NCBI GenBank assembly: GCA_037447655.1
Contig: JBBHKE010002200.1
Span: 79,393-143,392 of the forward strand
Direction: 5' to 3'
Source of the DNA: Zygnema cylindricum
Lineage: Eukaryota > Streptophyta > Zygnematophyceae > Zygnematales > Zygnemataceae
DNA length: 64,000 nt
Part shown: piece after piece, positions 1 to 64,000 of the stretch
Position numbering within the stretch: position 1 is the stretch's first letter
Layout: the number at the start of each line of letters is the position of its first letter
Notes under the pieces: generated by a model
Database searches by the model: none
What the model was told of the DNA's origin: nothing
What the model saw: only the letters and a program-made list of their open reading frames with translations
Translations under genes and position numbers: made by a program

Positions 1-52
1 GTAAGAGTTTTTTGTGAGGGTTGGAATTGGAGATGGGAAGGGCTAAAATTAT

Positions 53-596
53 GGCTGGGATTAGGGTCGGATGTTGGAACAGAGTTCAAAGCGAAGGGTA
101 GAGGTTAAGGTTGGGAGTGTTTTTTGAGAATGTACTATTGACAAACTGTAGATTGGAAACTAGTTCATTTCCATGCTATTTCTGTGAGAAAGGCTCTTAC
201 CTAAATACTTCAAGTTAAATTGATTTCTTGCCCGTGTTGTCTTGGAATAGCTTGCACCAAAACCACATGCCTGACCATGGCCATGTGCACGCTAATTGCC
301 GCTACATTTGTTAGTTGGTGTACACTTTCCAGTGAATGAAACATGAAATAGTGTAGAACCAAATTCTAGAAGATTAACTTGTATGAATTGACAAAGTTAA
401 TCGTAAAATTTAAGTTAGCGTGGATGTCCTATTTGTGTCATTTTCACGAATGGACCACACTAATTTACCAATCCACAACACCTCTGACTGCGCCGATTAC
501 AACCTACACTATCTACAAGTTATAGTTGTCAATAATGATTCGTTATGTCGTCTTACCATAAAAATAAAGTGAGCAAAGTAGGTTTTAGATTAGAGC
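53..596 (+). repeat. Dispersed repeat R1, uninterrupted copy
   Basis: This block is found again, diverged, at 7088-7270 and 11985-12290. Shared landmarks in the same order are TTAGGGTCGGATGTTGGAAC, GATTGGAAACTAGTT, TTTCTGTGAGAAAG, GCACCAAAACC, GTGAATGAAACATGAAATAG and GGTTTTAGATTAGA. The second copy is split by a GA microsatellite and a Copia element, so this copy shows the unsplit arrangement. No coding potential was recognised. Confidence 0.8.
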
Positions 597-1404
597 TGAA
601 CGTGTTAAGGGTTACTGTAAAATAATTGATATGTGTTGACATAACAACAGGCTTCAAATAGAAATTAGATCGGCACTATGTTTTGAAGTCGTCAAAAAAA
701 GACAAAAGGTTTTCTTTCTTAGAAAAAAAAAGCTCGGGCCCTCGTTTCACCTTCCTTACCCAATCAAATGCGCAAAAAGTTCTTTAGTATGATAATGCGT
801 CTTTGTGTGGAAAGAAAAACGGAGCCTTGGGAGAAAAAGTAGCCACATTAGCAGAAAAGCTGAAAACCAAACGATCCTTATGAATTTAGTATCTTGGGGT
901 GTGGTAAAATTTCAATATTCTATTTACATTTATATGTATTTATTTTGCTTTTTGCTTAACCTTTTTTCTATACAAGGGGTCTTATCAAATAAATTTTATA
1001 AAATTAACCAGCTTTTCCCTGTCATGTTGTTCAAGTCTTCTCCCACACCCTCTCCTTTTTCCTCTCCTCACCTTTCCCTGCTATCGTTTGTACCAACTTT
1101 AAAGCGGATAACTTACAATCCTAACACCACGTGCCAAAGGAAAATCTTTGGGAAACTAGCGGGGCACCCTAATCACTGTGTTATGCTTGAGAATAACCTT
1201 CCAAAGGGAGTTATAATGTGGACCTTATACTTTCACACCTTATTTGTACATCAAGTACAATTCTTTCTTTCAAGTAAAATGTGCTTACATTGTCCACATT
1301 AGTTATCGTGATCACTTTGTAGAACGTTTTGGAGAACATTTTGGAGAACGCGGTTCTGTGTCACGTGTTCAAAAGGCATGGGGAAAAGTAATGCAAAAAA
1401 AGAC
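597..1404. other. Intergenic stretch, no gene seen
   Basis: A+T-rich DNA with stops in all frames. The longest open frame, at 805-1302, has no recognisable domain and no splice or codon pattern that would support it. Confidence 0.5.
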
Positions 1405-1870
1405 AAACTGAAGGAAGAGCAGTCCATTTGAAGACTAGAGCTTGTGGTTTGACAAATATGAACCGTGGCACACGTTCGTAAGAAGCATAGGTACGGTGGA
1501 CGGATGAGGATACTTCGACCTCGCAGAAAATTTGCATAGAAAATAATTGTAAAACATGAAACTGTAGTGCTTGGAACACGAAAAGAAATATTATGCAACA
1601 ATCATGCACTTGATTTGCATCCAAAATTGAACGGGACATTACTTTTCGTGTTCTTCCATGCTGATTTCTCCTACATTGAAGTCTTTGTTGTCTTTGAAAA
1701 TCATTTGGGACACGTTTAAATGCAGGTTAAGTTGAATTAGCAAATGATGAGTTAAACGTACATGTGTAAGTTTTTTTTTCTGGTGAAATTCAGAATGACA
1801 TCTACTACATTCATCTTCCGTTATCAAGTATGTGGTGAAAGCGTTCACATCGCATTTACAGCAACGTTTC
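1405..1870 (+). repeat. Direct repeat R2, left copy
   Basis: Shares most of its length with 2389-2885, about 980 bp to the right and in the same orientation. Shared strings include ACTGAAGGAAGAGCAGTCC, TTTGCATAGAAAATAATT, GTAGTGCTTGGAACAC and TCATCTTCCGTTATCAAGTA. Several indels separate the copies. Minus-strand frames look alike only because the DNA is duplicated; frameshifts between copies argue against a conserved protein. Confidence 0.8.
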
Positions 1871-2388
1871 CATGAACATTTACATCTGCGTATATTTTAA
1901 GCAATTTCGCTGAGACTATAACATTGAGCAGCATAATTAATTTGCTGTGAGAAATGAGCGTAACAGTTATGTCTATGACACATCTGGAGCTAAAAACGTT
2001 TCAGTTTTACTCCAGTTCAGAAAATAGTAGCTCGTTGAGTCCAGATTGATAAAATAATAAGCTGGCTCGAGCTATTCGATAAAAACAATTGCAGCTATAT
2101 GAGTTTGCAGCAAAGTCAACTGCCGACTATCAGAGGCACAACCATCATCAGCATGTTCTTGGACACACGGATCAACCTCGACACACAACAGTTCCAGTGT
2201 TGTTAAGACCATCATATAAAAGCTACTTATCCCATGTGAAGTAACAAAAAAGGTCGCGTCCACGATGACACTTATTGTTTGGCACCATTGAAATTTCAAA
2301 TGGTCTAGAAGAGCACACAAATTGGACAAAGAATTATGATTACGAGGGCTAAAAAGCTGTCGAGGAGTTAACGCAGATCTTCCACTAA

Positions 2389-2885
2389 ACTGAAGGAAGA
2401 GCAGTCCGTTTGAAGACTAGGGCTTGTGGTTGACATATATGAACTGTGGCACACTTTCGAAAGAAACATTGGTACGGTGGAAGGACGAAGATTCTCCAGC
2501 CTCGCAGAAACTTTGCATAGAAAATAATTCTAAAACATGAAATGGTAGTGCTTGGAACACAAAATGAAACAATATGCAAAAATAATGCGCTTGATTTACA
2601 TCCAAAATTGAAAGGGATCTCCCATTCTGGTTTCTCCTACATTGAGGTCATTGTTGTCTTTAAAAATCATCTAGGACAAGTTTTAAATGCGGGTAAGATG
2701 AATTAGCGAATGATGAATTAAACGTGCATTGGGTGCCACCATGACTCTCCAGAACTTTCTACTAGTAATGACACATTGTAAGATATTTTTTCTGGTGAAA
2801 TTCAGAATGGCGTCTATTACATTCATCTTCCGTTATCAAGTATGTGGTGAAAGAGTTCACATCACATTTACAGCAACACATCCAC
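2389..2885 (+). repeat. Direct repeat R2, right copy
   Basis: Partner of 1405-1870. It carries an extra segment of roughly 45 bp near 2728-2772 (GGGTGCCACCATGACTCTCC and following) that the left copy lacks. No gene was recognised here or in the segment between the copies (1871-2388). Confidence 0.8.
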
Positions 2886-2989
2886 ACGTGACAAAACATC
2901 CTACAATCTCCCAATAAGCATTGACGCATTTCATGAAATCCACAAATTCACTATTTTTTCTCAAATTCGAATAAAGCGTTACCACTCGC

Positions 2990-3834
2990 TGCAGAACTGC
3001 TATTCAGCCTGACTCGCCACAGTATCGCGATTCGATTCGAACAGAGGAACGCGGCGAATGTCGGCCGGCGAGCGATTCGCGGCTGTTCCAGCGGACGCTG
3101 CTTCTCCACTTAGCGCGTGCCGACCGCCCGTCTTTCCACGCCGTACGGCTGCGGTTCCATGGGTTTGAATTTGACCGTAAATGGCGATCCGCCGTTGACC
3201 GGAATGCGTCGTCTCACGTGCGCGGTTTACAGAATTTTCATTCCGTTGGGTTGTTGACCAATACCGTACGGTCAAGTAATGAACGGTACACTGCTTTCAG
3301 CTGGCAGGAAATTTCCCGATCCTCGTTTTACCGTACCGTCCTGTTTTCATCGAATTGAGTTCTGTTCGTGTCTTCCAATGGACGTTTTTTTTTTTTTTTT
3401 TTTCGAATGCCCATCTCGCGCGAGAGAGGCGGAAGGCGGTCGATGACGGTTGGCGAAAGCCGGCAGCTGACGGCCAATTTGGTCGAATTGAAGTCCGGTC
3501 GTCACCCGCACGTGTGCACAAAGGTCAGTTTCCCTACACTGCAGCTTCCGTACGCGGTACGCTGTACGGTAATTCCAGGAGCCCGCTGCAGTCTTCTCCG
3601 GCGCTACAACACTTTGGGCTTTTCCGGCCGCGCACCGCAATTCACCGCGATTCTCCGTTCGAAAGTTTGAACCGGCCACGCGTCACAGCCAGTCAAAAGT
3701 GCGCCGCGGCCGACCATACGCCTACGACCGTCGATCTGGTCAACGGCAGATCCGGAGCGTCCAAGTTTTTCTCTCGTATTTTTCCGTCACAGCAGTCGCT
3801 ACTAGCTGTACCTCTCCCCTTCGCTGAAATTCCT
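2990..3834 (+). promoter_or_regulatory. GC-rich, CpG-dense region upstream of the pherophorin gene
   Basis: Base composition changes abruptly from A+T-rich flanks to a GC-rich, CpG-rich block that ends just before a TATA box. The position directly upstream of a supported gene suggests a promoter or enhancer region. It contains an 18-T run near 3386-3403. Short open frames on both strands have no recognisable domain. Confidence 0.4.
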
Positions 3835-3842
3835 TATAAATA
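3835..3842 (+). promoter_or_regulatory. TATA box of the pherophorin gene
   Basis: The sequence is TATAAATA. It lies 186 bp before the chosen ATG and at the end of the GC-rich block, so transcription would start near 3865-3875 and leave a 5' leader of about 150 nt. The leader has no ATG before 4021. Confidence 0.55.
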
Positions 3843-4020
3843 GTGACTTTGGACAGAAGGAGAAACCGACCAGCGAAGCAACACACTAAGAATACATTCC
3901 ACTTTCTTAAAAGCATAAAATAAATCAACCCGAAATTTTTAGCCATTGAAATCTTTGTTCATTGTAAAAGAAGCAACCACGGTGGCCCTAAGAGATACAC
4001 AGAGGAAGGAAAAGAATCCC

Positions 4021-6474
4021 ATGGCTAAGGCAAATCTGTCTTCCAAACTCAGTTGGCGCCTGGTACTGTGCGCCGTGGCGTTGGCGATGAGCCACACTCC
4101 TTTTTGTGCCGAGGCTGCGCGCAGTTTCGGAATAAGGATGGACGGTGGAAACATGTTGAACCGCGCGTCTGCTCGAACTTTGATGACAGTCTCCTCCACT
4201 TCCTTCCCTCAGTGCGACTTTTTCCTTTCCCCGACAAACGAGACCATCCCAAGCATCAGGTAGGATCGACGACCCGACTCGGTTTCTCCATTTGGGTGTG
4301 TTCCTGAGTTAGAATACGGAAACACGGATTCTCTGCATTGGTTGGAATGTGCAGAGCTGGAAGTCGTCAGCTGAATGCTTAAATTGTAGACTAGGAAATC
4401 ATCAGCCGGGAGTGGAGTGGAGAGGCTAGAGGAAGATAGAGTGATGAATAGAAGATGGAGATTAAGGGGGAGAAATGGCGCAGGAAGGGAAGGAGGATGG
4501 GAGGAGGGAGGGAGGGAAGAAAGGATAGAGGAATGGAGAGAGGGAGAACGGGAGGTAGGGTAGGTACGAAGGTAGGCAGACAGGTAGTGGTAAAAAGGGA
4601 AATTTGGGTAGGGAAAGGGAATGGGAAAAAGGATCAGGAAAGGGGTGAAGGGATTGTAAAAGAGGAGAAAAGGGACGAAGAGAAAGGGGAGAGAGGTGAT
4701 GAGAATCTGCGCGAGGAAGAGAGGAGGGAGGGGGGGAGAGGGGGAGGGGGGGAGGGGAAGTGAGGGAGATGATAAAGGCGGGATTTTGGGTACTTTATTT
4801 TTTCCGACCTTCACCTTTTCTCCCCTTTTTCCCCTCGGCTCATCCTCCCTTTTCCCCATCACGCTTTGTAGTCTCCTCGTATTTTTTCTCAGTTTTCCTC
4901 TTTCTCTACCACACATCTTCTCCCTTTGTCTGCATATGCATCTACCTTACTACAGTTTTTTTATTTTTCCCCCAAAAGTTGGAGCTTTGCAAATGTTGGC
5001 GGGAAAAAATGTTTTTCGAATCCTCAGAAAACCTGTAATTCAAGGCCGATCGGATTTTCTTTGTTTGTTTTCATTTCTATTTGAAAAAATCAATGCATTG
5101 TATTTTAGCAAGCAATCTATTTGATATGCATTTTTCATACGCGTGTTCATTCGAAAAACAGAAAACCACTGACGCAAAACTTTTGGTCCATTTCAGTTTG
5201 GACGGATCAACTGACATGGGAGTAGGGCCATACGTTATGGACTCCGTGAGTGGAGAGATCATCGAAGTCGACAGTTCCGGAGAGGCCTCCTTCATCTGCT
5301 CGGATAATGCGGGAACTGGCACTGGCGACCAGTTTTATGTCAACGGACAAGCGGCTCAGATCAAGTTCCGCAGCTTTAATTCGGTAAGTCTAAAAAATTG
5401 AAAGAATTCAGCGCCAAAACCCATTGGCGCGCGGTGGTCTGTCACGGATTGATCTCTACGTTTCAATGTTCCTAAACTAGTTCATTTTTAATAATTAGAC
5501 AAGGCGGTGTAAAAACATATAATGAACGGAAGGTTGGAATTCCATCAAAATAGTTGACAACTTGACAAGGTTTAGAAATTGAGGCTTACGCTATGCTGTT
5601 TGCCACCTATTGCAGGCACCCAAAACCTACTTCCAGAACTCTTGCTTCGTGATTCCTCTCACCGCGGTACAAATTCCAACCGGCAATACCGTACTAAACC
5701 TCAACTTGGGTGACACAAACCAGCAAACTTACCCCGACGAGCGCCGATGCCTTGTCTTTGGCACGGGGCCCTCAACCGCACCGTGCACATGTTCAACCTC
5801 CTTTAAAACTCTTCCCGTATCGCCTCCACCACCTCCTCCTTCTCCTCCTCCTCCCTCACCTTCTCCCCCACCTCCCTCACCTTCTCCCCCACCTCCCTCA
5901 CCTTCTCCCCCACCTCCCTCACCTTCTCCCCCACCTCCATCGCCACCCCCCACCTCCACCGTCTCCTCCCCCTCCTTCGCCTTCACCTCCTCCACCGTCG
6001 CCTCCTCCCCCACCCCCTCCTTCACCACCACCTCCTCCCGCATGCAACACCTCTTGCCCGTCCACTCCCTTGGAGCTTTGCGACTTCTACTTTGCGGGAT
6101 ACAAAAGCGAAATCCCCACGATTGCGCTTGTGAACGGCGAGGGAACGAGTTTGAGTACCGGTTTGAGGACAAATAAGACGGGAGATGAGCTTGTCGTTGA
6201 GGTGGATGAGTCCGGTTCCGCTCTCTTCCGAGAATGTCCGGCAGCTACTAACTCTGTCGGAAATCAATTCTACCTAAATGGTGAAGATGCTGTTTTGAAA
6301 GCCCGGACCTTCCAAACAACTCCGGGCATCGATTACTTCCGCAGCCGTTGTGTCATGTTGCCCGTTACCGTGTTCAGAATCATGTATAAAGGTGTTGCTT
6401 TCAATGTCCCGGCGGACGATACGGAGAACCTCTTCGACACAACAAGGCAATGTGTGATGTTTAAGACGTCGTAA
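4021..6474 (+). CDS. Pherophorin-like extracellular matrix glycoprotein, three exons, one frameshift
   Basis: Exons are 4021-4259, 5197-5383 and 5616-6474. Both introns are GT-AG and the phases join correctly. The start is the ATG at 4021, which opens a hydrophobic signal peptide (about residues 1-32, ending near FCAEA). The first globular domain follows (FPQCDFFLSP to about CLVFGTGP, split over three exons), then a rod of SPPPPP and SPSPPPP repeats (about 5818-6040), then a second globular domain from CNTSCPSTPLELCDFYF to the TAA at 6472. Two homologous Cys-rich domains (FYVNGQA and FYLNGED are matching motifs) around a Ser-Pro rod are the classic pherophorin layout. Such proteins are secreted and form the algal cell wall or matrix, and the prolines are normally hydroxylated and glycosylated. 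The frame changes by one base at a C6 run, 5946-5951; five C would give one frame of about 427 residues. This is either a sequence error or an inactivating indel. Confidence 0.85.
4400..4790 (+). repeat. Purine-rich tract in pherophorin intron 1
   Basis: Nearly pure G/A stretch (GGGAGG, GGAGAG and AAGGGG motifs) within the 937-bp first intron (4260-5196). It is followed by a T/C-rich half leading to the acceptor TTTCAG. Open frames here on either strand are low-complexity artefacts. Confidence 0.7.
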
Positions 6475-7087
6475 GCTTTTACGATTTTTTTTGTTGCAAT
6501 ACATCAATTGGATTTCTTTTCCATGCCTCCCTCAATCCTATGCAACTTAGAGGCAGAGTTGGAAGCTACTCGAGCACTGCAGTTTTTTGCTAGAAAATTT
6601 AATCTAATTGTGATTTTCTTATCCAAAAAGGTGTAAATAGATCTTAGTCTAGGCTATTGTAAATGCTTGATCATAGGTTTTTTATCATTTGTCCGGGAAA
6701 TTTTTCATTTCCTCTTATTTATTATCAATCAAGAATCGATTTTTCCCTTTTTGCCTGTTGCTTCTTACTTTTTCTATGAATTGAATGGAAATAGACAAAA
6801 GGTGTTGTTACCTCAATGCGTTTTTATTTTGAAGTTACCAAGTTTTTGAGCAAATTAGTTGCGACTCTAATGTATTTCCGAAACAGTATTGGTGCCAATT
6901 TATCGACAGTGTGGATGTAATGAATTGCGAAATAGTTTAAAGATGTCATGCCAAAAAACGCATTCCCTTCACCAAGTTAGTGCAGATTCGGTTTTAGACC
7001 TGTCTGAAACACAAGAAATATAGCCAGATTTTGAAATCGCGACAGTGTTTATTTCTCACGTACACAATCTCTTAGGCTAATTTTTTT
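6475..7087 (+). terminator. 3' flank of the pherophorin gene with candidate TGTAA poly(A) signals
   Basis: A+T-rich sequence after the TAA stop. TGTAA occurs near 6633 and 6658, about 160-185 bp downstream. TGTAA is the usual poly(A) signal in chlorophyte algae, so a 3' end near 6670 is likely. Nothing else was recognised up to the repeat at 7088. Confidence 0.35.
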
Positions 7088-7270
7088 GGCTGGAATTAGG
7101 GTCGGATGTTGGAACAGAGTTCAAAGCGAAGGATAGCGGTTGAGGTATGAGTTAGGAGAATTGTTTGATAATGTGCTATTGAGAAGCTGTGGATTGGAAA
7201 CTAGTTTATTTCCATCTATTTCTGTGAGAAAGACTCTTACCTTAATACGTCAACGTAAAAAGTTTTCTTG
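7088..7270 (+). repeat. Repeat R1, second copy, left part
   Basis: Matches 53-235. The homology stops where a G/GA-rich microsatellite begins (7271-7330) and resumes at 11985, on the far side of the Copia-A insertion. Confidence 0.8.
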
Positions 7271-7330
7271 CTAGTAGGGTCTTAAAGGGAGAGGGGGGGG
7301 GAGAGGGAGAGAGAGAGCGAGCGAGAGAGA

Positions 7331-7902
7331 TGAAAGGATCGATAATAAACTCTGAGCTCACTTACAAGCACTTATAGCAGCAGAAGCATTCAGATTATAA
7401 AACATTAAATCAACATTGAAGAGACATTTCAAAAAAATTCTCACATTAATATAAAACTGAAATTACAATCTTTTTCTATCTCTTCTATTACTCCATATAA
7501 TCCTCCAATTCCTCATTGATTAATTAACACACAGTCATGGTGTCCCTTAAATACAATACCAGCCATGGCGTGACACGTGTGAGCGTGCGCCGCCAAGAAG
7601 CCTCTAGAAATCTGCCACCTGTCCACAGATTAAACTAAAATACTCTAAATTTCACTAAGGGCTGAAACATAGCAAAACGACAAGCTAAGACGAAAGTACT
7701 AGACAAAACTAGAAGTACTATCGTACTAAATTAGACGTACGGAAATTCTAGACGCGAAACAAATATATTTCGCGAAACATACATAGTACTTTCTCGAAAT
7801 CGTACGTCAAAGTACTTTCGATTCATTCTAGAAAGTACAGTTTTTCTTTCGCAAAATCGAACCGATTCCGCGTGCGTACGATTCTTTCAATGAATCGTAA
7901 CA
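7331..7902 (-). repeat. Copia-A 3' LTR
   Basis: A 572-bp copy of 11320-11891. It is the 3' LTR because the element reads on the minus strand. Sense-strand ends are TGTTACGATTCATTG and GATCCTTTCA. Confidence 0.92.
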
Positions 7903-7914
7903 TTCCCCCTCTTC
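7903..7914 (-). promoter_or_regulatory. Copia-A polypurine tract
   Basis: The minus strand reads GAAGAGGGGGAA immediately before the 3' LTR, the expected site for priming plus-strand DNA synthesis. Confidence 0.8.
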
Positions 7915-8051
7915 ATTGAAGAATCGTCAAATCCCACTAGAACCAAAATAAACTCCTAAACTCATGGTCGATTCTTTCAATATCCAACACACGAATTTCT
8001 CGCCTCCGTGTATGATTGAGGATCGCCGGCCAAATTCTCGCACATTGATTT

Positions 8052-8930
8052 CTATAAAAGGAATTCCGTCTCCTTCGCATCGGAGACGAAATAATGGGAA
8101 TTGGAATTCTCTCCACCAATTTTGTCATAAGAAAGTCGATTTGGTTTCTTTCCTCTATTCTCTCGAGTACTCCGTCTAAGAACCGGAACTTGTTCCACAA
8201 TCTTCTCCTCCTCGTCCACATTCGATTTTGAACTCGAGGATTTTTGACTTTCGGTCGACATTTTGGAATTACGGCTCACATTACTCCGAACATCAATGTC
8301 AATGTCTAATTTCTCCGAACTCGAATTAACATTTGATTTTCCCTTCTTGATGTTAACAATGGATTCCGGCTCCTCATTGGAGTCCGAGTTCTCAATTTCC
8401 GGGAAATTGGCAACATCGTCTACCTCATAAAAATCAAGATTCTTCTTCAATTCCGCCGATTTCTCAATAACCGATTTTAAGTCTTCATGAAAATTAACAT
8501 TTCGGGATTCTTCCACAATGCGACGAACAGGATCAAATACACGATAAAGATTTCCTTTCGTGCTATAGCCCACGAAAATTCCGGGCCAACTTCTCGCCGC
8601 AAATTTCCCTTTCCTTTTCACTTGATCCACATACACCGTAGCGCGACATCCCCAAATTCGGAGATGATGGAGGGCCGGTTTTCGCCCATAAAGTAATTCG
8701 AATGGTGTTTTGTCACCGGAAACCGAAGTAAGTCTCCGATTACAAATGTAATTGGCAGTGAGGATAGCATCTCCCCATAATGAGATACTTTGACCGGCCG
8801 AATGCACCATCACCCTCACCATTTCTTGTAAGGTCCTATTTTTCCTTTCGGCTACTCCATTCGATTCCGGAGAATAAGGTGAAGTGAATTGTTGGGTAAT
8901 ACCCCTCAAATGCGATAAATTCGCCTCCAT
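8052..8930 (-). pseudogene. Copia-A integrase C-terminal half, shifted frame
   Basis: Continues the integrase in a frame shifted by one base relative to the ORF ending at 8836. It carries the integrase signature around PYSPESNGVAERKNRTLQ, including the third catalytic acidic residue, then the variable linker with RRSTRENRGKK near the end. Comparison with other copia integrases suggests a few residues are also missing between DNGGEF and GITQQ, so the break looks like a small deletion plus frameshift. It ends at a TAG (8052-8054); after the TAG the same frame stays open for about 24 codons that resemble the relative at 37.58 kb, then stops where RT should begin. Confidence 0.85.
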
Positions 8931-10842
8931 TATCCGAACGAATGGCTTTCAACTTCCGTTCGCATTGTCTTTCGGCAAATGCATGCCACTCAATAAAAGT
9001 TTGAAGAGCATCCGATTTTCTCTTCAATAATTGAACCCACGAAAATCTTGAATAATCATCAACGATGACCATAATATATCGATTTCCTCCAAGGCTTTCC
9101 GGCTTAATTTGTCCACATAGATCAACGTGGACAAGCTCCAAAGGATGTTGAGCCCGAAATTTCACATCTTTCGTTGGATGTGATTTCCGAATTTGTCGTC
9201 CTTGACTACATCCATCACACCCATTTACTTTTTCGCCTGTAGCAAGATCTAATCCTCTCACACAAGCCGTTTTAATCATTTTCCTCAAATTTCCTTCGGA
9301 TGTACGACACATCCGATGGTGCCATAACGTTAAATCTCCCTTTAATTCCGAGATTTGGTTTAGAATGCCCGTGGAAGAAGCATTCTTCCTAGGTCGCCTC
9401 CATAAAAGTCGGCTATGCATCGAATTGGTTACTTCGCCTTCGCCGATTAATTTGCCGTCGGCGCGATATATACGAATTGCCGAATCACCTCTAGCGACTA
9501 CGCTTCCACCGGCACGCTGAATTTGAGGTACGCTTAATAGATTCACTGAACCATCCGGAATATATAGGACATTCAATAGACGCGCCTCCGAAATAGTTTC
9601 ATTTCCAAAACAGTCCCATGTAGGTAAATTCAATCGAACGGTACCCACTTTACCAACCGTAATCGTTTGTCCACTTGCTACCGTAATTAACTTTGGTACG
9701 GTAAGTGAGCGCATGTCGTCAAAAAGTGTAGCGTCCGTACACACGTGGTGAGACGCTCCCGTGTCAATAATCCACTCCTTTTCGCGCGCGTCACTTGGTT
9801 CACTTAATGAATCAATAGAGAGGTGAAGACAAGTGAACGTTTGTCCTCCTTCGTCTCCTTCAAAATTTCCCAAGTCAACAAAATTTCCATGACTTCCACC
9901 ATGACCGCCATAGCGTCCACGACCACGACCACTATCACGTCCGCGACCGCGACCACCAAAACCGCGACCGCCTCTTACTCCTCCGCTACTAAATTTAGAG
10001 TAGCATTGTTGGCTCATATGGCCTAGTTTCCCACAATTGAAGCATTCTCTCTCTTTATCCGGACACGAAGCCGAAAAATGACCAGGCCGGTTACAACGGA
10101 AACACAAGACGTTGCTACTATCATTTTGGACGGTTCGAGATCTTAGATTTCTACCATTATCAAACCATTTTCCACGACCTCTCGGACCTCTTCCTTTTCC
10201 ATCCCCTCTTCCACGGAAATAATGTAAGTCCGCGAATTCGGGAGCGGTCACATTCAAGGATCCCGTGTCCAAAGAGCCCTTTGAAGAGCTAACACGATTA
10301 CTCTCCGCCATCTTTAAATAATTTACAATAAACTCGTAGGTGTTATTTTCCCTCGCAAGTAAAATCTCCTTGAGATGGATCCATTTATCCGGTAATGCAT
10401 TCAAAAATCCGGTTACTTTGTCCTCCTCCGTGATCACTCTCCCATTGTTGAGAAGTTGCTCCACAATAATATTGAATCTCTTCACGGCATCGTCAAAAGA
10501 TTCATTGGATTTCATTTTAAATTGCATGAAATCGGAGAACATATATTGGCCCTTGTTTTGGATTCCCCTCTCAAATTGGGATTCCAACGCCTTCCAACAT
10601 CCGTGTGCGGTGCTATGCGTGAGGAAATGATCATGCACGGACACCGAACAAGTTTGCATTAGTCCGGTGATGGCCGCAAGATTCTTTCGCTTCCACAACC
10701 GACGAGCCTTCGCATCTCCAACCGGCATTTTCTCTTCTCCATTGACGACCTTCCAAAGGCCTCTCAAAATCAATTGAGCTCGAATATATTTCTTCCACGA
10801 AGGGTAATTCGATCCATTGAATACGACGGTCTTTCCGGGCAT
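8836..10842 (-). CDS. Copia-A gag, protease and N-terminal integrase
   Basis: A 668-codon open frame. Residues about 10-190 are the copia-type gag (YPSWKKYIRAQLILRGLW). Two CCHC zinc knuckles follow near residues 244 and 267 (CFRCNRPGHFSASC and CFNCGKLGHMSQQC), with a Gly-Arg-rich tail. The aspartic protease motif WIIDTGASHH is near residue 357. The integrase HHCC zinc region (WHHRMC...CDGCSQG) is followed by the catalytic core with VHVDLCG near 569 and RSDNGGEF near 631. The frame is then lost. Its ATG directly follows the UAG that ends the small upstream ORF in the same frame. Gag and protease appear intact, so the product could still form particles. Confidence 0.88.
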   Translation of the reverse strand: MPGKTVVFNGSNYPSWKKYIRAQLILRGLWKVVNGEEKMPVGDAKARRLWKRKNLAAITGLMQTCSVSVHDHFLTHSTAHGCWKALESQFERGIQNKGQYMFSDFMQFKMKSNESFDDAVKRFNIIVEQLLNNGRVITEEDKVTGFLNALPDKWIHLKEILLARENNTYEFIVNYLKMAESNRVSSSKGSLDTGSLNVTAPEFADLHYFRGRGDGKGRGPRGRGKWFDNGRNLRSRTVQNDSSNVLCFRCNRPGHFSASCPDKERECFNCGKLGHMSQQCYSKFSSGGVRGGRGFGGRGRGRDSGRGRGRYGGHGGSHGNFVDLGNFEGDEGGQTFTCLHLSIDSLSEPSDAREKEWIIDTGASHHVCTDATLFDDMRSLTVPKLITVASGQTITVGKVGTVRLNLPTWDCFGNETISEARLLNVLYIPDGSVNLLSVPQIQRAGGSVVARGDSAIRIYRADGKLIGEGEVTNSMHSRLLWRRPRKNASSTGILNQISELKGDLTLWHHRMCRTSEGNLRKMIKTACVRGLDLATGEKVNGCDGCSQGRQIRKSHPTKDVKFRAQHPLELVHVDLCGQIKPESLGGNRYIMVIVDDYSRFSWVQLLKRKSDALQTFIEWHAFAERQCERKLKAIRSDNGGEFIAFEGYYPTIHFTLFSGIEWSSRKEK

Positions 10843-11292
10843 CTAAAACATTTCCACTCCTCCTTGACTATCTTCTTCTAAATCGGAATCGTCATCAAGC
10901 TTAAATTTCCCCCTCTTATCTTTCACTTTCTTTGCCTCCTCATCACTATCAACGGAATCTCCTCCATCGGGATCGGGATCCGGCTCACCGTGAGCTAATT
11001 CATTAAACCTCCTATCCACGGCCGAGAATTTCTCATCAATCCAACGCATGAAATTCTCCAAATACTCTCGCATTTGATTGTCGGACATCGAGCCACCGAC
11101 ACCTCTATTTTGATCAAGTGAATCCGTGGGGAATGATGACTCAAATGCGGCTCCGGTAAAATTGAACTCTTTCTCTTCTTTAGGAGGATCCTCGGGAGTC
11201 GGCAATTTTTCCCAAAAATTAGAAACGGGGATAGCTGAAGAGGAGGGATTGAAAGGGGACTTCTTTTTGCTCCTTCTCCCCATACACTGCAA
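10843..11292 (-). CDS. Copia-A small upstream acidic ORF, same frame as gag
   Basis: A 149-codon frame that starts just after the primer site (first ATG 11290-11292) and ends at TAG 10843-10845. That TAG is followed without a gap by the gag ATG in the same frame. The N-terminus is basic (GRRSKKK), the middle has a likely helical segment (MREYLENFMRWIDEKFSAVD), and the C-terminus is very acidic (DPDPDGGDSVDSDEEA, DDDSDLEED). No known domain was recognised. It may be the N-terminal part of gag separated by a readthrough or reinitiation signal, or a separate protein. Confidence 0.6.
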   Translation of the reverse strand: MQCMGRRSKKKSPFNPSSSAIPVSNFWEKLPTPEDPPKEEKEFNFTGAAFESSFPTDSLDQNRGVGGSMSDNQMREYLENFMRWIDEKFSAVDRRFNELAHGEPDPDPDGGDSVDSDEEAKKVKDKRGKFKLDDDSDLEEDSQGGVEMF

Positions 11293-11305
11293 TGGAGCTC
11301 TACCC

Positions 11306-11317
11306 GCTTTGATACCA
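11306..11317 (-). promoter_or_regulatory. Copia-A primer-binding site (tRNA-iMet 3'-end type)
   Basis: The minus strand reads TGGTATCAAAGC two bases inside the 5' LTR. The standard plant copia primer site, complementary to the 3' end of initiator tRNA-Met, is TGGTATCAGAGC, one base different. Confidence 0.85.
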
Positions 11318-11319
11318 AA

Positions 11320-11891
11320 TGAAAGGATCGATAATAAACTCTGAGCTCACTTACAAGCACTTATAGCAGCAGAAGCATTCAGATTATAAAACATTAAATC
11401 AACATTGAAGAGACATTTCAAAAAAATTCTCACATTAATATAAAACTGAAATTACAATCTTTTTCTATCTCTTCTATTACTCCATATAATCCTCCAATTC
11501 CTCATTGATTGATTAACACACAGTCATGGTGTCCCTTAAATACAATACCAGCCATGGCGTGACACGTGTGAGCGTGCGCCGCCAAGAAGCCTCTAGAAAT
11601 CTGCCACCTGTCCACATATTAAACTAAAATACTCTAAATTTCACTAAGGGCTGAAACATAGCAAAACGACAAGCTAAGACGAAAGTACTAGACAAAACTA
11701 GAAGTACTATCGTACTAAATTAGACGTACGAAAATTCTAGATGCGAAACAAATATATTTCGCGAAACATACATAGTACTTTCTCGAAATCGTACGTCAAA
11801 GTACTTTCGATTCATTCTAGAAAGTACAGTTTTTCTTTCGCGAAATCGAACCGATTCCGCGTGCGTACGATTCTTTCAATGAATCGTAACA
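11320..11891 (-). repeat. Copia-A 5' LTR
   Basis: A 572-bp LTR, five substitutions from 7331-7902. The right flank AGAGA repeats the left flank of the other LTR. Confidence 0.92.
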
Positions 11892-11939
11892 AGAGAGAGA
11901 GAGAGAGGGGAGAGAGAGAGAGAGAGAGGGAGAGAGAGA

Positions 11940-11975
<36 letters not shown>
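11892..11975 (+). repeat. GA microsatellite at the Copia-A insertion site
   Basis: A (GA)n run continuing the GA-rich tract at 7287-7330 on the other side of the element. It is absent from the first R1 copy at 53-596. Confidence 0.9.
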
Positions 11976-11977
<2 letters not shown>

Positions 11978-11984
11978 GAGGAAT

Positions 11985-12290
11985 AATTTGCACCAAAACC
12001 GCATGTCTGTTCATGGCTATGTCCGCGCTAATCGCCGTTACATTTGATAATCGGTGCATTCTTTACAAGTGAATGAAACATGAAATAGTGTGGATTCGAA
12101 TGCTAGAAGATAAACTTGTATGAATTGGCAAAGATAATCGTCAAATTGAAAATTTAAATGAAGGGACCACACCACTGACTGCACAATTTACAACCCACAC
12201 CAATTACAATGTATACCAATATTGATTAATTGCATCGTCTTGCCATAAAAGTAAACTAAGCAAAGCAGGTTTTAGATTAGATCAGATTTT
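11985..12290 (+). repeat. Repeat R1, second copy, right part
   Basis: Matches about 250-596 of the uninterrupted copy, beginning at GCACCAAAACC and ending near GGTTTTAGATTAGA. Confidence 0.8.
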
Positions 12291-12432
12291 ACAAAGAATG
12301 ATCATAAAAAGGTGAAAATGGATGAAATTCTGTGCCTTTTTTTACCCCTAGAAAAATTTAAAACATTAAAAAATAGGTTCATCCCTCTTAGCCCTCCGGA
12401 TAGACACTTGGCGACCTGTTTCAAGGGGAATC

Positions 12433-12865
12433 TCAGAGGCAGGAATTAGGAGGGACTGGGGACTGCTGGGAGGGGAGAGGAGAGGGAGGGGAGGGGTGGG
12501 GAGAGGAGGGGAGGCGAAGGGCGGGGAGAGGAGGGAAGGAGAAGGAAGGGGAGAGGTAGGGAAGGGGAGCGGAAGAGAGGTGAAGCTCATGGACAGTAAT
12601 TAGTGTGGCTTGGGGACTCTCCCCAGCCTTGCCTCCCTGTAGAGGATAGGAGAGGAGAGGAGAAGAGAGGCGAGGGGAATGGAGAGGAGGGGTGGGGAGT
12701 GGAGAGGAGGGGAGGGGAGGGTAAAGCAGAGGGGAGTAGGGGAGGGGAGAAGAGAGGAGAGGGGAATGGAGAGGATGGGAGGGGAGTGGATAGGAGGGGA
12801 GGGGAGTGGAGAGGAGGGGAAGGGAGAGGGGAGGAGGGGAGAGGAGAGGAGAGGAAACGAGCGAC
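12433..12865 (+). repeat. Purine-rich minisatellite (GGAGAGGAGGGGAG type)
   Basis: Nearly continuous G/A tract built of variants of GGAGAGGAGGGGAGGGGAGT, broken near 12590-12640. G runs of three and four recur at short spacing, so G-quadruplex or triplex structure is possible. All open frames here are low-complexity shadows. Confidence 0.85.
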
Positions 12866-12949
12866 AACGTCTTTCTCCATTGACTCAGACCTCGGACAAA
12901 CTTGTGGTACATAAAGCTAATTGTACATGATATAGAGTGGTTTACACTA

Positions 12950-13660
12950 AATGAAACCTTTCCAATTTAGTTTTAATATATTTTAATGTTAATAACAATT
13001 ATTCATGATTTTGGGCCAAAAAAAGCCCCGACAAAACTATTGTTATTAACACTAATTACGATGAGTGGTGTAGTAAATAATGTTTTGTAGGACGTTTTTT
13101 TTGTGCGCCCTACTCCATTTGTACGATGTACTATTTTACTACATGTCGTACGTCCGATAATCAAAATTGACGTATCAAAATTTCAATACCCAATCCTCAT
13201 TTTTTGCGTAAGCTTTGCATAAAAAATTGCTGATTTCTCCTTTTTTTGGCCTGGGTTTTTTTTTATATTGTAAAAAAATGTGAAGTCGTGCGAGGTTTGC
13301 AAATCTGTTTGTGTCTGTTTTTAAAAGTTATTTGGAATTTTTGTGTGATTGAATTTATTGAGTTAATAAACTTCCTTAGATGGCTGTTTTCTCATTTATT
13401 AGTACCATATTTTCCTATTTGTGGAATTCATTTATTTTTTTCAGTTAACAATCTTGGATGTGTCTATAAAAATTCGGTCATGTGTAATTAGCACTTTTTG
13501 ATTTTGTCTATCTATGAAATTTCGGTTATGTTCACTTATCAGTTTCTGATTGTGTACATTTATGAAATTCAGTGAGGGCTAGTTTTTTCTGGTGTTGTTT
13601 ACATAGAAAAAAACTACTTGTGCGCGGAACAATTTCAGTTTTTTTAAGAATTTTCGGTGC
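12950..13660. other. A/T-rich stretch upstream of the unknown gene
   Basis: T-rich plus strand with acceptor-like TTTTTTTCAG at about 13443. It may hold earlier exons or introns of the gene that ends at 15852, but none can be fixed by phase. Confidence 0.3.
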
Positions 13661-13662
13661 AG

Positions 13663-15672
13663 GACTTGCATGGAGCAGGAAGCGTGATGCAGTTGAATTT
13701 ACCATTTTTTTGTTTAAATTTTGGATTATTTGTTAGAACTTAGAAAAAACCCCAACAATTGATCATAAATAACATAATGATGTTATATGGCGATGTTTTC
13801 TGCATTACGCTAGAACTATTGTGTAGTTTTTCAAAAAAAGGCTTATACTACTTTTATTTTTATATTTCAATTCTAATTTTATCCGTTTTATCCATTTTAT
13901 CCGTTTTTTCCGTTTTATCCTTTTTATTTTATCCGTTTTCCGTTTTCCGTTTTGTTCGTTTTTATTTGTGAAGATGAATTTTACTCTTCTCTTTTTCTTT
14001 GTTATGTTTCTTTTTTTCGGTTTTTTCTGAAACATCTATTTCTGGTATTTGGTTTAACGTGTAAAATTTCTTCGAGTTACTCTTTTACGAGTTTTTCTTG
14101 AAGGGAAAACATATTTTTTTGTTCTGTTGATCATCCTTAAAAGGAAATACGTACTTTTATTTGTTCTTTCTTTTCCTAACGACCTTCATTTCAGATAAAG
14201 TCATTTTCTTATTTTCAAGTCTGTTCTATTTGATTAGACACGTATTCAATTCGTACTCAAATCCATTCTATTCCATTCGATTCTGTTCTATTATATTCTA
14301 TTGTGTACTATTCTATTCTTTTCTATTCTATTGTATTGTATTCAATTGTATTCCATTTTAATCCATACTATTTCCATTCTATTCCATTCCGTTCCACTCC
14401 GTTTCGTTCCATTCTATTCTATTCTTTCCTATAATTTCCTTTCCCGTAAAGACATTGTGCTATTAACAACCAGTGCTGCAAATATACTCAACAATGCAGT
14501 TTTGTTTTTTTGTCCTTCGTTTTTTTATTTTTCTGTTTTTTGTTGTTGTGCGTTTTAGACTTTTGTGTATTCCTATTTGATTTTGGTTTCTGTCCTTTTC
14601 CAGATATCGGGACGTGACAAGCGTTGAAATTTTGCAACTTTTTTTATCTCTGTTATCACTTTCGGTTACTTTTCATTTCAGGAACTCAATGCCCCATTTT
14701 TGGAGCTCTCAGGTCAGTTTACACATCTCACCAGAACTAATGTGGATTTTGTTGCCAAGTATTTTTGAAAAAAACATTCATGCAATTTCAAACTTCGCTT
14801 AGAATTTTCACTTTCAATGTTCACTTACTGTTCTCAATTTCAATTTTCAATTTCGACTTTTACATTCAATTTTCAATTTCGATTTAATGTATGATTTTTA
14901 GGAATCGGGTTGTCGACATTAATTCATGTTTTTTCGTTTCTTGTTTAACGGGTGTCCCATTGATTTCTCTGGACACCATATTAAATCAACTTAATTCAAT
15001 CTATGTAAAATTCTGTGATCCGGATTAATTACAGTTAATGCTGTTTTTTAGAGTTTCAAGGAAGCACCCTGTTGGTCGAGGAACTCCTTTATTTTTTATT
15101 TTATTTACTTTCTTTTACTTTTCATTAAGTAATTTGTTTTTTCTTTCTTCTACTTTTTTGGCCGAAGAAAGAAGAGAATTTCCCATTTGACTAACCAAAA
15201 TTTTGAAAGTTAAAATGCGAAGAGAGGAAAACTTGAAACAGATGAAAAATGTAAAGAAAAGACGAAAAACGTAAAGAAGAGATGAAAAATGAAAGGGATT
15301 TATTTGGGGAAGTTTTGCAGGAAAGCTTATCCAGGTCCTTATGAGGTTTTCCGGAGGCTTGACTATGGTTTTGGAAAAGAGGAGTATGTAAAAACCGAGA
15401 TTTTTGATAAAATTTCTGAAGATCTCGGATATGCGATTGAAGGCAGAAAGTGAGTCAAGAAACTTGAAAAAAAAATAATGGGAGTTGGTACAAAATCATA
15501 CGTGATAAAATTCCTAAATGGAAACTAATGTAACAATACAATTGTGGAAAAATGTGAGTGATAAAATTCTAAAAGGAAATGCATACAATCATATGATTGT
15601 AACTGTGACTGTAATATGATCAACCTTAGCTTGAATTTATTGATTAATATGTATATATATATTATATATATA

Positions 15673-15718
<46 letters not shown>

Positions 15719-15852
15719 GTGACTAAATAATTTTTAATTTATTCTACAATAGTTATCAACAACATTTATTTTTTTTCCTTTGTGTTTTTTTGCTTTTCAG
15801 AAAGCCTTCTCCACCGATCGGTTTCTGGAAAAACTCCACTTTTCAAAACTGA
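13663..15852 (+). CDS. Unrecognised multi-exon gene, C-terminal exons
   Basis: Three exons fit together by splice sites and phase: 14682-14758 (begins ELNAPFLELSGQFTH), 15321-15449 (includes AYPGPYEVFRRLDYGFGK and TEIFDKISEDLGYAIEG) and 15801-15852 (PSPPIGFWKNSTFQN, TGA at 15850-15852). The introns are GTATTT...TTGCAG and GTGAGT...TTTCAG. The composition is protein-like (mixed hydrophobic, charged and aromatic) in contrast to the T-rich surroundings, which behave as introns on the sense strand. Two weaker upstream microexons fit the phase: 14604-14622 and 13663-13683. The 5' end was not found. The family was not recognised, and no targeting signal or catalytic motif can be claimed from the visible 85 or so residues. 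Start coordinate and upstream exons are tentative. Confidence 0.55.
13870..14430 (+). repeat. T-rich simple repeats (CCGTTTTAT and ATTCT types)
   Basis: Degenerate TCCGTTTTATCC units at about 13880-13955, and degenerate pentamers ATTCT/ATTCC at about 14255-14430. Both lie in what appears to be intron sequence of the unknown gene. Confidence 0.75.
15640..15715 (+). repeat. AT dinucleotide microsatellite
   Basis: Runs of TA, interrupted by an A8 run, within the last intron of the unknown gene. Confidence 0.9.
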
Positions 15853-15884
15853 TATATTATATTCTATTAATTTTTTTCACATGC

Positions 15885-16150
15885 ATATGTTTTGTCCCAT
15901 ATGTTCAGTGTCACATGTTCTATCATATGCTTGTCCTATATGTGGTGTGTTTTATGTTTTGTCTTATGTATGCGTTGTCTCATATGTTTTGTCTTATATG
16001 CTTGTCTCATTTGTTTTGTCTTATTTGCTTTATCTCATATATTTGTCTTATATATGCATTGTCTCACATGTTCTGTCTTACATGCTTGTCTCGTTTGCTT
16101 TGTCTCACGTGTTTTGTTTTTTATGCTTTGTCTCATGTTTTTTGTCTCAT
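15885..16150 (+). repeat. TTGTCTCATATG-type minisatellite
   Basis: About twenty degenerate units of 12-15 bp, such as TTGTCTCATATGTTT and TTGTCTTATATGCTT, just after the last exon of the unknown gene. The Cys/Leu-rich open frames across it come from the repeat. Confidence 0.8.
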
Positions 16151-16159
16151 GTAAGCATT

Positions 16160-17863
16160 AAGTTGAATTTGAAATATTTCATGTTTGATTTACATCACGA
16201 TGTGGTTCTGCATAAGTGTTGATGTGCCGTTAACAAATAGTGAGTACTTCATCTACTAGTGAATTTAATAATAAACTTTGTCAAAAAACTCTTGATCAAA
16301 ACTTGTCATTGAAGAGGGACTAAGTAAAAGCAAAAGAAAAGGTGACGACTATCTATACAGTACAGTCTTCTCCCCTTCACTTCATGACATAAATTATGAG
16401 TTTTGGGTTTCGGGTTTTGCAGGGGTTTTGTAAGCAGATTGATGTTATCATAATATGTCTCTCTCTCCTCTCTGAAAACTTTCCTCTTCCTCTTTCTTTT
16501 CCCATTTCCCAGGGTAGTTAGGATGTGTTATTATTAGTTGACACTTTATTTTTTGTGTGTAACTTTAGACTGAATTGGTATCTGTTTTTCCAAAGCTTAT
16601 AGAAGAGATCTATATCTATATATCTGTTGCCTTTCTTTACTCACGTCTCGTCTTTAGGCATTTTTAAAATTAATTTCAGGCACTTAAAGTGTGATTTAAA
16701 AAAATTAAAAGTTGTTTTTGATTGGGAAGGCAGTTGGAGCCACATATTTTAATGTGTCCGCATGGAAACATGTATGCCATAAAGAAAATTAGTGATGGTT
16801 GTTGTACCTTTTGTTTCCTAAATTTCTTGATTTGCTTTTGGTGAATGTGTGTATTTCATTTTTACTTTTATGTTTATGTTTATATTACAATAGTCTTTTG
16901 AGGTTCGTCTTAGGACGTTGGGTTTTTTACGGTATAGATAGTCAGTTCACATTGTGTGTATGTGTGTGTGTGAGTGTGTGTGTCATATAATGACAAAAGA
17001 ATAATTTAACTTCAGATTATTTGTTGATGTAGCCACAATATACTTTATAATGCTTAAGGAATCATTTCATGTCAAATTATTTGCTATATATTCAACCACA
17101 ATATGTTTTACATATGCATGAATGTACGTGGTTGTGTCGATTTGATACACAAAAGGACCTGAGACCGTGAATTATTTTGACTTTCCTATAAATGCAAGTT
17201 CGAAAGGTGGTTAAATCTCAATCGTGGATTGCTGGTGTTTGTTCCGATACAATCTTACTTTACCAATGGGATAGAGTGATTCAGGCACGAGAAATTTGTT
17301 TATTTGTCCCTTTGTTTGTTTATTTGTTTGTTTGACAAAGAATTGTTGAAACGTGCGATTCAGTACCTCATCAGTTAGCACAAGATGACAAGTGAGAGGC
17401 TGCAAGCTATGGATTGATTTTTTGACACAGTTGTAACGTGGAATCATTTAAGCGAAGCAAAGACTATTTGTCTTTTGTTCACAAAATTAAAATGTTTAGT
17501 CCTTGTACGCCGGCTGGTAACTAAACAATCTCTGTAAAAAAAATAATCTTATGTTTCCCTGTACTGGACATGTTAAAAATATTTAATTCATTGATGCTGA
17601 GGATTAAACCTAACCGGATGTTGTATTTGGATTCAGTACAGCTAATGACAGGGGAACAATGGGGCTGAAAACAATTTAAGGGAAAACTGGTCGTCTCCCA
17701 CAAAAGTCCCATTTACCTATCAAAAATCACTTTTGTATCAGCTATTCAGTTATTTTTTCTCAACCAGAATAAACCTTTTACGATTTTTTGACTAAAAATA
17801 AGTTGCATTCAGTGTAAAATACGGAGGAGTGCACCTAAAAACGAGTTGGTGACACATCATACT
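16160..17863. other. Intergenic stretch, no gene supported
   Basis: A/T-rich DNA with a GT microsatellite near 16950-16983 and several acceptor-like TTTCAG or CCCAG sites. A short frame at about 16725-16790 (IGKAVGATYFNVSAWKH) looks somewhat protein-like but has no phase-matched partner, so it is not called. Confidence 0.4.
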
Positions 17864-18329
17864 TATTGGAATTCGTCATACTATTGAATCACTATAATTT
17901 AGGTAGTTATTTCATGATGACTAAAGTCCTAGAACACTAAGTCTTAAGTGCTCCACTTTAATTAGTGTTCATGTACTTGCTTGTACATAATGTATTAAGC
18001 GTAGAAAGATTCTCACTGAAAGTTTAGGATCTTTCTAACTAGTTCTACCTCCACTTTTAGATCTACCTAGATTAGTCGTAGTTCCACTTATTGGTTGTAC
18101 CTATATTAGTTGTACCTCCACTTTTGTGTAGTGCGCTTTACACACTTGAGTTCATCTATAAAACTCAAGTGTCTCACTATGATTTTTCACTTACAAATTT
18201 CAATTTACTGAACTTTAGTTTACGACAGTCCTTTTTGTCCTTACTGTCTTTTTCCCTTTTTATGTACTTTGTACACTTTTCTGTCCTTTTGCTCTTTATC
18301 AATCTTTTGTTATGGGCGCTAATTTATTA
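17864..18329 (+). repeat. Copia-H LTR 1
   Basis: A 466-bp LTR. It contains three variants of TACCTCCACTT in the likely promoter part, a TATA box in a palindrome (18142-18172), and a 22-codon hydrophobic upstream ORF (18262-18330) that overlaps the gag start in another frame. Its last six codons are the gag N-terminus. Confidence 0.88.
18142..18172 (+). promoter_or_regulatory. Copia-H TATA box inside an 11-bp-arm palindrome
   Basis: Arms ACACTTGAGTT and AACTCAAGTGT flank CATCTATAA, so TATAAAA (18157-18163) sits in the loop and right shoulder of a potential stem-loop. The same palindrome is present in LTR 2 near 23159 and LTR 3 near 28248. Confidence 0.75.
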
Positions 18330-21300
18330 GGTTATGGGCCCACAGCTTCGGCCGTGTCAAACTCAGTACAGAAATTTAAAGGACAGGACTTTTACAACTG
18401 GAAATTTCTAATCCAGCATCTATTCAGTTTTGAGAAATTATGGGGCCACGTCATAGGAGACGTCATCATTCCAATATTACCAGATGAGGATGACGATGAT
18501 TTTGCGGCTACCCAGACTGCAATCATTGCGTGGAGAGAAAAGGACTCCGTCGCACTGTCTCGTCTCATACTGTCGCTAGATGGAACAATCGCAAATCTTG
18601 TACGAAGCGCCACAACCGCAAATGAAGCGTGGCGACTTTTATGCGCCGCGTATGAAACCGACACGTGGCCGCATCGTTTGGCTCTTCGACGAGAATTTAT
18701 TCTTCTTGAAAAGGATAAGTCTGAAGACATGTTGTCATTTATTCAAAAAGTACAATCATACGCTGGTCGTTTGAAATGTATTAATTATCCTGTGACGCAT
18801 GAAGATCTTATTAGCGTCATCTTGGCAGGATTGCCGTCCAGTTTTGAATCCTTTGTTGGTACGGTTGACAAAAATCCTGCGAATATTACCTTACCTGATC
18901 TAACCAATCAACTTGTCTATGAAGAAAGCAGACAAAAATTAAAAAAACATGTGACATCACTTGACGCCACAGCGCTAACTACCCTTGTTTCAAAAAAATC
19001 TTCTACAGGTGCTGCAGGATCTTCCACCTTTTGCAGATACTGCAAAGAGAAAGATCATTTGATCGACGCGTGTCCAGCTCTCGCTCGAAAACGTGAACGT
19101 GCGACAGTTGGTGGTGGCGGCGGTCAAAATAAATACAACGCTTCAAATCCTAGAACGTCGCCCAATCCGCCTGTCGCGTACAATCCCGTTGGACACGCAA
19201 CTGCAGCATTCATGACCCCTTCGTACGGTCCTTACGGACCTCCTCCCCCTTGGTACAACATGTCGCCTCATTTTCAACTTGCGCCAACTGTACCTCCTCC
19301 ACTCCTTCAGTCTGACGTAACAAATCCGGATGTAGCGCCTATCAACCACACCAATTTTGTACCTGCTCCCATTCCTCCAATGGACTATGGGTACGCATTC
19401 AATGCTTCAGGTAATAATCATGATTGGTTAATAGATTCCGGTGCCTCGCACCACATGTCATGCTCCAAATCCATCATGACAAATATAGTTATGCTCTCTT
19501 CTCCTTTACGCATTTTACTTGGAAATAACTCTGTCCTAACGTCAAATTTTGTTGGACAGGTGGCCATAAACCCGAGTAGTTCCGCGCCACTCATTTTGGA
19601 GAACGTTTTCTTTGTTCCCCAACTCAAAAAAAATCTTTTCTCTGTAGGAACTGCACTAAAAAACGGTAGTTTCGGAATCATTTCTGAAACCGACGTCGAG
19701 TTTTTTTCGTCAAATCACGTTTCTCTTGGAAAGGGGATTAAATGTGGTAATCTCTACGTTCTAAAATCCTTTAGAGACTTAGCACATGCAAATGTAGCAA
19801 ACTCTTCTCCTTCCTCTTCTTGTTTTCACAAATGGCATTTACGGTATGGCCATCTAAATAGGCAAAGTTTAGCGTCTCTTAGTAAAGGCCTTTTTTTAGG
19901 CTTAGATTCATTTGATGCAAAACAACTTGATTTTTGCCATGGATGTATAATTGGCAAAATGCCTCGATTACCTTTTCCAACAAGCTCTTCTGAATCAAAT
20001 TCTCCTCTTGATCTAATTTCTAGTGATGTATGTGGACCTATGAGGGTACCAAGTTTGAGTGGATTTGTGTATTTCATTACCTTTATTGATGATTACTCAC
20101 GATTCACTCATGTATATCTTATGAAAAATAAGTCTGAGGCCTTTACTCATTTCAAACATTTTAAGTCCCTTGTCGAAAATCAATTCTCCTCTCAAATAAA
20201 AATGCTAAGAAGTGATAATGGGGGGGAATATATGTCGCATGAATTCACGGATTTTTTAGCATCATGTGGCATAATTCATGAATTGACTGCTCCACATACA
20301 CCTCAACAAAATGGGGATGCCGAAAGACTTAATCGCACCCTTGCCGATATGGCTCGGTCCATGATGCATTTTGCCTCATTACCTCAATCTTTTTGGGCCG
20401 AGGCCCTACTAACTGCTTGTTATGTTCGAAATAGATCACCCACGTCGGCTCTTAAAAACAAAACTCCATTTGAGGCATGGCATAAAAAGAAACCGAATGT
20501 TTCCCATTTTCGCATTTTTGGAAGTGAGGCTTATTACAAAAACCTTACAAATAACGATGGAAAATGGGGTGCAAAGGCCATAAAAGGTATTTTTGTTGGT
20601 TACGCCCCCCACTCCAAAGCGTACCGGATATACTGTCTTAAAACTCGTCGTATCATCATCTCCCGTGACGTCATTTTTAATGAGGACCCTCTTATTCGAC
20701 ACCTCGTACCAAATCTTCCTGTCACACCTTTAACCGTTGATTTCCCTACGGACTCATTATCCGTTGATCCTCTAACCCCTCTTAACAATTCAACGGCCAC
20801 GATGACGGAACCGGAAAACTTTGTTTTTACAGATTTTGGCAGATTTGAAAAATCTTTGACCGCGGAACATGCCGCGAAATCCGCGCCCATTTCACAGACG
20901 CAAATCATTGCGACTGACAATACAGGTGTCGCTTCCCACGATTCACAGCTCACGACGACAAATCTTGACGATATAAATGTCGACGCGCCAACAACCCATG
21001 TGAGAAGTACGCCTCAGGACGAATATTTACGCGCGCCAAACGACATGCAGCTGTCGTCATTAATACTAGCGGACAACGTACGGACTACGACAAATTCTAT
21101 TCAACCAATTTTGGCGAATCCACTTACGCAATCCTCCACGACAAATTTTTTGAACGATTCGCCTATTCAGCAAACTGTACGACGTAGTTCTCGACTTGTA
21201 CGTCCTACTTGGAAGGTGACTCAAAATCTTGCTCACGCCAATCTTGCTGACGTCAAAGATTCACCTCTCACATTAAAATCTGCTCTAAAGCGTCCAGATG

Positions 21301-22856
21301 CAGACAAGTGGCACTTGGCGGCAAATGAAGAATATCAAGCCCTAATGATAAATCAGACTTGGACGCTTTGCGAACTGCCACCTAACCGGCGTGCCATTGG
21401 TTCAAAATGGGTTTTTAAAGTTAAAACATTTGCAGATGGATCTGTTGAACGCTATAAGGCGCGCCTAGTGGCGAAAGGTTATTCGCAGATGGAAGGAATT
21501 GATTACAACGAGACTTTCGCCCCTGTTGCAAAATTTGAATCTATTCGTACAATTTTGTCTTTGGCGGCAATCCACGATTGGGAGCTTCAGCAACTAGACG
21601 TAAAAACTGCTTTTTTACACGGGAATCTTGAAGAAGATATTTACATGGAACAGGCTCCAGGATACGTTGTAGCTGGACAAGAATCTTTGGTCTGTCGATT
21701 GAATAAATCAATTTATGGTCTTAAGCAGGCGCCACGTGTGTGGCACAAAACACTTGTCTCTGCTTTATTAAAAGATGGATTCAAAGAAATTAGCGCAGAT
21801 CCTGGTATTTACATTAAAGGTACAGGTAATAGTTTAGTAATCATTATTATCTACGTTGATGATCTAATACTTGCTGGTCCTAGTAAAACGGAAATTAACA
21901 AAGTAAAACTCATGCTAGCATCTCATTGGCCGATGACAGATTTGGGTGACCTTGATTACTGTTTAGGCATTAGCATTACAAGAAATAGATCTAAACGTTT
22001 ATTACAAATGAGTCAAGAGCATTATATTGTCGATATTTTAGAGACTTTTGGAATGTCCGATTGTAATCCTATTTCTACACCTCTAGATCCAAATACCACA
22101 CTTAGAAAAGAAGTATCCGATGGGGATGCCCAAGGAGAAATAGGGTCTCTTTACCGGTCTATTGTTGGAAAGTTGATGTATGCCATGTTGGGGTCGCGTC
22201 CGGACATTTGCATTGCTGTGTGTATCTTATCCCAATTCTCTCATTGTGCGAGTTCTACTCACCTTGATGCGGCGAAACGTGTCCTCAGATATCTCCAAGG
22301 CACTAAACATCTTCGCCTCACCTTCTCTCTTCCTCCTTCCTCCTCTCCACCTTGTTCTCCCTCTCCTTCTCTCTCCCTTCTCGACTCCTCTCTTGTTGGT
22401 TTTTGCGATGCGGACTGGGGAAATCAAACTGATGAACGCCGTTCTATTTCTGGAGTGTGCTTTTCCCTTGGTGGTGGACTTGTCTCATGGTCTTCTCGGA
22501 AACAACAAACTGTTGCTCTCTCATCTACTGAAGCTGAATATATGGCGGGCACCTCTGCCACAAAAACCGCCATTTGGCTTCGTCGTCTTCTCACGGACCT
22601 TTCTTTTCATCAATCTTCTCCCACTCCTATCTTTTGTGATTCTCAAGGAGCTCTCGCTCTCATGAAAAATCCCATTCATCATACTCGAACGAAGCATATC
22701 GATATACAATACCACTTTACACGTGAAAAAATTATGGATGGAACGGTCTCTTTCTCTCATTGTTCTACCTCTAACCAACTTGCCGATTTTCTTACCAAAC
22801 CTCTTCCTCGCCCTTCATTCGACAAACATATTTTTTCTTCTGGCCTACGTGACTAA
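18312..22856 (+). CDS. Copia-H gag-pol polyprotein, intact
   Basis: A single 1514-codon frame from ATG 18312 to TAA 22854. Gag (FYNWKFLIQHLFSFEKLWGH) is followed by one CCHC zinc knuckle near residue 240 (CRYCKEKDHLIDAC). The aspartic protease motif WLIDSGASHHM is near 376. The integrase has an HHCC-type zinc region (WHLRYGHLN...FCHGCIIG) and the three acidic catalytic positions in SSDVCG, RSDNGGEY and GDAERLNRT (about 570, 634, 670). RT spans about 1025-1270 with YVDDLIL near 1181, and RNase H about 1360-1500 with DADWGN and SSTEAEY. The order PR-IN-RT-RH is Ty1/copia. All motifs seen are complete, so the element may be autonomous. The first six codons lie in the LTR and the next five overlap the primer-binding site. 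Confidence 0.96.
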   Translation: MGANLLGYGPTASAVSNSVQKFKGQDFYNWKFLIQHLFSFEKLWGHVIGDVIIPILPDEDDDDFAATQTAIIAWREKDSVALSRLILSLDGTIANLVRSATTANEAWRLLCAAYETDTWPHRLALRREFILLEKDKSEDMLSFIQKVQSYAGRLKCINYPVTHEDLISVILAGLPSSFESFVGTVDKNPANITLPDLTNQLVYEESRQKLKKHVTSLDATALTTLVSKKSSTGAAGSSTFCRYCKEKDHLIDACPALARKRERATVGGGGGQNKYNASNPRTSPNPPVAYNPVGHATAAFMTPSYGPYGPPPPWYNMSPHFQLAPTVPPPLLQSDVTNPDVAPINHTNFVPAPIPPMDYGYAFNASGNNHDWLIDSGASHHMSCSKSIMTNIVMLSSPLRILLGNNSVLTSNFVGQVAINPSSSAPLILENVFFVPQLKKNLFSVGTALKNGSFGIISETDVEFFSSNHVSLGKGIKCGNLYVLKSFRDLAHANVANSSPSSSCFHKWHLRYGHLNRQSLASLSKGLFLGLDSFDAKQLDFCHGCIIGKMPRLPFPTSSSESNSPLDLISSDVCGPMRVPSLSGFVYFITFIDDYSRFTHVYLMKNKSEAFTHFKHFKSLVENQFSSQIKMLRSDNGGEYMSHEFTDFLASCGIIHELTAPHTPQQNGDAERLNRTLADMARSMMHFASLPQSFWAEALLTACYVRNRSPTSALKNKTPFEAWHKKKPNVSHFRIFGSEAYYKNLTNNDGKWGAKAIKGIFVGYAPHSKAYRIYCLKTRRIIISRDVIFNEDPLIRHLVPNLPVTPLTVDFPTDSLSVDPLTPLNNSTATMTEPENFVFTDFGRFEKSLTAEHAAKSAPISQTQIIATDNTGVASHDSQLTTTNLDDINVDAPTTHVRSTPQDEYLRAPNDMQLSSLILADNVRTTTNSIQPILANPLTQSSTTNFLNDSPIQQTVRRSSRLVRPTWKVTQNLAHANLADVKDSPLTLKSALKRPDADKWHLAANEEYQALMINQTWTLCELPPNRRAIGSKWVFKVKTFADGSVERYKARLVAKGYSQMEGIDYNETFAPVAKFESIRTILSLAAIHDWELQQLDVKTAFLHGNLEEDIYMEQAPGYVVAGQESLVCRLNKSIYGLKQAPRVWHKTLVSALLKDGFKEISADPGIYIKGTGNSLVIIIIYVDDLILAGPSKTEINKVKLMLASHWPMTDLGDLDYCLGISITRNRSKRLLQMSQEHYIVDILETFGMSDCNPISTPLDPNTTLRKEVSDGDAQGEIGSLYRSIVGKLMYAMLGSRPDICIAVCILSQFSHCASSTHLDAAKRVLRYLQGTKHLRLTFSLPPSSSPPCSPSPSLSLLDSSLVGFCDADWGNQTDERRSISGVCFSLGGGLVSWSSRKQQTVALSSTEAEYMAGTSATKTAIWLRRLLTDLSFHQSSPTPIFCDSQGALALMKNPIHHTRTKHIDIQYHFTREKIMDGTVSFSHCSTSNQLADFLTKPLPRPSFDKHIFSSGLRD
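18330..18343 (+). promoter_or_regulatory. Copia-H primer-binding site, half-tRNA-iMet type, inside gag
   Basis: GGTTATGGGCCCAC follows the LTR end directly. It is the reverse complement of the conserved initiator tRNA-Met anticodon arm (GUGGGCCCAUAACC), the site used by Drosophila copia after cleavage of the tRNA in its anticodon loop. It also encodes gag residues G-Y-G-P. The same 14 bases occur at 23365-23378. Confidence 0.85.
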
Positions 22857-22870
22857 AACTCCGTGCTTCA

Positions 22871-22882
22871 ATCGAGGGGGAG
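22871..22882 (+). promoter_or_regulatory. Copia-H polypurine tract, unit 1
   Basis: ATCGAGGGGGAG lies immediately before LTR 2. The equivalent site before LTR 3 (27934-27945) is ATCGAGGGGAAG. Confidence 0.75.
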
Positions 22883-23364
22883 TATTGGAATTCGTCATAC
22901 TATTGAATCACTATAATTTAGGTAGTTATTTCATGATGACTAAGTCCTAGAACACTAAGTCTTAAGTGCTCCACTTTAATTAGTGTTCATGTACTTGCTT
23001 GTACATAATGTGTTAAGCGTAGAAAGATACTCACTAAAGATTAGGATCTTTCTAACTAGTTCTACCTCCACTTCTAGATCTACCTAGATTAGTCATAGTT
23101 CCACTAATTGGATGTACCTATATTAGTTGTACCTCCACTTTTGTGTAGTGCGCTTTACACACTTGAGTTCATCTATAAAACTCAAGTGTCTCACTATGTT
23201 TATTCATTCACAAAATTCAATTTACTGAACTTAAGTTCAATTTACTGAACTTTAGTTCACGACAGTCTTTTTGTCCTTACTGTCTTTTTCCTTTTTATGT
23301 ACTTTGTACACTTTTCTGTCCTTTTGCTCTTTATCAATCTTTTGTTATGGCCGCTAATTTATTA
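22883..23364 (+). repeat. Copia-H LTR 2 (shared middle LTR)
   Basis: A 482-bp LTR; compared with LTR 1 it has a short internal duplication near 23215-23250 (CAATTTACTGAACTT occurs twice) and well over ten substitutions. Confidence 0.9.
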
Positions 23365-26300
23365 GGTTATGGGCCCACAGCTTCGGCCGTGTCAAACTCA
23401 GTACAGAAATTTAAAGGACAGGACTTTTACAACTGGAAATTTCTAATCCAGCATCTATTCAGTTTTGAGAAATTATGGGGCCACGCCATAGGAGACGTCA
23501 TCATTCCAATATTACCTGATGAGGGTGACGATGATTTTGCGGCTACCCAGACTGCAATCATTGCGTGGAGAGAAAAGGACTCCGTCGCACTGTCTCGTCT
23601 CATACTGTCGCTAGATGGAACAATCGCAAATCTTGTACGAAGCGCCACAACCGCAAATGAAGCGTGGCGACTTTTATGCGCCGCGTATGAAACCGACACG
23701 TGGCCGCATCGTTTGGCTCTTCGACGAGAATTTATTCTTCTTGAAAATGATAAGTCTGAAGACATGTTGTCATTTATTCAAAAAGTACAATCATACGATG
23801 GTCTTTTGAAATGTATTAATTATCCTGTGACGCATGAAGATCTTATTAGCGTCATCTTGGCAAGATTGCCGTCCAGTTTTGAATCCTTTGTGGTACGGTT
23901 GACAAAAATCTTGCGAATATTACCTTACCTGATCTAACCAATAAACTTGTCTATGAAGAAAGCAGACAAAAATTAAAAAATCCATGTGACATCACCTGAC
24001 GTCACAGCGGTAACTACCCTTGTTTCAAAAAAATCTTTTACACGTGTTGCAGGATCTTCCATTGTTTGCAGATACTGCAAAGAGAAAGATCATTTGATCG
24101 ACGCGTGTCCAGCTCTCGCTCAAAAACGTGAACGTGCGACAGCTGGTGGTGGCGGCGGTCAAAATAAATACAACGTTTCAAATCCAAGAACGCCGCACAA
24201 TCCGCCTGTCGCGTACAATTTTGTTCGACACGCAACTGCAGCATTCATGACCCCTTCGTACGGTCCTTACGGACCTCCTCCCCCTTGGTACAACATGTCG
24301 CCTCATTTTCAGCTTGCGCTAATTGTACCTCCTCCACTCCTTCAGTCTGACGTAACAAATCCGGATGTAGCGCCTATTAACCACACCAATTCTGTACCTG
24401 CTCCCATTCCTCCAATGGACTATTGGTACGCTTTCAATACTTCAGGTAATAATCATGATTGGTTAATAGATTCCAGTGCCTCGCACTACATGTCATGCTC
24501 CGAATCCATCGTGACAAATCTAGTTATGCTCTCTTCTCCTTTACGCATTTTACTTGGAAATAACTCTATCCTAATTTTGTAAAATTTTGTTGGACAGGTG
24601 GCCATAAACACGAGTAGTTCCGCGCCACTCATTTTGGAGAACGTTTACTATGTTCCCCAACTCAAGAAAAATCTTTTTTCTGTGGGTACTGCACTCAAAA
24701 ATGGTAGTTTCGAAGTCATTTCCGAAACGGACGTCGATTTTTTTTCGTCAAATCACATTTCTCGTGGAAAGGAGATTAAATGTGGTAATCTCTACGTTTT
24801 AAAATCGTTTAAAGACTTAGCACATGCAAATGTAGCAAAGTCTTCTCCTTCCTCTTGTTGTTTTCACAAATGGCATTTACGGTATGGCCATCTAAATAGG
24901 CAAAGTTTAGCGTCTCTTAGTAAAGGCCTAGTTTTAGGCTTAGATTCATTTGATGCAAAACATCTTGATTTTTGTCATGGATGTATAATTGACAAAATGC
25001 CTCGATTACCTTTTCCAACAAGCTCTTTTGAATCAAATTCGCGTCTTGATCTAATTTTTAGTGGTGTATGTGGACATATGAGGGTACCAAGTTTGAGTGG
25101 ATTTGTGTATTTCGTTACTTTTATTGATGATTGTTCACGATTCACTCATATATATCTTATGAAAAATAAGTCTGAGGCCTTTACTCATTTCAAAAATTTG
25201 AAGTCCCTTGTTGAAAAATCAATTCTCCTCTCGGATAAAAATGCTAAGAAGTGATAATGGGGGGGAATATATGTCGCATGAATTCTCGGAGTTTTTAGCA
25301 TCATGTGGCATAATTCTTGAATTGATTGCCCCACAAACACCTCAACAAAATGGGGATGTCGAAAGACTTAATCACACCATTGCCGATATGGCTCGGGCCA
25401 TGATGCATTTTGCCTCCTTACCTCAATCCCTTTGGGCCGAGCCCCTACTAACTGCTTGTTATGTTCGAAATAGATCACCCACGTCGGCCCTTAAAAACCA
25501 AACTCCGTTTGAGGCATGGCATAAAAAGAAACTGAATGTTTCCCACTTTCACATTTTTGGGAGTGAGGCCTATTACAAAAACCTTATAAATATCGATGGA
25601 AAATGGGGTGCAAATGCCATAAAAGGTATTTTTATTGGTTACGCCCTCCACTCCAAAGCGTACCAGATATATTGTCTTAAAACTCGGCGTATCATCATCT
25701 CCCGTGACGTTATTTTTAATGAGGACCCTCTTATTCGCCACCTCGTACCAAATCTTCCTATCATACCTCTAACTGTTGATTTCTTTACGCACTCATCATC
25801 CGATAATCCTCAAACTCCTAACAATTCAACAGCCACGATGACGGAACCGGAAAACCTTGTTCAGCCACGATGACGGAACCGGAAAACCTTGTTTTTACAT
25901 ATTTTGGCAGATTTGAAAAATCCTTGACCGCGGAACCAGCCGCAAAATCCGCGCCCATTTCACAGACGCAAATCATTGCAACTGACAATACAGGTGTCGC
26001 TTACCACGATTTACAGTTCACAGCGACAAATCTTGACGAAATAAATGTCGACGCGCCAACAATCCATGTGAGAAGTACGCCTCAGACGAATATGTACGCG
26101 CGCCAAACGACATGCAACTGTCGTCATTAATACTACCGGACAATGTACGGACTATGAAAAATTCTGTTCAACCTTTGGCGAATCCACTTGCGCAATCCTC
26201 CACGACAAATTTTTTGAACGATTCGCCTATTCAGCAAACTGTACGGCGTAGTACTCGACTTGTACGTCCTACTTGGAAGGTGACTCAAAATCTTGCTCAC

Positions 26301-27919
26301 GCCAATCTTGCTAACGTCAAAGATTCACCACTCACATTAAAATTTGCTCTAAAGCGTCCAGATGCAGACAAGTGGCACTTGGCTGCAAATGAAGAATATC
26401 AAGCCCTAATGACAAATCAGACTTGGACGCTTTGCGAAATGCCACCTAACCGGCGTGGCATTGGTTCAAAATGGGTTTTTAAAGTTAAAACATTTGCAGA
26501 TGGATCTGTTGAACGCTATAAGGCGCGCCTAGTGGCAAAAAGTTATTCGTAGATGGAAGGAATTGATTACAACGAGACATTCGCCCCTGTTGCGAAATTT
26601 GAATCTATTCGTACAATTTTGTCTTTGGTGGCAATCCGCGATTGGGAGCTTCTACAACTAGACGTAAAAACTGCTTTTTTACACGGGAATCTTGAAGAAG
26701 ATATTTACATGGAACAGGCTCCAGGATACGTTGTAGCTGGACAAGAATCTTTGGTGTGTCGATTGAATAAATCAATTTATGGTCTTAAGCAGGCGCCATG
26801 TGTGTGGCACAAAACACTTGTCTCTGCTTTATTAAAAGATGGATTCAAAGAAATTAGCGCAGATCCTGGTATTTACATTAAAGGTACAGGTGACAGTTTA
26901 GTAATCATTATTATTTACGTTGATGATTTAATACTTGCTGGTCCTAGTAAAACGGAAATTAACAAAGTCAAACTCATGTTGCATCTCATTGGCCGATGAC
27001 AGATTTGGGTGACCTTGATTACTGTTTAGGCATTAGCATTACAAGAAATAGATCTAAACGTTTATTACAAATGAGTCAAGAGCATTATATTGTCGATCTT
27101 TTATAGACTTTTGGAATGTCCGATTGTAATCCTATCTCTACACCTCTTGATCCAAATACTACACATAGAAAAGAAGTATCCGATGGGGATGCCCAAGGAG
27201 AAATAGGGTCTCTTTACCGGTCTATTGTTGGAAAGTTGATGTATGCCATGTTGGGGTCGCGTCTGGACATTTGCATTGCTGTGTGTATCTTATCCCAATT
27301 CTCTCATTGTGCGAGTTCTACTCACCTTGATGCGGCGAAACGTGTCCTCAGATATCTCCAAGGCACTAAACATCTTCGCCTCACCTTCTCTCTTCCTCCT
27401 TCCTCCTCTCCACCTTCTTCTCCCTCTCCTTCTCTCTCCCTTCTCGACTCCTCTCTTGTTGGTTTTTGCGATGCGGACTGGGGAAATCAAACTGATGAAC
27501 GCCGTTCTATTTCTGGGGTGTGCTTCTCCCTTGGTGGTGGACTTGTCTCATGGTCTTCCCGGAAACAACAAACTGTTGCTCTCTCATCTACTGAGGCTGA
27601 ATATATGGCGGGCACCTTTGCCACAAAAACCGCCATTTGGCTTCGTCGTCTTCTCACGGACCTTCCTTTTCATCAATCTTCTCCCACTCCTATCTTTTGT
27701 GATTCTCAAGGAGCTCTCGCTCTCATGAAAAATCCCATTCACCATACTCGAACGAAGCATATCGATATACAATACCACTTTACACGTGAAAAAATTATGG
27801 ATGGAACGGTCTTTTTCTCTCATTGTTCTACCTCTAACCAACTTGCCGATTTTCTTACCAAACCTTTTCCTCGCCTTTCATTCGACAAACATATTTTCTC
27901 TTTTGGCCTACGTGACTAA
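23347..27919 (+). pseudogene. Copia-H gag-pol, second unit, decayed
   Basis: Collinear with the intact 18312-22856 frame but broken at least seven times. Frame losses are near 23920, 23985, 24580, 25230, 25860, 26110 and 26990. In-frame TAG codons are at 26550-26552 (CAG in unit 1) and near 27103 (GAG in unit 1). The frameshift near 25860 is caused by a 32-bp tandem duplication (25830-25861 and 25862-25893). The protease active site reads DSSAS instead of DSGAS. RT still shows YVDDLIL and RNase H still shows DADWGN. Gag and the RNase H end are least damaged. Confidence 0.95.
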
Positions 27920-27945
27920 AACTCGGTGCTTCAATCGAGGGGAAG

Positions 27946-28433
27946 TATTGGAATTCGTCATTCCATCATACTATTGAATCACTATATTTTAGGTAGTTAT
28001 TTCATGATGACTAAGTCCTAGAACACTAAGTCTTAAGTGCTCCACTTTAATTAGTGTTCATGTACTTGCTTGTACATAATGTGTTAAGCGTAGAAAGATT
28101 CTCACTAAAGTTTAGGATCTTTCTAACTAGTTCTACCTCCACTTCTAGATCTACCTCCACTTCTAGATCTACCTAGATTAGTCGTAGTTCCACTTATTGG
28201 ATGTACCTATATTAGTTGTACCTCCACTTTTGTGTAGTGCGCTTTACACACTTGAGTTCATCTATAAAACTCAAGTGTCTTACTATGTTTATTCATTCAC
28301 AAAATTCAATTTACTGAACTTAAGTTCACGACAGTCTTTTTGTCCTTACTGTCTTTTTCCTTTTTATGTACTTTGTACACTTTTCTGTCCTTTTGCTCCT
28401 TTTAAATCTTTTGTTATGGCCGTTAATTTATTA
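27946..28433 (+). repeat. Copia-H LTR 3
   Basis: A 488-bp LTR with two small tandem duplications (CCACTTCTAGATCTACCT doubled near 28137; an 8-bp repeat near 27957). Homology to the other units stops at TTTATTA, which helps fix the LTR 3' boundary and shows that the LTR carries the gag ATG. Confidence 0.88.
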
Positions 28434-29290
28434 CTAATAACAAGGGAAGTGTCACATAAGGGAGAAATGTTAGACGAGTCATTCCATAAAAGTTAATACA
28501 AAGTATTGTCAAAACAGGAAAAAAAGTTAAGGAGTTACAATTGTATAGAAGAATACGAACTTCTTCTTCATCGGCGTTGTCTTCCACCGACCAAGCATTG
28601 TAAGAAATGGAGGGAATTACTAAAAATGGTCCGGAGCTCGGGGATGTCCATGGTCTCACATCCACTGCCACTGAACATAGAGGGGGAGAGGGGGAGGAAG
28701 AGGCGGAGGTAGAGGAAGTGGAAGTGGGAGGAGAGACAACAAACCCGCCTTTCAATATTATCACTAACCCTCATAGTAATTCTTGGGTATACTTCAACAC
28801 CAACACCAAAACAATATCTGTACTTGAAGCGTTAAGCGTTAACACTATGCGTTAAGCGTTTTGTGCACTCTTTTGAGAAGGTACAGTCCACATCCAACAA
28901 TAAAAAAGGCATGGCATCCATCACAAAATCATGTGGACCTCCAATAATGCTACAGAGAGAAATCAATCTCATCTTTTAGGTCTATTCCCAACTCCAATGT
29001 TGAGTAATTTGTGCATATCAAATCTGAAGATGGTGCAGAGCAACGAAAACTCGGAAATGAGATTTTTGTAAAAGTACAAAATGTCTCAAAAGCCATCGGT
29101 TAAATAATCTCCATTGGGCAATGGACACAACAAGGAATATTCGATTGAACATATTTGGTTGACCAGGAAGACACAAGACGGCGTCATGACAAAAACAATG
29201 CAAATAGCAAAAATTAATCACGTGACGTGTAAAACAAAAACGGGTACATTTGTACACGATTGAATGAGAAATTTGGGTTTAGAGACTTAC
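28434..29290. other. Gap between Copia-H and the PAN-like gene
   Basis: Moderately A/T-rich. A minus-strand frame at 28423-28764 has a Ser/Pro/Thr-rich stretch (SPPTSTSSTSASSSPSPP) and could be a further exon of the PAN-like gene, but no acceptor in the correct phase is convincing. Confidence 0.3.
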
Positions 29291-29898
29291 CTGGTCTGAC
29301 ATACAAATCCCAATCGTCGGTGTCGATAAGATTAGATTCCACTTCAATGAAATACTTGAGCCAACACATTTCGAATGAAGGCGACAAATTGAAGCCTTTG
29401 CAACCGCAATCTTTGCCGCATATGTCAGCACAATAATTCCACGCATCGTCTGAGCTAAGGTCAGAAATTGGGTACCCTTGGATATCATTCCCAGGCGAAT
29501 CTTTGCTTACAAACTTTTGCCAAGCGACGTTTTGATTGCATACTGAATCACAAACACCAATTTTTTTGACAAGTTAGTTCTTGGTAATTGATTATTCATG
29601 CTTTTAACACTGCATATTTGTTACGTTTTATATCATATTTAGCGTTACTAAGAGAGTCTTGAGCAATAGTTTATGGTTACGACGAATGTATAGCAATTCC
29701 TACAGAAAATCCTTCGACATTTTTCTTAATCTTGTCATGAACAATTGTGCATCAACTTAACTGTATAAGATAGACAAAGACTTTTATGTGGGTTCTCTTC
29801 TTAGCATAAAGCACAACTTTCGCAAGTGAGAGAAATTCGATTGAAGAAGATTGAAGCTGAAAATTGCAGCTTATTTCTGATAAGAAGTAAAACTAAAA
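29254..29898 (-). repeat. Tandem duplication in the PAN-like gene, unit A
   Basis: Exon 3 plus flanking intron. It matches unit B (29899-30271 joined to 31467-31740) both in the exon and for about 300 bp of intron (for example GTCTTGAGCAATAGTTTATG). Divergence is higher than between the LTRs of Copia-A, so the duplication is older than that insertion. Confidence 0.85.
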
Positions 29899-32800
29899 CG
29901 GGTGCATTTGTACATGATTGAATGAGAAATTTGGGTTTAGAGGCTTACGAGGTCTGACATACAAATCCCAATCAGCGGTATCTGTCAGCTTAGTTTCCAC
30001 TTCGATGGAATACTTGAGCCAACACTGTCCGAATGTAGGCGACAAATTGAAGCCTCTGCAATTGCAGTTTTTGCCGCATGCACCAGCACAGTACTTCAAC
30101 GCATCGCTCAAGTTACGGCTTGAAATTGACAACCCTTGGATGTCATTCCCAGGCGAATCCTTCGTTGCAAACTTCTGCCAAGCGACGTTTTGATTGCATA
30201 CTGAATCACAAACACCAATGTTTATGGCAAGTTAGTTCTTGATAATTGATTATTTCATGTTTTCGACCCTGCATAGTGTAAGGATTGAATCACAAAAGAA
30301 TAGAAGAAAGACAAGAATGTAGTGCGGAAGCAAAAGATAGTAAGAAGAGATCACTCCAGCAAAAGACAATATATTTCACCGGAATATTTCCCCTCTTACA
30401 AAAGATGATTTCACCTCCAAACGACTAAGGGTGGACTTCCATTAGACGTCCCAGTAATTGTACGGAAAATTTTACTGAAGGGCGTGCCTTCCATTAGGTC
30501 GCGTCTGTAAACCTGCGTGGCTCATTCTGGTTGGTAACACGTAGGTTAATATTCGATGCTTAAAATCTAGAAAGAATCTTCGAATGCAATGTCAGAACGC
30601 AATATCTGTACGAGTGGAAGTAATATCTGTACCAGCAGAGATAATATCTGTACCAGCGGAGGTAATTAATGACTCGTACAGAGGGCATTAAATGTACTAC
30701 CCAAAATTTCAAAACGCAACGACAAAAAGGCGGCGGCAAACTTTGATGGTGGGGAGCGTGACGGAATAATTTCGGCGGATTCGCAGCCACCCTGGCGGAA
30801 GGCACATGGCCCTTGCGACGTGTACGCACATACGCGCGCGCTCATCGTGGATTCTATATACCTTTTCCACGCGGCCTATTTTTACACGTTCTGTATTCGA
30901 GAATTGTCCTCACTGTGCACGGTCTTAGAAAACTGTAGGTTGATGACGTGGCGTCACGGATAAAAAGTGTAATAAAAATCGGACGGTCCTAATTTACGCC
31001 TACAACCTTGGACAATTTTCTGTAATGTTGTTTTCGTTGAAAAAAATAAGATTCTGTACGAACCTGTACGAAACGGTACGGCCTTCAGTAAAAAACCTCA
31101 CTTTTTCGCTAATGGAAGTCCACCCTAAGTCCTAAATACTCTAAACACTCCTACCAAACAACGAACTACTCTAGCGACGTCGTACAAAAGTACGCCGCGC
31201 GAACCAATCAAAACAGAGTACCAACGAAACAACATACCGTACGCGGTACTATACGAAAATGTAAGACCTCCGTACAAATAGAAGTACCACACGAAAATAC
31301 ACGACTACCGTACATATCTAAAGTACTACGCACGCAAAACCAAACCAAACTATATAAAACTAAACTAATCACGCCACGCCAAACAAAACCACACGTAAAC
31401 TATATAATTTATTATACGGCGCTCAACAAAACTGAGACGCCGTTTCACAATGAACCTAACACATAGGTGTTAAGCTTTATATCATATTTACCGTTACTAA
31501 GAAAGTCTTGAGCAATAGTTTATGAATGCGACAAATATATAGCAACTCCTACAAAAACCCTTTGACAATTGTTTTAATCTTGTCAACATTTGTGTGCAGC
31601 TTAACCGTATAAGAAAGGAAAAGACATCTATTTGGGTTCTCTTCTTAGAACAGAGCACAACTTTCCTCAGAGGAATTCAATTGAAGAAGAATGAAGCTGA
31701 AAAAAGCAACTTATTTCTGAGAAAATGGAGACATTTGAATATTTCAAATGAGGGAACGACTTTTGATCATTAATATACGTCACAATGTAATCATTAGTGT
31801 TGTGTATCGGTAAAAAACTTATCACTATAACACCGATACCGATAGTTATCGGTTATCGAACGGTCAGAGGTTCCAATATATCAGTCTGAGACCAACAAAT
31901 TCCATATAGGCGATAACTTAAAAAATATATGGTATACATACAATAGTACTTTATAACATACTGTATTATTTTATTGACTTTATATAGCGTGGCATGCCAC
32001 GTATAAAAATCTGTTCCGTTACCGTTTAACTGCAATTTATTACGGACAGCGCAGCACATTGGCCGGTTAACTGAACAGTAATTTTACGGCAACGTACAGA
32101 GTTTTACTGGCGAACTGGTGAACATGGAACTGGAAAAGGACGGCGGACACAAAGTCCAACGGACGCAAAATAACATTATGCGTGCCGCCGGAATCAAACA
32201 GACGACTTGGAATGAGAAAACACGAGCGGACGGGCCAGCATGAGCGCCGACATCCCGGAATGGCTCTTTTGGCAGCTTTTGCCAAAAAAGCCGACAGATT
32301 GACACGTGGCAGGTCCCCAGTGGATCTCAAGGAATAAAGGGACAAAGCCATGGCGTCGGATGTGAAAGGTACATCGTTTTTACTGGATCCGTATCAAAAC
32401 CGTACTGATCTCATGGCGGTTACTGTACTTTCTGTGCTTGTACACGTCCGGGGAATAAGACGTACAGTTGAGTGTACAGGCCGTACATTTATCTGTACGG
32501 TCCGTACAGTTATCGTTATCGGCATTATCGCCAATAAGTACCCGATATTATCGGCTACTTATCGGCGATAAGACCGATGTCGATATATTGTACCAGTATA
32601 TCGATTATCGAATACCCGAAAAAAGGCCCATATCGGCTATCGGCAAATTCTTACCGATACACAACACTAGTAATCATATTAATGCAAAAAACAAAAAACT
32701 AATCGTTTCAACCATAGATAAAAATTTGGTCTAACTGAACAATCTGTAAGACTAGAACCGTCAAAAAAATAGCACCGTTGACGATTGTTAGGCTGTTATA

Positions 32801-34742
32801 AGTATTCACTGTGAAAAATCCATTTTTCAGGCAAAAACTTTAAAAACCATGGGGCGTCGCAAGCATTCAGGGCAAAAGAAGGGGCAAGAAAATCACCGTC
32901 GGCTAACTATTTTTGTATACCAAATATAAGGTAAGTAGATCTCCAAACAAGACGACAAGCACAAAATCTCAAACAGTTAAGAGTTTGTGAAAAAAAAACA
33001 CAAAAATGAAAGTTAGGAATTATTGTAACACCATAACCTAGAGTTCAAAACAATGCCAAATAAAAGCATAAAAACACTATAAAGAAAAAGTAAATATAGC
33101 ATGTTAAGGGCATCCATGCACAAATTTTACTGGTTTCCAAACAAAGTTTGCAATTTGGCTTCGCGTTCAGAGTTTTCCATGGTCAAGCGTACTCGCCAAC
33201 CGACTTAGCTCTATCGAAAAAACGTTGATATGTTTAAAAATTGTTGTGTAGGTGAACTTCTAGCGCTACTCAACAAGACAAAAATTGTAAGTTTTGGATT
33301 CCAGTTGTCGACTTAAGGACTGGAACGGGGGCAGTCATAAACAATGACTTTGGACTCCATGTGAGCTTGTTTTTTGCATTGTGGGGAGTTGCGACGTCAG
33401 ACATAGCTCCGTTCAGAAAAAAGTTTTAAAATTGCAGCGTTGCTTTTAGTCTTCGCCTCCAGAAGCAGCGGAAATCGCACTTTTCCGTTATTTTTTTAAA
33501 TAACACGATTGAAAACCTCACCGTCACCAATGACGACGAAGGTGATGTGCACAAAATATCCAGGTTGACGGAACAAATGTTCACGTGAAACGGGTTGATA
33601 GGATGCGTAATTTGTGGAATCAATTTCAATGTCAATGTCATTGTGAATTTGAATGTCAATGTCAATTTCAATTCAATGTCAAAGTTAAAGTCAATGTCAA
33701 TTTTGCAAAACTATATCCAAAAATTGAATCGCGCCACGCGAACCAAAACATTGCCTGATCCGCGGCCAGCCAATTTACACCATTGAACCTAACAAATTTA
33801 TTTATGTTGATTCTTAAATAGTGCGGGTACGCTTCAGTCACGCGTGACATCACTCGTTTTGTTTCATTATATGTCGGTGGTACTTTTTCTGCGTGTAAGT
33901 TTCGTTTCGTGTACACGGTTTATTTCTTTTTGTTTTGTTTACTTGAACTTTACGTTGCGTCCAATGTCAAAAGTGTCGCTTTGCGATTCAACTTTGAGTT
34001 AGATTCAATTTGCGGCTAAGTTCATTCGCCAGCTTGTGAGTGAGTGACTCATGTGAATGACAGTGTGTGAAAAAAGACTCCACATAATATGAGTGTATTT
34101 ACGTATATGAGCAATGAATGTGATGTGATTTGTTGATGTCCTTCATATAAGTTTACAAAGCTTCCCCATTGAGTAATTTCCAAATTTTGTGTGCACTCCA
34201 ATGTAGTTTTGATCCTACCAAGAATGAAACTCGGGTCTAGACGCTAGAAGCTCACCTGCGCTTTTTACAAACAAATTCACACCGTTGTTTGCTGTCAATC
34301 GAGATCCCACTTCGACGTAAAACTTCAACCAACACGTTTCGATGGAGTTTACTTTAAGCGACAGAGCGAAGCCTTTGCATCTGCAATCTTCGGCACATTT
34401 AATCGCACAGAATTTATATCCTTCATCTCCGGGGTAGTTCGGTATTGTCCACCATCCGATATCATTCCCAGAAGAATCCCTTCTTGTAAACTTTTGCCAG
34501 GAAACAGGATCTGTGCATCCTGAATCATAGGCTGCAGGTTTCACACGTGTCACACTTGATGATCGATTTGCCACGTGGACTTTTGGGAGCTCTTGTCTAA
34601 AGGCCGGAGGATATTTTTGGGAAAAAGGAGACGTTACAGCAAATACTTCCCGAGGGAAAACAGCGAGCATAAGGAAGACGGTAACGAATCGAATCATTTG
34701 TTTGCAGGAGTCTCCAACCATGGCCATTTTTAACGAGAACAT
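29291..34742 (-). CDS. Secreted protein with three PAN/Apple-like Cys-rich domains
   Basis: Minus strand, exons 34742-34256, 30200-29949 and 29542-29291; introns are GT-AG. Exon 1 starts at an ATG with a hydrophobic signal peptide (IRFVTVFLMLAVFPREVFA), then a Ser-rich linker, then the first domain. Exons 2 and 3 are each exactly 252 nt, bounded by phase-1 introns, and each encodes one whole domain. The shared pattern is WQKF, DS.GNDI, C..xC...C.C.GF, CWLK and E(V).S/T.L, with six cysteines in about 85 residues. This resembles the PAN/Apple fold (adhesion and carbohydrate or protein binding in secreted proteins); the family call is by pattern only. Exon 3 ends with a good donor (GTAAGT), so the gene continues to the left, but the next exon was not found and Copia-H lies 860 bp away. 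Intron 1 (30201-34255) holds several transposons. An alternative start is the downstream ATG before IRFVTV. Confidence 0.7.
30277..31461 (-). mobile_element. Solo LTR (Copia-A lineage), split by a MITE
   Basis: Minus-strand ends are TGTTAGGTTCATTG and AATCCTTACA, with a 5-bp target duplication CATAG at 30272-30276 and 31462-31466. Removing the nested MITE and its TAA duplicate leaves about 485 bp. The ends resemble those of Copia-A and of the LTR at 39159. The duplicated intron copy near 29620 lacks the insertion and shows the empty site. Confidence 0.88.
30429..31125. mobile_element. PIF/Harbinger-type MITE nested in the solo LTR
   Basis: 697 bp with inverted termini GGGTGGACTTCCATTAG and CTAATGGAAGTCCACCC, and TAA on both sides (30426-30428 and 31126-31128). 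A 3-bp TWA duplication with GG-starting termini is typical of PIF/Harbinger (Tourist-like) elements. No transposase ORF is present, so it is non-autonomous. Confidence 0.85.
31795..32669. mobile_element. hAT-type MITE in intron 1 of the PAN-like gene
   Basis: 875 bp with inverted termini TAGTGTTGTGTATCGGTAA and TTACCGATACACAACACTA, and an 8-bp target duplication GTAATCAT (31787-31794 and 32670-32677). The 8-bp duplication and TAGTG start are typical of hAT elements. Sub-terminal ATCGG/CCGAT repeats are frequent. There is no transposase. Confidence 0.88.
32678..34255 (-). other. Remainder of PAN-gene intron 1
   Basis: A/T-rich intron sequence. It includes a hexamer array of TCAATG/TCAATT variants at about 33605-33710. 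No exon was recognised. Confidence 0.5.
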
Positions 34743-37250
34743 CCTCTCTCTTCCTCTCTCTCTCTTGGTCGCTTTCTTGCTCCCTCACCCCCTTCCTGTG
34801 GGCGTTCTCCTCACTCTCCTCCTTCCTCTCCGTCTCCCTCTTCTCCCCTTCCTTCTTTCCTTCCGGTTTGACGGTCGGCTCAATCACTGCAAAAAACCAA
34901 TATTTTTTAGGAAATAGTTAGTTTTTGAATTTTGAGTGATTATTCGTACTTCGTAAAACACTGAAAAATATTTATATGATCGTACTTTTATAAAATTTGT
35001 ATCGTATTTAGCATCACTTAAACTTCAATGATAAATATATGAGAAACAAAGGCTAATAAACGTCTTTATAAGTGAATAAATGTGGCAAAATTCGCGGATT
35101 TTGATTACAACTAATAGTAAATAACAAAGGAAAAATATTACATTACCCAAAAAATACCATGCATGATTTATTTTTTAGTAAAAATTAGCGTTATTTAAAA
35201 CTAAATCTTCTCACGATTTGTAGAATTGCTTATAATTATGTAGAATTAAACAGAAAGACAAAAAATATAACAAAAACATGTTAGAAAATCACATTTTAAC
35301 TCGTTCTACTGTCTTGGAATTTTGTGAGGTGAAATATCTGCGTCCGTCAACGCTATATTTTGCATTTAAAAAAAAAAAAAACAAAAGAGCCAAACCTACA
35401 ATTAATTGCAAACGAGACTAAAGCCTGAAAAAAAAAACCTTTTTGCAGTGTTTTACAGTTTTATAGGTTCGATCCATCCGTTTATGCAAACATCCAAAAC
35501 AAGAACCGACGCGTCAACAAACAGTAGAAAGTGAATCTAGATCGTGACACGTGTCCGGCGACAAAAGAATCAGTTGAAGGTAATTCTGGCCAGAAGCCTA
35601 CATACGCTTCTCTGTGAAGCAGGGGAACTCGAAGCAGAAGTCTCGTAAGGGGAAATCATATGCAAAAGAGGAAAAGAGTAGAGGGAAATGAGAAGCAATT
35701 CATCTCTTTTGTGTTTAGAACATAGTCAACTAAAAAACTGTCAGCTTAATTTTATACCCGTTTGGTGCCTAATTCATACTTTAAATTACCGCCACCGACA
35801 AAGACATTTAAAGCCGAATCTGACCATCCGAAAAATATTTGAAGCAAAAATGACAAAAAAAAACTTTTGCAGTCTGTCGCGACGGCGACGAGTATTGAAA
35901 GAGGGTCGAGACCTGTCGCAAACTGTCGCAAACTGTCGTAAACTGTCGCAAACTGTCGCAAACTCTCGCAAGAAAAGTCATAACCGACAACTTTTTTACA
36001 GTGTGTTTCGCTCCACTGGACAGTACAGTACTGTACAGGTCGGCCAAAGTCTGTACTCTGTAGTCAAAAGTCAAAAGTCCAAGAGCCGTACAGGTCGGCC
36101 AAATTGTCTCCCAATGCCGTACAGTGTTCGGTTGGCTGGTTCTGTAACTCCACCGCGCATTGCTATGTGATGCAATAACAATAATTCGGTCGCGACTTTT
36201 TCTGGCCGAAAATCATTAAATATTGATAACCGCGCTATTTAAGGTAGTGGACAATTAATCGGCCAACACATTCGAATAATAAATCCTTGAAATGATTATT
36301 AGTAGTTTATTGTTGTTTATGGGTAGCTTCTTAACCTAAATGTACTTTATTTTGACCTACTGTACCTATGATTAATATATAGGATGGATATCTAGTTAAC
36401 AAAAAGATTGCTACGCTCTACTAGCAAAAGATCCTTATCTGCCTACAAAAAAAAAATCTATACCTTTAGAGATTTTTGTAGGGTTTGATTGGCTGTTATT
36501 AGTGTTGTGTAGTAGTAGATTTCCTATCGCTATAATTTCTATGATCTATATTATTTGTTGTCAAATAGGGTTTTGATATAAAGCTCGTATTGAAGGTTAT
36601 TCATATACACACGAAACTACACTACTGTACTGTAGCGTAGTAATGGTCCCAATTTCAGCACAACATCGGTAAAATAATAAAATAGAAGAATTAATTAATT
36701 ACGGTGATTGATACATAAATAAATACATTTATAATGTATTAAACAAAGCAACAATTAAAATCGATTATTTTTCCGTCCTTCAATTTGCTTTTTTTTACTC
36801 TTTTAAGCCGAAAGCCTGAAACGGTCCGTACATTGTTGTCGAGTTTGTCGGTTGTCGACCGGCGCGTAGCGAGGTAATTATAGCCCTGACCGACACGCGC
36901 CGACAATCCTCACATGGGGATTACTGTACTCCAGGTTGGCGACGGTTTCTTTCTTCCAAGAAAACCGTGTCGGTGGGGATCCATGTGCAATCCGTACATG
37001 CCAGCGTGACATGACGAATCCGTATATCCCAGAATGTGCGCATCTTTTTTGAAATGGCGGAATAATACTCGACGGCCGCGAACTAAGGCTGCGGCCCCAT
37101 GTAGTTGTAACTTAGCGTACTTACTTTGTATTTTAGCGCGGATCCGGCGGACCCGGATTTCAAGTGTCTCTATGTGTTCATTCGAAATTGTTACTTAAGT
37201 TTGTGACAATTGTATACGTCAACAACGCTCGTGACGGCTGTCACTTTGTA
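34743..37250. other. Intergenic stretch between the PAN-like gene and a Copia remnant
   Basis: A C/T-rich tract on the plus strand at 34738-34870 lies just upstream of PAN exon 1. A string of six 10-bp units (AACTGTCGCA) is at 35911-35970. TAGTGTTGTGTAG near 36502 resembles a hAT terminus without a visible partner. No gene was seen. Confidence 0.45.
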
Positions 37251-37316
37251 CAATTTGTGATGACGCACCATATTTTTTTGAAACTTTTTGAAGCGTCGCA
37301 AGACACATCGTAATTT

Positions 37317-39103
37317 TTGAAACGATTTGCGGATTTGGTATGTCGCGTATCTTTGCGTGACATCGTTGACGTAACGAGGAAATCTTCGTCTTCTAAAACA
37401 AGAGAACCGAATATTATTGAGGAGGAATCGGCGAGGGAAGAAAAAGAATTTGAGCGGAGGAGTATGCGAGAAAATAGGGGTAAGAAACGGGCTCATCTTT
37501 CTTTTGATGGTAAGGGGAATGTAGAGAATTCATATTATTTTATTTCGGCAGAGAGGGAGGATGATTTTTTTTTATAGCAATCATTATGTGAAAACAAGCC
37601 GGGCGATCTGCAATCGTATGTGGAAGCACGAAAATCATGCGATTGGGAGAAGCATTGGAAACCGGCATGGGAGCGAGAACTTCAATCTATTATCGACAAC
37701 CGGACATTTGAGGAGGTAAGCCTACCGGAGGGTAAAAAGGCTATAGGTGCGAAGTGGATTTTTAAAACCAAAACTAGTGCATCGCGGGAAGTAGTAAAAC
37801 ATAATGCTCGGCTAGTTTGCAATGGTTTTCAACAAAGGGAGGGGATAGATTATACGAAGACTTACGCACCCGTAGTTAAATTTGATTCATTGAGGATGAT
37901 TATTGTTATTGCCGTTGCCGGCAAGAAGCACATTCACCAAATGGACGTAGAGACGGCGTTCTTAAATGGTGATTTAGAGGAGGAGGTTTATATGAAAGTT
38001 CTGGAAGGAGTAGTGTCGAAGGAGGGGAAGGTATGGCGGCTGCGAAAGTCCTAGTACAGACTAAAACAGGTACCGCGGACTTGGTATTTGAGATTACACA
38101 AAGTCCTAACCGAATTTGGATTTCTACGAACAATTTCAGACTCTGGAGTTTACGTAAAAGGTGAGGGGGAGGATCAAATCATTTTTTTTCTGTCTACGTG
38201 GATGATTTTTTGATGATATGTGACAAGTTGACGCGAATTGCGGAATTGAAGGAGTACATACGTCTTTACTTTAAATTCACAGATTTGGGGGACGTACGGT
38301 ATATTATTGGAGTGGAAGTTTTGAGGTACGATAATGGAGATATTAAATTGTCGCAAACGCAATATTGTAAAGAAGTACTAACAAAATTTGCTATGTTGGA
38401 TTCTAAGCCGGTTTTGACACCACTAGATTCCAAACTTCAATATCGCAAATTTAGGGAGGAAGAAACTGTCCACGTGCCCCATCGTGAGGCCGTTGGAAGT
38501 TTAATGTATTTAAGTGTGGCCATGCGACCAGATATTTCGGCTGCGGTTTCTGTCATGAGCCGATTTTGTCAGGCTCCTAAAAAGATTCATTGGGAGGCCG
38601 TGAAGAGGATATTTCGTTACCTTGCAGGTATGGTCGAGGTTGGTTTATTATTCCGATCTGGACGGACATCTTTGGAGTGCGTGGGATATTGTGACGCAGA
38701 TTGGGGTGGAGATTTTGATACAGCAAAGTCAACGTCTGGATATGCTTTTGTTTTTGGTGGCGCGGCAATTTCTTAGAGTTCGCGACTCCAACCAACTGTC
38801 GCATTAAGTTCAACCGAAGCGGAGTATATGGTTGCGTGTCATACGTCTAAGGCGTCGATTTGGATTAAAGAGTTACTTGGAGAATTGGGGATTACGATTG
38901 GATGCATGAAAATATTTCAGACAGTATGAGTTCGATGGCGTTGGTGAAAAATACAGTCTTTCACAAAAGGACAAAACATATTAGGATTCAGTGGCACTTC
39001 GTACGCGATTTGGTCACCGCAAAGGAAGTTGAATTTTTGTACGTTTCGACGTTGGAGGAAGCCGCGGATATGTTGACGAAAGCCGCGAGTCATGATGTAC
39101 TTT
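37317..39103 (+). pseudogene. Copia-A relative: RT and RNase H, broken
   Basis: The frame 37317-37577 ends with TAG (37575-37577), then RT continues in the same frame (from 37578; ATG-initiated frame from 37620). RT motifs include KWIFKTKT, YAPVVKFDSLR and QMDVETAFLNGDLEEEVYM. A TAG at about 38052 replaces the Leu codon of the usual SLYGLKQ motif. A frameshift near 38190 precedes YVDDFLM, after which RNase H follows (CDADWGGDFD, SSTEAEYM). A TAG near 38774 replaces an expected Trp, and another frame change lies near 38930. The later breaks look like random decay; the first TAG does not, because Copia-A has it too. Confidence 0.88.
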
Positions 39104-39158
39104 GAGGGGAAGACCTAAATTAGGGTTGGTGTAATGATTACAACTTTGAGAGGGGGAT

Positions 39159-39661
39159 TGTTAGATTCAATGTTGTAATCGGCTGTCGCGGTCTGTCGCG
39201 CGGCCAGATAATTTGTCGTTTTGTTTTAGAGGGTGGTCTTGTTGGTTTGGCATCATTATGTCTTTTAGATCCTTTCGTAGATTCCTGGTCTCGCGTAGAT
39301 TCGGTTTTGCGACGACCAGGTTTAATTGTCGTTTGGTTTGTACGGGTTTGTTTGGGTTGTACGTTTAGGTGTACTTTTGCGTTGTACTTTAGTTTTATGA
39401 TGTTTCGCGTGATGACGTATTTTGATTGGTAGGCGCTTCGTGCGCACTTTATGTTTCGTTTGGTTTTTTATAGTTTGATAGTGTGACGCTTCACTTGCAG
39501 TACTATATACTGCAGCTTAGAGGGAGGGAAACTTAACTTTTTTTTGGGAGAAAATGTTCGTGAAATATATTGGCTTTCGTGGACAGTTTTCTCTCGTCTG
39601 AATGTTTTATTTTTGCTTCCGCTGTAATGTTGCACTCTCCATTTTGTGTGAGATCCTATCA
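39159..39661 (+). repeat. 3' LTR of the Copia-A relative
   Basis: Starts TGTTAGATTCAATG right after the polypurine tract and probably ends GATCCTATCA, matching the LTR ends of Copia-A (GATCCTTTCA) and of the solo LTR at 30277 (AATCCTTACA). No second copy is in the window, so the 3' end is inferred. Confidence 0.65.
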
Positions 39662-40083
39662 AAAATGAATCTCGAAAGGGACAAAGAGTTGAAAAATAAT
39701 AGTCGCAGGCGACCCGGTGCTTTGCCCTTTGGTTGCCAAGGGACTTTTGTTTTCGTACAGTACCATGTATGTTTTTAATGAAACATAATATATAATATTT
39801 TTAATTTTAATATATGTTAATACATTAGATTTTTTATATGTAATTTCCATTGTTTACATAATTATTTATTGTTTCGATTTAGTCCGTCGCTTCATGTCTT
39901 CGTGTCCGCATCGACGGCGCCGTATGCGGTTTCCAAAGAATACGTTAAATTTCGTTTGTGCCGTCGCTTTCGTCGTTGCTGTCGCAACCGCCTGTTCTCG
40001 TCGCCGTCGCTGCGATATCGCTTCACTTACTTGGTACGGTGATCTAAAAAAACTTTAGCCGTACGAAAAATCTTTTTCACCAC
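39662..40083. other. Intergenic stretch, nothing recognised
   Basis: A/T-rich first half and CpG-rich second half (GTCGCTTTCGTCGTTGCTGT and similar). No supported gene or repeat. Confidence 0.4.
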
Positions 40084-40303
40084 TACACCGCCAATCGCTA
40101 TTAGCGTTGTGTACGCTAATCCCGTCCCGCTTTTTTTGTTTTTATTCTCAAATAGAATTATCCACACTATTTCAAAAAAGCCCTAATTCCTAATTAGAGT
40201 AATCAATTTCTTCCGAAATTTCCAAATTCCCAATTAGCGTACACCACGCTAAATAATAGTATACGCTAATCAAACCTACACGCTAATAGCGATTGGCGGT
40301 GTA
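40084..40303. mobile_element. MITE M1 (TACACCG family)
   Basis: 220 bp with inverted termini starting TACACCGCCAATCGCTATTA at the left and its complement at the right end. Reading the outer TA as target duplication gives CACCG...CGGTG ends, as in mariner/Stowaway-like MITEs. Its left end is repeated at 45651-45722. Confidence 0.8.
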
Positions 40304-40558
40304 CAGTACAGTGAACGTGAATTCGATACTTCGAATGTACTCATATTTGTCGTCATCTGAACGCATTTTGGCGTTTTCGTTTTTTTCGACCCCCAGGTAA
40401 GAGACCCCCAACCTCCTGTAATTCTAGTTTTCAAACAGCCGAAACCGCTCTCTAAATTCCTCCCATTGATCCGCCAAATCTAACGGCCCAGATCTCTCCC
40501 AAAAGACCTTTCACGCTTCGACTGCTCGGATCGAACTTGTCTTCCAATCTGTATCCTC

Positions 40559-41024
40559 CCACCCTCCCCTCCCTCCCCTCATGTCTCCCAACAAAATGGT
40601 CATCGCCGGCTTTACGGCCCTCATCGATGAGCTCCTCGCTCTTGTGGGCTCCGTGAGTGCCGCCGGTGTGGGCGTGGTCGCCATCCAACCCCCCCTAAAA
40701 ACCAAAAAAAAATCTCCCTCCCCCATTCCTCCCCCTCACCCTCCTCCCTCCCTCCCTTCCCCCCCCCCCTCATGTCTCCCAACAAAATGGTCGTCGTCGG
40801 CTTTACGGCCCTCGTCGATGAGCTCCTCGCTCTTGTGGGCTCCGTGAGTGCCGCCGGTGTGGGCGTGGTCGCCGATCGTCGTCGCTGCTGCTCGTCTGGT
40901 GCGTCTGCAGCCGCTGTTCGAGGAGGTGCGCGACGCGCGCAGTCTGATGCCGCCGGCGGCCGGCGTCAGCTTCCTGCTCAAGGAGGCGTTCAGGCACGCG
41001 CAGGGGATGAACAACTATATCTAA
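40559..41024 (+). other. GC-rich block with tandem duplication, possible exon
   Basis: A segment starting at CTCATGTCTCCCAACAAAAT (40578 and 40770) and running through GCCGGTGTGGGCGTGGTCGCC is present twice, about 191 bp apart. Both copies keep the frame MSPNKMV...FTAL(I/V)DELLALVGSVS. Downstream, another frame at about 40895-41024 reads LFEEVRDARSLMPPAAGVSF and ends with a TAA. The block is GC-rich in an A/T-rich region, so it could be exons of a host gene or a gene fragment. No family was recognised and no splice sites could be confirmed. Confidence 0.3.
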
Positions 41025-41507
41025 CTGTTATATTTGACAGCTAGTTATATGTGTTATATTTTATTTATTATGATAGTTGATATATGTAACTGTTGCATTA
41101 TACTTAGCAGAACAACTATATCTGGATGTTATATTTTATTAATTATAACAATTATATCTAACTTGAAGTAGGACTTAGTGAATTTGATTCATTAGGAACA
41201 AATGATATGAAAACTGTACACTCAGTTTTATGTAATTTCATTTCTGCATATCTCATAGATTTGTAAGCGGAATTCATTAAAATTTTGTGTGTGTTCCTTT
41301 GTATGTTATCTACACTGTGGTAAATTTTCAGGACCATTGGGGCGTTTTTCTGAAAGTTATAATCTGTCAACGTTTCTGTTCAGCCATCAGTATTTGTGGA
41401 AGCTTCCTCTTTTGATTTGTTATACGATGACTACTGCTGCATCTTCTTCATCTTCAGTGCCAGCAGTTGTCTCAGAACAACAGTTATCCTCTTGATTTGA
41501 GTCTTCC
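41025..41507. other. A/T-rich stretch with short direct repeats
   Basis: AACAACTATATCT and TGTTATATTTTATT each occur twice between 41005 and 41135. An acceptor-like GTAAATTTTCAG ends at 41331. No exon could be fixed. Confidence 0.4.
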
Positions 41508-42444
41508 TTCTGGTGCGAGTCCTCCTCTTAGTGCAATACCCCATCTGAGCTCTCGTCCTCCTTCATGTTTAAGTTCTTTTTATGATGAGAGTCCTCTTAT
41601 TACGAGTCCTCCCCTTAGTGGGAGTTGGCTTCATGGTAGAGTCCTCAACTTGATGCGAGTCCTCCACGTCGTGTGAGTCCTCGTTCTGGTGTGATTCCTC
41701 TTTGTCGTGCAAGTCGCCTTTTTCTGCGAGTTCACCTTCTAGTTAGAGTCCTCCTCATGGTCAAGTCCTCCTCTTAGTGGAAGACCTCCTCTTAGTTTGA
41801 GTCCGCATTTTGGTGCAAGTCCTTCTCTTGGTGCGAGTCCACTTCTTTATGTGAGGCCTCCTCTTTCCTCCTCTTGGTGCGAGTTCACCTTTAGGTGGGA
41901 GTCTCACTCTTGGTGGGAGTCTTCCTCCTGGTGTGAGTCATCCTACTACTGCCACACCACCTTTTGGTGGAATCCCTCCTCTGGGTACGAAACCTCCTCT
42001 TGGTGGAAGTCCTCTCCCTAGAACAAGTCCTCCTCCAAGTACGAGTCTGCCTCTTGGTAATAGTCCTCCTAATGCGAGACCGCTTCTTGGTGCGAGTCCT
42101 CCATCCTGTGTAAGTCAACCTCGTAGTGCGAGTCCTCCTCATGGTGCCAATCGTCTTCCCACTGCGAGTCCCTTTCCTTGTGCGAGTCTTCCTCTTGTTA
42201 CGAGTCCCCAACTTTCTGCTACTTGATAGAGCGAGTCCTTCTGCTAGTTTGATTCCCCCTCTTTGTCTGAGTCCTTTTCTTACTGTGGTTCCTCCTCTTA
42301 ATGGGATTCCAACCCTTGGTGCGAGTCCTATTGTTGTAATTCCTCCTCGTTGTGCGAGTCCTCATGGTGCAAGTCATCCTGCTAGGGCGAGTCCTCCTCT
42401 TGGTGCCAATCCTCGTTTTGGTGAGAGTCCTATTCTTAGTGCAA
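41508..42444 (+). repeat. 18-bp minisatellite GGTGCGAGTCCTCCTCTT
   Basis: About fifty degenerate units, mostly 18 bp with occasional indels. In one plus-strand frame the unit encodes Gly-Ala-Ser-Pro-Pro-Leu, so several open frames across it (41467-41676, 41797-42021, 41933-42226, 42126-42497) show fragments of that hexapeptide. Indels and stops break the frame repeatedly. It is either noncoding or a decayed proline-rich repeat protein. Confidence 0.85.
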
Positions 42445-42545
42445 TTTCATTTCCTAGTGTAGAAATTAATGGTTTTTTTAGTATTTTCTATATCTAAACA
42501 TATAAAATAAAATGCAGAAAAGAATCAGAGACAGTCTGCCTCTAA

Positions 42546-42638
42546 GTCCTCTCTTCAACTCCCACACTTGTCGCAAGTCCTCTCTTCAACTCCCACACTT
42601 GTCGCAAGTCCTCTCTTCAACTCCCACACTTGTCGCAA
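42546..42638 (+). repeat. Three exact 31-bp tandem repeats
   Basis: The unit starts GTCCTCTCTTCAACTCCCAC and ends TTGTCGCAA; three identical copies. It lies at the left edge of repeat R3 copy 1; the corresponding place in copy 2 (about 43690-43720) has one diverged unit, so the triplication is recent. Confidence 0.9.
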
Positions 42639-42639
42639 T

Positions 42640-43560
42640 CACTAAAGGTTAGAGAGGGAGCTAGAGCCATGGCTGCCTATGCTGTCCAGAGAGATAAACA
42701 GGGAATAGTTTTTTGGTACGTTTACCAGAAATTACTTGACGGGACAGGGAATAGTTTTTTGGTACATTTACCAGAAATTACTTGATGGACACTGGATTTG
42801 ATCGTGGTACCTACCGTCCGCAATGTCAAAAGTAGTCGTTAGCATTGTGTTATAGTCTAGGACCAGTGCTGAGGTATATACAATTTGTTAAATATTTAAG
42901 GATGTACACATAGATAAATTCATTTAACGACGCGAATAGACTTGTGGCACATAGACACAATTAGAGTATAAATACAGCTTACGGTATTTCGCGAAACAAA
43001 TACCGCGCATTTATTTCGACGACGAAACAAATATCGCGCATTTATTTTCGACGGCTAGGGAGTTGAAAGCCGGTTTTGATCGAACGGCCACGATAGATGC
43101 CGAGATCAAAAATATGCGTTTTGGCATTTTTTCGGTCATCGCCACGTAAAGTGACACGTGGCACAACCTCATTGGCTTGCGACATCTCCGGAAAATATCG
43201 AAACGAATCCAGATATGGCAGACGTTGACATTTTGGCCATGCCGTATGATGGCTGTAAAGAAAGTACTCCGCACTTGTACCTTTCTTTACAACAGAGTAT
43301 TTTGATTGGTGCAGTACTTTAGTATCAAAGGGGTTTAGAGAGGGATTTAGGACTTAAAAAATTTGGTAGGTAGCCGCCTCTCTCCGAGGGTGCTTCTTTA
43401 CAAAAGGTCTAATTTGACCCTTCATAACTTACTACTCAAGGGAGCAAATTCAGAATTTCTTTTTGCTATCGACTTAGGGGAGTCTTCTCTTCACAATGGT
43501 AAAGGTAGTTAAAGTTTTTGTCTGCCAGGGTGGCATTTATTCTTATTGAAACACAAAGGG
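42640..43560 (+). repeat. Repeat R3, copy 1
   Basis: Collinear with copy 2 (43720-44275) and with copy 3 (45774-46110). Shared landmarks are GAGCTAGA(G/A)CCATGGCT, ATAGTCTAGGA, TTTATTTCGACGGC, GACACGTGGCA, GGCCATGCCGTA and TAGGTAGCCGCCTCT. No protein family was recognised. Confidence 0.75.
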
Positions 43561-43719
43561 GTCAAGGTTATCTTAAGGGCGTCGTATGAGCTGCCCATTT
43601 TGAGGACCTATGGAGTGTTGAAATTCATGTATTTTCTAAGTCTGAATAGGAAAAATAAAAGGAGGAAGTCAGCAAAGGCAGTGTGCTTTTTGCTCCACTC
43701 TCCAGTCTCCATACTTGTT

Positions 43720-44275
43720 GTAGTCACTGAAGACCAGAGAGAGAGCTAGAACCATGGCTAAGTATGCTTTCCAAGAAGACAAATAATAGGCTAAAAACAT
43801 AGTCTGTACCATTAAGGACTGTCGGCATCAAGATTTGATCCTGGTACCTACCGTCATTTAGAGAAAGCCAGTAGCTGTTAGCTTTATACTATAGTCTAGG
43901 AAGAATGCTAATATATATAGTGTACGATAGATATTTAAATATGTACACGCCGAAGATTCCATTTAACTGATAAAACGAAATCTTAAATCATAGAACACAC
44001 TGTACCCTATATACTGTTCGAAATAAATGTTACGGACATTTATTTCGACGGCCTTTATCAAAAGTCAACTTTGATTGACGGCCATGGTGCGAGCCGAGTT
44101 CTGGAATGGTTCCCTTGGCGGTTTTTGGACGCCGCCACTCCAGATGACACGTGGCAACATCGTACGGGTTTACGCAATCCTCGAAGTGCACGATAACAAG
44201 TACGGCTGTGACAGATATCACAGTTTAGGCCATGCCGTAAAAAAAGTACTCCGGCACCTGTACTTTTATGTACGG
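43720..44275 (+). repeat. Repeat R3, copy 2, cut by a MITE
   Basis: Follows copy 1 up to GTACTTTTATGTACGG, where MITE M2 begins at 44276. The continuation is not adjacent to the MITE's right end; a third copy with that part starts at 45774. Confidence 0.7.
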
Positions 44276-44478
44276 TACACCGTGAATCGTTATTAGCCTT
44301 ATGTACGCTATATCGGCACCCCAAAATTTTGACATTGATACCTAAAATATAATAAATTACACTATTTAAGGACGTGGACCATAATCTGCCACGTCTCCTG
44401 GCACTAAATTAGAATGAATGACGCTAATTTTTTCTATACACTAATAATTTCTATACGCTAATAACGATTCAAGGTGTA
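44276..44478. mobile_element. MITE M2 (TACACCG family)
   Basis: 203 bp from TACACCGTGAATCGTTATTA to CTAATAACGATTCAAGGTGTA, with TA at both ends. Nearly collinear with 56961-57170 along its whole length. Confidence 0.85.
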
Positions 44479-45650
44479 CCACTAAATTTTTTACACGTGG
44501 CAGAGGCCATGTGCCTTCAGACAAAGGTAACATTGAGCATAAAATCTTTGCCAAAAATATCTCGTCACGCTAAAGCACAGTACTTTTTTGTTTTCTTCTG
44601 CAGTGTGGTTTCACGCTCTGCGAAAAATATCTGCGATTAGATATGGATTAACGTGGCACAAGGACATGGTACGGCATAATTCGTGCAATGAAGTACGAAA
44701 ATACAGATTATACATTTAATGTGGTCGGTGTGTAAAATCTTTGACGATTTTCAATATAAGATCCACTCAGATGAAAATACGCATGCGAAGGCTTCAACGT
44801 GTGTCGCTATTAGTGCTGATAATTTTTTAGCAACTAAATATATCTTTTCTCCGTACACATTTGTCCGATTTTCAATCTGAAACCGCCAAGCGGAAGCTGA
44901 AAGAATTACCTTTCAATTGCGACCGTCAGATCCAGAATCTGACAAGTGTGTACATAGAAAAAACATTTTAAGTGGCGAAAAAAAACATTAAACCCTAATA
45001 GTGCCACACGGTGTAGCTTTCAATTTCCAAGGGCCATTAAATTGTTGTACTTACTGGAGTTATAGGAATTCAAGACCGATTTTGTCGTTATTGAATGAGA
45101 ACAGCGACGCAATCTGACCGTACGAAGGCATTAAATGCCTTCAACCGAAAATAATTTTTTTAAAAGGCGCATTTTTGTGCACTATTTCGGTGCTGAGCTG
45201 GCAATAAATTTGCCACTCTTTCGGAAATGAGCTGGCACTTCGAAAACGGTTCCCTCGCTGACTCAGCTTTTGCGAGATGAGAGCAAACCCTAATTCTGGT
45301 CACCAGATGTCAGTATGGTCCAGGCAAATAAAGACAATCCGACGCACTCCACACGTGCGAAAACGATCGTCTATGACGATGTTGAGCTAATTTCAGCCGT
45401 CCGATGGACCTTTTTTTTGGTTACGTTACTTTTTGCTTTTTTGCGTGAAATGATTCCGTACGAAAGGATCTTTTGCCTCACAGCGCCTGACAACAATAGA
45501 CTTTCTTTCAGAGTGAAGTATCCAAAGACCAAAGTCAAAGTCAAAGCGAAGATAAGATAAAAATATATTATTACCAAAACATGACCATCGGCAAAAATGT
45601 TTGAAGCATAGGTGACTAGAAACTTTCTATTTTGTCGCGATTCTGATGAG
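44479..45650. other. Intergenic stretch, no gene seen
   Basis: Mixed composition with scattered GTACGG and CACGTG motifs. Open frames at 45315-45560 and 45371-45661 overlap on opposite strands and have no recognised domain. Confidence 0.4.
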
Positions 45651-45722
45651 TACACCGCCAATCGCTATTAGCGTTGTGTACGCTAATCCCGTCCCGCTTT
45701 TTTTTTTATTTATTCTCAAATA
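45651..45722 (+). mobile_element. MITE M1 fragment, left end only
   Basis: Repeats the first 70 or so bases of 40084-40303 (TACACCGCCAATCGCTATTA through TTATTCTCAAATAG) and then diverges. Confidence 0.75.
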
Positions 45723-45773
45723 GCGTAGTTTATTCTATTTTTTTCTTTATTCTATTTAGGGTTATATTCAGTA

Positions 45774-46110
45774 CGTGCACGATAACAAGTCCAAAAGTGA
45801 CAGATGTCACAGCTCAGGCCATGCCGTACAAAAAGTACTCTGACACCTGTACTTTTATGTACATTACAGTCCTGTAATTGGTACCGTACTTCAGTAGCAA
45901 AGGGTTTAGAGAGGGGTTTAGGACTTAGAAAAATAGTAGGTAGCCGCCTCTTCCCAGAGTGCTTTTGTATTTATAGGTCATCTTTGGCGTGCTATAACTA
46001 AATTCTCAGAGGAGCAAATTCAGTGATTCTTTTTGTTGTGGACTCAAGGGAGTCCAAGCTACATAGGGATGTAGTCGGTCAGAGATTTTGCCTGCCAGGG
46101 TGGGAGCATT
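45774..46110 (+). repeat. Repeat R3, copy 3 (right part)
   Basis: Matches the end of copy 2 (GTGCACGATAACAAGT, GGCCATGCCGTA) and the right part of copy 1 (GTAGGTAGCCGCCTCT, GAGCAAATTCAG, TGCCAGGGTGG). Confidence 0.75.
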
Positions 46111-46343
46111 TATAAGGGAAAGTCAAAATGGGGGAATGTGTCCAAATACTCATATTTTATCTTTGCATTATGTGGGGGAACTGAGCACACAAAAAGTCTT
46201 CTTTCACACGGATGAATCTATACTGGGTATTTGACTGTGAGGGTGTTAGTCATTTGGGTTTTAATCAACTTGGAGTCGGCACTATCTAGATAAGCTTCTT
46301 TAGATCTGCGATTTTTGAGGGGGAATGGTGCCTATACAATTTC

Positions 46344-49300
46344 ATGGAGGTCTCTGAATTGCAGGTTAATAAAACAGGCTTCATATACTGGGAGACTATG
46401 ATCATAGGAGCTCTATTTGAAAAAAGGTTTTGGGGAATAGTACGTGGACAGGTAAGGCGTCCATCCCGTCTAGGCATCCCTCCAAGGTTTGAAGGAAGTA
46501 AATTCACCAGAGATGTAGATCCATCTCCAACGGAGGAGACAAAGGAATGGGAGGTGGTGGACAAAAGAATAAGAAGGAGACAATCACACCTATAGCAACT
46601 GGTTTAGCATTCATGTCACCTATTACGAGGAATGATGAGAATGATATTGATACATGGGACTATAACAATATGGCGACAATGCATTTCATCTTCCGTCATC
46701 AAACTTAAGGACTTGCATCTCCTCGTTTGCAAGTAGAAAAGGCATCTCATCTATGGGTGGCTCTCATAGAGATATACCGAAGTGGTACGATTCAGCAACA
46801 TCAGTTGGCTGATCAAAAAATAAGTGCATATGCATAAAAAGTGGGGAAGATGTTGGATTTTTGTAATGAGCTCGCAACACTTTTTATGGAGCTAGAGAGT
46901 GTTGGAAAAGTAGAAACTGAAAAGGAAAAGGTGAAATGCTTGCTCATGAAGTTACCAGATGAGTTCGAGAATATAGTCAACGGTGTGCAAGACTTGTAAG
47001 ACTCAAGGTGGATATGGGATTCAGTGGTAGGGATGATTCTCGTTCGAGAGAATACAATACAGATCCAAAGGGGAGGAAAGAGTGGGCAAGCCTTGGCAGC
47101 CGAGACTGATTGGAGGAATAAGGATTCTAGAAAATTGGTTAGAAATTATGGAGGGGGAGGGCAGAAAAATCAGACCGATGAGTTCAGACCGAGGGCTCCC
47201 AAAGGTTTGTGTCATTTTTGTAAGAAACCTAGGCACTATATGGCCGAGTGCACTAAGCAAACCGAACTTCGGTTAAAGGAGGGGCAGATCGGTGGACCTC
47301 CAAGAGGAAAGAAAAAGGCCCTTGTGACACAGGTAAATGAAGAGGAATCCGAGGACGAGGACGATGAACGCTTATTGGATGAGGAGTTGGAGGCGAAGAC
47401 CGAGGTCGAAATTCGTCCAAAAGAGATATGTGCTTTCGGAGGATTATAAGGTGAAGGAGGTTGGATTATGGATTCGGGTGCCTCCATGCACATGTGTAAG
47501 GACAAACACCTGTTCACTAAAATGATAAAGATTCCCACCGTAGAGATAGAGTATGGGGATGGGAGGGTGGTCACTACTACTTTGGTAGGATCGGTAGATC
47601 TGAAAGTCTCAATGGAGGGGAAGACATCCATAATGACATTCTCTGATGTGTTATTTATTCCAGAGCTAAACAAAACCTCATCTCAATGTCTGTGTTAGAT
47701 GATAAGGGTTTTTAGACTAGTAATAGGAAGGGAACCTTTACTATTAGCTTTGAGGAGGAAGTTTATTTCATTGCTAAAAAAGGTAGCCAAGGGATGTTTA
47801 GGCTGATTTTAAGGAATGAAAAGAAGAAAATTTACTATGTTGGTGATCATGATATTATGTTGTGGCATAAGAGGCATGGACATGTGCATTTACATAAGTT
47901 GAAAGAAATGAAAAAGATGGGAATAGTGGAAGGAATTCAGTTTGGAGAAAGTGAGAACCAAAGTGACTCTAGTGGTTGTGCCCAAGGTAAGGCACACAAG
48001 TTACCCTTCCCAAAGGAAGCCACTTATAAAAGAGAAAATGTTTTAGACTTGGTACACACTGATATTTGGGGACCGACCAAAGTGCCTTCACCCGGGGGTA
48101 AGAGGTTTATGACGACAATCACTCATGATTGGTCTCGGTATTCTAAAGTGTATATTTTGAAAAATAAATCAAAGGCCCCACAGATTTTTAAAGAATATAA
48201 AGCGTGGAGTGAGAAACTCCATGAAACCGCTATTAAGAGAATAAAGAGTGATAATAAGAGAGAGTATACCTTCAATCAGTTTGAGGATTTTATGAGAGAA
48301 AATTGAGTGCAATACCAAAAAAAAATTCCTGAAAATCATAAGAAAAATGGTGTAGCCGAGAGGTTAAATAGAACACTAAGTTATATTGCCAGGAGTATGC
48401 TGTCGGATAAGAATATAGGAAAGAGATTTTGGGCCAAAGCAATGAACTGTGCAAATTATCTCAAAAATTGAGTTCTTACTTCGGAAGTAAAAGGCCAAAC
48501 ACCTTATGAAAGATGGATCGGCCGAAAACCAGATGTTTCACACTTAAAGATTTTCGGTAGTCAATTGTTCAGTCTAGACACAGATCGATCGAATAGGAAG
48601 TTAGACCCTAAAGGAAAACCAAGATATCTGCTAGGATATGATGAAGATGTAAAAGGATATAGAGTCTATGATCTCAAGAGAGAAGATATAATCCAAGTGA
48701 AGCATCTAGTGGTTAAAGATGAACGGAAATCTATAAATCACTTTAAAGATACAAAGACAGCCAAAATCAGATTTGAGTCAGAAAATTCTGATGACTTTGA
48801 GCTTCCTAACTATCCAAGTTTTCGAGAAGATGATGATCTTGCAGGTACAGATCAGATCAAGAAGGACTCAACCGTGGAACCCCTAGTATCTGTTAGGATA
48901 TTGGGCGAATCGGCGTCTGATGAAATCGCGTCGTTTATGTGGTTATTTGGTTCATTATTATTTCGTTTAGTACTTTATTTTGTGTACGGTTGGTACAGTA
49001 CTTTCAATATTTATTGTTTCATATGGATCAGACGTTTGACAATTTGTTTCAATATTGGCGAAGAGCGACGCGATTCGCTTCATCGGAAATATTGAATGTA
49101 TACGGCGAAGCAACAGGAATTTTGTACAGCCGATCCTGCAACAATCCTGCCACATTCTTTTTCGGTTTACAGAGAGAGTTTTCTGGAAGGGAAGGTTAGC
49201 TCGAGTTAGCTCAAGAGCTGTAGGCTATGGACGGCCCACCTTTGCATGTATCTGGTCATCTTTGGTAGAGGGATTTAGGTTAGTATTGTTTCTTTGGTTA

Positions 49301-49848
49301 TTTGTTTTTTGTTTATGTAGAGTGTATTTAGTGGGTAAGTAGAATTGGGTGAATTAATCAAAAGTGACCAATGGAGTAATCTGTGTTTGTATTTTGGAGG
49401 GGAAAAAGCCTCCGGTGGAATATATGAAATTTGCCAGATTTCTTTGTTATCTATTTGTCGTGCTTCCGCTGTGGTGCATCTGTTGGTGTTCTTGTAATTT
49501 ATGTAGTTTATCTTTATATCAGTATCAACTCTCACGGAAGCGGAAGACGTGGTGGAAATAGACCCGGAATCGAAGGATAGGGGAGAAGTCGAAACAGTTT
49601 GGAAGAATCCACGGGAGCCATCTATTTCAGCAATAGAGTTTGAGGGAGGAAGAAGAAGCAGCAAAAGACTGCAAGAGAGACAAGTTAACAACAAGGTAAC
49701 CAAACAGTCTCACCCCGATGAACCACAAAATTATAATGAGGCAATGAACTGTCATGAGAGGAACCGGTGGAACACAACCATTAATGAGGAGAAGGCCTCA
49801 ATTATGGCAGCCGATACACGGGAGGTGATGGACTTTCCTCGGGTGTAA
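46344..49848 (+). pseudogene. Copia-C gag-pol, broken
   Basis: Gag fragments start at 46344 (GFIYWETMIIGALFEKRFWG). Further gag at about 46620-46990 (WVALIEIYRSG, VKCLLMKLPDEFENI) contains several stops. The zinc knuckle CHFCKKPRHYMAEC is near 47213. A TAA (about 47447) lies in frame just before protease (WIMDSGASMHMCKD). The integrase zinc region is LWHKRHGHVHLHKL...CAQGKAH, followed by the core (VHTDIWG), where the usual DNGGE reads DNKRE, removing a conserved glycine pair. A TGA follows at about 48304, later integrase at 48310-48900 and the RT N-terminus at 49550-49848. Not functional. Confidence 0.88.
48891..49521 (+). mobile_element. Solo LTR inserted in Copia-C
   Basis: 631 bp from TGTTAGGATATTGGGCG to CTTTATATCA, flanked by the 5-bp duplication GTATC (48886-48890 and 49522-49526). 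The Copia-C reading frame is restored across the insertion if the LTR and one GTATC are ignored, which confirms the boundaries. Confidence 0.88.
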
Positions 49849-50367
49849 GTGTTGTTTTTAGAAAGCTTTAGTCCTCTCTATGCCTTAGCTGTGCCCGAGA
49901 GAGAGTTGTTCAAAACTTAAGATTATTTTTGGTTGAGTTCGGTTCAATACTTACCGAAATTAGTGTGACAGTGAAGTTCGGAGTTCACGGTTCATTCACT
50001 CTTGGGACACGCGTCGTCACTTGAGAGAAACGCGTGAGTATGTCCTCCGTAGACGTACGGAAGTTTGGTAGGACCACGGGACTTCGTGAAGTCACATCTA
50101 CGGTGCCAAAATCCTCTTTTCGGAGGCTGACAGCCGCTGCCAACAAATGCTGACGAGGCGTGACTAGATCACTATCACTTTACGTTGTCTGAACGTCGGT
50201 GTAAATATTTGGTAGAACAGAATTTTGTCTATAGCGAATTAGTTGTGTAGTGTTGAGAATGTGGTTTATGACATACCTTCAGTATAGAGGTATACTCACA
50301 GTATTTGTTGTGTTAAAATGTTTGATGTACGGCCGGAATGCCTCCGTACAACTTAGTGTAGTTTTAG
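49849..50367. other. Intergenic stretch after Copia-C
   Basis: No gene or transposon end was recognised. The Copia-C homology stops at a GTAAGTGTTG sequence. Confidence 0.4.
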
Positions 50368-50440
50368 TAGTGGTGTATCGGTAAGGATTTGCCGATAACC
50401 GATATAGGCCTTTTTTCGGGTATCCGATAATCGATATACT
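50368..50440 (+). mobile_element. Fragment of the hAT-type MITE family
   Basis: TAGTGGTGTATCGGTAAGGA and the following 50 bp match the inverted right end of 31795-32669 (GCCGATA.CCGATAT.GGCC, CCGATAATCGATATAC). The other end is not visible. Confidence 0.7.
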
Positions 50441-50472
50441 TTTAGTATTTTTACAATTTTTAGAGTTTTTAA

Positions 50473-50875
50473 GGTTATTATCTCTTAATATAACCACATA
50501 TTATTCCACTCAGATAGTTTACCATCCCTAGTTTGACTGTACTCAAGAGATTTTTAAGGTTTTTTAGGGATTTTAGAGTTTTTAGGGTTTTTAGAGTTTT
50601 TAGGGTTTTTATAGTTTTTAGTATTTTTTCAGTTTTTATAGTTTTTTTGAGCTTTTTAGGTTATTGTCTCTTAATATAACCGCATATAACTCCACTCAGA
50701 TAGTTTACCATCCCTGGTTTGACTGTTCTCATTGCTAGGGTTTTTATGGTTTTTTAGGGTTTTTAGGGTTTTTATTATTTTTACAATTTTTAGAGATATT
50801 TAGGTTATTGTCTCTTAATATAACCACATATTATTTCACTCTGATAGTTTACCATCCCTGATTTAACCGCACTTG
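50473..50875 (+). repeat. Three tandem copies with TTTTTAGGG-rich spacers
   Basis: GGTTATT(A/G)TCTCTTAATATAACC...TAGTTTACCATCCCT starts near 50473, 50659 and 50803. Spacers are made of GTTTTTAGGG and GTTTTTAGAG variants, resembling the algal telomere unit TTTTAGGG but too degenerate to be a telomere. Confidence 0.8.
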
Positions 50876-51640
50876 TTGTTATCGGTATGATTCATTCAAG
50901 GTGCTGAAAACAATTCTCATATGATTGTTTGAGAAGGTCTTCATAATGTTGACAGCCACGATGGATTTGAGTACAGGTACATTAACCAAGGTAAGTAAAA
51001 AATTAAGGACAATAATGGTAGATTCTCAGCTTCAACACTTGAACAAAAGACATTAAAAACACTAAAAACACTCTTAAACACTTCTACTTTATCACTTCAA
51101 CACTATTTTGAAGGATTTTTTACACTCTCTTAACCACTTTTTCTTCATCACTTTTTTCAACACTGGCTAAAAAACACACTTCATCATTTTCTCTAATAAT
51201 AAAGAGTTTCTTAAGGGATTTCTTAAACACCTTTATCACTTTCTTAGAAACTTTCTTATACACTTCCTTAAATGGTTCCCAATTTTACACTCTAATTGTT
51301 GACCAACTTCTCAGGATTAATTTGAAATTTCTTTGTTGGACGAGAAGTGGCAGTTGGGTTTCTCATAAAATTAAAAACAATCAGAAAGAATTGGAAAAAA
51401 ACTAGAGGAAGTTGAGAGAAATTGAACAAGAAAATTGAAGAAGAAATATCGAACAAGGAAAATTAAAGAATTTTGGAGGAAAAATGAGGAAAATTGAAGA
51501 AAAATGGAAGAAAAATCGAAGAGGTCAATACCCAAAAGTGATGGTTTGTGTCAGGACTGTTTAAGGTTTTGGTTTTGATTCAAGGTTTTGGTTTTGATTC
51601 AAGGTTTTGTATGGTTCTGTGACTATTTTGGCATTTCTTG
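50876..51640. other. A/T-rich stretch, one candidate exon end
   Basis: A plus-strand frame starting ATGTTGACAGCCACG near 50948 runs to a strong donor (CAAG/GTAAGT at 50990), but no acceptor-bounded partner was found. The rest is A-rich with CACTTTT repeats. Confidence 0.3.
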
Positions 51641-51644
51641 GGGT

Positions 51645-51830
51645 TTGTGTTTGACTATTTAGGGTTTTGAGTTAGCCTATTTAGGGTTTTGTGTTTGACT
51701 GTTTAGGGTTTTGTGTTTGACTATTTAGGGTTTTGTGTTTGACTATTTAGGGTTCTGTGATTGACTATTTAGGGTTTCGAATTTTACTATTTAGGGTTTC
51801 GAGTTTTACTATTTAGGGTTGTGATTTGAA
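51645..51830 (+). repeat. 22-bp minisatellite containing TTTAGGG
   Basis: About eight units of GACTATTTAGGGTTTTGTGTTT, each holding one plant-type telomere heptamer. It ends just 70 bp from the 3' end of the DnaJ-like gene. Confidence 0.85.
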
Positions 51831-51898
51831 CATTTTGGCGTTCCTAGAATTATGCGTTGACCTATTTAAAATTTTGTGATTGACTATTTTTGGGTTTT

Positions 51899-54731
51899 CT
51901 AAGACACATGGAAACCAATAACACCCATTTTTTTTCCCGTTCCCATACAGCGAGAACAATAACTCAATCCACTTCCTCGACAATACCAGCACCTGTCACA
52001 AATCATAAACAAACAAATTAATGTCTGAATAATAAATAAGGAAATAAATGAGAAGTGAGGAGGGGGAGGGAGAGGGAGAGGGGGAGGGAGAGGGAGAGGG
52101 AGAGGGAGAGGGCGAGGGCAAGAGAGAGGGAGGGAGAGGGAGAGGGCGAGGGCAAGAGAGAGGGAGGGAGAGGGAGAGGGGGGAGAGAGGGAGAGGGAGA
52201 GGGAGAGGGGAGAGAGGGAGAGCGAGAGAGAGGGAGAGGTAGAGGAAGTTAAATAAGGAGATAAAGAAATAAACGCACCCATAAATTGATAATTTCTTTT
52301 TTTTTTGTTTAGGACGATCGAAAGAAGAGACAAACCGACAGACATTTTTATCGCTCGTTTGTAACATATAGAATAAGATACAAAGTATAAACCCCTTTAT
52401 TTTGTGTAAAACAATCTAAAGAAGAAAAAGGGAAATGGTTAAACTCTGTCACAGAATCACAAAATATAAACTCTTTATCTTTCTATTGAAATCATTTAAA
52501 GAAATAAAGAAAAAAAAAAGAGTTAACAACTGTCACAGAAGGATCGGAAACCAATTTCCTTTTTTTTTGTTATTATCTTTCTCTACTAACAATTTAAGGG
52601 GGGGGGGGGGAGAATCAACGTCTGTGACGGAATAAAAAATCAGCTTTTAAAAAGTTAGAATTTTTTTTATTTTAACTCAAAATGAAATTTATACAAGAAG
52701 CAGAAAAAAATACTTTAATTGTAAAACAATGTAAAGAAGCAAAAAATAATAAATAATAATAACACCTGTCGTAAAATCAGAAACTAAACAAAAATCATCT
52801 TTCATTTGTAACAATAAATAAAAGCTAATAAAAAAATACATACACATATCTAAAATCGATTTACGTAGGCGGACAAAAAAAAAATGACGAGCAAATGTTG
52901 GATAAAAAAGGGAAAAAAAAAAAAGGGGAAAGGGAAATAAATAAGTGGAGATCTTCTCTAAAAAAAACTAAATCCTTTGGGAGAAGCTCACCATTTGGGC
53001 CAAACTCCTTTTGGTAAAACGGTCAGCTCAACAAAATTTATTCGACCTGCCCGAAAAAAAAACCCCATACTTTGAAAATGTTGCTGTCAGACCAAAATAA
53101 AAAAAAAAAAATAAAAACGGAAAAAACAAAAACAAAAATGCAACCGAAAAAAAAAACTAGAAAAGAAGGTAAATTCGAGGGCGAAAAAAAAAAAAAAAAA
53201 ATCTGTCAAAAACAGATGAAGAAACAAAAAATGACAGCAGGAAAAAAAGGAAGTAAAAAACGTGTAAAAGATAAAATAAACCGCTTCAAATAAATAAAAA
53301 CAAAAGTTTTTATTCCAAAATCCTTTAACGGAAAGGACAATTAAAAGATTGTTAACATGACTAAAATACATATAATAATGTAACATTATATTTAAAAAAA
53401 CAAAATAAGTGTACATCATATATACTAAATGCATTATAACAGACATATATACACACTAAAAAAAACAAAAAATGTGCATACATATATACACATACATATA
53501 TATATATACAAATACAAATACAAAAGCGGAAATACAAACACAAATATAAATATAAATACAAATACAAATATATCGTACATATATATAATATATATGTATA
53601 TGCATATATAAGAGGGGAAATTGGTAAGTGGAGAACCCTTACCTCTTCCTTGACAACATTCGCACTTCACTCTCCCTCCCCCCCTACAAACCAGACAGGG
53701 GGGGTCAGGGGGGGGTCTCCTGTACCGGACCACCTCCGACTGTGGCACGGGAACACAAAGACAGAGGGGGGGAGGGAGAGAGTGGGAGAGAAGAGAGAGA
53801 GGAGAGGGAGAGGGAAAGGGAGAGGGAAAGGGAAAGAGAGAGGAAAATGGGCTTAAGGAAATAGACAAAGATCCTTAAGGAACAAGATCTTGGAAAGTGA
53901 AAATTAAAACTATGGTTAACAAAACTATTTAAAAATATTGAATTGGTATTAAACCGTTCCACAACATTTAATTCAAAAAGTCGAGAATTTTCCACTTCGA
54001 GTCATAATTTAACCAAATCGTTCACAAATGAAATTGTTGATATTTTTAATCAAATTTCACCACATTTTACCAAATTTAAACCCAATTTCGACCGATTTTG
54101 AAAAAAAAATCAGCAAATTTCATCACAAATATTCACGATTTTTCACCAAATTTCACCATATTTCACCCAAATTTCACTAAATTTACACCAAATTTCACAT
54201 AAATCACCACCTTTCACCAAATCAAAACTAAATTTTCCACCACAAAAAGTATACCAATTTGCACCGAATGTCAACTAAATTTCACTAAATTTCACTAATT
54301 TCAACGGATTTGCCATTTTAAAAGGGGAGGGACAGGGAGGAGAGAGGGGGAAGGAGGAAGAGGGGTGGGAGTGGTGACGGTGCTCTAATTCTGTGGTAAA
54401 ATCGCATAGTCGCCCAACTTAAAACAAATGCATTTTCTCTTGTTTTCTTATATATATATGTATTTAAAAAAAAGGACGGAAAATCTAACAGTGTCTTCTA
54501 ATTACTTTCCAACAATTCTGATTTTCAGAATCACAATTGCCTAAAAATGTAACCAGAAAGATTGCCATATTGCTCCCTTTTTTTTTTTTGGTTCTTCATA
54601 ATAACAACTCTAACCAAAATAAGTCTGGACCACAACCATCTTAGGAAACAATTCTTGATTATTAACAGTACTTCCCCCCTTTGCCCATCTCTCTCTTTCT
54701 CCCCTCTTCCCCTCTCCCCCTTCATATCCCC

Positions 54732-54766
<35 letters not shown>

Positions 54767-55163
54767 ATTCCCCCCCCCCCCCCCCCCCCTTTTAATCATT
54801 ACTGTGGCAATGTTTATTCATGAGTAAATAAATTTAGTACTCATCCATACTAAATAAATTTAGTACTATCCATTCAAAAAAAATGGCACCGTACTATATG
54901 AATTCTTACATTTCCATATTAAATGATTTATTACATAGCAAATAACTTATTACTAATCCAAACAAAAGAATTTAGTATGTATCCATCATAATTTAGTGCG
55001 TATTCTTTAATATCGCACTTGTTCAAACTAAATAATTTCGTACTTAATACGAATGCAAATTACGATTGACTGTATAGTTCAGAAAATTCAGTCTCAAACG
55101 CGAATTCCTTTTTCTTATTTATTTATTTAATTTTTTGCTTGCATTTCGCTTAAAACAAGCAAG

Positions 55164-55208
<45 letters not shown>

Positions 55209-55738
55209 AACATAACAAAACAGATTATAAAAACCGCAGCAGAGAAAAACATCTGGCGAAAGGTCACGAACAAAGAAAAATAAGGCAAAATAATAATAAT
55301 AAAAGGAAAAAACAAAACGGAAAACAAAGCATTGTACAATATTTTCTTTCTGTTCGTCTTCAGTGGGGTTATACGCGTTTGTGACTTTCTAGGTCAAACA
55401 CGTCACCGAATAAGTCTACTAAGCGACAAAAAAAGTACCTCTGTCTTGACCACGTGGCCCTTTCTGGTCGACTCCCAGGGCCACATCAGCACCGGCTCGT
55501 CCAGCTTCACGGGAAGCCTTCGAGGAACCTTCACCGGCCACTTCTGACGAGCAGGAGTCTGCCACGTGTCACCTATCAGGTTAGGCTCCTGCATCCGTAC
55601 TGTTGATACGTCCGTACGTCGAGGCTGTACAACTGACGTCATCCTTACGTCCATGTTACAGGGGTGGCTTATCGTATTGACACATACGTAGAGCGGACAC
55701 ACAGAGAGAGAGAGGGTGGGGGCAGCGACAAAATACAA
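51899..55738 (-). CDS. Plant-type DnaJ-like zinc-finger protein (four CXXCXGXG motifs), no J domain
   Basis: Minus strand. Three exons join with matching phases and GT-AG introns: 53739-53643 (CLVCRGGG and CECCQGRG motifs), a 55-nt exon 53046-52992 (NFVELTVLPKGVWPKW) and 51992-51899 (CWYCRGSG and CSRCMGTG, ending GVIGFHVS and TAG). Four CXXCXGXG motifs form the two-zinc DnaJ-type cysteine-rich domain. The LPKGxWPKWC...GSGLSYCSRC signature is, from memory, that of plastid DnaJ-related zinc-finger proteins of plants and green algae, which assist photosystem or plastid protein assembly as thiol isomerases or chaperones. A likely first exon is 55738-55439 (or from the ATG at 55594), ending ...HVVKTE at a GTACTT donor in phase 0, which fits the next exon. 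The visible protein has no J domain. Confidence is high for the three zinc-finger exons and moderate for the first exon. Confidence 0.75.
52058..52250 (+). repeat. GA-rich tract in the last intron of the DnaJ-like gene
   Basis: GGGAGAGGGAGAGG variants on the plus strand, so C/T-rich on the sense strand, upstream of the acceptor at 51993. The open frames in it are low-complexity. Confidence 0.85.
52480..53640. repeat. A-rich, AT-repeat and homopolymer sequence in DnaJ-gene introns
   Basis: Includes a G12 run near 52599-52610, several A runs (for example near 53100 and 53186), and an (AT/ACAT) region at 53500-53610. The only coding sequence here is the exon at 52992-53046. Confidence 0.7.
53757..53850 (+). 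repeat. GA-rich tract upstream of a DnaJ-gene exon
   Basis: GGGAGAGGAAAGG variants on the plus strand; sense-strand C/T tract directly before the CCACAG acceptor at 53740. Confidence 0.85.
54040..54310 (+). repeat. Degenerate 10-bp repeat AAATTTCACC
   Basis: About twenty variants of AAATTTCACC/CAAATTTCAC in an A/T-rich region, within the first intron of the DnaJ-like gene as modelled. Confidence 0.7.
54733..54789 (+). repeat. Poly-C run
   Basis: 34 C, ATT, 20 C. Long homopolymers such as this are often wrong in assemblies, so the exact length is doubtful. Confidence 0.9.
55164..55203 (+). repeat. Poly-A run of about 40
   Basis: Uninterrupted A run. No target duplication or retroposed gene was seen next to it. 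Confidence 0.9.
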
Positions 55739-56395
55739 AGGTCACATTAAGTGTGGATCAGAGAATCCAATAATCTTGCTACAATAGTTTTGGCGTCAGC
55801 ATGATGTAATGTGGAGACTACAGTACAGGCGGTGCCTACACACATGTCAATGATGTCAACGGACCTAATTTGGTTTTAGGTACGTTTTTCTCAAATAGGA
55901 TACATGATTTTATTTTCCTTGTTAATTAAGGTAACGTACAAAATGGCAGGACGATTACAATAATATCTAAATAGTGTGGTGTACGGTCGATGTGACCGTA
56001 CATCTTCTTTCAAATTAATTTTACAAAAATGAGTTAAATCAGACGCTTGCATGGGATCGTGCGCTAAGTACTCTGATTGTTCTGACGTAAAATTAGTCTT
56101 ATATGTACGGATATTTAAATTTCACGACGGCGTACAATTTTCAATATTTTGTACGGATACATATATTAATGTATATAATCCATACAACGAATATTTTTTT
56201 GTAAAATTAGCATAACCCATTAGGTACCTTTTTTTGCGTCTTAATTAGTCAATGACGGTATATTTACCCACACTATTTAAACTTTGACATAATAACGATA
56301 CACCTTTTTCAAATCTTGAGTAGCGTCAGCGGCAATTATATTTACTTCCACTATTTAAACTTTGACACTAATAACGATGCGCGGTGTACTGTAGC
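55739..56395. other. Upstream of the DnaJ-like gene, with MITE remnants
   Basis: No gene seen. Sequence near 56265-56388 (ACACTATTTAAACTTTGACA, ending ATAACGATGCGCGGTGTA) matches the right end of MITE M5 and is probably a partial copy. Confidence 0.45.
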
Positions 56396-56953
56396 TACAC
56401 CGTCAATCGCTATTAGAGTAAAGGAATAAATAGCGTAAAAAAAAATTTAGTGTAATTAATACTAATCGGGAATTATATTTTTTTGAAAAAAAATATATAT
56501 ACTAATTAATCCCTATCTGTAATTTGGGTTGTCCTGAATAATAAATTCTCGCCCTTACGATGTCTACATTAATATGTGTATTTGTACAAAATCTGACAAT
56601 TCGTACGCCGTCGCGCTGTTCACACGGTCGACGGACGAACATATGAGAACGTGACTTTTGTCGACGAGTTTGCGTCTCTTTCTTCCAGTGCACATTCACA
56701 TGTGTGCGCAATAATGTTAAGTGTCTTTTATGCCTTTGTAATTCAAAAAGTACCATTTCATACGGAGATACCCTGTTCGTACGCCATACTATTTCCATCG
56801 CAGTGTACTTCCATTATTAACGCTAATTGAAATAAAAAAACCCTAATTAGAATAATGGAAAAAATAGAATTATGGATTCTATTTCGGGTTTTTTTTTTTT
56901 GAAAAAAGGGCACCGAATTGGCGTTATATACTCTAATAGCGATAGACGGTGTA
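56396..56953. mobile_element. MITE M3 (TACACCG family)
   Basis: 558 bp. Inverted ends are TACACCGTCAATCGCTATTA and TAATAGCGATAGACGGTGTA, with TA at both ends. It is longer than its relatives and carries no transposase; it may include another inserted sequence. Confidence 0.7.
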
Positions 56954-56960
56954 CTGTAAC

Positions 56961-57170
56961 TACACCGTGAATCGTTATTAGCATTATGTACGCTATATTG
57001 GCACCCCAAAATTTTGACATTGATACATTAAATAAAATAAATTACACTATTTAAGGATGTGGACCATAATCTGCCACGCCTCCTAGCACTAAATTAGAAT
57101 GAATGACGCTAATTTTTTCTTTACACTAATAATTTCTATACGCTAATAAGTAATAACGATTCAAGGTGTA
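56961..57170. mobile_element. MITE M4 (TACACCG family)
   Basis: 210 bp, collinear with M2 at 44276-44478 (both contain GGCACCCCAAAATTTTGACA and ACCATAATCTGCCACG). It starts seven bases after M3 ends. Confidence 0.85.
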
Positions 57171-57234
57171 GTCTCGAACTGGCAAGTGTTGCCGTGATGT
57201 AGGAAGGCTCAGGTAAAAAGATGTCGCCTTGTAC

Positions 57235-57440
57235 ATGTACGGTAGAAAACTTCTGATGTCAGTTACCGCCATCGTTATGGCGTCATTCTATGCACGATAG
57301 AAAACTACAATCTGTACGTGCGACCGCGATCGTTATTAGCCATACAGTATCCTATGCGCGGTAGAAAACTACGATACGATACATTACCGCCGCCCGTCGT
57401 TATTGGCCATACATGTCATCGCGCATAAAACGCCGGAGTA
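57235..57440 (+). repeat. Three diverged units of about 65 bp
   Basis: GGTAGAAAAC(T/TACGA)... and CGTTATTAGCCATAC recur (near 57240, 57295 and 57358), each with a CATCGTTAT or CGATCGTTATT segment. Confidence 0.6.
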
Positions 57441-57584
57441 AACTAACGAATACTGCGTAGAGTCTTGCGTAAAACAATTTCAAACTTTTAAAATTCGTAG
57501 GTAAAAATCGTACTTTTTTTGTACTTTCAGATTTCGTTTTTTTTCAATATTCAATACCCTAAAAAGCTGAAAAGTGCAACGAAC

Positions 57585-57782
57585 TACACCGCGGATCGTT
57601 ATTAGTGTCAAAGTCACTAATTTAGGTTCTTAAAAATTTGATTTTTTTCCCAAAATATAATTAATAACGCTATTTAATGACATGGACCATAATCTGCCAC
57701 GTCACTCGCAGTAAATTAGAATAAATGACACTGTTTTTTTTACGCTATTTAAACTTTGACACTAATAACGACTCGCGGTGTA
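57585..57782. mobile_element. MITE M5 (TACACCG family)
   Basis: 198 bp from TACACCGCGGATCGTTATTA to CTAATAACGACTCGCGGTGTA, with TA ends. It shares ACCATAATCTGCCACGTC with M2 and M4 but is clearly diverged. Confidence 0.82.
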
Positions 57783-57789
57783 GTGGCGA

Positions 57790-58576
57790 TGTAACAGGAT
57801 CTCCTACCTCTCAAAAAAATCCAATTACTGCAAACAATCCCAACCACACATTCCAAACATGGGAAAATACACATCCACATTGGACAGCACTCACATAAGG
57901 ATAAACTTTAAATTAGAAAAAGCTTCTGTCCACATAACATTAGCTTGGTCTCTTGCCCTCGTGGCTCAACCCTTCTTATTAAAGTGTTTTCCACTACGCT
58001 CCACTCTTTATAATTCTATCTCTTAACTACCAAAACACTATTTAGTTAGTAAGAGATTTCAATGCAAAATGCCTTTTCTCCAATTTGGTATTAATCGCTC
58101 AGGACCAACATCAACCAAAATTTCCACAAACTTTTCTGAAGGAAAAGATGTCTACTCTCCTCTTACACTTCACTTTTTATCCATCATCGCCTTGGACTCG
58201 CCAGGCCAAAGTCAACGCTCCGTTTTAGCAGGCTTTTACCTGGGCCAATCATTGATCAGCAAGACTAAGACTGACGAATGCAAAAACGTGCGAAATCTCT
58301 TACTAACTACTTAGCACTATACTAACCAATCAAACGTTACGTTTCACTACGTAACATTTACGTGCAAAAGTGCGCGCCAAACGAAATGCGACTTCGCACG
58401 ATCGTGCGTAACAAATTTCGCACGCGAAACTTCTTACAAAATTCCCTTAAGTAAAAGTGACGTTTCGTACTAAAATTTGTACTAAACGAACCACCGTGCA
58501 TACTAAACGTTTCGTTAGAACTTTATGAAACGTACACACGTAATTTCGGTACTAATTTGACCCTTAACCCGTTTCA
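57790..58576 (-). mobile_element. Solo LTR of the gypsy family, inverted
   Basis: 787 bp that matches, in reverse complement, the LTR at 60642-61436 over its whole length (for example AGCCACGAGGGCAAGAGACC and CGGGTTAAGGGTCAAA). It starts seven bases after MITE M5. No clear 5-bp target duplication remains. Open frames within it are not genes. Confidence 0.8.
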
Positions 58577-58744
58577 ATGATACCCACTTGTTATTTAGAC
58601 CGCACACTGTCACCTAAATACACCCATCGCTATAACTTTTAAAATATAACTCCAAATAGCGTGATTCTTTAGCGGACCTCTACCAAATTTAGTACTCTAT
58701 AATCATACTACCAAAATACCCCTTTATAAACAAGTTCGATCCGC

Positions 58745-59200
58745 TATTGCTGTTACAGGCGAGAACTGGAATTTACAGCGCCTCCAACTGCGGCTTCCTT
58801 TTAAGGACGGAGTGGAGGACAGATGAAAATACGCGCGCGCAAATGACGCAAAATGGCTCAAGGAAGCCGGCGTTGGAGATGCCGTAAATTCCGCGGCTTG
58901 CCGCTGAGATAAAAATACGCGTGCGAGACGCTATAAATTCCGCGGCTCGCCGCTCAGATAAAAGTACGCGTGCGAGACACCATAAATTCCGCTGCTCGCC
59001 GCTCATATAAAAATACGCGTGCGAGACGCCATAAATTCCGCTGCTCACCGCTTGGATAAATATTTGCGCGTGCAAATAAAGCGAACATGCAAAACTGAAA
59101 AGTGCAACTAACAAGCGACGAGAGGTGGAATGTACAACGTCTCCAACGACGGCTTCCTTTTGAAGACGGAGTAGAGGACACAAAAAATACGCGTGGGCAA
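58745..59200 (+). repeat. 49-bp tandem array between two direct repeats
   Basis: Nearly four units of about 49 bp (ATAAATTCCGCGGCTCGCCG...ACGCGTGCGAGACGCC) at 58884-59075. The array is flanked by two related segments with CGGCTTCCTTTTNAGACGGAGT at about 58790 and 59148. Because 49 is not a multiple of three, the open frame across it reads the unit in changing frames and is not credible as a protein. Confidence 0.8.
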
Positions 59201-60641
59201 ATGAAGCAACTATATTTTGAGTGTGCGTACAATTTTTCGTACAGTGTGAGACATACGACATTTACGAAAGCTACTAAACAAACGAATACTACGTAGTTAT
59301 CGTAAAAAAATCCAAAACCGTACGAATAGGACATCTATGTTATTGGCGTTATGAACTTTATATCGCCGCCCCAATTTTTTAGGGTTTTACCTGAAATAAT
59401 ACTAATAACACTAAATTGTTTTTTACTTCAATTAAGGTTCTGGTGAATTAAATCTAATTTATGATTTTATTGAATAGTGTGGTGTACGTACGTGTAAATC
59501 CGTACAAAACGGTACTTTGCTAAGTAGAAAATAACGAAATATAGAGTAAAATAAATCGCGATAGCACGTATTGTACCTATTTTAGTGTAAAGATATCGAT
59601 CGTGTATTAATTATACGGGAGAAAACCCAAATTAGCGTTATGAACAAATTAGAGTAAAAAGACGCGACGGTGTACAATTTGTCAAGATTTGTGATTTTAC
59701 CTATTTTACTATGGAGATCCTGATAGGTAGATCTGTTGTACCCAAATCGGTGTTATGGATCAATTAGAGATTTTTTTTTTCGAAATCTTGAAAAACTCAT
59801 AGTAGCGTTAAAAACACAAATTAATTTCAACACTAATAATGTTTGAACACAAATAACGATTGGGGGAGTACAAAACCTGAAACATCGGTACACCACAATA
59901 TTCAAGAAGATTATAAATTATAATTATTAACGCTAATTCACTAGAACCTTAACTAACGTAGAAAACAAATTAGTGTTATCGATTATATTTCAATCGTCGG
60001 GGTCAAAATTCAAGGGTGTCGATGCAGCGTTCATAACGTCAATAACGATGGGCGGTGTAGTAAGAACCACACTAAGGGTGACGTTCCATCACACGAAAAG
60101 TGGCGTAGTTTACAGAAATCCGCAAACCTTCATACCAAATGGTACCGCCTATTTTGTTTTTATACGAAAAACTACATAACAAAGAATCTTGCCGATACTG
60201 TCCGAAAGGGTCATGGAGGTAATACTGGACGTCGCATGTTCATCTGCGAGGAGTTCGCTATATTTTTTTCTATAACTGTCAACCCACCTCGAGGAGGTGG
60301 GTTGACATTTACAGAAAAAATAAATCGTGACACACTGGACGATTAAGCTACATGTCATGATAGAAAACCAACGAAAAATCTTAAGATTTGCACAGGTCAC
60401 GCTCTTTCCAAAATACAACCAAAACTAAAAACGAAATTTCATAACTGTAATAGTAATAGTGTAACAATAATAGTGGATCGAATTGTTCCTAAATAGGTAT
60501 GTAAGTATTACGAAAATAGAATTTTGATTTTGATAGACGTCCGCGAAATAATTCGCACGATTTAGGGTTGTATTTTAAAAGATATAGTGATTGGTGTATT
60601 TAGGCGACAGCGCGAGGTCAAAATAACGATTGGGTGTTCAT
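59201..60641. other. Intergenic stretch with MITE-like remnants
   Basis: Remnants ending in AATAACGAT(G/T)GG(C/G)GG(T/A)GTA occur near 59865 and 60050, and sequences such as ATTAGCGTTAT recur, suggesting decayed TACACCG-family MITEs. No gene was seen. Confidence 0.45.
60261..60326. repeat. Long hairpin (perfect 13-bp inner arms)
   Basis: GTCAACCCACCTC, GAG, GAGGTGGGTTGAC forms a perfect inner stem with a 3-base loop. The pairing extends outward with a few mismatches through TTTTTTCT/AGAAAAAA, to about 24-bp arms. Confidence 0.8.
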
Positions 60642-61436
60642 TGTTACGGGTTAAGGGTCAAACTATCCGCGGAATTTAAAGCGTACGTTTATAAAATACT
60701 AAACGAAATCAATATTTCGTTTGGTACACACGATGGTTGGTTTCGTACAATTTTTGGTACGAAACGTCACTTTGAGTTTATGGAATTTCGTAGGAAGTTC
60801 CGCATGCAAAATTGGCGACGCACGTTAGTGCGAAGTCGCGCTTCGTTTGGCGCACACTTTTGCACGTAAATGTTACGTAGTGAAACGTAGCGTTAAATTG
60901 GTTAGAAATGCTACGTGGTCAGTAAAAGATTTCGCACGTTTTGCATTGGTCAGTTTAAGCCCTTGTAGATCAATGATTTGCCCAGGTAAAACCTGTTCAA
61001 CGGAGCGTTGACTTTGGCCTGGGGAGTCCAGGGCGATGATGGATAAACAGTGAAGTCTAATAGGAGAGTAGACATCTTTTCCTTAGGGAAAAGTTTGTGG
61101 AAATTATGACTGATCTTGGTCTTGAGCGATTAAAACCAAATTGGAGCATTGGCATTTTGAAATTGAAATCTCTTACAAACTATAAAGTGTTTTAGTAGTT
61201 AAGAGATAGAATTATTAAAAGTGAAGAGTAGAGGAAAACACTTTAATATAAGAAGGGTTGAGCCACGAGGGCAAGAGACCAAGCTAATGTTATGTGCACA
61301 AAAGCTTCTTCTAATTTAAAGTTTATCCTTATGTGAGAGCTTTCCAATGTGGATGTGTATTTTCCAATGTGTGGAATGTGTGGTTGAAATTGATTAAAGT
61401 AATGGGATTTTGTGAGAGGTTAGAAATCCTATTACA
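60642..61436 (+). repeat. Gypsy 5' LTR
   Basis: Starts TGTTACGGGTTAAGGG and ends AATCCTATTACA. Both ends are confirmed by the inverted solo copy. Confidence 0.82.
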
Positions 61437-61438
61437 TA

Positions 61439-61449
61439 TGGTATAAAAG
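61439..61449 (+). promoter_or_regulatory. Gypsy primer-binding site
   Basis: TGGTATAAAAG begins two bases after the LTR. It resembles the tRNA-iMet site TGGTATCAGAGC with mismatches, as expected for a decayed element. Confidence 0.6.
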
Positions 61450-62078
61450 TTTTGGTTAGAAACCAAAGAGAAGTTTGCTCACTCGAATATCGACTACCGT
61501 GAGCGGTGAGGGTGCTCTAACCTGTGTCGGTATAACCACAATGTGAAGTGGTAGGGGATTGGAGGGAAACTGAGTGATCACACTACCAGCGGCTGCTGGT
61601 TAGATGTGGGGCGTCCTCAGGTCCTAAGGACTAAGGCGGGGTGGGCAGTGTAGCCACCGTTAGAGCTCACTCCAATTCCCTAGAGGTCAAACAAACTTAC
61701 CTTCTCCTAGCAATGATTCATATGTAAAGAGAGGGCTTGAAGCCATGAAAGGTGAGGATGTGAGGATTAGAGAACTAAAGATCTTGATGTAGTGGGAAAC
61801 AATAAATTTGCTAATGGTGGAGAAAGAAAGTGGAGCACTTGACTTATTCAATAGCAAATGAGTCCAAAAATGACTTAAAACTTTTCAAACCCTAAATTGT
61901 TACCTTAGATAGCTTTTCAATTTTGCTATTGCAAAATTTGTGGGGACATTCTTAATTTTTTGCATCAATGTTTGGGAAATGGAATAACTGAATTTGCACT
62001 AACTTACTTTCAATGTCCTATTGATTTCTCAGATTATGATCATTTTCAAAAGATTTGTAAAGCATAAAAAGTCTTGGA
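61450..62078 (+). other. Gypsy leader
   Basis: No open frame of note between the primer site and gag. A G-rich segment (GCGGGGTGGGCAGTGTAGCC) lies near 61640. Confidence 0.5.
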
Positions 62079-64000
62079 TTGGAGCAATCAGAGGAATTCA
62101 AACCTGCAACAAATTTGTTTGAGAAATTATATTCTAAATTTATTTTACTCGATTTCATTTTTGTGATAATGGCAAATTCGGCATGGAAACGTCAAATGGA
62201 AAATGCCTTTAGTGTTTTGAAGAAACCTAGTTTGAAATTGGTCAAAAGATTTAATAATCATGCTGCTGTTGTGGATGAAACAATTTTTGAGTTGAAAAGT
62301 GGATTGAAAGATGTTACGGAAAATTGAAATGTTTCATATCAAAAATTTGATAAGCTTATTAATTTAATTCACACCAAAAATGATGTTAATGACCAAAAGG
62401 GTGAGAGTAGCAAGAGAAATGCCAATTTTAAGGAAGATAATCACGATAGACATAAGAAGATAAAATTTCTGAAATTGTCTATCACTGAAGCACCATCATT
62501 TGATGGTAAGAAAATTGATGAGTTAGATGCTTGGATTTTTCATATGGAGTATTATTTGGAATGTAGAAACTGTGATCGTGATTATTACACTTTTTTTGTT
62601 GTTAGCTGTCCGAAAGGTGATGCTGAAATTTGGTATTAGACTCAAGGAGGTCTAATTTAATTTATGATAATGCTGATTCGGAAACTAACACCTTCAGAGT
62701 GAAGTATAAAAACGGTTGGAAGGTTTTCCAAGCATTACCTTCAAAGAAATTGCATAAGAATCATATAAATATCATAACCAAGTTGGGAGTGGAAGGTATG
62801 ATTTTCGCTAAACAATTTAAAAGGCATTTAAAAGATAAAACAAATCATGATTTTTTGTTATTAGTAACTAAGGCAGTTATTGATGAAAGAGGGAGAGATA
62901 ACACTAATATTGATGTCATTCCTAAATCAGACACCACTAAAACTTTTGAAAAACAAAATCTGATTTTATAACTGATATTAATACATTTGATGTTGTTGTT
63001 AAGGATTTGATTTTTGAATTTAGAGATGTTTTCCTAAGTGACTTACCTTTAGGGAGGCCACCATCCCGAGATGTGGAACATGTTATTAACATTGAACCTG
63101 GATATAATCCTTCATTCACAAGAATTTATAAGCATAGTTTCTTTGAGCAGGAGGAGTTAAAGAAACAGATCAAGGTGCTTCTAGAGAAAAGACATATTCA
63201 GCCCAGCAAATCACCGTACGGAGCACCTGTTCTCTTCGTCAAAAAGAAAGACGGAACGTTGAGGATGTGTGTCGACTATCGTAGTCTGAACAAGATTACG
63301 GTGAAGGATAAGTATCCGTTACCTTTAATTTCTGATTTTATAGATCGTTTGAAAGGTGCTAAATTGTTTTCTTTGATTGATCTACGTAGTAGCTTTAATC
63401 TGGTGCCAATTAGAACTGAAGATGTTGATAAAACTGCTTTTAGAACTAGAGTCGGTCATTTTGAATAGATAGTGATGCCATTTGGTTTGACGAATGCACT
63501 GCCTAGTTACCTAAGATTAATGAACCAAACCTTTCAGATTACATAGATGATTTTGTTCAGGTGTTTATAGATGATATTCTAGTTTACATTGAATCTAAAA
63601 AGCATCATGTAATTCATTTAAGAAAACCGTTGGAAAGGTTAAGGGAAAGAAAATTATATGGAAAATTGTCAAAATCCAGTTTTCTAAAGAGTGAACAATT
63701 ATTTTTGGGACACATAGTTAGTGAGGAAGGTGTTAAAACAGATCCATCCAAAATCACTACAATCCGAAATTGGAAGCAATCTACTAATGTCACAGAAGTT
63801 AGATCATTTTTGGGATTGGCCACTTATCACAGGAAATTTATCAAGAACTTCAGTATGATCGCCGCACCTTTGACGGATTTACTACGGGAGATAGAGATCT
63901 TTGTGTGGGGAGGTGATCAAGATAGAGCATTTGAAGAACTAAAAGGGAAGTTGACCTCTGCCCTTACATTGGTGTATCATGATCGTGCTATGGAATTTGA
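62079..64000 (+). pseudogene. Gypsy gag-pol, broken and truncated by the window edge
   Basis: Gag: 62079-62327 (TGA at about 62325), then the same frame on to PSFDGKKIDELDAWIFHMEYY and a TAG near 62638. The gag C-terminus with zinc knuckle and the protease active site were not found, which suggests an internal deletion near 62635. A segment of 62630-62960 leads with a frame change into RT. RT motifs: [35 protein letters not shown], a TAG at 63466 in the usual HFEY motif, MPFGLTNA, VFIDDILVY, and then FLGHIVSEEGVKTDP and FLGLATYHRKFIKNFS. The frame runs off the end at 64000 in the RT-RNase H connection. Confidence 0.9.

Follow-up and report, generated by a model that had tools for sequence, protein, structure and literature searches.

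An in-frame stop codon between integrase and reverse transcriptase in Ty1/copia families of Zygnema cylindricum, very probably passed by translational readthrough

A stop codon at the integrase/reverse transcriptase boundary

Two copia copies in the window, the 64,000-nucleotide stretch of Zygnema cylindricum DNA analyzed here, raise the question of whether a stop codon that divides integrase (IN) from reverse transcriptase (RT) is damage or a working part of the element. The original prediction, made from these two copies, was that a TAG at the same place in both, followed by RT in the same frame, marks a site of readthrough. The TAG was confirmed at the matching place, at 37575 to 37577 on the plus strand in copy 2, where it lies between the integrase linker and RT, and at 8052 to 8054 (read from 8054 to 8052) on the minus strand in copy 1. 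The flanking peptides correspond as described, with FFL, stop, and QSLCENKPGDLQSYVEAR in copy 2 and FLL, stop, and KSMCENLAGDPQSYTEAR in copy 1, and the contexts are those read earlier, namely, TAG CAA TCA (a CAR-YYA context) in copy 2 and TAG AAA TCA in copy 1. The claimed synonymous divergence past the stop was also borne out, with a pS of 0.88 versus a pN of 0.20 across the first 20 codons past the TAG. The two copies are members of two different copia families, here called A (copy 2) and B (copy 1). Both are poor examples, since copy 1 has no RT and copy 2 is a 5'-truncated pseudogene, and for this reason the question could not be decided from that pair alone.

Copy 1 occupies positions 7330 to 11891 on the minus strand, with long terminal repeats (LTRs) of 573 bp each (7330 to 7902 and 11319 to 11891) that are 99.1% identical. 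An open reading frame of 668 amino acids (8836 to 10842) covers gag, zinc knuckles, the protease region, and integrase and is ended by a frameshift inside integrase; the C-terminal integrase, an SH3-like domain, and the linker follow in a 298-amino-acid frame (8055 to 8948) whose final FLL adjoins the boundary TAG. A large deletion took out the remainder of RT, leaving only about 20 codons past the TAG. The primer-binding site after the 5' LTR, TGGTATCAAAGC (11306 to 11317), we take to be plant type and tRNA-Met-like, and a polypurine tract, AATGAAGAGGGGGAA (7903 to 7917), adjoins the 3' LTR. A second in-frame TAG lies in gag, at 10843 to 10845 on the minus strand, between frames of 167 and 668 amino acids. 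This gag stop and the integrase frameshift, which is near 8.9 kb, are present despite the 99.1% identity of the LTRs.

Copy 2 (37374 to 39662, plus strand) is 90.4% identical to the corresponding part of L014, an open family-A copy described below. Upstream of the TAG, the element has kept no more than about 67 codons. The N-terminal part of RT (37578 to 38054; RVT_2, E value of 3.7e-37) continues the frame that runs up to the TAG and is broken further on, there being further stops and a frameshift downstream; a later part of RT (38165 to 38776; RVT_2, E value of 2.3e-13) is in a different frame. The 3' LTR lies at about 39156 to 39662.

The boundary codon across genomic copies

The genome from which the window derives (352.8 Mb in 2,689 contigs) was searched with three queries. 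With copy 2, the best 40 of 464 candidates were scored, giving 40 family-A copies, copy 2 among them; with copy 1, the best 40 of 156 candidates were scored, and all 39 other family-B copies were fetched. The third query was P0169, a relative from another source in which integrase and RT are fused; the best 30 of 39,520 candidates were scored, and 401 bp was fetched at the boundary of each. These 30 comprised 3 copies of family B (all counted before), 6 of C, 3 of D, 8 of E, 9 of F, and 1 of G, where families A to G are a grouping by boundary sequence made in this analysis and G is a single copy.

Among the 107 distinct copies of the seven families, the boundary codon was TAG in 93, TGA in 8, TAA in 3, and AAG in 3. 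An in-frame stop at this fixed place is thus nearly universal in the copies examined (104 of 107), and the earlier view that it is not there by chance is upheld. Family A had 35 TAG, 2 TAA, and 3 AAG codons (a stop in 37 of 40 copies), and the 39 family-B copies beside copy 1 had 38 TAG codons and 1 TAA codon. Family E had TGA in all eight copies (L095 to L102) and never a sense codon. Sense codons were rare at the site, as had been expected (3 of 107 copies, all AAG and all in family A), and CAG was found in none of the 107. The 30 matches to P0169 span most of the element from gag to RNase H (RH), and each holds at least one stop. The stop stood exactly at the boundary, after FLL or FFL, in all 30; 14 of the 30 had exactly one in-frame stop, and in those 14 the boundary stop is therefore the only one. 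No fused copy was found among these best 30 of the 39,520 candidates. One family-E element (G000:C1657:57859-62340, with boundary L100) is found on the same contig as the window, at positions upstream of it, and the TGA of this element is its sole in-frame stop.

Two of the three AAG copies, L013 and L017, were fetched at length, and in neither are the frames open both before and after the boundary; for L047, the boundary region alone was fetched. The three sit on separate branches of a tree that carries no support values. It is odd that the same change to AAG should occur three times and neither CAG nor TGG at all; the three copies may have arisen by gene conversion or may form a small group with a sense codon. 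Sorted by motif, 20 of the 39 family-B copies run from the boundary into RT, 15 are joined by a deletion, and 4 are broken otherwise. In the 15 joined copies (L049 to L052, L059, L065 to L067, L069, L071, L078, L080, L081, L083, and L086), the deletion has taken out what lies between the beginning of RT and the tail of the RNase H part, in several cases in frame. These copies may represent an RT-less subfamily that has been multiplying while keeping the boundary stop.

Family-A copies open on both sides of the stop

Twenty family-A copies were fetched at lengths of 7.8 to 8.4 kb. Three of them (L014, L015, and L023) have an uninterrupted frame of 1,124, 1,124, and 1,130 codons, respectively, up to the TAG and another, of 518 codons and containing RT, past it. 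LTR identity is 98.8%, 99.6%, and 98.0%, in the same order, and the flanking sequences show 5-bp target duplications. Inspection of the ends by eye found LTRs of the form TG...CA, a primer-binding site, and a polypurine tract, as in Ty1/copia elements. In L014, the frame before the stop holds Retrotran_gag_2, zf-CCHC, Pol_BBD, gag_pre-integrs, rve, and SH3 domains, and the frame after the stop, which ends just upstream of the 3' LTR, holds RVT_2 at residues 41 to 282. The order is the copia type, gag-PR-IN-RT-RH, and the elements were assigned to the Ty1/copia superfamily. The protease (PR) and RNase H of L014 had no Pfam match of their own; both are probably present, judging from a D(T/S)GA motif, presumably that of the protease, and from genomic copies that resemble P0169 along most of its length. 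The first in-frame ATG past the stop is codon 107 in all three open copies, and in L014 it falls within RVT_2, so RT cannot simply begin afresh there.

Selection on both sides of the stop

We compared 19 family-A copies with L014 codon by codon, leaving the frames unrepaired. Variants common to at least three copies, which must have been passed on by copying, numbered 86 nonsynonymous, 196 synonymous, and 2 stop variants before the boundary (omega of about 0.15) and 21, 80, and 0 after it (omega of about 0.10), with the caveat that the compared copies are related and the counts are not independent events. The purifying selection that the original prediction called for after the TAG is thus present: RT lies in the same frame past the stop and has been under purifying selection. 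Variants found in a single copy behave much like neutral decay, with 493 nonsynonymous, 217 synonymous, and 33 stop variants before the boundary (omega of about 0.80) and 278, 105, and 28 after it (omega of about 0.99); for variants in two copies, omega was 0.25 before and 0.43 after the stop. Between families, seven representatives compared over the 55 codons past the stop gave pS values of 0.57 to 0.93 (at least 0.7 in 15 of the 21 pairs) and pN values of 0.13 to 0.39, and eight family-B copies compared with L014 over 85 codons gave a pS of 0.77 to 0.85 and a pN of 0.11 to 0.12. With pS so high and pN so low, the stop and its context have been retained while most of the synonymous sites changed.

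Readthrough context and RNA signals

Type I readthrough signals have the form UAG-CAR-YYA. The stop of SIRE1, a Sirevirus of soybean, lies in this context, and CAATTA after UAG is the form of the signal in tobacco mosaic virus (UAG-CAA-UUA). CAR-YYA followed 85 of the 93 TAG codons and occurred in all six TAG families, which extends to the families at large what had been noticed in copy 2. In family A, CAATCA or CAATTA followed 30 of the 35 TAGs; in family B, CAATTA followed the boundary stop in 37 of the 39 copies beside copy 1, so the AAATCA of copy 1 is an exception within its family. Families C and D have TAG CAATTA, and families F and G have TAG CAATCA. The context is therefore found in six of the seven families and is missing from family E and from copy 1. 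Family E has TGA AAGGCA (seven copies) or TGA GAGGCA (one copy), and no known readthrough signal was recognized around its UGA in L095 to L102; a CAATTA does occur 4 nt past its stop, out of register. The CAR of the context is there because a conserved glutamine is encoded at that place. The YYA is kept across families although the second residue alternates between serine and leucine, and the chance of YYA in all six families, given the residues and the codon use of L014, is about 0.0003 if the families are taken as independent, which they are not fully.

Measured against dinucleotide shuffles, six single folds of downstream sequence had z scores between +0.45 and -1.5; with mononucleotide shuffling, which is the less strict control, the representatives of families A, B, C, and G gave -2.3 to -3.2 and those of families D, E, and F gave -0.1 to -0.4. 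The folds of the representatives differ from one another, and a search for RNA structure common to the families found none, the consensus of the seven-family alignment reaching only -1.68 kcal/mol; hairpins within single families are possible. Synonymous change beside the stop showed no clear dip. CAR-YYA contexts are reported to work without RNA structure in the accessible text of PMC2194720. A -1 frameshift of the HIV type was rejected as the means of reaching RT, which is in the same frame as the residues upstream. The slippery heptamer TTTTTTA precedes the TAG in copy 2 and is absent from the other 39 family-A copies; it also occurs in L088.

Relatives from other sources

Three proteins from JGI contigs (P0001, P0121, and P0122) end at the place of the window TAG or within about 4 residues of it. 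P0001 ends in AEDFLL. P0121 and P0122, which were found under a length limit that excluded fused proteins, are 1,072 and 1,022 amino acids long and run from gag to integrase without RVT_2. All three are known as proteins alone, and the end of a contig is a possible cause of their termini. A protein search that admitted fused proteins returned one close relative that is fused, P0169, a protein of 1,574 amino acids with cysteine at the site and a gapless alignment around it. No relatives were found in the bacterial/archaeal and viral collections.

In a tree of the integrase region with 17 rows, the window pair, P0001, P0169, P0121, and P0122 form one clade (SH-aLRT of 100), in which the window pair stands against P0001, P0169, and the pair P0121 and P0122; the inner forks are resolved only in part. 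The nearest outgroup proteins, P0123 and P0186 of Closterium, are single polyproteins to judge from the Pfam domains listed for them. An ancestral stop that was lost in P0169 is the shorter account, and separate gains of the stop are a possible alternative. We did not adopt P0169 as proof that the stop is dispensable but retain it as a counterexample.

Probable readthrough and its alternatives

We conclude that the boundary stop is very probably a site of programmed readthrough, with Gag-PR-IN as the predicted main product and Gag-PR-IN-RT-RH as the minor one. Most ribosomes would terminate at the boundary and release Gag-PR-IN, and a few would insert an amino acid at the stop, aided in six families by UAG-CAR-YYA, to yield the longer protein. 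RT would then be made only through readthrough, would be in short supply beside Gag, protease, and integrase, and would enter the particle within the long polyprotein. It also seems probable, with a little less assurance, that a dosage-control stop has here left the gag/pol border for that between integrase and RT, so that RT-RNase H alone would be scarce, protease and integrase would be made 1:1 with Gag, and termination itself would be under selection. In favor of termination having been kept, we count the occurrence of one UGA family beside six UAG-CAR-YYA families with no sense-codon family and the relatives from other sources that end at the same place. Against readthrough, we count the position of the fused P0169 inside the clade, the three AAG copies of family A, and the absence of CAR-YYA from family E.

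The chief rival is alternative splicing, on account of the pyrimidine run ending in AG at the stop: TAG would end a 3' splice site, spliced RNA would join an upstream exon to CAA TYA and so give RT, and unspliced RNA would end at the stop. Representatives of families A to D, F, and G have a pyrimidine-rich run directly before TAG|CAA, family E has an AG 3 nt past its TGA, and the AG is retained in the AAG variants. The host has introns, judging from tubulin matches that come in pieces, and BARE, copia, and Ogre use splicing according to the accessible text of PMC3735527 and PMC6317226. We nevertheless consider splicing unlikely, because the pyrimidines encode the conserved FLL, the terminal peptides of P0121 and P0122 (ERDLA and TVTEDS) encode no such run, the AG is lost in the three TAA copies, and the conservation of YYA across serine/leucine changes would be left unexplained. 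It is less likely again that the copies with a stop are nonautonomous and are copied by the RT of a fused helper elsewhere, the stop being inherited and unused. The 99.1% LTR identity of copy 1 without RT, the joining of RT start to RNase H end in 15 of 39 family-B copies, and the existence of the AAG copies and of P0169 would fit such a helper; the low omega of shared variants in the RT behind the stop and the lack of fused copies among the best 30 of 39,520 candidates speak against it, and one helper would be needed for each of seven families.

RT might also have a start of its own, supplied by an internal promoter or by ribosomes that reinitiate. Family B does offer an in-frame ATG as the third codon past the stop, and a promoter at the gag-pol junction of Tca2 has been studied (in the accessible text of PMC2194720), but in the three open family-A copies the earliest in-frame ATG past the stop is codon 107, which is inside RT in L014, and the residues directly after the stop are conserved between families; we regard a separate start as very improbable, slightly more so than a helper. 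The last two alternatives are already contradicted by the data, and we give each hardly any weight. One is that the host code assigns an amino acid to UAG, in keeping with UAG being the commonest codon at the site and with stops in 2 of 22 tubulin matches (one with a single TAG, the other with two TGAs and one TAG). Some copies, however, have TAA or TGA at this place, and the other 20 tubulin matches have no stop; L014, which was picked for its open frames, encodes glutamine always by CAA (43 codons) or CAG (5 codons) and has no TAG in 1,642 codons. The other is that the stops are chance events in decaying copies, spread by common descent or produced by C-to-T decay of CAG. Many copies are indeed pseudogenes with several stops, and no single-copy changes have higher rates than C-to-T and G-to-A. 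Such stops would not stand alone in otherwise open frames with purifying selection behind them, nor hold a fixed place across seven families that are mostly near synonymous saturation, and no copy has CAG at the site. Readthrough remains the explanation that we prefer.

Comparison with known systems

The claim that a stop between integrase and RT is unusual for copia agrees with the accessible text of the literature, in which the reported stops of retroelements lie at gag/pol or pol/env, and we found no description of an integrase/RT stop in the open-access literature as far as its accessible text goes. SIRE1 is likewise a Ty1/copia element for which stop codon suppression has been reported for a downstream part (PMC2194720 and PMC2829016, in their accessible text), but its stop lies between pol and an envelope-like gene, with RT upstream, whereas the present stop is inside pol and precedes RT; a pol/env stop of the Sirevirus type was therefore rejected. 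Tca2/pCal of Candida albicans and VdLTRE5 of Verticillium dahliae are Ty1/copia elements with an in-frame stop that needs to be bypassed. As far as the accessible accounts go, theirs is a UGA between gag and pol, with protease and integrase also past the stop, and VdLTRE5 and (in the same source) Tca2 are without CARYYA. A gag/pol stop of the Tca2 type does not describe the present elements, in which gag to integrase form one frame of 1,124 to 1,130 codons in three copies, with the domains assigned in L014. In Tj1, Tosmo, and Tcry1 of fission yeasts and in murine leukemia virus, an in-frame stop also divides a polyprotein and readthrough serves as dosage control; in the accessible accounts, these stops are at gag/pol, the elements are not copia, and the context is UGA-CT or UAG with a pseudoknot. 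The tobamovirus signal is of the UAG-CAR-YYA type seen in families A to D, F, and G (PMC2194720, accessible text), but there it lies in the replicase of an RNA virus, an unrelated gene. Other plant Ty1/copia elements (Neumann et al. 2019, PMC6317226) share the domain order and LTR structure, and most plant groups have a tRNA-Met primer-binding site; they differ in having one open reading frame, or two, with GAG or GAG-PROT making up the first, and the accessible text of that survey does not mention an integrase/RT split for plant Ty1/copia lineages.

Readthrough in retroelements is thus already known; what appears new is the place between integrase and RT, together with one family using UGA where six use UAG-CAR-YYA. 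In retroelements, stops of this sort usually part the structural protein from the enzymes. A division inside pol would imply that scarcity is required of RT alone, with integrase and protease tolerated in Gag-like amounts. The six UAG families, one UGA family, and one fused relative are natural replicates in which stop choice and context can be set against polyprotein ratios, and they would represent a cellular use of the tobamovirus signal. They also carry a warning for annotation, as elements whose boundary stop is taken as damage may be mistaken for pseudogenes or for elements without RT.

Other features of the window

An open frame at 5698 to 6474 on the plus strand, for which there was no Pfam match, encodes a long repeat rich in proline and serine followed by a cysteine-containing segment. 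A different copia family is present at 17864 to 28433 on the plus strand as two tandem copies, 94 to 95% identical, with three LTR-like repeats; the second copy is broken, and the first (18219 to 22856) has one open reading frame of 1,545 codons in which RT is fused.
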